Source: an uncultured Bacteroidia bacterium (GTDB lineage: Bacteria; Bacteroidota; Bacteroidia; Bacteroidales; Prolixibacteraceae). From it: a DNA stretch of 37,312 bases. Location: NCBI GenBank assembly GCA_903850335.1, contig CAINLJ010000017.1:1-37312 (forward strand), in the 5' to 3' direction. Below, piece by piece: positions 1 through 37,312 of this stretch (its first letter is position 1; each line of letters starts with the position of its first letter). The notes under the pieces are model-generated. The model ran no database searches. It was not told the DNA's origin and saw nothing but the letters and a program-made list of their open reading frames with translations. The translations under genes were made by a program, and so were the position numbers.

Positions 1-311
1 TCGTAAACTTTATGCCATGGTTTTAGAAAGGATCTCGAAACAAAATTCCACTGACTCAAGTCCGGGCTCCACCAATAGCCCCATTGGTTTGTCGAAAAAA
101 GATAGTAATCCCCTTTATAAGTGACAATTACCGGATCAGCTGTAGCCCTGTGTTTACCAACCTCCGTAAAATTTGGAATTGGACAATATCCGTAATCGAT
201 GTTCATCGGATTACAAAATGTTGTTTTTTGGGCATTAACAGGTGTTACAAACATTAGTAGTCCAAAAATTGCAAACAGCATCCCTTTAACAACTAAAACT
301 TTACTTTTCAT
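1..311 (-). CDS. GH43-like secreted glycosidase, N-terminal fragment
   Basis: This reading frame starts at the ATG complementary to 309-311 and leaves the window at base 1, so only about the first 103 codons are seen. Residues 1-28 form a typical signal peptide ending in NAQ, which predicts export. The mature part carries RATADPVIVTYKGDYYLFST. In five-bladed-propeller family 43 glycosidases an aspartate in such an ADPxxx context is the catalytic base, and it is followed by the usual YYLFST strand. It lies 44 bases after the third GH144 gene on the same strand, so it is probably the last visible gene of the PUL transcript. Family membership is inferred from the N-terminal blade only. The substrate cannot be told, and beta-xylosidase or arabinosidase labels would be guesses. 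Confidence 0.72.
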   Translation of the reverse strand, partial: MKSKVLVVKGMLFAIFGLLMFVTPVNAQKTTFCNPMNIDYGYCPIPNFTEVGKHRATADPVIVTYKGDYYLFSTNQWGYWWSPDLSQWNFVSRSFLKPWHKVY

Positions 312-355
312 CTTTTATTGTCATATTAATCCTCAAGATCTTATAATGGACTTAT

Positions 356-2536
356 TCATCGTTTTAATGTAAGTTCCTGAGTTTTTATTTCAAGTTTTTT
401 TAATCCATTTTGTATTTCCGGTGCCTGCATAAATAACTTCCATATCAAACCTGTCCGGTAGTTTTCAATCATTACTGCCATAGGAGCCTGATTGAGTCCC
501 ATGTAGATCTCTGAACACCAATTATTGGTCAGGTCAAAAGCATCTTTAAACCCATATTCTCCCCAAAGGAATTTACCATACTTAAAATAGTAATTTTTCA
601 GCGCCATCATCGACTCTTCAGGTAAATATGGGAAGGAGCTGATAGCACCTGTAGGGGCTAACTTACCGTGGTCCTGTGAGGGGACCGGTTCATCAGCAGA
701 ATAATGATATGGACCGTCACTTGCGGTAAGTCCCCAGCCATTCTCTCCATATCCCTTGTAATGTTTCGGATTCTGCAAACAGTATCTATAGTTTATTTTT
801 GCAATATTCTGATTATTAGCGAAATAGTTTGTATACTTATCGGTTATGGCATGCGGGTCATATCCCATATAGGAGTAGTGCGTAAAAAACAGAGGCCCGC
901 CGTTAGAGACACCAACATCAAGTTTAATTCCAAAATAGATATTTCCATTGGTGTACATTGACCCCTCAACGGTATTGCTCCACGCCGAACGGTATTTTTG
1001 CCCGGTACTATCCTGATTTGCCCAGCCGGAGTAATACATTGATGCAGGAACCGGATGTGAAGGTGAGGCAATTGCGAGAAGATATGTGACCATCACTTCA
1101 TTCCAACCGATTAAATTATGATTGATCACCCATCCCTGATCCGGTGACCAATGCCAAAACAGGAACTTGCTGTCGGGATAGTGTCTGAACCAGTCCCACT
1201 CTGCCTTTTCCCATATTGAAGTTATCCTGCTTCTGATCTTTTGCTCTGCAGAGTCATTACGTGAGAAATATTGCCTTGCTGCAAGCAACCCCTGCAGAAG
1301 GAATGAGGTCTCGACCAGGTCGGCACCATTATCCCGATGACCAAAAAACGGTACCACTTTACCAGTCGTGCCATCCATAAAATGAGGGTATACCCCATGA
1401 AAGGTTTCTGCCTTATTCAGGAAATTTGTAATTTTAAGAAACCTGAAAACTGATTCTTCTCTTGTGATAAATCCTCGTTCAGTACCGACGATGAGTGCCA
1501 TGATTCCAAAGCCGGAGGCACCTGTTGCAATCATATCCTGCCTGCCCGGAATATTTTCCCTGGCCATTCCACTGCCAGGTTCTGCCCCTTCCCAATAGTA
1601 CCTGAAGGCAGCCTCCTGGACCATCGTAAGTAACTCATTGTCTGACATAGGCCTTGTCGAAGCACTGGCGCAAGACGACAGCGCGGTTGATTTGTATTTA
1701 CTATTCAACAGGGAAATTTTATAATAGTATTTCTTTCCCGTTACTCCCGTAAAATCAGAGTATCTGTTAATATAAGGCTGTTGAATCCCAATCTGTTTGA
1801 ATTCCTTCCCATCTGCAGAACGATAAATCCCGACAAGATGGACGTTTTTATCAGTCACTTTTTCCCAGACAATGTCAGCATGCATCGCAAAACCTGTTAC
1901 TTTGGTTATTACCGGTAATGTGCTGATTGTATTGGAATCAGAAGGACTGAGGAGTTCGATATCATCCAAAAAAATTGTCTGCCTGGTGCTGTCCTCACTT
2001 TTCCCTTGTGAAAAGACAATGGCGATGAAATCTTCGGGCTTATCCGGATTAAAATTGGCAACTTTGGCCATTGACAGCATAACATGATGCCATCCAGTGG
2101 TTTCTATTTTGGGAATAAGAAGCAGACTGGAAAGGCTGCTGTCTCTTCTCATTAGCTGTACGGACGGCAACTCACCGCGTGATATTGCACCCGAATTACT
2201 CAAAATCCAGAAGGAGAGAAATTCCCCCTTCCTGAAATGATCCATTCCCCGTTTTTCCGGACGGTATATTACAGCCTTCCAGGTGCCCTTTGCGGAATTC
2301 TTATAGTTTAATACCAATGAGTTTCCCGGAGAATGAAATATTGTATCGCTTACAGGCAACTTCCCGTTGACGGTTTGAATGCCCGAACTTCCGGATGCAG
2401 TTGTTTTGCTGAAGAAATAGTCTCCAGTCATGGTACTGTTTGCAAAAAAACTGTAGGTATAATTGTATTCTCTTGCGACCGACATATACGAAAGCAACAA
2501 AAAACAACCCAGCAAAGCGTTTCTAACAATAATCAT
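356..2536 (-). CDS. GH144-type glucanase with N-terminal CBM-like and FN3-like modules
   Basis: The 726-residue protein is predicted to be secreted, with a signal peptide of about 1-21 (ending SVA). Residues ~25-200 look like a carbohydrate-binding beta-sandwich (GWHHVMLSMAKV and TIFLDDIELL are typical strands). Residues ~205-295 resemble a fibronectin-III module, and ~300-715 form the PF10091/GH144 (alpha/alpha)6 domain. Hallmarks seen are GASGFGIMAL, ADLVETSFLLQGLLAARQYF, GWNE, WGLTASD (D607) and MIENYRTGLIWKLFM. Characterised GH144 enzymes are endo-beta-1,2-glucanase from Chitinophaga pinensis and a sophorose-releasing exo-enzyme from Parabacteroides distasonis. The older 'glucoamylase' label for PF10091 is probably misleading here. 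The copy is odd in having N682 (LNQAP) where both neighbouring paralogues have Asp (IDQGP). It starts 24 bases after the preceding GH144 gene and is cotranscribed with it. Confidence 0.85.
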   Translation of the reverse strand: MIIVRNALLGCFLLLSYMSVAREYNYTYSFFANSTMTGDYFFSKTTASGSSGIQTVNGKLPVSDTIFHSPGNSLVLNYKNSAKGTWKAVIYRPEKRGMDHFRKGEFLSFWILSNSGAISRGELPSVQLMRRDSSLSSLLLIPKIETTGWHHVMLSMAKVANFNPDKPEDFIAIVFSQGKSEDSTRQTIFLDDIELLSPSDSNTISTLPVITKVTGFAMHADIVWEKVTDKNVHLVGIYRSADGKEFKQIGIQQPYINRYSDFTGVTGKKYYYKISLLNSKYKSTALSSCASASTRPMSDNELLTMVQEAAFRYYWEGAEPGSGMARENIPGRQDMIATGASGFGIMALIVGTERGFITREESVFRFLKITNFLNKAETFHGVYPHFMDGTTGKVVPFFGHRDNGADLVETSFLLQGLLAARQYFSRNDSAEQKIRSRITSIWEKAEWDWFRHYPDSKFLFWHWSPDQGWVINHNLIGWNEVMVTYLLAIASPSHPVPASMYYSGWANQDSTGQKYRSAWSNTVEGSMYTNGNIYFGIKLDVGVSNGGPLFFTHYSYMGYDPHAITDKYTNYFANNQNIAKINYRYCLQNPKHYKGYGENGWGLTASDGPYHYSADEPVPSQDHGKLAPTGAISSFPYLPEESMMALKNYYFKYGKFLWGEYGFKDAFDLTNNWCSEIYMGLNQAPMAVMIENYRTGLIWKLFMQAPEIQNGLKKLEIKTQELTLKR

Positions 2537-2560
2537 CAGTATTGAATCTTATGATTAATA

Positions 2561-3934
2561 TTATTCTTTTATTAACGGAGATTTAAAATCCAGCTTTTTT
2601 AATCCATTCTGAATTTCCGGGCAACTCATAAAAAGTTTCCATAATAACCCGGATCTGTAATTCTCGATCATCACAATTGCAGGACCTTGATCAATAGCGA
2701 GATATTGACTTGGAAACCAATTTTTCTCAATGGAGAATGCATCATAGAATCCGTATTTTCCCCAGATTTTGTCACCTAAATCATTATAAAAGTATTTCAA
2801 AGCTTCCATTGAATATTCAGGAGTATATGGAAAAGATGCAAGCGCGGCTGTAGGAGAGATAACTCCCAGATCGTTGGCAGAGTCTGGCAAATGAGCCGCA
2901 TATCCATTTATCGAATAGCTTGCCGTTAATCCCCAGCATTTTCTGCTGTATCCGGCAAACTTTTTTGGATTTTGCACACACCACTCATGATTTATCAGGG
3001 TTTGATTCTTGTTTTCTTCCCAATAATTGGCATACGAGTCCTTCAAACCACGTGGATCAAGGCCAAGGTAAGAATAATGCGCCCAAAAAAGAGGTCCGCC
3101 AGATTTCTCTGCATAATTATGATTTAAAGTGAGGGGAAATCCAAATTTCTGATGTTTCCCTTTTATAGCACCATTTCGTGCCCATCCCTTGTGATATATA
3201 GATGGATCAGCACCATTTGCAGGGGACGACACAGCAAGTATATAGGCAATTATGCACTCGTTGTACCCTGTAATTGGAAAGTTCATTTCCCATAAATATT
3301 CGGGAGACCAATGCCAGTAAAGGACATCCTTCCCATGGGTAAACCAGTTCCATTCAACACCTCGCCAAAGCGTATCTATATCTTTGCTTAATAATTTCTC
3401 CTGATTATTTCCGTTTATAAAATACTGGCGGGCAGTTAATAATCCCTGCATTAGATAGGCAGTTTCTACTATATCACCTCCATTATCCTTTCTCCCAAAG
3501 GGTTTTACTTTCCCTGTCTCTCCATAGATCCAGTGAGGCCATGCTCCATGAAATCTATCAGCCTTCGAAAGGTAATTTACAATGTGCCGAAGCCTCTCAA
3601 ATCCCTGATCCCGTGTAATAAACTTTCTCTCGATACCTGTCAGAATAGCCATAATTCCAAATCCTGAACCTCCTGTAGTGATTACTGATTTGTCGTTGAG
3701 CTGATAGATTCCATCAAGGTGTATCCTTTCACAGGCAAGTCCTGAAACAGGTTCAGCACCATCCCAAAAATACTGGAAGGTGTTATATTCAACTAGTGTA
3801 AGTAATGAATCGTCAGATATAACAGATTTACCAGTCACTTTTGTGCTCTTAATCCTATTATTTCCATCAAAAGGATACCAACTACAAAAAACCAATAAGC
3901 CTGCACAAATGAAATAGGGAATATAATTTTTCAT
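2561..3934 (-). CDS. GH144-type glucanase, minimal domain, probable lipoprotein
   Basis: At 457 residues this is the shortest of the three tandem paralogues, essentially a bare PF10091/GH144 domain (~40-450) behind a hydrophobic leader. The leader contains LLVFC, with C17 as a possible but non-canonical lipobox cysteine, so lipoprotein or periplasmic placement is uncertain. Conserved segments are TGGSGFGIMA, GGDIVETAYLMQGLLTARQYF, GYNE, WGLTAS and IDQGPAIVMIENYRSGLLWKLF. Two departures stand out. Y340 (TASY) replaces the Asp found in both neighbours (TASD), and C68 (GLACER) replaces an Arg (GLARER or GMAREN). The predicted role is cleavage of beta-1,2-glucan or its oligosaccharides, but the TASY change may alter mode or activity. 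It lies 34 bases after the upstream and 24 before the downstream GH144 gene. Confidence 0.84.
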   Translation of the reverse strand: MKNYIPYFICAGLLVFCSWYPFDGNNRIKSTKVTGKSVISDDSLLTLVEYNTFQYFWDGAEPVSGLACERIHLDGIYQLNDKSVITTGGSGFGIMAILTGIERKFITRDQGFERLRHIVNYLSKADRFHGAWPHWIYGETGKVKPFGRKDNGGDIVETAYLMQGLLTARQYFINGNNQEKLLSKDIDTLWRGVEWNWFTHGKDVLYWHWSPEYLWEMNFPITGYNECIIAYILAVSSPANGADPSIYHKGWARNGAIKGKHQKFGFPLTLNHNYAEKSGGPLFWAHYSYLGLDPRGLKDSYANYWEENKNQTLINHEWCVQNPKKFAGYSRKCWGLTASYSINGYAAHLPDSANDLGVISPTAALASFPYTPEYSMEALKYFYNDLGDKIWGKYGFYDAFSIEKNWFPSQYLAIDQGPAIVMIENYRSGLLWKLFMSCPEIQNGLKKLDFKSPLIKE

Positions 3935-3968
3935 AGTTTAAATATTTAAAAATATTAAAGCTTAAAAC

Positions 3969-5627
3969 TTACAAATCAGGGCTCTGAAAACCAAGATTTT
4001 TCATTCCAATTTTTACTTCCGGGCAACTCATGAATAAATTCCACAACAAGCCGGAGCGGTAATTTTCAATCATCCCTATTTGGGGACCCTGGTCAATAGC
4101 CAGAAAAGAGTCTGCAACCCAAAAACTATCTAAATTAAATGCATCCGTAAAGCCGTACTGGCCCCAAATCTTATCCCCCAATTTATAGTAGAAGAAGGAT
4201 AAAGCCTGAAGCGATTCGGCAGGTGAAAACGGCAGTGACGAGATAGCTGCAGTCGGTGCAATAACGCCAACATCGTTCGTAGGGGAACTGGCAGTATATC
4301 CGTTTTCGATATCACTTGCGGTAAGTCCCCAGCACACATTGCTGTATCCATAGAATTTTCGGGGATTTGCCTTGCAATATTCTAAATTTATTTTTGTATG
4401 GTTCACGACCTGAGTCCAGTAATTTGCATAAGCATCGGACAACCCATGTGGATTAATTCCAAGAAATGAATATTCCTCAAAAAACAGCGGACCACCATAG
4501 GCATCACCCAAAGGAAGTTGATAATTATAATAAGTGCCATTATTTTTCATGGCTCCATTCCTTGCAAAACCATTGTCATAAACGACTTTTGCAATCGGAT
4601 GAGTATTTGAAGAGGCAGCCAGAACATAGGTGATCAGGCATTCGTTCCAACCCTGTATTGGCATATTCATGACCCAGTTTTTTGTTGGACTCCAGTGCCA
4701 GTAAAGCTTGTTGCTTCCATCCTTGTTAAAGAAATCCCATTCAACGGAATTCCATAGTCCATTTATGTCAGATCTTAACGCCGTTTCATCAGTGCTTGTC
4801 CCATCAAAGTACTGTCTAAGTGTCAATAACCCCATCATCAGATAGGAAGTTTCAACGAGGTCTGCACCATCGTCATTGGCTGAGAACGGGATAACTACAC
4901 CCGTGGAGCCGTTAAGCCAGTGAGGGAATGCACCATGAAAATGCTGCGCTTTGTTTTTAAGAAAGTCAACAATCTTTTGGGCACGGATTAATCCATCACT
5001 TCTCGATATAAAGCTTCTGCTTATAGCCACTGGAATACTCATCAAACCAAAACCCGACCCTCCGGCAGTCACAATATCACCCGAAGAATTACGTTCACGT
5101 GCCAATCCTGAGATTGGATGCCCGAAGTCCCAAAAGTATTTGAATGTTTGTTTTTGAACCAGGGTTAATAAAGCATCACTCGAAATTGTCGTGAATTTAT
5201 CTGTTGAATCAATTCCCGTTTTAAAATTTATTGAGAATGGAGTTTGATTATACCCTCCCGCTTTGGACTTTAAAGAGCTTGAAACATTCAGTCTGTAATC
5301 TGATAAAAATCGAAGTGAGGACGCTGGTTTTATGGAGATTAAACTGTCCTTTTTCGAAAAATCCAGGCTAAGCGGAATATTTGCAGCGTTTTTATCTGTT
5401 AATGTTATTACGGACTGGGCAGACAATTGGTCAACAGGGGTCGAAAACTGAACTTTAAACACAGGAATGGCGTTTATCCCTTTGTAGTCGAAGCCTGAAA
5501 ACCCATCATTAACCAGGATCGATGTATAGCTGAATGAAAGATTAACCGGAACTGTCCCACCTGATTTATCCTTTTTGCAACTCCAAACCAAAAAAAGCAA
5601 CAAAACTGGTAATAGTATTTTTAACAT
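3969..5627 (-). CDS. GH144-type glucanase lipoprotein with Ig-like (Big_5) N-terminal domain
   Basis: The 552-residue protein begins with a clear lipoprotein signal (FLVWSCKKDKSGG, lipobox Cys at about residue 16). Acidic residues right after Cys, the usual surface-export signal, are lacking, so periplasmic or surface placement is open. Residues ~28-140 look like a Big_5-type Ig fold (PVFKVQFSTPVD, LSLDFSKKDSLISIKP and YRLNVSSSLKSKAG are typical strands). GH144 follows at ~150-545. Of the three paralogues this one keeps every shared motif: GLARER, ADLVETSYLMMGLLTLRQYF, GWNE, WGLTASD (D439) and IDQGP (D512). It is therefore the safest candidate for an active endo-beta-1,2-glucanase. It is the first enzyme gene after the surface-binding genes and is separated from them by 139 bases containing a strong hairpin. 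Confidence 0.86.
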   Translation of the reverse strand: MLKILLPVLLLFLVWSCKKDKSGGTVPVNLSFSYTSILVNDGFSGFDYKGINAIPVFKVQFSTPVDQLSAQSVITLTDKNAANIPLSLDFSKKDSLISIKPASSLRFLSDYRLNVSSSLKSKAGGYNQTPFSINFKTGIDSTDKFTTISSDALLTLVQKQTFKYFWDFGHPISGLARERNSSGDIVTAGGSGFGLMSIPVAISRSFISRSDGLIRAQKIVDFLKNKAQHFHGAFPHWLNGSTGVVIPFSANDDGADLVETSYLMMGLLTLRQYFDGTSTDETALRSDINGLWNSVEWDFFNKDGSNKLYWHWSPTKNWVMNMPIQGWNECLITYVLAASSNTHPIAKVVYDNGFARNGAMKNNGTYYNYQLPLGDAYGGPLFFEEYSFLGINPHGLSDAYANYWTQVVNHTKINLEYCKANPRKFYGYSNVCWGLTASDIENGYTASSPTNDVGVIAPTAAISSLPFSPAESLQALSFFYYKLGDKIWGQYGFTDAFNLDSFWVADSFLAIDQGPQIGMIENYRSGLLWNLFMSCPEVKIGMKNLGFQSPDL

Positions 5628-5667
5628 TCTTTGGTTTTGAATTCGTTAGCCTTTATCAAGCTTTTTA

Positions 5668-5699
5668 AAGGTTGCCCGAAAGAAAATCCGGGCAACCTT
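5668..5699 (-). terminator. Strong hairpin between surface-protein and enzyme genes of the PUL
   Basis: The arms AAGGTTGCCCG (5668-5678) and CGGGCAACCTT (5689-5699) are perfectly complementary over 11 bp with a 10-base loop. On the transcribed minus strand the stem is followed by TTTAAAAAG rather than a clean U-run. A leaky terminator or an mRNA-stabilising element protecting the susCD/LamG message fits better than a full stop, because no promoter is visible before the enzyme genes. A second short palindrome, ATCCTGATAATCAGGAT (5749-5765), sits next to the LamG stop codon. Confidence 0.6.
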
Positions 5700-5766
5700 G
5701 TAATGAGCAATTCAGGCAATTTTTAACTAACAAAAACACTTCAATCACATCCTGATAATCAGGATA

Positions 5767-7515
5767 TTATTTTTCATCGTTCCAAATGGTTTGAACTTCA
5801 GCCTGGGTAAGCGCTTTGTTGAAAATACGAAGTTCATCAATCAGACTCAGGTCTGAAAGGTGACCCCAGTCAATAAAGTTAGGAGCACCGGAACCAATTG
5901 TCAGTGATGTACAGCCTGTCCAGTCTATTCCCCCTGTAAAAGTGGAAGCTGGACGAGTCAGTTCGCCATTGATATAAATACTGCTTTCAGTATCCGATAC
6001 AGTAATAGCAACGTGGGTCCATTCGCCTAGGGCCGGATCGATAAGACCACCATCATTCCAGCTTTCACTGGCTCCAAATCCAACATTTGATTTATATCGC
6101 TGAGATGTGCCGGAGGCTTCTCTGAAAATTCGTATACCCTTTGTTCTGCTTGCATCAAAGTTTGCTGCTCCTGAAGGGCTAATGCAAATTATTCCGGCTC
6201 TGTCCGGGGTTGCATTAACTTTGGTCCAGAATACGGCACTAAACTGGGATGTTTTAACCAGGTTGGTTGTTGGGAAAGTGATGTAAGAATCTGTAGCACC
6301 GGCATATGCCTGACCCTTCTTGCCTGCTGCAAAATCAGGTGATCCAACCTTTGCCGCTGCAGTATTTGAATTTAATTCCTTGTAGTTATCTTCAAAAGGC
6401 ATATAAAATACCTCTCCGCTATATTTTGGGGTATAGGGGGAGTCGTACTGAATAATTGCCTGAATGTCTGATGGATTTAAAGCACGGTTAAATATCCGGA
6501 GTTCATCAATGAAGCTGTTGTCTGACAAATGTCCCCAGTCTTTAAAATTAGGAGCACCTGAACCAATAGAAAGCGCGTCAACTCCTGTCCAGTCGATTCC
6601 TGAAAATGCTCCACGGCTCACGGCTACACCGTTTAAATAAACTACGCATTCTGATCCTGAAATAGTAAAGGCGACATGCACCCACTGGCCAGTCTGTTTA
6701 ATACTTGCTGCAGCTCCTCCGTCAAACCAGCTTTCGGAGCCACCACTACCCGCATTAAGTTTAATCGTCTGACCATTAGCTGATGCCTCACGGAATAATC
6801 TGAATCCTTTTGTCCTGCTCGCGTCAAAATTGGCAGCTCCGGAAGGACTCATTACAAGAATACCAGCCCTGTCGGGTGTTGCATTTAATTTGTACCAGAA
6901 TGCTGCACTAAACTCGGCATTCTTTAAACTGGCCGCTGGAAAAGTAATATAGGAATCAGTAGCTCCGGCGTAGGAGTTTAAACCTTTCAGAGCCTGTCCT
7001 GCAAAACCTGGAACTCCAACCTTGGTCGCATCAACGAAGCTTACTTTTTCGCCATAATCGCCATCAAAAGGCATATAAAAAATTTCACCCGAAAATACAG
7101 GGACATAAGGTGGTTTTTTCTCAAAGTTGATCACCTTATTAGTCACTTTACCCGAAAGGTCGGTAGCCTTAATTGTCAGGATATGAGCTCCGTTTGAGAC
7201 TTTATCATAGAGATATGATTTTACTGCTCGTCTGTAATCCTTAAAACTACTGTAACTTGTCAGTTCAGTTCCATCCATGATAACGGAAACGGATTTTAGT
7301 TCGATATCATCAGTTACCACAAACTGGATATTGACAGAAGCAAGTAGTGTAGGTACTTGTATCTTTTGACCTTCAGCCGGATAGCTGACAACTACTACAG
7401 GAGCCGCCTGATCTGCACCCGGTGCGACATATGCAATTGGATCAATCCCTTTATTGCAGGAGATTAACATTGCAATACCTATTAAAAAAGCTAATATATA
7501 CTTTGTCGTTTTCAT
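5767..7515 (-). CDS. Surface lipoprotein with two LamG-like domains (probable surface glycan-binding protein)
   Basis: The 582-residue protein has a classical lipoprotein signal (LIGIAMLISCNKG, lipid-bearing C20). Residues ~38-132 look like an Ig-type domain. Two LamG/concanavalin-A-like domains follow at ~139-350 and ~360-580. The two are near copies: both contain AGATDSYITFP, ATPDRAGI, SPSGAANFDASRTKG, SIGSGAPNF or TIGSGAPNF, DWGHLSD and IDELRIFN. It occupies the place after susD where SusE/F-like surface glycan-binding proteins are usual. The inferred role is therefore holding the glycan at the cell surface for SusCD. LamG domains can also be catalytic in some glycosidase families, but no catalytic motif is evident here. 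It lies 31 bases after susD on the same transcript. Confidence 0.82.
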   Translation of the reverse strand: MKTTKYILAFLIGIAMLISCNKGIDPIAYVAPGADQAAPVVVVSYPAEGQKIQVPTLLASVNIQFVVTDDIELKSVSVIMDGTELTSYSSFKDYRRAVKSYLYDKVSNGAHILTIKATDLSGKVTNKVINFEKKPPYVPVFSGEIFYMPFDGDYGEKVSFVDATKVGVPGFAGQALKGLNSYAGATDSYITFPAASLKNAEFSAAFWYKLNATPDRAGILVMSPSGAANFDASRTKGFRLFREASANGQTIKLNAGSGGSESWFDGGAAASIKQTGQWVHVAFTISGSECVVYLNGVAVSRGAFSGIDWTGVDALSIGSGAPNFKDWGHLSDNSFIDELRIFNRALNPSDIQAIIQYDSPYTPKYSGEVFYMPFEDNYKELNSNTAAAKVGSPDFAAGKKGQAYAGATDSYITFPTTNLVKTSQFSAVFWTKVNATPDRAGIICISPSGAANFDASRTKGIRIFREASGTSQRYKSNVGFGASESWNDGGLIDPALGEWTHVAITVSDTESSIYINGELTRPASTFTGGIDWTGCTSLTIGSGAPNFIDWGHLSDLSLIDELRIFNKALTQAEVQTIWNDEK

Positions 7516-7546
7516 TTTCTTTTCTTTTAATGATCAGTATTTAGGA

Positions 7547-9079
7547 TTATTTACCTTTTAGAGCAGGTAACTGGTCAATCTGAGCCTGTGGATAAGGAAG
7601 GAATGCCTTGTCCATAGTGAAAGTTCTTCCCTCATAACTCAACTCAGCAGTATTTCCAAGCCTGACCATATCCCAGAAACGGATTCCCCATTCCATGGCA
7701 AGCTCAGCGTATTTCTCATCCATAACAGCTTGTGTATTGACACCTGAAACAGATGGTAAACCAGCCCTGTTCCTCACCAGATTAACGGCTTGGTCAGCAG
7801 TTCCTGCAGAACCTGAAGCTCCATGTGTAAGTGCTTCAGCATACATTAGTAAAATTTCGGGATACCTGATAATTGTAAAGTTTTTATTGGTTCCATAGCC
7901 CGTGCGGCCTGGAGTAAGCTGATCGGAAGGCAGATATTGTTTACCGCTCATAAATAGATAACGCGGAAAATCATTAAACTTATCACCGGACCTTGTCGTA
8001 TTTGTTATCCAGGCTGGTAAATTGGCGTATTTTGAATCTTTTTTAAGTTCAGCGATCCCACGGTTTGTGAAAATAACACTGGTTTCAAGACGGACGGTTT
8101 CACCCCTGTCCAACATAAATTTGATATATTTCATGCTCGGCTCCCAAAAACCCCAGCCTCCGGATGCTCCGGTAACCTTCGGGGTCCAGTCGCCAGGACC
8201 AAAAAAGTCCCAGAGATATCCTTTTACATCACCCGAACCCAATCCAAAATCGGAATACTGCCACTCTAACAGGTTTTCACTGTTTAACTTACCCTTGATC
8301 TTGAACAGGTTATAATAATCACTTTCAAGAGTGAATTTTCCTGAACTGATGATCTGACCGGAAGCATCAGCAACAACCTGATAATTTTTAAGTTCAAGGT
8401 TTGCTATTGCTTTCAATGCAAGAGCAGCATATTTAGTAACTCCACCACGGATATCTGCACGTTGATTAGGATTCATGTCAGGAAGTAATGGAATTGCTTC
8501 ATCCATTTGAGCCGAAATATGTTTCATTACTTCATCTTTGGTAGACAGTTTGGCTACAAGTAATCCGGATGGATCAGAACTTGTCGGGATGAAAATTGAG
8601 CCCCATACTCTTGACAGGATAAGAAGCGACCATGCCCTGAAAACTTTTGCTTCTGCAATATATTGGTCACCAAGAGCCTTATTTGGAGCACTTTTCTGGT
8701 ACAGAGCAGTTTGTTCCATTGCTGAATGGGCAACAAAAACATTGTGATAGAAGTTCTGCCATACCGAATTGATCATCCAGTAACCATTGTCATATTTATA
8801 GGCATCAGTATCCGCGTAGGGTTGCTGATCTCCCAGACCACCAGGATTAACATCATCACCGCGGACAGCAATCAGCGGGTAATTTTCCCAGTAAAGATCA
8901 TACATCACTGAATACAAACCCTTCAGTGGCAGGTCCATGTTGCTCGATATCGTGTAATCCGTTTGTGCGGTAAACGACTTATTTTCTGCCAGATCATCTA
9001 ATCTTTTTTGGCACGACGTGGCTCCCAGTAATGCAATTACGAATAAAGCCAGTTTTGTATATTTGAGTATCAGTTTCAT
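7547..9079 (-). CDS. SusD/RagB-family glycan-binding outer-membrane lipoprotein
   Basis: The 510-residue protein has a lipoprotein signal (FVIALLGATSCQKRLDD, C23). It shows the SusD family layout: an N-terminal SusD-like region with an AKVFRAWSLLILSRVWG helix, ALKAIANLELKNY TPR-like helices, and the C-terminal RagB/SusD domain (RYPEILLMYAEAL, AVNLVRNRAGLP, ELAMEWGIRFWDMVRLG). SusD proteins sit on the outer face of the SusC transporter, bind oligosaccharide and act as a lid. The gene follows susC by 21 bases, which is the canonical order. The ligand cannot be read from the sequence, but the GH144 genes in the same unit suggest beta-1,2-gluco-oligosaccharides. The length is normal for the family. 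Confidence 0.95.
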   Translation of the reverse strand: MKLILKYTKLALFVIALLGATSCQKRLDDLAENKSFTAQTDYTISSNMDLPLKGLYSVMYDLYWENYPLIAVRGDDVNPGGLGDQQPYADTDAYKYDNGYWMINSVWQNFYHNVFVAHSAMEQTALYQKSAPNKALGDQYIAEAKVFRAWSLLILSRVWGSIFIPTSSDPSGLLVAKLSTKDEVMKHISAQMDEAIPLLPDMNPNQRADIRGGVTKYAALALKAIANLELKNYQVVADASGQIISSGKFTLESDYYNLFKIKGKLNSENLLEWQYSDFGLGSGDVKGYLWDFFGPGDWTPKVTGASGGWGFWEPSMKYIKFMLDRGETVRLETSVIFTNRGIAELKKDSKYANLPAWITNTTRSGDKFNDFPRYLFMSGKQYLPSDQLTPGRTGYGTNKNFTIIRYPEILLMYAEALTHGASGSAGTADQAVNLVRNRAGLPSVSGVNTQAVMDEKYAELAMEWGIRFWDMVRLGNTAELSYEGRTFTMDKAFLPYPQAQIDQLPALKGK

Positions 9080-9100
9080 AATAATAACTTTTTTAACAGA

Positions 9101-12100
9101 TTAAAAATTGATATTCAGACCAATCGTATATACTGCCGGGATTGGATAGGTTTGACTATCGACGCCGTTTGCAACCTCTGGATTAAATCCATGGTATTTG
9201 AAAACAGTCAGTGGACGTTCAGCAGTTAAGGAAACCTTCATGTTTGGCAACTTCGCACCAAATAATTCTTTCCTTTTTATATTATATGCAAGTTGCACAT
9301 TTTGAACGCGGAAGAAAGAACCATCTTCAACAAAATAGGTCGACATCTTCTGATTCCAGGATCTGCGCAATCCTGAAGAGGAAGGATAAATATTCGAGGT
9401 ACCCTCACCATGCCAGCGATGAATTGCAAGATCTGCGTCCATGTTACCATCAGCAGTCCAGATTACGTTACCACGTTTACGGTTAAGAATTTTATTTCCT
9501 GACTGACCCATGATGTTTGCGGAAATCTCAAAGTTGTCATATTGAATTCCTATGTTCGCACCATACATCAGTGTAGGGAAATAAGATCCAAGAACGACTC
9601 TGTCCTTATCATCAATCTTCCCGTCATTATTCTGATCCTTATACTTGAAATCTCCAGGAACGAGCCCGTTAGCAACCGCAATTGGATCAGCAGCTATTTC
9701 AGCAGCATTCTGATATACACCAGCAACTGTCTGTCCATAGAAAGCCAGTAAGGGTTGTCCCACAATTGAACGCTGACGGAATTCTGCCTGACCACCATCA
9801 ATATATGGCTGACCATAAAGATTCCTAACCTCATTCTTAAGTGTAGAAATATTGGCACCTACATTATAGCTCAGTTTATCTCCAATCTTATTACTCCAGT
9901 TTAGAGCAAGTTCGAAACCTGAATTCCTGATAACACCCACATTCTTAAGTACACTTCCGCCAACAGCCGGAATCGACACATTAATTGCAGCATTCTTTGT
10001 GTCACGGATGTAGTAATCGGCATCAACACTTAATTTGTTTTTGAAAAATTTACCTGTGATCCCGACGTTCTGCTCCTCTGTGACTTCCCATTTAAGTGAG
10101 GAGAAAGTACTTGAAGTTGTTGTCCCCGGAACTAAAGCACCGTTGATAGCAACTGTAGTAGGTACAGTCGTTGTTGCACCATCGCTGGCCTGAATCTTGT
10201 CGTTACCTAATTTTCCCCAGCTGCCACGGAGTTTAAGAAAATTAATAGATCCATTGCCTTTCAAAAAACTTTCTTCTGATAATACCCAGCCTGCACCAAC
10301 AGTTGGGAAATAACCCCATTTCTCCTGGTACTTTGAACTTCCATCGGCTCTCATCGTGCCGTAGAGTAGATATTTATCTTTAAAATTATAGGAAAGACGA
10401 CCAAAATAGGATAGACCGTACTGATGAACACCGCCATCGCCAACGCCAGCTGAAACAATTTTTCCAGCCTGACTGATATACCACGACTGTTGATGTTCTG
10501 TAGGAAAATCGAGTCCCTGGGCAAAAAGTGTATTATATGCTTCGTCGCGATAGGAAGTACCAGCCATTACAGAAACATTATGATCACCGTAACTATTGGT
10601 GTAGGTCAGAACATTATCCCAGATTTGATTATAGTAGGTAGTAGCAATTTTATTGATAGAGGCATCGGGATTCTGGAAACTGTTACCAATGAAATAAGGC
10701 AGGTTCACATCACGTTCATCCAGTGAGGTGAAGGCTGTGTTATAAGTAGACTTAAAGGACAGTTTCTTCGGAATAAGATCTACTTTTGCATAGAAATTTG
10801 CAAGTAATTTCTTGATTTTCAGTTGACCGTTGCTAAATGTAAGCGGGATAAAAGGATTTTGTCCGCTTCTGTAGCCAATATCCTGAGCGTTTGCAAATCT
10901 GATTGGTTTTGCATTTACAAGAGATTCATCGTACACAGGCATGATTGGCACGGCATAATATGCCTGCTCCCATGCAGCCGATTGTGCATTATTTTTTAAA
11001 GCGTTACTAAAATTCATATTTCCGCCGACCGTCAGCCAGTCAGTTGCATTCAAGTCAAGTTTTGCGCTGACGTTCATGCGGGTATAATCATTCTTCATGT
11101 TCAGGATACCGTCCTGAGAAAAATAGTTTGTACCAATATAATAGGAGGACTTCTCAGAACCGCCGGAGAAATCAACGCTATGATTTTGTATCGCAGCTGG
11201 ACGCATTACCTGTTTATACCAGTCAGTATTTACATCGGGAACGTTAGGGTTTACCCGGCTTCTGCCGTACCGTTGCATAGCGTTGAGAACAAACATTGCA
11301 TCCGGGGCTGAGCCTGACTCATTGGCCATGTCGGTAAACTGTGCGGCATTAGCCATCTTTAAAACATTTTGTCCTACCTGTGTTCCATAGTAGCCATTAT
11401 AGCTAATCTCAGTTTTTCTGTTTAAAGCCCCTGATTTGGTTTCGATAAGTACAACACCATTTGCAGCCCTGACACCATAAATTGCCGCTGCAGATGCATC
11501 CTTAAGAACAGAAATTGATGCAATATCATTAACATTCAAAAAATCGATATTGTCAAAAAACATTCCATCAACAACATATAAAGGAGCTTCATTATCGGCG
11601 CCCGGATATGAACCAATACCACGAACCCTGATAGTTGGAGAATCACCAGGTGCTCCACTGCTGACAATCTGAACACCTGCTATCTTACCCTGCAATGCCT
11701 GCATTGCCTGTCCTGAAGGTGATTTCAAAAGTTCTTCAGACTTTACAGTTGTAATAGATGAAGTAAGGTCCTTCACTTTCTGAGTACCATAACCAACAAC
11801 CACAACCTCGCTTACATCAACTGCCTGCTCCTTTAATTGTACGTTGATCGTCGTCTGGTTATTAATTCCAACTTCCTGGGTTGTCATGCCAACAAAGCTG
11901 AAGACAAGCACGCCGTTACCTGCAGCCTTAATTGTATAACTCCCGTTAATATCAGTAATTACACCGGTAGTAGTACCCTTTACAACAATAGTTGCACCAA
12001 TTACAGCATCACCATTTAAGGCATTCTTTACTTTTCCGGAAATTGTTATACCCGGTTGAGCATAAAGAAAAGTAACTGATAAAAATAGATTCAACAGAAA

Positions 12101-12115
12101 GATTAGTTTTTTCAT
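9101..12115 (-). CDS. SusC/RagA-family TonB-linked outer-membrane transporter
   Basis: The 1004-residue protein has a signal peptide of ~1-19 (FLYAQ). A carboxypeptidase-D-like regulatory domain follows at ~23-95 (ISGKVKNALNGDAVIGATIVV). Then come the SusC-type linker VVVVGYG, a plug domain at ~108-225 (GKIAGVQIVSSGAPGD, TIRVRGIGS, PLYVVDG, SVLKDASAAAIYGVRAANGV) and a long beta-barrel ending in a terminal Phe (GLNINF). SusC proteins import oligosaccharides across the outer membrane using TonB energy. It is the first gene of the leftward PUL transcript, and its 349-base upstream spacer is shared with the divergent regulator. The length is normal for the family. I found no clean TAnnTTTG element in front of it, which is compatible with activator-dependent transcription. 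Confidence 0.96.
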   Translation of the reverse strand: MKKLIFLLNLFLSVTFLYAQPGITISGKVKNALNGDAVIGATIVVKGTTTGVITDINGSYTIKAAGNGVLVFSFVGMTTQEVGINNQTTINVQLKEQAVDVSEVVVVGYGTQKVKDLTSSITTVKSEELLKSPSGQAMQALQGKIAGVQIVSSGAPGDSPTIRVRGIGSYPGADNEAPLYVVDGMFFDNIDFLNVNDIASISVLKDASAAAIYGVRAANGVVLIETKSGALNRKTEISYNGYYGTQVGQNVLKMANAAQFTDMANESGSAPDAMFVLNAMQRYGRSRVNPNVPDVNTDWYKQVMRPAAIQNHSVDFSGGSEKSSYYIGTNYFSQDGILNMKNDYTRMNVSAKLDLNATDWLTVGGNMNFSNALKNNAQSAAWEQAYYAVPIMPVYDESLVNAKPIRFANAQDIGYRSGQNPFIPLTFSNGQLKIKKLLANFYAKVDLIPKKLSFKSTYNTAFTSLDERDVNLPYFIGNSFQNPDASINKIATTYYNQIWDNVLTYTNSYGDHNVSVMAGTSYRDEAYNTLFAQGLDFPTEHQQSWYISQAGKIVSAGVGDGGVHQYGLSYFGRLSYNFKDKYLLYGTMRADGSSKYQEKWGYFPTVGAGWVLSEESFLKGNGSINFLKLRGSWGKLGNDKIQASDGATTTVPTTVAINGALVPGTTTSSTFSSLKWEVTEEQNVGITGKFFKNKLSVDADYYIRDTKNAAINVSIPAVGGSVLKNVGVIRNSGFELALNWSNKIGDKLSYNVGANISTLKNEVRNLYGQPYIDGGQAEFRQRSIVGQPLLAFYGQTVAGVYQNAAEIAADPIAVANGLVPGDFKYKDQNNDGKIDDKDRVVLGSYFPTLMYGANIGIQYDNFEISANIMGQSGNKILNRKRGNVIWTADGNMDADLAIHRWHGEGTSNIYPSSSGLRRSWNQKMSTYFVEDGSFFRVQNVQLAYNIKRKELFGAKLPNMKVSLTAERPLTVFKYHGFNPEVANGVDSQTYPIPAVYTIGLNINF

Positions 12116-12464
12116 ATGTTAAATTTTTAAAATATTTGTTACGAAGATACTACTGACGCAAGCCTAAAGTTAGAAAATCGGTACACTTCTGTCACTCCAT
12201 ATCATTTGTATCTTTTACATTACCTCATAATTACCACATCATAAAAATTTTTTATTACATATCTATTTAAATTTCATTGCTTTAAATTCTTCAATATTTA
12301 ATTAATGTAATTTGATAAAGGTAGACCTATGACTAAAAAGTGAGTTAATAAATCAAATTATCGGATGATTTTATAGAATATTAGGTTATTTTTGTTGAAA
12401 TAAATGTTGAATTTCCAAATTAATAAATCGGCATAACATTAAATAAAAGTTAATTTTTCGGTTT
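12116..12464. promoter_or_regulatory. Divergent PUL control region between susC and its regulator
   Basis: This is the only gene-free stretch above 300 bases. It is AT-rich and encodes nothing recognisable. It holds a perfect 9-bp inverted repeat, TAATTTGAT (12308-12316) and ATCAAATTA (12352-12360), 35 bases apart. Inside that lies the smaller palindrome AGGTAGACCT (12319-12328). It also holds a TATTTTTG -7-like element (12387-12394) pointing toward the regulator. Binding sites for the LuxR-type regulator are expected here. The repeats are candidates only, because AT-rich arms can arise by chance. Confidence 0.5.
12387..12394 (+). promoter_or_regulatory. Candidate -7 promoter element of the PUL regulator
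   Basis: TATTTTTG matches the Bacteroidota -7 consensus TAnnTTTG, 70 bases before the regulator start codon. No matching -33 TTTG is seen at the expected distance. Confidence 0.35.
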
Positions 12465-15320
12465 ATGAATCGTACCATGAAAATCCTATTTTTAAAATCC
12501 TCACGAAAGATACTTTGTGCTCTTATTGCCTCTTTTTTGACAGTATTTTCAACGCTACCCTTACAGGCTCATAATTATGAAAATCCGGTTGTGAAGAATT
12601 TTTCAAAATCAGATTATAATGCCGACAACCAAAACTGGTCGGTTGCCGAAGATTCAATGGGGAATGTTTATTTTGCCAATAATAAGGGGTTGCTGGAATT
12701 TAATGGAATATCCTGGAAACTATACCCTTCTCCAAAGGGGAATACTATCCGTTGCGTTGCAATAGGTCCGAATAACAGAGTTTTCACGAGTGGATACAGG
12801 GAGTTAGGATATTGGGAACGCAATCCTTCAGGAACTCTAAAATACATTTCACTTAAGTCGTATGCCGAAAAATATTTCCTGGCAAATGAAGAGTTTTGGA
12901 AAATTATTCCTTTAGGCAATAAGGTCTATTTCCATTCATTCGGACAAATGACAATCTGGGATGGCAAACAAACCATTCAAATCAGATACCCGTTCTCTAA
13001 CACAATGTATGAGCTAAACGGGAAAATCATCATCGATCAGCCAGACGGATTGTATTCAGTTGAAAATGATCACCTGGTGCCATACCTGACAGGGTCATTC
13101 TTTAAACAGAAACAAGTCAGATTCTTCTTTCAGGATGAAAATAACAGAATGGTTATTGGAACTTTCTCCGATGGGATTTACAGTTATAATGGCCTTAATT
13201 TTAAGGTTATGTATCCGGAATGGAAAGATTATTTAATTAGAAATAAGGTAAATCAGGCTGCACGATACTCAAACGGGAGTATTATTATAGGAACCCACCT
13301 CGACGGAGTTATCGCGTTTGATAGTAATGAGAAGATGATTTTCAAATTAAATACTCAAAATGGGTTACAAAACAATACTGTTCTGGGGCTTGTAATTGAT
13401 AAGAACCAAAATGTCTGGCAGGCACTGGATAAAGGCATCGATTTTATAACCTTCCATGAAGAAGGATCTTTTGTTTTACACCCTGTAAAAGATATTGGGG
13501 CTGTTTATTCCGCTGCAATATTGAACAAAAAATTATATCTGGGGACAAACCAGGGACTTTATTACAAGTTTTTGGATGAGTCTGACCAGAAATTCAGGAT
13601 AATACCTCAATCAGAGGGTCAGGTCTGGAGCTGTAATATCTTTAACGGAAAATTACTTGCTGGTCTCAATAACGGAACATTTGTTGTTTCAGAGGAGGGA
13701 TTAAAAAAAATATCAGACGTGAACGGTGTCTTTGCGATCACCCCTGACACAAAGAAACCTGGTTTTTTACTTCAATCAACCTACTCGGACATTGTATCTC
13801 TGGATTTCACAGGCCGTGAACCACGATGGAATAAAAACCTGAAAAATTTTAATGACCTTATCCAGTATATTGAAGTTGATTTATATGGAAATATTTGGGC
13901 CGGACATATGCACCGCGGAATATACCGGCTACAACTTTCTGAGAACAGAGATGAAGTCACAAAATCCACCTATTTTGGCGAGAATTCTCCATTCGGGAAA
14001 GACTATGGCATTCATCCTTTTAAAATCGAAGATCGTATAGTTTTTACAACAGGAGAAAAGCTATTTACTTATGATGAATTAAAGGATTCAATTGTCGTAT
14101 ATAAGGATTTAAATGTCCTTTTAGGCCCCTTTGCAAGTGCTCACAAGATATTTCAGGCGCCTAACCACAACTATTGGTTTATAAACAAAGAGTCTATTGG
14201 ATTATTCCGCATAAAAGACAATCAGGTAAGTCTTGTCAAGTCATATCCGTCTAAATTATTTCTAAATCAAATAATTGAGAATTTTGAGAATATATATCCA
14301 CTTTCCGAAACCGAAGCCATCCTTTGTCTTGAGAATGGATATGCCTTGCTAAATGCCATCCAGCCTGAGAGTGAAACTCTTATTAAGAATAAACGACTGA
14401 CCTTACGGGAATTTCTGACTTTTGATCAGCGAGGGGTTGTTGACACCCTTTCGCCCTCTCAATCCAGGTTTACTTTAAAATTTAACCAAAGTAATGCACA
14501 GATAAAATTCTCTTTCCCGTTGTTTACCGCTGACAAGATAGTTTTTCAGGCTTACCTTGAAGGTATTGATCCGGGGTGGCGGCAATCGGTATCACTTCCG
14601 GTTTTTAAGTTCGAGAGACTACCGGATGGGAAATACACATTAAAGGTAAAAGCAATTGACCTTTGGGGTGCTGAAAGTAAAACTGAAGAGGTGAAGCTGG
14701 TGATTTTACCTCCCTGGTACCTGACAATATGGGCCAAGCTGGGATATGTCCTTTTGATAGCCTTGATACTGTGGTATTTCAGATTGCGAGTGATTACAAT
14801 TACGAGACGCAAGGAAAAGCGAAAAAGAGCCGATAAAGAAAAAGAGCTAATCAGGCTACGAAACGAAAAATTACAGGATGAAATCTCTTTCAAGAGTCAG
14901 GAACTAGCCAATTCAACAATGCTGATTATTAAAAAAAATGAATTTCTTATTGAATTAAAACGCGAATTGAAAATCCAGAAAAATCAATTGGATTCGCGCT
15001 TTCCAGACAAATACTATCTTCAGCTTGTGCGAAAGATTGATGAAAATATTGCGAGTCATGACGATTGGAAAACCTTTGAAACAAATTTTGAGAGGGCACA
15101 CGAGGAGTTCATTATCAAGCTAAAAAATGGCTATCCAAAACTTACCCCAAGCGATCTCAGGCTGTGTGCATACCTGCGCATGAATCTATCTTCCAAAGAG
15201 ATCGCACCATTACTTGGAATTTCGGTACGCGGACTTGAGAATCACAGGTACCGGCTACGCAAGAAGTTAGGACTTGATGCGGACGCCAACCTTACTGAGG
15301 TAATGATGAATACAAAATAA
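12465..15320 (+). CDS. Membrane-spanning propeller / Y_Y_Y / LuxR-HTH transcriptional regulator of the PUL
   Basis: The 951-residue protein has an N-terminal signal or anchor (to about residue 36, LPLQAHN). A long periplasmic beta-propeller sensor follows with repeats such as WSVAEDSMGNVYFANNKGLLEFNG (shortened motif: DSMGNVYFANNKG) and NQNVWQALDKGIDFI. Residues ~680-750 form a Y_Y_Y (triple-tyrosine) Ig-like domain. One transmembrane helix lies at ~753-774 (GYVLLIALILWYF), then a charged coiled coil. A C-terminal GerE/LuxR-type helix-turn-helix occupies ~890-940 (LTPSDLRLCAYLRMNLSSKE, APLLGISVRGLENHRYRLRK). There is no histidine kinase or receiver domain, unlike hybrid two-component PUL sensors. 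Binding of the released oligosaccharide is thus likely passed straight through the membrane to the HTH. It is divergent from susC and most likely activates it. A start at the Met codon at 12477 is equally possible. Confidence 0.87.
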   Translation: MNRTMKILFLKSSRKILCALIASFLTVFSTLPLQAHNYENPVVKNFSKSDYNADNQNWSVAEDSMGNVYFANNKGLLEFNGISWKLYPSPKGNTIRCVAIGPNNRVFTSGYRELGYWERNPSGTLKYISLKSYAEKYFLANEEFWKIIPLGNKVYFHSFGQMTIWDGKQTIQIRYPFSNTMYELNGKIIIDQPDGLYSVENDHLVPYLTGSFFKQKQVRFFFQDENNRMVIGTFSDGIYSYNGLNFKVMYPEWKDYLIRNKVNQAARYSNGSIIIGTHLDGVIAFDSNEKMIFKLNTQNGLQNNTVLGLVIDKNQNVWQALDKGIDFITFHEEGSFVLHPVKDIGAVYSAAILNKKLYLGTNQGLYYKFLDESDQKFRIIPQSEGQVWSCNIFNGKLLAGLNNGTFVVSEEGLKKISDVNGVFAITPDTKKPGFLLQSTYSDIVSLDFTGREPRWNKNLKNFNDLIQYIEVDLYGNIWAGHMHRGIYRLQLSENRDEVTKSTYFGENSPFGKDYGIHPFKIEDRIVFTTGEKLFTYDELKDSIVVYKDLNVLLGPFASAHKIFQAPNHNYWFINKESIGLFRIKDNQVSLVKSYPSKLFLNQIIENFENIYPLSETEAILCLENGYALLNAIQPESETLIKNKRLTLREFLTFDQRGVVDTLSPSQSRFTLKFNQSNAQIKFSFPLFTADKIVFQAYLEGIDPGWRQSVSLPVFKFERLPDGKYTLKVKAIDLWGAESKTEEVKLVILPPWYLTIWAKLGYVLLIALILWYFRLRVITITRRKEKRKRADKEKELIRLRNEKLQDEISFKSQELANSTMLIIKKNEFLIELKRELKIQKNQLDSRFPDKYYLQLVRKIDENIASHDDWKTFETNFERAHEEFIIKLKNGYPKLTPSDLRLCAYLRMNLSSKEIAPLLGISVRGLENHRYRLRKKLGLDADANLTEVMMNTK

Positions 15321-15324
15321 GGGT

Positions 15325-17136
15325 CTATAACAGGCAATCTTTGGATTCCTGAATATTGAACAGGCGATTAAGCAGACTCAAATCATTTAGCTCCTTAAGC
15401 AACGATTCGATTGTCGTTTTAGGCACGTCAAAAATATCCAGTACCAACAGGCCATCAATACAATCGTTAAATTTGGGGTCAACATTAAAGGCGATAATTT
15501 TTGCATTTAATCCCAGATATTTTTTCAAAAGAACAGGCAACCCACTATTATACTGGTCGATATCTCCAATGAACTTATCCAGGGAATGCAGGTTAGGCGT
15601 CATATTCTCAAGAGCTGTATTTAGGTGCTGATCATTTGTCTTCACCTTATAGCGATTCCTGGGTTTCACGAATGAGGCTCTTTTGTAATCGAAATAATTC
15701 GCCATTACATACCTTATTATCAGTTCTTTAGATATGCCTGAATAGGTATTGCTTATACTTACCGGACCTATGAGGAAACGGTATTCAGGATTTTTCAGCA
15801 AGAAGTAGAGAATCCCTTTCCAAAGTAAAAACAGAGGAAGTGGCTTTCGCTGATAATCTTTAACAATAAACGATCTGCCCAGTTCCAGAGAATGTTTCAA
15901 AGTATCCACAAAGCCGGGCTTCATCTTGAATAGACTTTGTGTATAAAAACCTTTAATCCCGAACTGATCATAAATTTCACGCCCTTTACCAATCCGGTAT
16001 CCTCCAACAATCTGCTGACCTTCATTATCCCAAATGATCAGCTGATCGTAATAAAGGTCAAATTCATCAATATCTGTTGATTGGTTTGTTCCCTCACCTA
16101 CTTCACGAAAAGTAATTTCACGAAGCCGGCCCAGTTCTTTCATCAGATAAACTATCCTATTCGAAGGAGCACAAAAAACAGAGTAATTCTTAATTGTGAA
16201 CAGCAGATTATCCTTACGTAATTGTTCTATCTCGTTAACAATAAATTCATGAGGCATCGCTTCTGCTATTGGCTGGGCAACAGGCTCACTCTTTAACGAA
16301 TAATTAAAAAAGTGTTTCACCTCTATTCCTGAATCCAGACAATAAGTTTTCGAACGTAAATAGCGCCCTAATTGGTGAATGTCGGTGAATTTATTTTGTT
16401 CGTTAACTGAAATTGGGTTTCCAATTCTGATTTTGATAGTTTTATCCTTTTTGTTGATGATCTCTGAAGGAAGTTTTACAGTCCTCAAGGATGGGTGAAT
16501 ACGACCTAAAAGGTGAAACAACCTGCTGTTGCTGCCATGGAAATAGATAGGGACAACAGGAACATTCGCTTTTTTGATGAATCGGAGTGCAGAAATTAAC
16601 CACTCACGATCCGTAATCACTTTCGATGCATAATTGGTCGAAACCTCTCCTGCAGGAAAGAAACTCAGTACTCCGCCATTATTGAGATGGTCCAGGGCAG
16701 TTTTAAGCCCTCCAATACTTGATGCAGCGCGTGGATTGTTCTCAAAGGGGTTTACTGCAAGAAAATAATCAGATATTGGTTCTACCTTTTTCAATAAGAA
16801 ATTTGCGATAACCTTATGGTCATTCCTCACCATAGAAAGAAGCTTGATAAGTAATATTCCATCTATTCCTCCATAAGGATGGTTTGAAACAGTTATAAAA
16901 CTGCCGGTTGTGGGGAGCTTTCTTAAATCCTTTTCATCGAAGTCGAGTGTGACGTTGAGATATTCCAGAATGCCGTTAATTGATTCAATCCCATTCTTAT
17001 CGCTGATATTATCGTACAATTTATTAATTTGATTGAATTGTAACAGGTGCATCAGCAATCTGGCAAAATATTCTCCCCCAAGATATTGCAAAAACGGACT
17101 TACCTTCAATAAATCCTGTGGTTTAACTAGTTTCAT
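15325..17136 (-). CDS. Bifunctional OlsF-like O-acyltransferase / N-acyltransferase (amino-acid lipid synthesis)
   Basis: I place the start at the ATG complementary to 17134-17136 (MKLVKPQDLLK, 603 residues). The 36 extra upstream codons look non-coding and would include a -7-like promoter element (17160-17167). Residues ~65-255 form a PlsC-type acyltransferase with SNHPYGGIDG (H86, D92; five residues between His and Asp rather than the usual four) and FPAGEVS (160-166). Residues ~325-500 form an OlsB/hemolysin-type GNAT N-acyltransferase (REITFREVGEGTNQS, YRIGKGREI, LELGRSFI, FLIGPVSIS). OlsF of Serratia and Flavobacterium joins these two activities to make ornithine lipids, and related enzymes make glycine lipids. 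The predicted product is an N-acyl, O-acyl aminolipid in the membrane, with the amino acid unknown. The gene is convergent with the PUL regulator, with four bases between the stops. Confidence 0.78.
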   Translation of the reverse strand: MKLVKPQDLLKVSPFLQYLGGEYFARLLMHLLQFNQINKLYDNISDKNGIESINGILEYLNVTLDFDEKDLRKLPTTGSFITVSNHPYGGIDGILLIKLLSMVRNDHKVIANFLLKKVEPISDYFLAVNPFENNPRAASSIGGLKTALDHLNNGGVLSFFPAGEVSTNYASKVITDREWLISALRFIKKANVPVVPIYFHGSNSRLFHLLGRIHPSLRTVKLPSEIINKKDKTIKIRIGNPISVNEQNKFTDIHQLGRYLRSKTYCLDSGIEVKHFFNYSLKSEPVAQPIAEAMPHEFIVNEIEQLRKDNLLFTIKNYSVFCAPSNRIVYLMKELGRLREITFREVGEGTNQSTDIDEFDLYYDQLIIWDNEGQQIVGGYRIGKGREIYDQFGIKGFYTQSLFKMKPGFVDTLKHSLELGRSFIVKDYQRKPLPLFLLWKGILYFLLKNPEYRFLIGPVSISNTYSGISKELIIRYVMANYFDYKRASFVKPRNRYKVKTNDQHLNTALENMTPNLHSLDKFIGDIDQYNSGLPVLLKKYLGLNAKIIAFNVDPKFNDCIDGLLVLDIFDVPKTTIESLLKELNDLSLLNRLFNIQESKDCLL

Positions 17137-17159
17137 TTGGCATTTAATGATATTGGGTT

Positions 17160-17167
17160 CAAAAATA
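17160..17167 (-). promoter_or_regulatory. Candidate -7 promoter element of the OlsF-like gene
   Basis: The minus strand reads TATTTTTG, matching TAnnTTTG, 23 bases before the chosen ATG at 17136. It lies inside the longer open frame and so argues against the upstream start. No convincing -33 element is seen. Confidence 0.4.
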
Positions 17168-17342
17168 GAAAATTGGAGACAATAAATGCTATATTTCTTC
17201 TTTTTTGCGCTGCAAGTATCATTTCCAATTTGGTCATTGAACAAGCACGTCTATTTGTTGTTGTAAAGTTGAATGGCTGAAGGTATAAAAAATTTGATTC
17301 AATGCAGACAGGCTGTTTAATTGATGTAATTTAGCCATTAAA

Positions 17343-19187
17343 ATGAAAGAACCACAAAGAAATACTACCCGCCGATGGCTTCCCACCTCTGCAAAAGAAG
17401 TTGAGGAGCTTGGATGGGAGCAGCCGGATGTAATCCTGTTCTCAGGGGATGCTTATGTTGATCATCCATCCTTCGGTGCAGCCGTGATTGGAAGAATCAT
17501 GGAGCGCGAAGGATTAAAAGTTGCAATTGTACCACAACCGAATTGGCAGGATGACCTGCGCGACTTTAAAAAGCTCGGTCGGCCACGATTGTTTTTTGCA
17601 ATAACAGCTGGTTGTATGGACTCAATGGTCAATCATTATACTGCAAATAAACGAAAACGTTCGAACGATGCCTATACACCGGATGGACGTCCGGGAGCCC
17701 GACCCGATTATGCCTCCGTCGTGTATTCAAATATTTTAAAGAAGATTTATCCTGATATACCTGTTGTAATCGGTGGAATTGAAGCCTCCCTGCGCAGAGT
17801 AACCCATTATGACTATTGGTCCGATCAGCTAAAACCGTCCATTCTTGTCGATACGCAGGCTGATTTACTCATTTATGGAATGGGTGAAAAATCAATTGTT
17901 GAGTTTGTGCAAAAACTTAAATCAGGGAACGCCTTCAATGAGATTACGGATGTGCCACAAACCGCTTTTTTAAGAGACAGGACTGCTTCCTACCTGACAA
18001 ATAATGAATGGGAGGAGATTGAACTCTATTCTCATGAAGCCTGCCTGAAGGAGAAAATCAATTATGCCAAGAATTTCAGGCACATCGAGGAAGAGTCAAA
18101 TAAGATGGTAAGCAGGAAGCTGGTGCAGGCATATAAAGATAAAGTGGTAATTATCAACCCATCCTATCCGTTACTAACCACAAGTGAATTAGATAGTTAT
18201 TACACTCTCCCCTTTACGCGTCTTCCACATCCAAGGTACAAAAATAAGGGGCCTATTCCTGCCTATGAGATGATACGTCATTCAGTAAATACCCATCGCG
18301 GTTGTTTTGGGGGATGTACATTTTGTACTATTTCTGCTCATCAGGGAAAATTTATTGCTTCCCGGTCAGAAGAATCCGTGTTGGAAGAGGTAAAAGAGGT
18401 TACAAAAATGGACGATTTTAAAGGATACATATCCGATATTGGCGGCCCATCGGCGAACATGTATAAAATGGAGGGCAAACACCTTGTTATGTGTCAGTCG
18501 TGCCGCAGGCCGTCGTGTATCTTTCCTGATGTTTGTACAAACCTGGATACTGATCATCGTGGCATGACTTCGCTTTACCGCAAAGTTTCGGCTGTTCCGG
18601 GAGTCAAAAAAGCCTTCGTAAGCAGTGGCATCAGGTATGATATAATTTTTCACAAGACAAAAGACGAAAAGATAAACAAGGGAAATGAAGAATATCTTGA
18701 GAATGTTATTGTGAACCATGTTTCGGGCAGGCTGAAAGTTGCTCCCGAACATACCGCAGATAAGATCCTGAATATCATGAGAAAACCTTCGTTTAGCATC
18801 TTTTTTAAACTGAAGAAATTTTTTGATAAAGTGAATGCTGAAAACGGACTCCGTCAGCAGCTAATTCCATATTTCATTTCCAGTCATCCGGGAAGTACGA
18901 ATGCCGAGATGGCTGAGCTGGCCGCCGAGACTAAGGGACTGGATTTTAAACTGGAACAGGTTCAGGATTTCACTCCCACTCCCATGACACTGGCAACTGT
19001 GATTTATTATTCAGGTTATCATCCGTACACATTAGAAAAAATCAGTACTGCAAGGGAGGCAAACAAGAAACTCACACAGCGAAAATTTTTCTTTTGGTAT
19101 AAACCGGAAAATCGCAGTGAACTAATTGGGGAGCTCCGAAAAATGAATCGTCCGGATTTGGAACAGAAGTTATTTGGTAAAAAATAG
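17343..19187 (+). CDS. YgiQ-family radical SAM protein
   Basis: The 614-residue protein matches the YgiQ/UPF0313 layout: an N-terminal region beginning RWLPTSAKEVEELGWEQPDV, with FSGDAYVDHPSFGAAVIGR and VIGGIEASLRRVTHYDYWSD. The radical-SAM cluster motif CFGGCTFC follows (C321, C325, C328, the CxxxCxxC that binds the 4Fe-4S cluster). Further on are ISDIGGPSANMY, a Cys-rich CQSCRRPSCIFPDVC segment and the C-terminal PYFISSHPGS and DFTPTPMTLAT. The reaction of the family is not established. The protein is cytosolic and has no signal peptide. It is divergent from the OlsF-like gene across about 206 bases and convergent with the CNNM gene, whose stop is 22 bases away. No functional link to its neighbours is evident. 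Confidence 0.93.
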   Translation: MKEPQRNTTRRWLPTSAKEVEELGWEQPDVILFSGDAYVDHPSFGAAVIGRIMEREGLKVAIVPQPNWQDDLRDFKKLGRPRLFFAITAGCMDSMVNHYTANKRKRSNDAYTPDGRPGARPDYASVVYSNILKKIYPDIPVVIGGIEASLRRVTHYDYWSDQLKPSILVDTQADLLIYGMGEKSIVEFVQKLKSGNAFNEITDVPQTAFLRDRTASYLTNNEWEEIELYSHEACLKEKINYAKNFRHIEEESNKMVSRKLVQAYKDKVVIINPSYPLLTTSELDSYYTLPFTRLPHPRYKNKGPIPAYEMIRHSVNTHRGCFGGCTFCTISAHQGKFIASRSEESVLEEVKEVTKMDDFKGYISDIGGPSANMYKMEGKHLVMCQSCRRPSCIFPDVCTNLDTDHRGMTSLYRKVSAVPGVKKAFVSSGIRYDIIFHKTKDEKINKGNEEYLENVIVNHVSGRLKVAPEHTADKILNIMRKPSFSIFFKLKKFFDKVNAENGLRQQLIPYFISSHPGSTNAEMAELAAETKGLDFKLEQVQDFTPTPMTLATVIYYSGYHPYTLEKISTAREANKKLTQRKFFFWYKPENRSELIGELRKMNRPDLEQKLFGKK

Positions 19188-19209
19188 GAAATGGATGTTG
19201 CCTGGCGTA

Positions 19210-20508
19210 TTAAATTTCAGCAACCAGATCAATCATCTGCACCAAAATTATCGAGTTTTTATTTTTCTTAAGGATCGTAAACCCATAATTGTCGAGGCTG
19301 ATTCGCTCATTTAAATTTGGTATCCTCCCAAGTTTATGGATCAGGTACCCGGCAAGTGTTTCATAATCCTCATTTACGGCCAAAGGGTGTGGAAGCAACT
19401 CATTAATATCATCAAGTGAGGCAGAAGCAAGAACAACGTAACTTTTTTCCCCTTTTTTTTCTACGAATGGGATCTCATTATCGTATTCATCCTGAATCTC
19501 CCCAACCAGTTCTTCGAGAATATCCTCCATTGTAACGATCCCCTGAGTTCCGCCATATTCGTCAATGACAACTGCAATCTGTTGATGCTTGGACTGAAAT
19601 TCCTTTAGAAGCTGGGCAATATATTTGGTTTCAGGAACAATCAAAACCGAACGCATTATTGAGGATATCTTAATGGGTTCATTTTTATGTAATTTAATCA
19701 GGATATCCTTGAGGTAAACAACGCCGACTATATTGTCCAGTGAATCGGCATAACATGGAATCCTTGAATAGTTCTCCTCAATCAGGCGATCGACCATGTC
19801 TTGCTGAAAATCTTCAACGTCAATGGCCATTACCTGAGTTCTTGGAATCATAATTTGCTTTGCAATCCGTTCTGAAAATTCAAAGGCGTTTTTAATAATA
19901 TCATAATCAGCCTGTTCGATCTCGCCGCTCTCTTTCCCTTGCTTTACAAGATATTTAAGTTCATCACTGCTATGTACATCCTGCCCCTGGACCGTTGAAA
20001 TACCGATAGACTTTAAAACCAGATTTGCAGTTCCATTCAGCAGAAATATAAAAGGACGAAATATGAAAAAGAAGAACTGCAGAGGTAAAGCAATAATCAT
20101 CACAGTCTTTTGAGATCGCTGAATTGCAATCGATTTTGGGGCCAGCTCGCCAAATACGATATGAAGGACGGTAATGATAAGGAATGCAACAGGTAAGGCA
20201 ACATGATGAGCAAGCTGTGGGTCCATTTGAACTCCCGTCATTGGCATTACTCCCAGGATTATCTTTGCCACAACAGGTTCCCCTATCCAGCCTAGTCCAA
20301 GGCTCGCGAGGGTAATGCCTAACTGAGTGGCCGCCAGATACCTGTCCAGCCTCGAGATAATATGTTTAGCTGTTATTGCAAGACGGTTACCACTCTTAAC
20401 TTTTACCTCCAACTGTGATGCCCTGATCTTTACAATTGCAAATTCGGCGGCAACGAAGAAGCCATTGAAGAAAACCAGTAATAGAGTGATCAGTATATCT
20501 GCGAACAT
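19210..20508 (-). CDS. CNNM / CorC-HlyC family integral membrane transporter
   Basis: The 432-residue protein has the hemolysin-C/CNNM arrangement. The N-terminal membrane domain spans ~1-190, with VFFNGFFVAAEFAIVKIRASQ and FGELAPKSIAIQRS. A CBS pair spans ~205-335 (IPRTQVMAIDVE, YSRIPCYADSLDNIVGVVYLKD, IAVVIDEYGGTQGIVTMEDILEELVG), and a C-terminal CorC_HlyC domain spans ~345-430. Members are implicated in Mg2+ or other divalent-cation export or homeostasis, and the 'hemolysin' name is historical. It is the last gene of a leftward cluster, 47 bases after the DUF2721 gene. A TATATTTG element in that gap suggests it can also be transcribed separately. The exact ion is unknown. Confidence 0.9.
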   Translation of the reverse strand: MFADILITLLLVFFNGFFVAAEFAIVKIRASQLEVKVKSGNRLAITAKHIISRLDRYLAATQLGITLASLGLGWIGEPVVAKIILGVMPMTGVQMDPQLAHHVALPVAFLIITVLHIVFGELAPKSIAIQRSQKTVMIIALPLQFFFFIFRPFIFLLNGTANLVLKSIGISTVQGQDVHSSDELKYLVKQGKESGEIEQADYDIIKNAFEFSERIAKQIMIPRTQVMAIDVEDFQQDMVDRLIEENYSRIPCYADSLDNIVGVVYLKDILIKLHKNEPIKISSIMRSVLIVPETKYIAQLLKEFQSKHQQIAVVIDEYGGTQGIVTMEDILEELVGEIQDEYDNEIPFVEKKGEKSYVVLASASLDDINELLPHPLAVNEDYETLAGYLIHKLGRIPNLNERISLDNYGFTILKKNKNSIILVQMIDLVAEI

Positions 20509-20531
20509 CCGGTTTAATTTATACTAATTCA

Positions 20532-20539
20532 CAAATATA
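20532..20539 (-). promoter_or_regulatory. Candidate -7 promoter element of the CNNM gene
   Basis: The minus strand reads TATATTTG, a perfect TAnnTTTG match, 23 bases before the ATG at 20508 and inside the 47-base gap after the DUF2721 gene. No -33 TTTG is seen at the usual spacing. Confidence 0.4.
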
Positions 20540-20555
20540 AATAATTTGAAGCAAT

Positions 20556-20963
20556 TTAGTCCTTTCGATTAATTTCCATATCGCCAAGGTGCAGGTTAAG
20601 AGCCTTGACAGAGATATGTATTTCGAGAATTGAGATTCCCAATGATGTGATCAGTAAAACAAGCGCTACTCCAAACATCCACACTGCCGGCATCTGACTT
20701 CCGATAAATATAAGAAACATTGTAAGCACACAAAGAAAAAGACTTGAGACGCCGAGAATCTGCATGTATTTAGTCAGATAAAGGCGTTTCCGAAGGTTTG
20801 CTATCTGACCAAGCAGCACGTCGTCAGGTTTGATTTTAAACTTCTCGTGAAGGCTCCTGATTAAAGTGGCATAACTCAAAAAACGATTAGTATATGCAAG
20901 CATAATCAGCGATATAGCCGAAAAAAGTAAGGCAGGAGTCGTAAGGGTGATTTGTTCGTTCAT
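20556..20963 (-). CDS. DUF2721-family membrane protein
   Basis: This small protein of 135 residues is predicted to have three membrane helices: ~10-28 (ALLFSAISLIMLAY), ~63-85 (YMQILGVSSLFLCVLTMFLIFIG) and ~90-112 (AVWMFGVALVLLITSLGISIL). Between the first two is a polar loop with ILLGQIANLRKRLYL-like sequence (actual motif: LLGQIANLRKRLYLTKYM). This pattern, ending in EIHISVKALNLHL, is that of the DUF2721 family, whose function is unknown. It lies 16 bases after the TIM-barrel gene and 47 before the CNNM transporter, so it is probably cotranscribed with the first. Family assignment is fairly secure, but the role is not known. Confidence 0.8.
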   Translation of the reverse strand: MNEQITLTTPALLFSAISLIMLAYTNRFLSYATLIRSLHEKFKIKPDDVLLGQIANLRKRLYLTKYMQILGVSSLFLCVLTMFLIFIGSQMPAVWMFGVALVLLITSLGISILEIHISVKALNLHLGDMEINRKD

Positions 20964-20979
20964 TTATTTCAACTATCAG

Positions 20980-21849
20980 TTAGACATCGCATATCATTAC
21001 TGACTTTCGTAGTGAATCTAATTTATCTTCCTGTGCGGGAACAAATTCCTGTCCAACGAAGCCTTTATAACCCGAAGCAACCAAGGCCTTCATAATAGCC
21101 GGATAATAGAGTTCCTGAGTGTCATCCAGCTCGTGTCTTCCCGGTACGCCTCCGGTGTGAACATGACCAATATATTGAATATTTTTTTTAATTGTATCTA
21201 TTATATTTCCTTCCATGATTTGCATGTGGTAAATATCATAAAGCAATTTCAGTCTTGGGGATCCTACCATTTCGCATAATGCGGCTCCCCAGGCAGTACT
21301 ATCACACTGATAATCAGCATGACCATAACTATTTAGTAATTCCATTATAATAGTAACCCCATGCTTTTCAGCCAATGGCATCAATTTACGAAGTCCAATG
21401 GCACAGTTTACCATGCCGACATTATCATTCTGGCCCTCACGGTTACCCGAGAAGCAAATCAAGTTTGGGATACCTGCTTCAGCGGCAATTGGAATCATTT
21501 TTTCAAAATCTGCAATCAGTTTCTCATGGTTTGCAATCCGGTTAAATCCTTTTGGAATTCCATAATCAGTAGCATAACCAACAGCACATTTTAGTCCGTA
21601 TTTTTTGACTGTGGCCCAATCTTTTTCTCCCAGCAATTCAACTGATTCGAGCCCCATTTCAGCGCAGGTCCTCGCAAAATCATCCAGGGGAATATTCCCA
21701 TAGCACCACTGGCTGACAGAGTGTCTAATATTTCCTTTAAGTTTCAGTTTCTCTGTTGCAGATGCTGCAAAAACATTTGTTGCAGGCATTCCGGCAGCTG
21801 CGGCAACTGCTACTCCGGTTGCGCTTCCAATCATTTGTCTACGGTTCAT
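20980..21849 (-). CDS. Tat-exported hydroxypyruvate isomerase-like TIM-barrel protein
   Basis: The 289-residue protein begins MNRRQMIGSATGVAVAAAAG, a twin-arginine signal ending near FAASA, so it should be exported folded to the periplasm. The remainder is an AP-endonuclease-2-type TIM barrel of the hydroxypyruvate isomerase branch: SQWCYGNIPLDDFA, MGLESVELLG, MELLNSYGHADYQCD, LLYDIYHMQIMEGN, YIGHVHTGGVPGRHELDD and GFVGQEFVPA. Probable metal ligands are the Glu, Asp, His and Glu in MELLNS, YDIYHM, HVHTGG and GQEFVP. Characterised relatives interconvert hydroxypyruvate and tartronate semialdehyde, or epimerise ketoses. The substrate of exported Bacteroidota copies is generally unknown. It follows the KAS III gene by 50 bases and precedes DUF2721 by 16. 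Confidence 0.85.
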   Translation of the reverse strand: MNRRQMIGSATGVAVAAAAGMPATNVFAASATEKLKLKGNIRHSVSQWCYGNIPLDDFARTCAEMGLESVELLGEKDWATVKKYGLKCAVGYATDYGIPKGFNRIANHEKLIADFEKMIPIAAEAGIPNLICFSGNREGQNDNVGMVNCAIGLRKLMPLAEKHGVTIIMELLNSYGHADYQCDSTAWGAALCEMVGSPRLKLLYDIYHMQIMEGNIIDTIKKNIQYIGHVHTGGVPGRHELDDTQELYYPAIMKALVASGYKGFVGQEFVPAQEDKLDSLRKSVMICDV

Positions 21850-21899
21850 AGTCGGCCTTTTTATTTATTGAACTAATTATTCACGAAACTACAAAAAAT

Positions 21900-22850
21900 T
21901 CAGAATCTTACAAGTACAGCACCAGCCGAATAACCACCTCCAAAGACAGTGATTCCGACTAACGAATCAGCGGGAATCTTTTTCAGATACTGTGAAAGAA
22001 GGATTCCGGTGCTGGCCGAACCAGTATTACCAAGCTCCTGAATATTCGTCAGGACTTTCTTAGGCAGTATATTCAGTTGTTTGATAAGATTCGCTATAAT
22101 ACGGTGATTTGCCTGATGGGGAATAATAAAATCAAGGTCTTCAACAGTTAGGTTGCAACTTTCGAGGGTAGTTTCAAGAGCTACACGCATAAAGTTACAG
22201 GCATGCATGAACACATCCCTTCCGTCCGGCATTTGAAGTCCACCATCTGCCGGGCGCAGGTATACAGCCTCTGTCCCTTTACCAATATGCCCTAATCCAC
22301 GGGTAAAAATATTAAGAATTTCACCGCATTTTGAACCAAGAGGTTCATCTGATATAAACAAGGCAGTAGCGCCGTCGCCCCATAGATGCCCGCTCTTTTC
22401 GCATGTGTCATCGCTGTACATTGTATTGTGTTCCGATGCAACTACAAGTGCCCTCGATGCTTTACCGAGTGCAAAGTAACCTTCAACGATCTCCAGGGCA
22501 TTTACAAGCGATGAACAGGCTGAGGATATATAGATGACCTGAGCTTCCGGGATTCCGAATTCTCTTTGTACTGTATGGCCTATGGTGGCCACAGTATCGT
22601 AGGGAGAATAGGAGGCTCCGATAATCAAATCAACATCTTTTATATCAAAAGGTAATGATTTAAGAGCTCTTGAAACTGCTTCAACAGCCATTGTATTTGC
22701 GTTTTCTCCCGGTGCAGCTTTCGAGCGGGTCCGAATACCTGTTCTGTCGAATATCCATTCGTCATCCAACCCGTTCAGATTTTTAAAGTGCTCATTGGGA
22801 ACACGTTTTTCAGGGATATAATGTGAAACCGTATTAATAAACATTCTCAT
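21900..22850 (-). CDS. 3-oxoacyl-ACP synthase III (FabH-like) family protein
   Basis: The 316-residue protein is a thiolase-fold ketoacyl synthase III with an intact catalytic triad: C112 (ISSACSSLVNA), H245 (IIPHQANHR) and N275 (ELGNTGSAS). It also has the GGGYSAGAVLV glycine-rich C-terminus. The N-terminus (HYIPEKRVPNEHF, DEWIFDRTGIRTRS) is typical. FabH enzymes condense an acyl-CoA primer with malonyl-ACP. Here a tetR gene lies 24 bases upstream and no other fatty-acid gene is near. A specialised or regulated copy (branched primer, secondary metabolite or head-to-head condensation) is therefore as likely as the housekeeping fabH. The gene is probably cotranscribed with tetR. Confidence 0.9.
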   Translation of the reverse strand: MRMFINTVSHYIPEKRVPNEHFKNLNGLDDEWIFDRTGIRTRSKAAPGENANTMAVEAVSRALKSLPFDIKDVDLIIGASYSPYDTVATIGHTVQREFGIPEAQVIYISSACSSLVNALEIVEGYFALGKASRALVVASEHNTMYSDDTCEKSGHLWGDGATALFISDEPLGSKCGEILNIFTRGLGHIGKGTEAVYLRPADGGLQMPDGRDVFMHACNFMRVALETTLESCNLTVEDLDFIIPHQANHRIIANLIKQLNILPKKVLTNIQELGNTGSASTGILLSQYLKKIPADSLVGITVFGGGYSAGAVLVRF

Positions 22851-22874
22851 AATTATCAGTCTTTTTTGTTTTTG

Positions 22875-23471
22875 TTATACAGAGGCTTTAATCCCCCGAA
22901 ATAGTATTTTCTGCCAAAGATCGAGTGTGCCCCGGCAGGATTTTCCGAAATTATCAAGGATAAATTGCGTTTCAAGTCCTTTTAAAGTTATAAGGGCCAG
23001 TGATGCGGTTTTCTCAAAATCTTCAACAACAAATATACCGGATTGTGTTCCCTCCTCAAGAATTGATGCAAGGCACGCTTTTTCGTGGACATCAATAACC
23101 TGACGAAAGTGTTCAATTTTCTCACTTCTGTTAAGAAATTCATTCCTGAGTAAACGGTCTTTACGTATCAGATTTTCAATTGCTTTCATGTGAGTTACCA
23201 TTACCTTTGCAATCTTCTTGTCCGGAGAAATTTTCATGGACGCAACGCGACTAAGCTCTTTTATTATTTGTTCGACCTCGTTCCGAATGACCTCATGGTA
23301 GAGTTCTTCTCTGGTTTTAAAGTAGGTGTAAATGGTCCTCCTGCCAAGTCCTGAGGCCTTGGCAACATCATCCATTGTTGTATTTGTGGGTCCCTGATGT
23401 GCAAAAACTAATCTTGCTACGCTAAGGATTGTATGACGTGTGGTATCTTTCAAATTATATGTTTTGCACAA
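22875..23471 (-). CDS. TetR/AcrR-family transcriptional regulator
   Basis: The protein of up to 198 residues has the TetR N-terminal HTH (RHTILSVARLVFAHQG, TTMDDVAKASGLGRRTIYTY, FKTREELYHEV) and an all-helical ligand domain ending VEDFEKTASLALITLKGLETQF. No ATG is available: the frame opens with TTG at 23469-23471, and another TTG, giving start LKDTTRH, lies at 23451-23453. The second is attractive because the presumed transcription start and operator overlap the first. The gene precedes the KAS III gene by 24 bases and probably controls itself and that gene in response to an acyl-type ligand. The ligand assignment is an inference from context. Confidence 0.9.
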   Translation of the reverse strand: MCKTYNLKDTTRHTILSVARLVFAHQGPTNTTMDDVAKASGLGRRTIYTYFKTREELYHEVIRNEVEQIIKELSRVASMKISPDKKIAKVMVTHMKAIENLIRKDRLLRNEFLNRSEKIEHFRQVIDVHEKACLASILEEGTQSGIFVVEDFEKTASLALITLKGLETQFILDNFGKSCRGTLDLWQKILFRGIKASV

Positions 23472-23492
23472 AAAACTGTTTCGTGTGCAAAA
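23462..23492 (-). promoter_or_regulatory. Probable TetR operator (perfect 9-bp inverted repeat)
   Basis: TTTTGCACA (23462-23470) and TGTGCAAAA (23484-23492) are perfect inverted copies separated by 13 bases, centre to centre 22 bases. One arm overlaps the -7 element of the tetR promoter, and the other abuts the TTG start. This is the geometry expected for autorepression. Confidence 0.62.
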
Positions 23493-23495
23493 GTA
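23488..23495 (-). promoter_or_regulatory. Candidate -7 promoter element of tetR
   Basis: The minus strand reads TACTTTTG, a perfect TAnnTTTG match, ending 17 bases before the upstream TTG and 35 before the second TTG. It overlaps the inverted repeat described separately. Confidence 0.5.
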
Positions 23496-23539
23496 AACCT
23501 TTTTTGATACGTCTGACTGATTTTAAATATTGTTAACTT

Positions 23540-24082
23540 TTAGAATCCGCCAATGAGGTTCCACCATGATCTGTCTTTCCACTCTTTCTTTATCCCATCA
23601 TTTAACTTCACATCGTTCATAGTAAACTTTACCAATTCAAGATCTTCAACAGATGATTCAGCGTATCCGGACTGTGTTTCATGAACCCGGACGGCATGGA
23701 GTCTTACATTTTTTTCACCATTGACAAGGGAAACATTATTTATGATCAGATTAATGACGAAAAAGAATAGTAAGGCATAACCCTCAGCTGAGGGTGAAAC
23801 AGGAACTTCTGCCACACGGGTGTTGATTGTGTAGATTGATCTTTTCACTTCATCGTCTTCCATGTTCCAAAGGGTAAACGCATGATCAAAGCTTTGGATA
23901 AATTCTCTTACATTATTAAGAAGTACAAAATCCATAACCATATATCCGTTATCCAGATTGTTTGATTTTAGAAATACTTCTACTTCGTATGAATGTCCGT
24001 GGATGTTTTCGCGGCATCTTTGGGAAGTGCAGTTACGAACGATATGGGCTCCTTCGAACCTGAATTTCTTCCTTATGATCAT
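23540..24082 (-). CDS. 6-pyruvoyl-tetrahydropterin synthase / QueD family protein
   Basis: The 180-residue protein has the T-fold motifs of the family. Zinc ligands are H13 (FEGAHIV), H28 and H30 (IHGHSYEVEV), with a candidate catalytic C23. D66 and H67 lie in SFDHAFTLW, and E135 in RVHETQSGYAE. The family includes PTPS (tetrahydrobiopterin route) and 6-carboxytetrahydropterin synthase QueD (queuosine route). Two oddities are visible. The Cys-to-HGH spacing is C-x4-HGH, whereas QueD usually shows CxxxHGH. The protein is also about 60 residues longer than a typical ~120-residue QueD, with an extra segment around residues 70-100. The start lies 18 bases after the phosphoglycerol-transferase gene. 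The exact reaction is left open. Confidence 0.82.
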   Translation of the reverse strand: MIIRKKFRFEGAHIVRNCTSQRCRENIHGHSYEVEVFLKSNNLDNGYMVMDFVLLNNVREFIQSFDHAFTLWNMEDDEVKRSIYTINTRVAEVPVSPSAEGYALLFFFVINLIINNVSLVNGEKNVRLHAVRVHETQSGYAESSVEDLELVKFTMNDVKLNDGIKKEWKDRSWWNLIGGF

Positions 24083-24100
24083 TCTGTTTTAAGAATTAAC

Positions 24101-26047
24101 TTATTTGTTTTCAATAACAAGTTTGTTTTGAACCATTCTGTTATTAAATTGCTGAATGACAGCCTTAAATAACCTTTGTTCATTTTCGCAACCGATTTGC
24201 CCCAATAGGTTTTTAACCAAAAACGGATCATTATTCCGGTTGTAAATACCGGTAAGCTTCTCTGCTGTGAAATAAATTGCAAGATCACCTGTGAGAAACT
24301 GATAGGAATCTTCGAGGTAATTAATGACAAACCTTTGCGAAGCAGGATCAAAAAGGTTGTTACCAAAGGCAACGAATGGTTTTTGATAATTAAGATAACC
24401 CAGTACAGTTGGCATTATATCAATCTGTTGTGCAAGAGAATCATCCTTTCCTACCAGAGTGCCGTCACCTTTAAAGAATATGAGAGGTGCAGCATAATAA
24501 TTAACTGCTGTTTTATACTCCTTAAAATCAGACTCGGAACAATGATCTGAAGTAATCACGAACAGTGTATTTTTAAACCAAGGCTTTTTTGATGCTTTTT
24601 CAAAGAATTCTTTCAATGCAAAATCCGTGTATCTGATGCATTTCTGCAACGGAATATGTTCTTCCGGAAAGCGTTTAACATATTTTTCCGGTACTTTGAA
24701 CGGATGATGAGATGAAACTGAAAAAATCGTTGTAAAAAAAGGCTCTTTCATCGAACTCATTTCATCTGCAAAGAACTGAAAAAATGGCTCATCCCATATC
24801 CCCCAAACACCATCAAAGCCATTATCATCAGCATATTCGTTCTTCCCAACATAACGCTGAAATCCGGCAATTTTTGCAAAAGCATCAAACCCCATCGATC
24901 CGTTGGGAGCACCATGAAAAAATGCTGTCTCATAGCCTTCCCTGGATAACAAACCGGCTAGGCTGTTAATCCGGTTCCCCGATCTTTCGGATATAACATA
25001 CGGAACCACCAAGGCCGGAATACTTGCAGTAATAGAGGGTATAGCATCAATTGATTTGCGACCGTTTGCAAAGGCATTAGTAAAAACAAAGCTTTTACTA
25101 ATCAATGAATCAATAAAAGGCGTGTAACCTTTATACAGACCATTATTGAGATTCCTGTTCAGGGTACCTACAAACTCCCGGCTAAAACTCTCGAGAATGA
25201 TAACAACAACATTATCATGTTTCAGCGGTCCTGTCGGTTTTGGGGTCCTTACTGGTGAATAAATGTTATTTAAATCTTCTTCAGAATTAAAATAATGCCT
25301 TAAAACAAACGCCTTCTTTCCCCAGGTTCTCAGGATACAGAATGGAGTATTTTGAACGAGTGACATTTCCTCGGTCGAATTGACATATTTCCCGGCATTA
25401 TTCATGCTTATAGGTCTTGTACTGGGCATATATCCTCCTCGCATCCCGATAACACTTAAACCAGCCACAACGACAAGAGCCGCTACAGACGAAAGGATAT
25501 ATTTCCAGCCCTTTGCCTTAAATAAGGGAATTGGCCTAAAGAAGGAGTATAATCTTGAAAGAATGTATACCGTCAGTAACCAAATGATGGCAATGTACCA
25601 GTAATCATATAAAAACCGCAAGATTAACTTATAATTTCCTGCATCAGAACTTAAAATATCAAAAACACTTGCCGTGGTTCTTTTCAGTATGAACCGGTAA
25701 AAAATTATATCAATATGATTAAATGCCAATCCGACAGCATTTATCACCATGAAAACCCATTTCAATGTCCTCTGATAACCCTCATTAAATTTGAATGGGA
25801 ACGGAATAAGAAAGAATAAAAAATAAATCGCATTCAGATACAAAACAGCACTTGTATCAAACATAAAACCGCCACGCATGATCTTCAGAAACGATGTAAG
25901 ATCCACATTGGGGAATAAAGTCTGATTATAAAGGTAAAAGAGAATTCGTCCCACTGAATAAAATAGCATGACGATTACAAACCTGTAAACCAGTACAAAA
26001 AATTCGTTGGCCGGATGTTTTCCCTTTAATAAATTGAAAAGTTTCAT
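24101..26047 (-). CDS. LTA synthase / phosphoglycerol transferase-like membrane sulfatase-fold enzyme
   Basis: I choose the ATG at 26045-26047 (MKLFNLLKG, 648 residues). The longer frame begins with a TTG that is itself part of a -7-like element. Residues ~15-205 hold about five membrane helices (FFVLVYRFVIVMLFYSVG, AIYFLFFLIPFPF, YIAIIWLLTVYILS, ILSSVAALVVVAGLSVIG). The extracytoplasmic alkaline-phosphatase-fold domain follows: VVIILESFSREF (metal ligand E286), ANGRKSIDAIPS (S332 where LtaS uses its Thr nucleophile), FFHGAPNGSMGFD and VITSDHCSE. LtaS and MdoB/OpgB relatives move phosphoglycerol from phosphatidylglycerol onto a polymer or glucan. The acceptor in Bacteroidota is unknown. It is cotranscribed with the QueD-family gene, 18 bases on. 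Confidence 0.87.
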   Translation of the reverse strand: MKLFNLLKGKHPANEFFVLVYRFVIVMLFYSVGRILFYLYNQTLFPNVDLTSFLKIMRGGFMFDTSAVLYLNAIYFLFFLIPFPFKFNEGYQRTLKWVFMVINAVGLAFNHIDIIFYRFILKRTTASVFDILSSDAGNYKLILRFLYDYWYIAIIWLLTVYILSRLYSFFRPIPLFKAKGWKYILSSVAALVVVAGLSVIGMRGGYMPSTRPISMNNAGKYVNSTEEMSLVQNTPFCILRTWGKKAFVLRHYFNSEEDLNNIYSPVRTPKPTGPLKHDNVVVIILESFSREFVGTLNRNLNNGLYKGYTPFIDSLISKSFVFTNAFANGRKSIDAIPSITASIPALVVPYVISERSGNRINSLAGLLSREGYETAFFHGAPNGSMGFDAFAKIAGFQRYVGKNEYADDNGFDGVWGIWDEPFFQFFADEMSSMKEPFFTTIFSVSSHHPFKVPEKYVKRFPEEHIPLQKCIRYTDFALKEFFEKASKKPWFKNTLFVITSDHCSESDFKEYKTAVNYYAAPLIFFKGDGTLVGKDDSLAQQIDIMPTVLGYLNYQKPFVAFGNNLFDPASQRFVINYLEDSYQFLTGDLAIYFTAEKLTGIYNRNNDPFLVKNLLGQIGCENEQRLFKAVIQQFNNRMVQNKLVIENK

Positions 26048-26065
26048 GTATTCTAAATGAACCGA

Positions 26066-26073
26066 CAAAAATA
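26066..26073 (-). promoter_or_regulatory. Candidate promoter of the LTA-synthase-like gene
   Basis: The minus strand reads TATTTTTG (TAnnTTTG). A TTG lies 23 bases upstream, at 26097-26099, as a possible -33. The ATG at 26047 begins 18 bases after the element, giving a short leader. Confidence 0.45.
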
Positions 26074-26120
26074 ATACGTTATTTGGTTTAAATAACCAAT
26101 TTAAAAATCCTTCAATAAAA

Positions 26121-26146
26121 AAACCGCCTCGATACCGGGGCGGTTT
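26121..26146 (-). terminator. Rho-independent terminator after pckG
   Basis: The arms AAACCGCC (26121-26128) and GGCGGTTT (26139-26146) are perfectly complementary over 8 bp and can be extended by a wobble and a G-C pair. On the minus strand the stem runs straight into TTTTTTATTG. It lies 25 bases after the pckG stop codon. Confidence 0.88.
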
Positions 26147-26170
26147 CTTATATAAAACGGATCAAATGAT

Positions 26171-27961
26171 TTACTTTTCAAAACGCTCCTCGATCGCAAT
26201 AATCTGTTTTGCGAGTTCTTTTGGGAGACGGTCTCCAAAAGCAGCATATTGTTCACGAACCAGATCAAGTTCGTCATTCCACTGTGCTTTATCAACTGTC
26301 AGCAGTTCAGCCATATTTTCGTCTACGCCATCAAGGCCTGAAGTATTGATTGAGCCTTTTTGAGGGACATATCCGATTGGGGTTTCGTCTGCAGCAGCTG
26401 TTCCTGCTACTCTCTCGAAAATCCACTGCAATACCCGGATATTATCGCCGTAACCCGGCCAAAGGAATTTTCCCTGGGCACTCTTCCTAAACCAGTTAAC
26501 ATTAAATATTTTTGGAAGTTTGTCTTTATCCGGTGCATTTTCACCAATTGTTACCCAATGACCGAAATAGTCACCCATATGATATCCGCAGAAAGGTAAC
26601 ATAGCGAAAGGATCACGACGTACACCGGCTTTTAAGCCAATTGCAGCAGCAGTAACTTCAGAACCTACGATTGAACCCATAAAGACACCATGATTCCAGT
26701 CGAACGACTGATATACGAGTGGAACAGTCCCGGGACGGCGTCCACCGAAGAGTATTGCAGCGATTGGAACACCTGTTGGGTTTTCCCAATCCTTGTCAAT
26801 TGCAGGGCACTGGTAAGCAGGCGCCGAGAAGCGGGCGTTTGGATGAGCTGCGGGTTTGCCACTGGCTTTATCATAAACTTCGTTCGTCCATGTAATTGTG
26901 CCTTCGGGAGCATCATAACCAATACCTTCCCACCAGATGTCGCCATCAGGTGTGAGACCTGTATTTGTAAAAATTGTATTAGCCCTTGCTGAAAGCATCG
27001 CATTAGGATTGGTATCCATTGATGTAAACGGAGCAACACCAAAGAAACCGGCTTCAGGATTGATCGCAAAAAGCTGACCATCTTTACCAAATTTCATCCA
27101 GGCGATATCATCTCCAACTGTCTCGACTTTCCATCCCGGGATTGTTGGAACAAGCATCGCGAGGTTAGTCTTTCCACATGCACTAGGGAAAGCAGCGGCA
27201 ATATATTTCTTCACTCCCTCAGGATTTGTGATCCCCATGATTAACATATGCTCAGCCAGCCAACCTTGTCTTTTTGCCATATTGGAGGCAATACGAAGCG
27301 CAAAACATTTCTTGCCCAATAACGCATTACCACCATAACCACTACCATAAGAAAGAATTTCGTTGGTATCAGGGAAATGACAAATATATTTTTGTTCAAT
27401 CGGGGCACAAGGCCATTTCGAATCTTTCTCTCCCGGTTCAAGTGGCGACCCAACTGAATGAACGCAAGGTACAAATTCGCCATTTCCAAGAACATCAAGA
27501 ACTGCTTTGCCCATACGTGTCATAACTTTCATGTTAACAACAACATAAGGCGAATCAGTTAATTCAATACCAATGTGTGCAATATCAGAACCAAGCGGAC
27601 CCATTGAGAATGGAATCACATACATTGTACGACCCTTCATCGACCCCTTGAAGAAGCCCTTCAGAGTGGCTTTCATCTCAACAGGATCAGCCCAGTTATT
27701 TGTCGGGCCGGCATCTTCCTGTTTCGCAGAACAGATGTAGGTTCTGTTTTCTACGCGTGCCACATCACTCGGATCGGACTGAAAATAATAACTGCCCGGA
27801 CGTTTCTTCTCATCCAGCTTAACGGCCATTCCGCTAGCTACCATTTCACCTAAAAGACGTGTGTTTTCCTCTTCGGAACCATCACACCAGTAAACTTTTT
27901 CAGGCTGACAAAGCTCTGCCCATTCGTTTACCCAATTGATTAAATTCTGATTACTAGTCAT
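26171..27961 (-). CDS. pckG: Phosphoenolpyruvate carboxykinase (GTP)
   Basis: The 596-residue protein interconverts oxaloacetate + GTP and PEP + CO2 + GDP in gluconeogenesis or anaplerotic succinate routes. The GTP-type signature FPSACGKTN is present at 258-266, with reactive C262 and P-loop K264. Also seen are [21 protein letters not shown] (motif start at about 111), [51 protein letters not shown] and [20 protein letters not shown]. Many Bacteroides use the ATP enzyme instead, so the GTP type is a modest taxonomic hint. The gene is 60 bases after the aminotransferase stop. Only a weak 5-bp hairpin (27994-28009) lies between them, and a strong terminator follows pckG. Confidence 0.96.
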
Positions 27962-28021
27962 TAAATTTTTTTTTAAAAAAACGATTAAAAGAAAGGAAAT
28001 CTACTTCCTATGAAGCTTATT

Positions 28022-29317
28022 CTAGTTTTGTTTCTTATATTCCTTACAAGCCAGGTAAATATTCTCTACAAGATCCGGAATTTTGGATTCCGGTACTGCT
28101 GAGAATGCCAGTCTAATCAAATTTCCAAAAACAATGACACCAGTGCTGTAGTTATCAAGCAAAATCTTTCTGATCGCCTCAGCATTGAGCGATCCATTCA
28201 GCTCGATACACATAAAATAACCGGAATTAAAAGGTAGTGCCACAAAATATTCAGTGTATTTCGGATCCGCAAGAGCCTTAATAATAGCCTGATATCTTGA
28301 ATTTAGTGTGTTATATTTCTCCTTTTTATCAGCTTCGTACTGAGAAGAGAAATAGGCTGTATATAATAATGATTGTGAGAGGTGACTCACATTGGAAATA
28401 TTTCCTCTTACCGCTCCGGCTGTCTTGTTCTCAAGCGCCTCGTATAATTCAGGAGTACCGTTTTTAATTCCGTATGTAATAAATCCGACACGGAAACCCC
28501 AGACATAATCTTCCTTTGTGGGTCCGTCAAGCTTTACTGCCAATACTTTTTCATCCAGCGTACTGAGCTGATTAAAAATAGACTCAGTATAAACATCTTT
28601 CTCATAAACGAGACCGAAATAGGCATCATCGATAATTACAACAACGTTTTTACCCTTGTCAGCCTGTTTTTTAATTGCATTTACAATCGGTCCGATTTCT
28701 GATTCTAAAGGGGTGTATCCTGTAGGATTATTCGGGAAGTTAAGCAAAAGAACGATTTTGCCTTGTATTGAATCGAGTGTTTCGGAGAATCCCTCAACAT
28801 TAAACCCGCCATTTTTGAATAATGGGAAATTAATTACTTTGCCCTTATATGCATTTTCGAATATAAGTGAATAGTTCTCCCAGAATAAATCCGGTATTAC
28901 GACTGTGTCTCCCTCATCAACAAACATATAACTGGATATACTTAATCCATGGGTCAATCCGCTTGTAACAATCGGAACACTTACAGGAGTTGTCCCAAGA
29001 GTTGGGTTCTTCCTGTAAATTGAATCTTTCCAGTAATCACGCAATTCCTTCTTGCCAAAACTCGGGGCATAAGGATAAACTGAACCTAATGGCAAATTAA
29101 TGAGCTTGTCAAATTCTGAAAGGTGCATTGAACTCCCGTTATCCTCTATTGCCTCTCCAATCGTAGCATTGATATTTTTACCTCTGGCCTGGGCCGATTG
29201 AGATAAAATTCCAAGCTTAGGGAAAAAAATATTTTTGCCTCTCTCACTCAATAACCCGAGAACATTCGTATTAAGCTTTTGGATGATCTCGTTCAGGTCA
29301 GTTGCTTGTTTATCCAT
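28022..29317 (-). CDS. Class I/II pyridoxal-phosphate aminotransferase
   Basis: The 431-residue fold-type-I PLP enzyme has the usual landmarks: GLTHGLSIS phosphate-binding region (~120), LLNFPNNPTG (~191-200), VVVIIDDAYFGLVY (D230/D231, Y233) and DGPTKEDYVWGFRVGF. K268 is the probable Schiff-base lysine in the last motif, with the G-x-R-x-G that follows it. There is no signal peptide. The amino-acid substrate cannot be told from the sequence, and aromatic or branched-chain substrates are both possible. An XRE-cupin regulator lies immediately upstream on the same strand. A TAATTTTG element sits in the 137-base gap, suggesting an own promoter that the regulator may control. Confidence 0.88.
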   Translation of the reverse strand: MDKQATDLNEIIQKLNTNVLGLLSERGKNIFFPKLGILSQSAQARGKNINATIGEAIEDNGSSMHLSEFDKLINLPLGSVYPYAPSFGKKELRDYWKDSIYRKNPTLGTTPVSVPIVTSGLTHGLSISSYMFVDEGDTVVIPDLFWENYSLIFENAYKGKVINFPLFKNGGFNVEGFSETLDSIQGKIVLLLNFPNNPTGYTPLESEIGPIVNAIKKQADKGKNVVVIIDDAYFGLVYEKDVYTESIFNQLSTLDEKVLAVKLDGPTKEDYVWGFRVGFITYGIKNGTPELYEALENKTAGAVRGNISNVSHLSQSLLYTAYFSSQYEADKKEKYNTLNSRYQAIIKALADPKYTEYFVALPFNSGYFMCIELNGSLNAEAIRKILLDNYSTGVIVFGNLIRLAFSAVPESKIPDLVENIYLACKEYKKQN

Positions 29318-29354
29318 TAAGTGCTGTTTAATTTAATTAATTAATACTTAACCA

Positions 29355-29362
29355 CAAAATTA
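29355..29362 (-). promoter_or_regulatory. Candidate -7 promoter element of the aminotransferase gene
   Basis: The minus strand reads TAATTTTG (TAnnTTTG), 37 bases before the ATG at 29317. No clear -33 element is seen at the expected position. Confidence 0.4.
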
Positions 29363-29454
29363 TCTATTTTAACTGAGAATTTGCCTACTTCTTGTCCATT
29401 TAAGCCAAAACTTAACAATGATTTGACATAGGCATAAATTGCTTTTATTCAGCA

Positions 29455-30006
29455 TCAGATATTTGGAGGAGTGACTATCCAAAGGACCCTGGCCGAAGAA
29501 TTGTGAATATTTTTTAAGGTATGCGCGATAGTGGAGTTAAAATAAAAATTATCCCCTTTTTCAAGAATATACTGAGAATTATCCAGGGTAATCATCAATT
29601 TACCTTCTAAAACATATATAAATTCCTGACCGGGATGAGGAGCCATGATCTCAGCAGAATCCGAATTTTCGACGAATTTCAGGATATATGGCTCCATTCG
29701 TTTACTGTTTTCGTGATGAGAAAGGAGGAAAAGGCTGGTTCCACTCGGATTTACTTTAACAAATTTGATGTCACCCGATTTGATCAGAGGGTTTTTTGTA
29801 AGCGACTCATGTTCGCCAATTAATTCACCTACAGTAGCATATAGACTATTAGCGATACTCTTAAGTGTAACAATAGAGGGAAAAGCTTTGGAATTTTCGA
29901 TCTGAGAGAGTGCGCTGGCACTGATTCCAACTTTTTTTGACAAATCGCTAAGCGGTAAGCCCAACATTTCTCGTTTACGTTTGATCCTCTCTCCTAATCG
30001 ATTCAT
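29455..30006 (-). CDS. XRE-family HTH regulator with C-terminal cupin domain
   Basis: The 183-residue protein has an N-terminal lambda-repressor-type HTH (residues ~5-60: ERIKRKREMLGLPLSDLSKK, GISASALSQIENSKAFPSIV) and a C-terminal cupin_2 sensor at ~110-180 (PHPGQEFIYVLEGKLMI, YILEKGDNFYFNSTIAHTLK). Regulators of this build commonly control genes for amino-acid or polyamine metabolism by sensing a small ligand in the cupin. The cytosolic location and full length are normal. It stands 137 bases upstream of the aminotransferase gene, the most likely target besides itself. It is separated from xerD by a terminator and a 248-base spacer with an own -7-like element. Confidence 0.92.
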   Translation of the reverse strand: MNRLGERIKRKREMLGLPLSDLSKKVGISASALSQIENSKAFPSIVTLKSIANSLYATVGELIGEHESLTKNPLIKSGDIKFVKVNPSGTSLFLLSHHENSKRMEPYILKFVENSDSAEIMAPHPGQEFIYVLEGKLMITLDNSQYILEKGDNFYFNSTIAHTLKNIHNSSARVLWIVTPPNI

Positions 30007-30053
30007 TGATAATGCTTTGTAATATATTTTGTTTTTATATGAAAGTCAAACCG

Positions 30054-30061
30054 CAAAGTTA
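30054..30061 (-). promoter_or_regulatory. Candidate -7 promoter element of the XRE-cupin gene
   Basis: The minus strand reads TAACTTTG, a perfect TAnnTTTG match, 47 bases before the ATG at 30006. A -33 TTTG is not evident. Confidence 0.4.
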
Positions 30062-30150
30062 ATTCTTTTTAAAACTATAAATCTATCCTTGTTAAATAAT
30101 TAAGTAATACTTAACAAATCGTAATCCGGACAAATCATTATTACAAGAAA

Positions 30151-30183
30151 AAAGGACAATCAACTTTGAGGTTAATGTCCTTT
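30151..30183 (-). terminator. Rho-independent terminator after xerD
   Basis: The arms AAAGGACA (30151-30158) and TGTCCTTT (30176-30183) are perfectly complementary over 8 bp. On the minus strand the stem is followed by a run of T (TTTTTTC counted with the arm). It lies about 70 bases past the xerD stop and before the XRE-cupin promoter. The 17-base loop is longer than usual. Confidence 0.68.
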
Positions 30184-30238
30184 AGTTTCACATTATATAA
30201 TTTAAAATACCCAATAAAAAAGATTTAACCTTAACAAG

Positions 30239-30257
30239 TCATGAATTATTCAGGTTA
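30239..30257. repeat. 19-bp repeat, copy 1 (overlaps xerD stop codon)
   Basis: The sequence tcatgaattattcaggtta is present here and again, identical, at 35025-35043. Here its last three bases are the complement of the xerD stop codon TAA. Confidence 0.8.
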
Positions 30258-31154
30258 GGATCTTGGATGAAATTTATTAATTGTATCTTTAAGATATTCC
30301 TTGTCTAAATGGGCATAGATCTCGGTCGTAAGAATAGACTCGTGCCCAAGCATTTCCTGAACAGTCCGCAAATCGGCACCACCCTGAACCAGAGTTGAGG
30401 CAAATGAATGTCTGAATGTATGGGGGCTAATACTCTTTTCCAGTTTGATTTTATCAGCAAGATTCTTGATGATCGTAAAAATCATGACACGGCTTAATTT
30501 TTTTCCTCTTCTGTTCAGAAAAACTACGTTTTCATAGCCTTTTTCAATTACGAGTTTTTTTCGTGAATTAATCAGGTATTTCTTAATATCATCGATAGCT
30601 CTTTTGCCAATAGGAACCAGACGCTCACGCTCTCCCTTACCGGCTATCCGTAAAAATTCCTGTTCAAAGTGAAGATTTGAGACCTTGAGGTCGACAAGTT
30701 CCGATACTCTTAAACCACAGCTGGAAAGAGTTTCAAGAATGGCCTTATTACGAAGTCCTTCAGCCTTAGTGACATCAATGGCTTCAATCAGCCGGTTAAT
30801 CTCATCATCTGTAAGTATTTCAGGAAGTTTGCGTCCAATCCTGGGAGACTCAAGCAAAGTAGTCGGATCGTTCTCTACTGCTTCCTCAATTAATAAAAAT
30901 TTGTAATACGATTTAATTCCGGATATAGTACGAGCCTGAGTCCGGGGACTTATTCCGGTTACATTCATCCATTCAACAAATTTCCTTAACTGAGCCAATT
31001 TTACAGTTTCCGGTTTGAGGGTAGGAAAATTTTGCTCAATAAATACAATAAGCTTGTTGATGTCATTAACATAAGCACTTACTGAGTTTGGAGAAAGCGA
31101 TTTCTCGATCCTCAGAAATGATTCATAACCTTTTTTGCTTTCTATCCAGTTCAT
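30255..31154 (-). CDS. xerD: Site-specific tyrosine recombinase XerD
   Basis: The 299-residue protein has the full catalytic set of tyrosine recombinases: R149 (SSCGLRVSEL), K173 (AGKGERERLVP), H245 and R248 (SPHTFRHSFA), H271 (LGHESILTT) and nucleophile Y280 (EIYAHL). An N-terminal SAM-like core-binding domain spans ~1-90 (SPNSVSAYVNDI, RTQARTISGIKSYYKFLL). XerD acts with its partner at dif to resolve chromosome dimers. No mobile-element features surround it, and it is divergent from aroQ-pyk, a familiar Bacteroidales arrangement. It is therefore taken as the housekeeping enzyme rather than an integrase. XerC and XerD are hard to separate by sequence alone. Confidence 0.92.
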   Translation of the reverse strand: MNWIESKKGYESFLRIEKSLSPNSVSAYVNDINKLIVFIEQNFPTLKPETVKLAQLRKFVEWMNVTGISPRTQARTISGIKSYYKFLLIEEAVENDPTTLLESPRIGRKLPEILTDDEINRLIEAIDVTKAEGLRNKAILETLSSCGLRVSELVDLKVSNLHFEQEFLRIAGKGERERLVPIGKRAIDDIKKYLINSRKKLVIEKGYENVVFLNRRGKKLSRVMIFTIIKNLADKIKLEKSISPHTFRHSFASTLVQGGADLRTVQEMLGHESILTTEIYAHLDKEYLKDTINKFHPRS

Positions 31155-31286
31155 TTTGCTTTTTTTATTAATGATGAAAGATTAAATTAATGCTAAATAT
31201 ATTTAACTGAACAAACAATAAAGTATAAATGTTGTTTAACTTTCTTGTAAATTGCACCTTATAAATATACAAAATATTTTATATTA

Positions 31287-31706
31287 ATGAAAATTATTAT
31301 TGTAAACGGTCCAAATCTGAATTTACTGGGTATAAGGGAAAAAAGCATTTACGGAAGTAGCTCTTTTACAGAGTACTACGAAACTTTGATTCGGCTCTTT
31401 CCAAATATTACCTTTGAGTATTTCCAATCAAACATAGAGGGCGAAATAATTAATTACCTCCATGAAATTGGATTTTCAGCAGATGGAGTAATTTTAAATG
31501 CGGGAGCCTATACCCATACATCCGTCGCAATCCGCGATGCGATATCAGGAATTACAACTCCTGTTGTTGAGGTACATATCTCTAATATCCTGACGCGGGA
31601 ACAATTCAGACACGAATCGCTGATTGGTCCTGTTTGTAAAGGAAGCATAATGGGATTTGGCCTCGACTCTTACAGACTCGGTGTTGAGAGTTTCCTTACG
31701 CCTTAA
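31287..31706 (+). CDS. aroQ: 3-dehydroquinate dehydratase, type II
   Basis: The 139-residue protein carries out the third step of the shikimate pathway, dehydration of 3-dehydroquinate. Type II motifs are complete: NGPNLNLLGIREKSIYGS with the catalytic loop Arg and Tyr, NAGAYTHTSVAIRDAI with the substrate-binding Asn, and EVHISNILTREQFRHES with the catalytic His. The length is slightly under the common 145-150 but nothing essential is missing. It is the first gene of a rightward pair with pyruvate kinase, which starts 28 bases after its stop. It is divergent from xerD across 132 bases. Confidence 0.95.
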   Translation: MKIIIVNGPNLNLLGIREKSIYGSSSFTEYYETLIRLFPNITFEYFQSNIEGEIINYLHEIGFSADGVILNAGAYTHTSVAIRDAISGITTPVVEVHISNILTREQFRHESLIGPVCKGSIMGFGLDSYRLGVESFLTP

Positions 31707-31734
31707 TAAACAATTATCTTTGGAACAAAAAATT

Positions 31735-33195
31735 ATGGGATCAAAATTAGATAGTGCCAAGCATACAAAGATTGTTGCAACAATTTCAGATAAACATTGT
31801 GAACCTGAATTTTTGCAGGAGTTGTACGATGCAGGCATGAATGTGGTAAGGATTAATACGGCCCATCAAACTCCGGAAACCGCCATTAAGATTGTGAATA
31901 ATGTACGAAGTGTTTGTGATTGTATTGCAATACTTATTGACACAAAAGGGCCGGAGATCAGGACTAAAAATATCAGTATCCCTATTTTAGTCAAAACCGG
32001 TGACCATCTTTTTGTTAAGGGAGGGGATTTTGAATCGACAGAAAAGCTTCTGATCGTTGATTATGATTTTTTTGCCGATACTATCCCGGTCGGCAGCACA
32101 ATGCTAATTGATGATGGGGACCTTGAACTCAAAATAATTGAGAAAGTGGGTGATACACTGGAAGTATTGGTTTGCAATGATGGTGAAATAAAGAACAAAA
32201 AGAGTATAAATGTTCCCGGAGTGTCTGTTGCATTACCCCCAATCACAGAAAAGGATAAGATGTTTATCGAGTGGGCTGCCGATAATGACATCGATTTTGT
32301 TGCCCACTCCTTTGTGCGTAACAAAGAAGATGTTATCGCTGTTCAGCAGATATTGAACAATAAACAAAGCAGGATCAAAATCATCTCAAAAATCGAAAAT
32401 ACGGATGGGGTAAATAACATCGATGAGATTTTGGATCATTCCTATGGGATCATGGTTGCCAGAGGTGATCTGGGAATTGAGATTCAGGCCGAAAAAATAC
32501 CCGTCATTCAACGCTCCCTGATACGGAAATGTATCAAACGAAAAAAACCGGTCATTATAGCTACACAAATGTTGCACACGATGATAAATAGCCCAAGGCC
32601 GACACGTGCCGAGGTCAGTGATGTGGCAAATGCAATATTCGACCGTACAGACGCCATCATGCTTTCAGGAGAGACTGCCTATGGCCAGTACCCCGTTGAG
32701 GCGGTAACCCTTATGACACGGGTAGCCCTTGAGATTGAATCGAGCAAGGATCGGCGGAATGATGTTCCTGTTCCACGCCTCGACAACGAAGTCTCTGCAT
32801 TTCTCGCAGAAGCCGCTGTCATGGCCGCCAATGAATTAAAAGTAGCCGCAATAGTCACCGATACGCTCACAGGTAAGATTGCAAGGTATATATCAGCTTT
32901 CAGAAGTCCCCGCCCTGTCTATGCAAAGTGCCATGATGGCCGTGTAATGCGGGAACTTGCCCTTTCTTACGGAGTACACGCCAGCCAGATTGTTTCCAAG
33001 AAGAATAAGCATAAACTTGTGGAGTCATCGCTGCTAGACCTGGAAGCGCGTGGCAAGATAACCGAAAATGATACTGTTGTGTACGTTGGAGGAAATTTCG
33101 GTGTAGGCGGAGGTACCTCTTTTATCGAAATCGCCTCAGTGGCAAGAATGACAAAAGAGAAAAAGAACAGCAAACATAATTCTGGTCAGATTTAA
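31735..33195 (+). CDS. pyk: Pyruvate kinase
   Basis: The enzyme converts PEP + ADP to pyruvate + ATP. I place the start at ATG 31735 (MGSKLDSAKHTKIVATISDK, 486 residues). The frame is open further back, but only from a TTG inside aroQ, and those 26 residues do not look like pyruvate kinase. The active-site segments are present: NTAHQTPETA at the position of the usual NFSHG-type loop, DTKGPEIRT, KIENTDGVNNIDEILD, MVARGDLGIE and KPVIIATQMLHTMI. A C-terminal regulatory domain follows (TLTGKIARYISAFRSPRPVYA). Note INTAHQ in place of the more usual MNFSHG. TATCTTTG (31715-31722) just before the start could be an internal promoter but leaves almost no leader. Confidence 0.95.
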   Translation: MGSKLDSAKHTKIVATISDKHCEPEFLQELYDAGMNVVRINTAHQTPETAIKIVNNVRSVCDCIAILIDTKGPEIRTKNISIPILVKTGDHLFVKGGDFESTEKLLIVDYDFFADTIPVGSTMLIDDGDLELKIIEKVGDTLEVLVCNDGEIKNKKSINVPGVSVALPPITEKDKMFIEWAADNDIDFVAHSFVRNKEDVIAVQQILNNKQSRIKIISKIENTDGVNNIDEILDHSYGIMVARGDLGIEIQAEKIPVIQRSLIRKCIKRKKPVIIATQMLHTMINSPRPTRAEVSDVANAIFDRTDAIMLSGETAYGQYPVEAVTLMTRVALEIESSKDRRNDVPVPRLDNEVSAFLAEAAVMAANELKVAAIVTDTLTGKIARYISAFRSPRPVYAKCHDGRVMRELALSYGVHASQIVSKKNKHKLVESSLLDLEARGKITENDTVVYVGGNFGVGGGTSFIEIASVARMTKEKKNSKHNSGQI

Positions 33196-33225
33196 GTTCA
33201 TAAACCTAACATAGATTTTTTTAAT

Positions 33226-33921
33226 ATGCTAAAAAAGAAAATTCAACTTGCCGTGGTTGCGCTACTAATCTCAGGCAGTTCACTGTATGCTCAAAAAATC
33301 ACTATTGGTATAAAAGGCATAGGTAATATCTCGTATCTTGGTAGTGGAAAGGCCAATAACACGAGTACATTTGGCTCATCGACAATTTTAAGTGCAGGAG
33401 GCGGTGCCTATGCAGAATACCACCTGTCGAAGCTATTTTCAGTTTCAGCGGGAGCCGAATATGCATCACAATGGGGGATAAAGGAGACTATTGTGTCAGA
33501 TCCAATTAATAATTTCCGCAATAGCTATCTTTCAGAGATTAAATTAAACTATATTACAGTACCTGTCCTTGCAAGAGTTAACTGGAAAAGCAATAAACGC
33601 AGTCCGATAAAATACTATGCTGCACTTGGCCCATTTGCCGGATATTTAATGAGTGCAAAAAATGGATTAACACAATTACAAGCTCCAACGCCAGCTGCAA
33701 ATACTGTTAACAAGGTGAATGCCGGTCTTCAGGGTTTGGTAGGCGTTTCCTATAGTCTTGACAAGAAAAATGCTGTATTTATTGAAGGGGGTGGTAACTA
33801 CGGAATTTTGCCCATCCAAAATGGATATAGCCGAAGTCAGAAATATACAGGCTCCTATATTGTATCCATTGGTTATGCTTACACTCTCCAGCAGAGTTAC
33901 AGAAGCAGATGCAGGTATTAA
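33226..33921 (+). CDS. Outer-membrane beta-barrel protein (PF13568-like), paralogue 1
   Basis: The 231-residue protein has a signal peptide of 1-22 (GSSLYAQ). An eight-strand-type barrel pattern follows: KITIGIKGIGNISYLG, GGAYAEYHLSKLFSVSAGAE, LNYITVPVLARVNWK, YYAALGPFAGYLMSA, GLVGVSYSLDKKNAVFIEGG and IVSIGYAYTL. This is the widespread Bacteroidota 'porin family / OMP_b-brl_2' type, whose function is mostly unknown. It lies 30 bases after pyk but has no functional link to it. The next gene is a clear paralogue, sharing the KITIG start, the YAAxGPFAG strand and the TIGYAYTLQ-like end. Confidence 0.85.
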   Translation: MLKKKIQLAVVALLISGSSLYAQKITIGIKGIGNISYLGSGKANNTSTFGSSTILSAGGGAYAEYHLSKLFSVSAGAEYASQWGIKETIVSDPINNFRNSYLSEIKLNYITVPVLARVNWKSNKRSPIKYYAALGPFAGYLMSAKNGLTQLQAPTPAANTVNKVNAGLQGLVGVSYSLDKKNAVFIEGGGNYGILPIQNGYSRSQKYTGSYIVSIGYAYTLQQSYRSRCRY

Positions 33922-34049
33922 TACTCATTTATTAAAAATAATTTCTTAGATTCGACGTTTATTAACCGAAAGATTAAATTAGTCTTTGTTTATGTTTTTT
34001 TAGTTTTCACTGAATTTAATTTTTTTACTAACAACTAAATTATTTTGGA

Positions 34050-34856
34050 ATGAAAAAAAATGTGCTTCTATTGACACTGGTGACGCTTGTCATTTTGTGT
34101 GGAAACAGTTATGGTCAGAAAATAACCATCGGTGCAAAGGGTGGTTTTAGTCTTCCGAATTTAACCGGTGGTAGTGCTGATAATCCCCGTAGTACCGGCT
34201 ATTCTTCACGAAAAGGGGCTGACGGTGGTATCTATGGTGAATATCATGTCAATAAAAAATTCTCAGTTTCTCTGGGTATGGAATATTCCTCCCAGGGAGG
34301 TATAAAGAATGGATTTCAGGCATATCCAACACCTGCCCAAATGGCTCCAATGTTCGCTCCCGGACCAGCACCTGTAAATCTCTACGCCACTTTTAACAGT
34401 GAGGCGAAGATGAACTACCTTTTAGTGCCGCTTTTAGCAAGATATACCTGGAAACTCAGTAAAAAAAGTCCGATGAGGATTTACGCAGCCGCTGGTCCGT
34501 TCGCAGGTTTCCTGCTTAATGCCAAGCAAATCACTTCGGGCAACAGTAATATTTCGATGATGTTACCAGATAAATCATTCAGAATTTTAACGCCTCAACC
34601 GGTTTCATTTGATGCCTCCACAAATATTAAACCAGACCTGTACTCCTTTAATGCAGGATTAAGCGGATTTGTAGGTCTGTCATACAACCTTACAAGTAAG
34701 CATGCAATTTTTGTTGAAGCCGGCGGGAATTATGGATTTATGACAATCCAAAGAGACAAACTTAACGGGGATAACAAGACGGGTGCTGCCGTGGTTACAA
34801 TCGGTTATGCCTATACTCTTCAAAGTAAGTACAACCAAAACGGTGGCAGGAGATAA
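34050..34856 (+). CDS. Outer-membrane beta-barrel protein (PF13568-like), paralogue 2
   Basis: The 268-residue protein has a signal peptide of ~1-22 (CGNSYGQ). The barrel strands parallel those of the upstream gene: KITIGAKGGFSLPNLTG, GGIYGEYHVNKKFSVSLGME, MNYLLVPLLARYTWK, IYAAAGPFAGFLLNAK, GFVGLSYNLTSKHAIFVEAG and VVTIGYAYTLQ. The additional length comes mainly from two loops (around residues 90-115, rich in Pro and Ala, and ~160-190). That is the pattern expected for surface loops that diverge after duplication. It lies 128 bases after its paralogue. No ligand or function can be assigned. Confidence 0.85.
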   Translation: MKKNVLLLTLVTLVILCGNSYGQKITIGAKGGFSLPNLTGGSADNPRSTGYSSRKGADGGIYGEYHVNKKFSVSLGMEYSSQGGIKNGFQAYPTPAQMAPMFAPGPAPVNLYATFNSEAKMNYLLVPLLARYTWKLSKKSPMRIYAAAGPFAGFLLNAKQITSGNSNISMMLPDKSFRILTPQPVSFDASTNIKPDLYSFNAGLSGFVGLSYNLTSKHAIFVEAGGNYGFMTIQRDKLNGDNKTGAAVVTIGYAYTLQSKYNQNGGRR

Positions 34857-35074
34857 CCCTTAACCCTAAAATTTAAAAATATTTTCGGATCAAGAGAGGC
34901 TGTCCCGTCTTTACCTGATTAGTTCAAAAACTTTGTGAAACCTTTCTGCATTAGTGTTTTGGTGGCAATAAAAGGTTTAGCCACCAAGGCCCGAAAACTC
35001 TAAGGTTCACTAAATTAAGAATGTTCATGAATTATTCAGGTTAATAACCAGGATGGCCTCTTTTCACAAACCGT
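34857..35074. repeat. Intergenic stretch resembling a decayed dispersed repeat element
   Basis: The 218 bases before the GH36-like gene encode nothing. They contain an 8-bp inverted repeat, TTGGTGGC (34959-34966) and GCCACCAA (34980-34987), with a 13-base loop. A purine-rich stretch with ccaccaaggcccgaaaactc (34981-35000) and the second copy of the 19-bp repeat follow. This combination resembles intergenic repeats scattered through some Bacteroidota genomes. That comparison is from memory and not tested. No promoter consensus was found here. Confidence 0.45.
35025..35043. repeat. 19-bp repeat, copy 2
   Basis: This is identical to 30239-30257 (tcatgaattattcaggtta) in the same orientation, 32 bases before the start codon of the GH36-like gene. 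Confidence 0.8.
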
Positions 35075-37147
35075 ATGAAAAAAACTGCACTTCTGGTATT
35101 TGTTTTTGCTTTTGTCCGGATTGCCTTTGCCCAATCGGTAATCATTGAACCCAACTGGCAGCTCAGAACTCAGGACACCTATTTGACACTAGGCATTTCT
35201 CACAACCGTCCGGTTGTTTATAAACTTGAAAATCCCAAAATCAAGTGGAACTGGATAAAATCTGCATCAGAAATGCCTTTCCCTGAAATAATTGTGATTG
35301 AAAATACTCAATTCCGTCTAAATTGGAAATATAATAGTGCAAGAATGGACACGACCAAGGGGGAAAAGCTTATTCTGCTTTTTACAAGTGAAAAACCTGA
35401 TCTTGTTCTGGAATCAACCTGGGAAGCAAAACCTGGTGCAGGACCTGTAGAGAACCTGGTCATTATCAAAAATAAGACAGGTAAAAACATTCAGTTTCAG
35501 AATGCGGACGTCTGTTCTGCAAATATTAATCTGACTGCAGATTCGGTTATCACCCTTTGGCGATTCAACAAGGGAAGGTACCTCGGAAATAAATCCAATC
35601 TGGATAAGCCGATTGTAAACAGAGACAGATTAGGGGCAAACAATACTTTTATTAATCATCTGTCCAACGATGCCAATGGTTCCTCTCCGGAAGGGATAAA
35701 CAGTCACCTCCCCTTTCAAATGCTGGATGTTAATTCGAGACACGGACTTTATATCGGATACGAGTGGAACTTCGGAGTGTTTAAAAATACGACATGTGCC
35801 GATCCGCTGACTGTCAATTATAAATCCTGCCTTTGGGATACTTCCTCTGTTACAATTCCTGAAGGAAAGATATTTAAATTGCCGGGGATCTTCTTTGGTA
35901 CCTATACAGGTGATACAGATGATGGCAGCAATAACATGAAACGATGGTTCTGGAATCATAAGGTCACACGTACCCTGAAGGATAATCCGGGTGAGCCCTT
36001 GATAGAATATTGTATTCCTGGCAATGAATCACAACTTACCGATTATTACAAAAAATATCCGGTTGCTGAATGGGGAGCAGAATTAGGAAAGATCGACATC
36101 GACTGGCTCGATGGTGCCGGCGGTGACTGGACTAAGGGAAACTTTAAAAAATATCCTTTCTGGAAACCGGATTCATTAAAATGGCCGAATGGGATGACAG
36201 CGGGCGACATCGTTCACCGGAACAATCAAAAGCTATCACTTTATATGAATTTCACCTTCGAAGGGAGTGATATTGCCACAGACGCCGGACGCGAAAAGGA
36301 GAAACAAGCACTGCTTTCAAGATATGACAAGTGGCATTACGACTACTGGAGAAGTGATATGGGGCTGGAAGCGAAATTTAATTATCTTAGTCATGAGGGG
36401 CTGCTTGAGATTCTCGATTATATGATTGCTAACCGTCCTGACTTTCGCTATGAACATTGCGGGAATGGCGGATTATTGAAGGACTTCACAACCTTGCAAC
36501 GTATCTCGGTATTCACAAACGAAGATTCCGGTGGACCCGAATATCACCGGGAGTCTTATTATTCCTGTTCGTACATGATTAATCCTGTTCAAATCAAGAC
36601 GGATATTGGAATGAATCTTGGTCCGCATGGCGAAGTTTCCGGAAGCGGAGGCTATTCTGCCAGTGGCGGCACGATCAATGATTCTCCCGAATGGGTAAAG
36701 TATGTTCTTCGGAACGGATTTATGGGTGCAAATATGGCCACGAACTGGTGTGTTTATACTCCAAATCAGATTGAAGGGGTGAGGAAACACTGGCCATTGT
36801 ACAAGTCTCGTCAACGTCCGATTTTGCGCGGATTAAAACCAGGTGATCAAGCTGCGGATGTCTATCATATTCTGCCGGTACCGGACGGGAAGAACTGGGA
36901 TGGAATTGAATATTTCAATACCTCACTCGGGAAAGGTACTGTTTTGCTATTTAAGCCCTCAGAGACTGCTGTGAATTCAAAAACTATCAGGCTTAAGGGT
37001 CTGGATAAAAAGAAGGTCTACACTTTGTCATTTGAGGATAGAAAGGAACAAAGCAAACAGGTGACAGGTGCCGAACTTCTTGAAAAAGGGATTGAGGTAA
37101 CCGGGATGACCGGAAATTATGCATCGGAGATTATTTGGATTGAATGA
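35075..37147 (+). CDS. Secreted GH36-like glycoside hydrolase (alpha-galactosidase-like, clan GH-D)
   Basis: The 690-residue protein has a signal peptide of 1-19 (RIAFAQ). An N-terminal beta-sandwich spans ~20-300. A (beta/alpha)8 barrel spans ~310-610, and a C-terminal beta-sandwich ~625-690. The barrel shows the order of GH-D motifs: IDIDWLDGAGGDW at the start, HYDYWRSDMG with D428 in the place of the nucleophile (usually KWD), and RYEHCGNGGLLKD with C462 and D470 in the place of the acid/base motif (usually CxSGGGRxD). The assignment to GH36-like is by motif order and is moderately sure. Alpha-galactosidase activity is only the family default, since the KWD and SGGGR residues are altered. 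It is not next to SusCD and its upstream region holds repeats. Confidence 0.68.
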   Translation: MKKTALLVFVFAFVRIAFAQSVIIEPNWQLRTQDTYLTLGISHNRPVVYKLENPKIKWNWIKSASEMPFPEIIVIENTQFRLNWKYNSARMDTTKGEKLILLFTSEKPDLVLESTWEAKPGAGPVENLVIIKNKTGKNIQFQNADVCSANINLTADSVITLWRFNKGRYLGNKSNLDKPIVNRDRLGANNTFINHLSNDANGSSPEGINSHLPFQMLDVNSRHGLYIGYEWNFGVFKNTTCADPLTVNYKSCLWDTSSVTIPEGKIFKLPGIFFGTYTGDTDDGSNNMKRWFWNHKVTRTLKDNPGEPLIEYCIPGNESQLTDYYKKYPVAEWGAELGKIDIDWLDGAGGDWTKGNFKKYPFWKPDSLKWPNGMTAGDIVHRNNQKLSLYMNFTFEGSDIATDAGREKEKQALLSRYDKWHYDYWRSDMGLEAKFNYLSHEGLLEILDYMIANRPDFRYEHCGNGGLLKDFTTLQRISVFTNEDSGGPEYHRESYYSCSYMINPVQIKTDIGMNLGPHGEVSGSGGYSASGGTINDSPEWVKYVLRNGFMGANMATNWCVYTPNQIEGVRKHWPLYKSRQRPILRGLKPGDQAADVYHILPVPDGKNWDGIEYFNTSLGKGTVLLFKPSETAVNSKTIRLKGLDKKKVYTLSFEDRKEQSKQVTGAELLEKGIEVTGMTGNYASEIIWIE

Positions 37148-37179
37148 TGGGATGGCTGTTGGCGACTTGCAGATGGCCA

Positions 37180-37207
37180 TTGGCTGTTGGCTGTTGGCTG
37201 TTGGCTA
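37180..37207. repeat. Heptanucleotide tandem repeat TTGGCTG
   Basis: There are three exact copies of TTGGCTG followed by TTGGCTA. Related ggcTGTTGG and GGTTGGCT fragments extend on both sides from about 37150 to 37250. The repeats begin right after the GH36-like stop codon. Confidence 0.82.
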
Positions 37208-37290
37208 ATGGCGGTTGGCTGTTGGGGTTGGCTGCCAGCTAGTGGCTAGGTGACATTAGCAAGTCGTAAGTAGCTAACCGCTAATAGCCA
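37202..37290. repeat. Imperfect 19-bp inverted repeat at the right edge
   Basis: TGGCTAATGGCGGTTGGCT (37202-37220) is matched at 16 of 19 positions by the reverse complement of AGCTAACCGCTAATAGCCA (37272-37290). The arms are 51 bases apart. The element may continue beyond the window. Confidence 0.6.
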
Positions 37291-37312
37291 GTTACCCGGA
37301 AAATTTGTGGAA

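Follow-up and report, generated by a model that had tools for sequence, protein, structure and literature searches.

The analysed window, a stretch of 37,312 nt, contains a PUL that starts at the contig end (contig C17 of genome G000, a Bacteroidota assembly of 5.5 Mb in 284 contigs with 95.63% completeness). The genes susC and susD, a gene for a lipoprotein with two LamG domains, three full-length PF10091 (GH144) genes and the start of a GH43 gene are located on the same strand, from 12115 down to 3 (-), and a regulator gene is directed divergently. This gene set had been listed in the first-pass annotation, and Pfam, TIGR04056 and the ORF coordinates confirmed it at its place. The SusC-type TonB-linked outer membrane transporter (9101..12115, -) scored 798.2 bits against TIGR04056 (cut-off 368.25). 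It adjoins the SusD-type lipoprotein (7547..9079, -), which matched PF07980 and PF14322 above cut-off and, as judged by eye, has a lipobox-like start. Together with the carbohydrate-active enzymes, this pair identifies the locus as a PUL. No sulfatase genes were found among the PUL genes scanned.

The protein encoded at 12465..15320 (+) was annotated as a one-component regulator based on Pfam matches to Reg_prop (27.4, cut-off 20.4) and Y_Y_Y (27.4, cut-off 26.6). Its C-terminus resembles a LuxR-like HTH, with GerE at 19.2 bits, under the Pfam cut-off of 23.5; a membrane segment was recognized by eye, and no kinase domain was called in the Pfam scan of the window protein. The lipoprotein-like product of the gene at 5767..7515 (-) contains a Big_7 domain (PF17957) and a pair of LamG-type domains (PF13385 in two stretches). 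Its relatives occupy the equivalent position in other loci, e.g., L033, L035 and L037, and it is likely to be an accessory surface glycan-binding protein.

The three GH144 genes differ in build. Enzyme a (3969..5627, -, 552 aa) carries Big_5 (PF13205, 30.8 bits) in addition to the GH144 domain (PF10091, 239.9 bits) and has a lipoprotein-like start, as seen by eye. Enzyme b (2561..3934, -, 457 aa) consists of the catalytic domain alone (273 bits), and enzyme c (356..2536, -, 726 aa) has an N-terminal region and the GH144 domain (222.7 bits). Each of these scores lies at least 195 bits over the PF10091 cut-off of 27, which excludes chance, and no PF10091 match besides a, b and c was found in the 5.5-Mb assembly at E <= 0.001. 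The "CBM+FN3" part proposed earlier for c was not called by Pfam, which gave PF10091 only, but the N-terminal region of c is included in its alignment with BDI_3064 (see below).

The founding GH144 member, CpSGL (5gzh), scored 465 bits with a, 708 bits with b and 437 bits with c, which places all three in GH144 by similarity. For enzyme b, this endo-beta-1,2-glucanase is also the top solved relative. The top solved relative of enzyme c is 5z06 (BDI_3064), matched at 825 bits over residues 24-716, i.e., nearly end to end and including the N-terminal region. That of enzyme a is 4gl3, a "putative glucoamylase" (503 bits) that is itself uncharacterised. The original assignment to GH144 agrees with these three structure matches as well as with the PF10091 scores of 222.7-273 bits; the concern raised with it, that the domains might lie outside GH144 in another PF10091 clade, is not applicable here, as two of the enzymes are nearest to named GH144 members.

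A tree was built from GH144 catalytic domains of at least 340 aa, shorter pieces being excluded (n = 193, and n = 188 after the removal of identical ones). Enzymes a, b and c fell into different clades of 28 (support 0.992), 99 (0.997) and 8 (1.0) domains, respectively, all of which also include domains from other genera. The clade of c contains L086:7387-9552, which is near-identical to BDI_3064 over 703 residues. All eight members of this clade share a 41-residue loop, compared with stretches of 17-34 residues in the remaining 180 of the 188 domains (24 in a and 28 in b), and this loop may matter for exo action. Full-length similarity with the N-terminal region, clade and loop all join enzyme c to BDI_3064, which we take to be the exo GH144 enzyme of Parabacteroides distasonis; the title of Shimizu 2018 names this species. 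We therefore predict that c is likely a BDI_3064-type, sophorose-releasing exo-enzyme (EC 3.2.1.214), while b is a predicted CpSGL-type endo-beta-1,2-glucanase and a is likely a surface endo-beta-1,2-glucanase. The endo/exo split suggested at first reading is consistent with the clades, the loop and the BDI_3064 match; the surface/periplasm split suggested for the three enzymes may also apply. Sophorose-releasing exo-acting GH144 is described in passages of PMC8861115 and PMC11842490.

CpSGL E211 corresponds to E226 of enzyme b (residue numbers shifted by 15 relative to the 5gzh chain), which is kept in all 188 domains. E157 of b (CpSGL E142) and D154 are kept in 183/188, and D150 in 181/188; all four acidic residues are present in a, b and c. 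According to the cited part of PMC12102758, the E211Q mutant of CpSGL suffers a drastic loss of activity, and E142 is named in a passage of PMC11842490.

The GH43 gene is cut by the contig end, so that only its first 103 codons (3..311, -) lie in the window. This piece by itself matched no Pfam family and was named from a relative, the 586-aa GH43 of the same-genus locus L033 (GH43 and F5/8C by Pfam). Residues 1-103 of this relative match the window at 76%, and residues 86-586 match contig C281 of the same assembly at 87%. The GH3 that comes next after GH43 in L033 has an 82% match on C281, adjoining the remainder of GH43. Pfam analysis of the C281 genes also placed the remaining GH43 with F5/8C and GH3 domains at the end of this contig. 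Moreover, positions 1-53 of the window, within the GH43 gene, are identical to 53 bases in the end region of C281 (G000:C281:31800-31922, equal to L066:18801-18923). These matches strongly suggest that the GH43 and GH3 genes of C281 are physically joined to the PUL. The GH43-like start of the first-pass annotation is thus indeed GH43, as seen through the L033 relative, with the correction that its remainder, together with GH3, is on C281. The best match of this GH3 was JMB19063 (1259 bits), and it scored 1066 bits against 5xxl, a "periplasmic beta-glucosidase", and 558 bits against Listeria Lin1840. The last 70 bases of C281, past the 53 shared ones, diverge from the window. A repeat was considered as the reason for the contig break and rejected, as the assembly contains no further good match to this tail, which may represent a strain variant or a branch of the assembly.

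To describe the spread of such loci, 199 related genomes were searched, and PF10091 matches were found in 89. Among 17 other genomes of the same genus, nine have a match and three (G002, G005 and G012) have three GH144 together, as in the window. The loci from named genomes are the best 80 of at least 591, ranked by likeness to enzyme b; their flanks reach up to 10 kb and are in some cases ended by the contig, so the gene counts are lower bounds, and the gene labels are best BLASTP matches to window and L033 proteins rather than family scans. Within these best 80, one GH144 is present in 40 loci, two in 37 and three in two, i.e., L132 (Pontibacter mucosus DSM 100162) and L138 (a Sphingobacteriales MAG, with the third copy past a SusC); for the remaining one (L173), the ORF caller used gave no GH144. 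SusC and SusD occur together in 58 of the 80, the other 22 having no pair in the stretch covered, and GH3, GH43, regulator and LamG relatives were detected in at least 55, 38, 30 and 12 loci, respectively. The full order of regulator, SusC, SusD, LamG, GH144a, GH144b, GH43 and GH3 is present in L081, L085 and L163. Similar loci with SusCD and GH144, often with GH43 and GH3, are thus found across Bacteroidota, and the presence of three GH144, against one or two in most relatives, is uncommon but within the known pattern.

Some same-genus PULs differ in single genes. GH144 b of L035 (10715-12076) and of L039 (5864-7225) is only 54-56% identical to that of the window, while most of the neighbouring genes are 61-82% identical, LamG of L039 (47%) being an exception. 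This looks like the replacement of a single gene within a conserved operon. In L040, GH31 (7261-9789) occupies the place of GH144 c in the window.

The first-pass annotation regarded the arrangement as one not yet described. However, GH144 beta-1,2-glucan PULs are counted among the abundant ones in a passage of PMC6499787, two-GH144 clusters appear in the cited parts of PMC8072126 and PMC8861115, and three GH144 together recur in the same-genus genomes and Pontibacter noted above. GH144 PULs of deep-sea Bacteroidetes are also mentioned in PMC10405439. A PUL with three GH144 was not found named in the main-text passages covered by a limited literature search (including PMC9122927), and we do not claim its absence from print. 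The PUL of the window therefore belongs to a known and frequent kind, with one GH144 more than most of the relatives examined.

Among the closest systems, L132 of Pontibacter mucosus DSM 100162 has the regulator, SusC, SusD, a-, b- and c-type GH144, GH43 and GH3 in one stretch; it differs in its GH43 (only 44% identical), in the location of GH144 c after GH43 and in having no LamG called. The Parabacteroides distasonis PUL (NZ_OY725801.1, L086) likewise contains the regulator, SusC, SusD, BDI_3064-type and CpSGL-type GH144, GH43 and GH3. Unlike the window, it carries two GH144 instead of three, no LamG was called, and the gene order is different; it has two GH43 and two GH3. In the Maribacter cluster, as presented in the cited part of PMC8072126, SusCD, GH144 and one GH3 are shared with the window, whereas sulfatase genes are also present and the GH144 number two, one fewer. 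The cited part of PMC8861115 gives Ignavibacterium album two putative GH144, for which outer and inner roles are suggested. This cluster differs in carrying GH94, the binding protein of an ABC transporter and a transferase of GH35, and a TonB-dependent transporter is only suggested there.

Based on the above results, the locus is very probably a PUL for scavenging beta-1,2-glucan, a polysaccharide that other bacteria produce, as first proposed, and the probably linked GH3 adds to the sequence support. The SusC and SusD pair in 58 and GH3 in at least 55 of the best 80 GH144 loci also speak for this reading. We suggest the following pathway. On the cell surface, SusCD and the LamG lipoprotein would capture the glucan or pieces of it and take these up. 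Internal bonds of the chain would be cleaved by a, probably at the surface, and by b, probably inside, and c would trim the oligosaccharides to sophorose. The GH3 of C281 may then convert sophorose and short oligosaccharides to glucose, and GH43 may take off a substituent or act on a linked glycoside. On sensing a released oligosaccharide, the divergent membrane regulator would switch the operon on. The locus would be a compact set that combines GH144 of the endo and the exo type, probably with GH3. GH94 and OpgG/D families were not found in the genome itself (95.63% complete; the glucan synthase was searched via its GH94 domain), which fits scavenging. For the same families and within the same search, the possibility that the organism makes its own beta-1,2-glucan was rejected. 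Several points count against a beta-1,2-glucan PUL: the solved protein nearest to enzyme a is uncharacterised, GH43 is present and its type occurs also without GH144, a GH144-bearing Bacteroides PUL includes an enzyme for another linkage (see below), and 22 of the best 80 GH144 loci have no SusC and SusD pair in the stretch covered.

The GH43 type of the window (at least 62% identity) was found in 26 genomes, its own included, and a strict tie of GH43 to GH144 was rejected, as PF10091 is without a match in six of them (G001, G009, G013, G024, G066 and G087; completeness 84-98%). GH3 nevertheless adjoins GH43 in G009 and G013 (pairs L177:6982-11024 and L182:90-4276). In 15 genomes a listed GH144 lies on the same contig within ~15 kb, and in the window's own genome the two are placed across the contig break. 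The remaining four are G193, with a 220-aa GH144-like piece nearby, G080, with two GH144 on another contig, G073, with a listed GH144 on another contig, and G177, in which the 4.8-kb contig has no GH144.

What form natural beta-1,2-glucan takes is a question raised by the recurrence of GH43, which hints at a decorated substrate. To our knowledge, GH43 has no known place in the breakdown of plain beta-1,2-glucan. Since plain glucan should not need this enzyme, it may be that the substrate in nature carries decorations or that the GH43 branch is unusual in its activity. It is possible, if rather doubtful, that the actual target is a glycan, decorated or mixed, built on a backbone of beta-1,2-glucan, and that GH43 would strip its side groups before GH144 and GH3 act. 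The putative catalytic triad (D52, D148 and E217 in L096 numbering, positions that we assigned from GH43 motifs) is invariant in all 25 aligned sequences, in agreement with this reading, as is the presence of a GH43 of this kind in 38 of the best 80 (of at least 591) GH144 loci. A sulfatase gene lies after GH3 in L047, and the marine GH144 PULs with sulfatase in a passage of PMC6499787 were read by their authors as pointing to a decorated substrate. However, the other 42 of these best 80 loci have no such GH43 in the stretch covered, the six genomes above have the nearest GH43 type without any PF10091 match, and solved relatives do not give the specificity of GH43. By sequence, the best of them is distant (E 4.6e-08), and a fold search with the GH43 model (pLDDT 83.9) returned BT_3662 first (TM 0.44/0.55), followed by single-domain GH43 structures of differing activity (TMt up to 0.76). 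The literature search found no GH43 subfamily reported alongside GH144. We consider it unlikely, but worth stating, that the partner represents a GH43 branch with a new activity, that the substrate of these widespread PULs is an undescribed decorated beta-1,2-glucan and that the three GH144 handle differently decorated stretches of its backbone.

It appears very improbable that one or more of the PF10091 enzymes, up to all three, cleave a different linkage, e.g., that of a beta-1,2-galactan or an alpha-glucan. The Pfam name "putative glucoamylase" would imply an alpha-glucan, and a Bacteroides PUL bearing GH144 includes, according to the cited part of PMC11739564, a GH35 beta-1,2-galactosidase that is inactive on beta-1,2-glucooligosaccharides, so that GH144 alone does not fix the whole substrate. 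Nevertheless, among named enzymes, those nearest to b and c act on beta-1,2-glucan, and the four mapped acidic residues are present in all three proteins. Three adjacent genes of one family on one strand could stem from a recent local tandem duplication that left redundant enzymes, yet this is hardly credible, because each GH144 belongs to a clade of its own that is shared with other genera; identity to b is 52% for a and 44% for c.

Beyond the PUL, two further genes were recorded in the window. A PF00884 (sulfatase) gene is located at 24101-26068, ~9 kb past the regulator and amid housekeeping genes, and was not counted in the PUL. At 15325-17244, a fused two-acyltransferase gene resembles ornithine-lipid synthase OlsF and glycine-lipid GlsB/GlsA, with scores under the curated cut-offs (419 vs 620 bits for OlsF).
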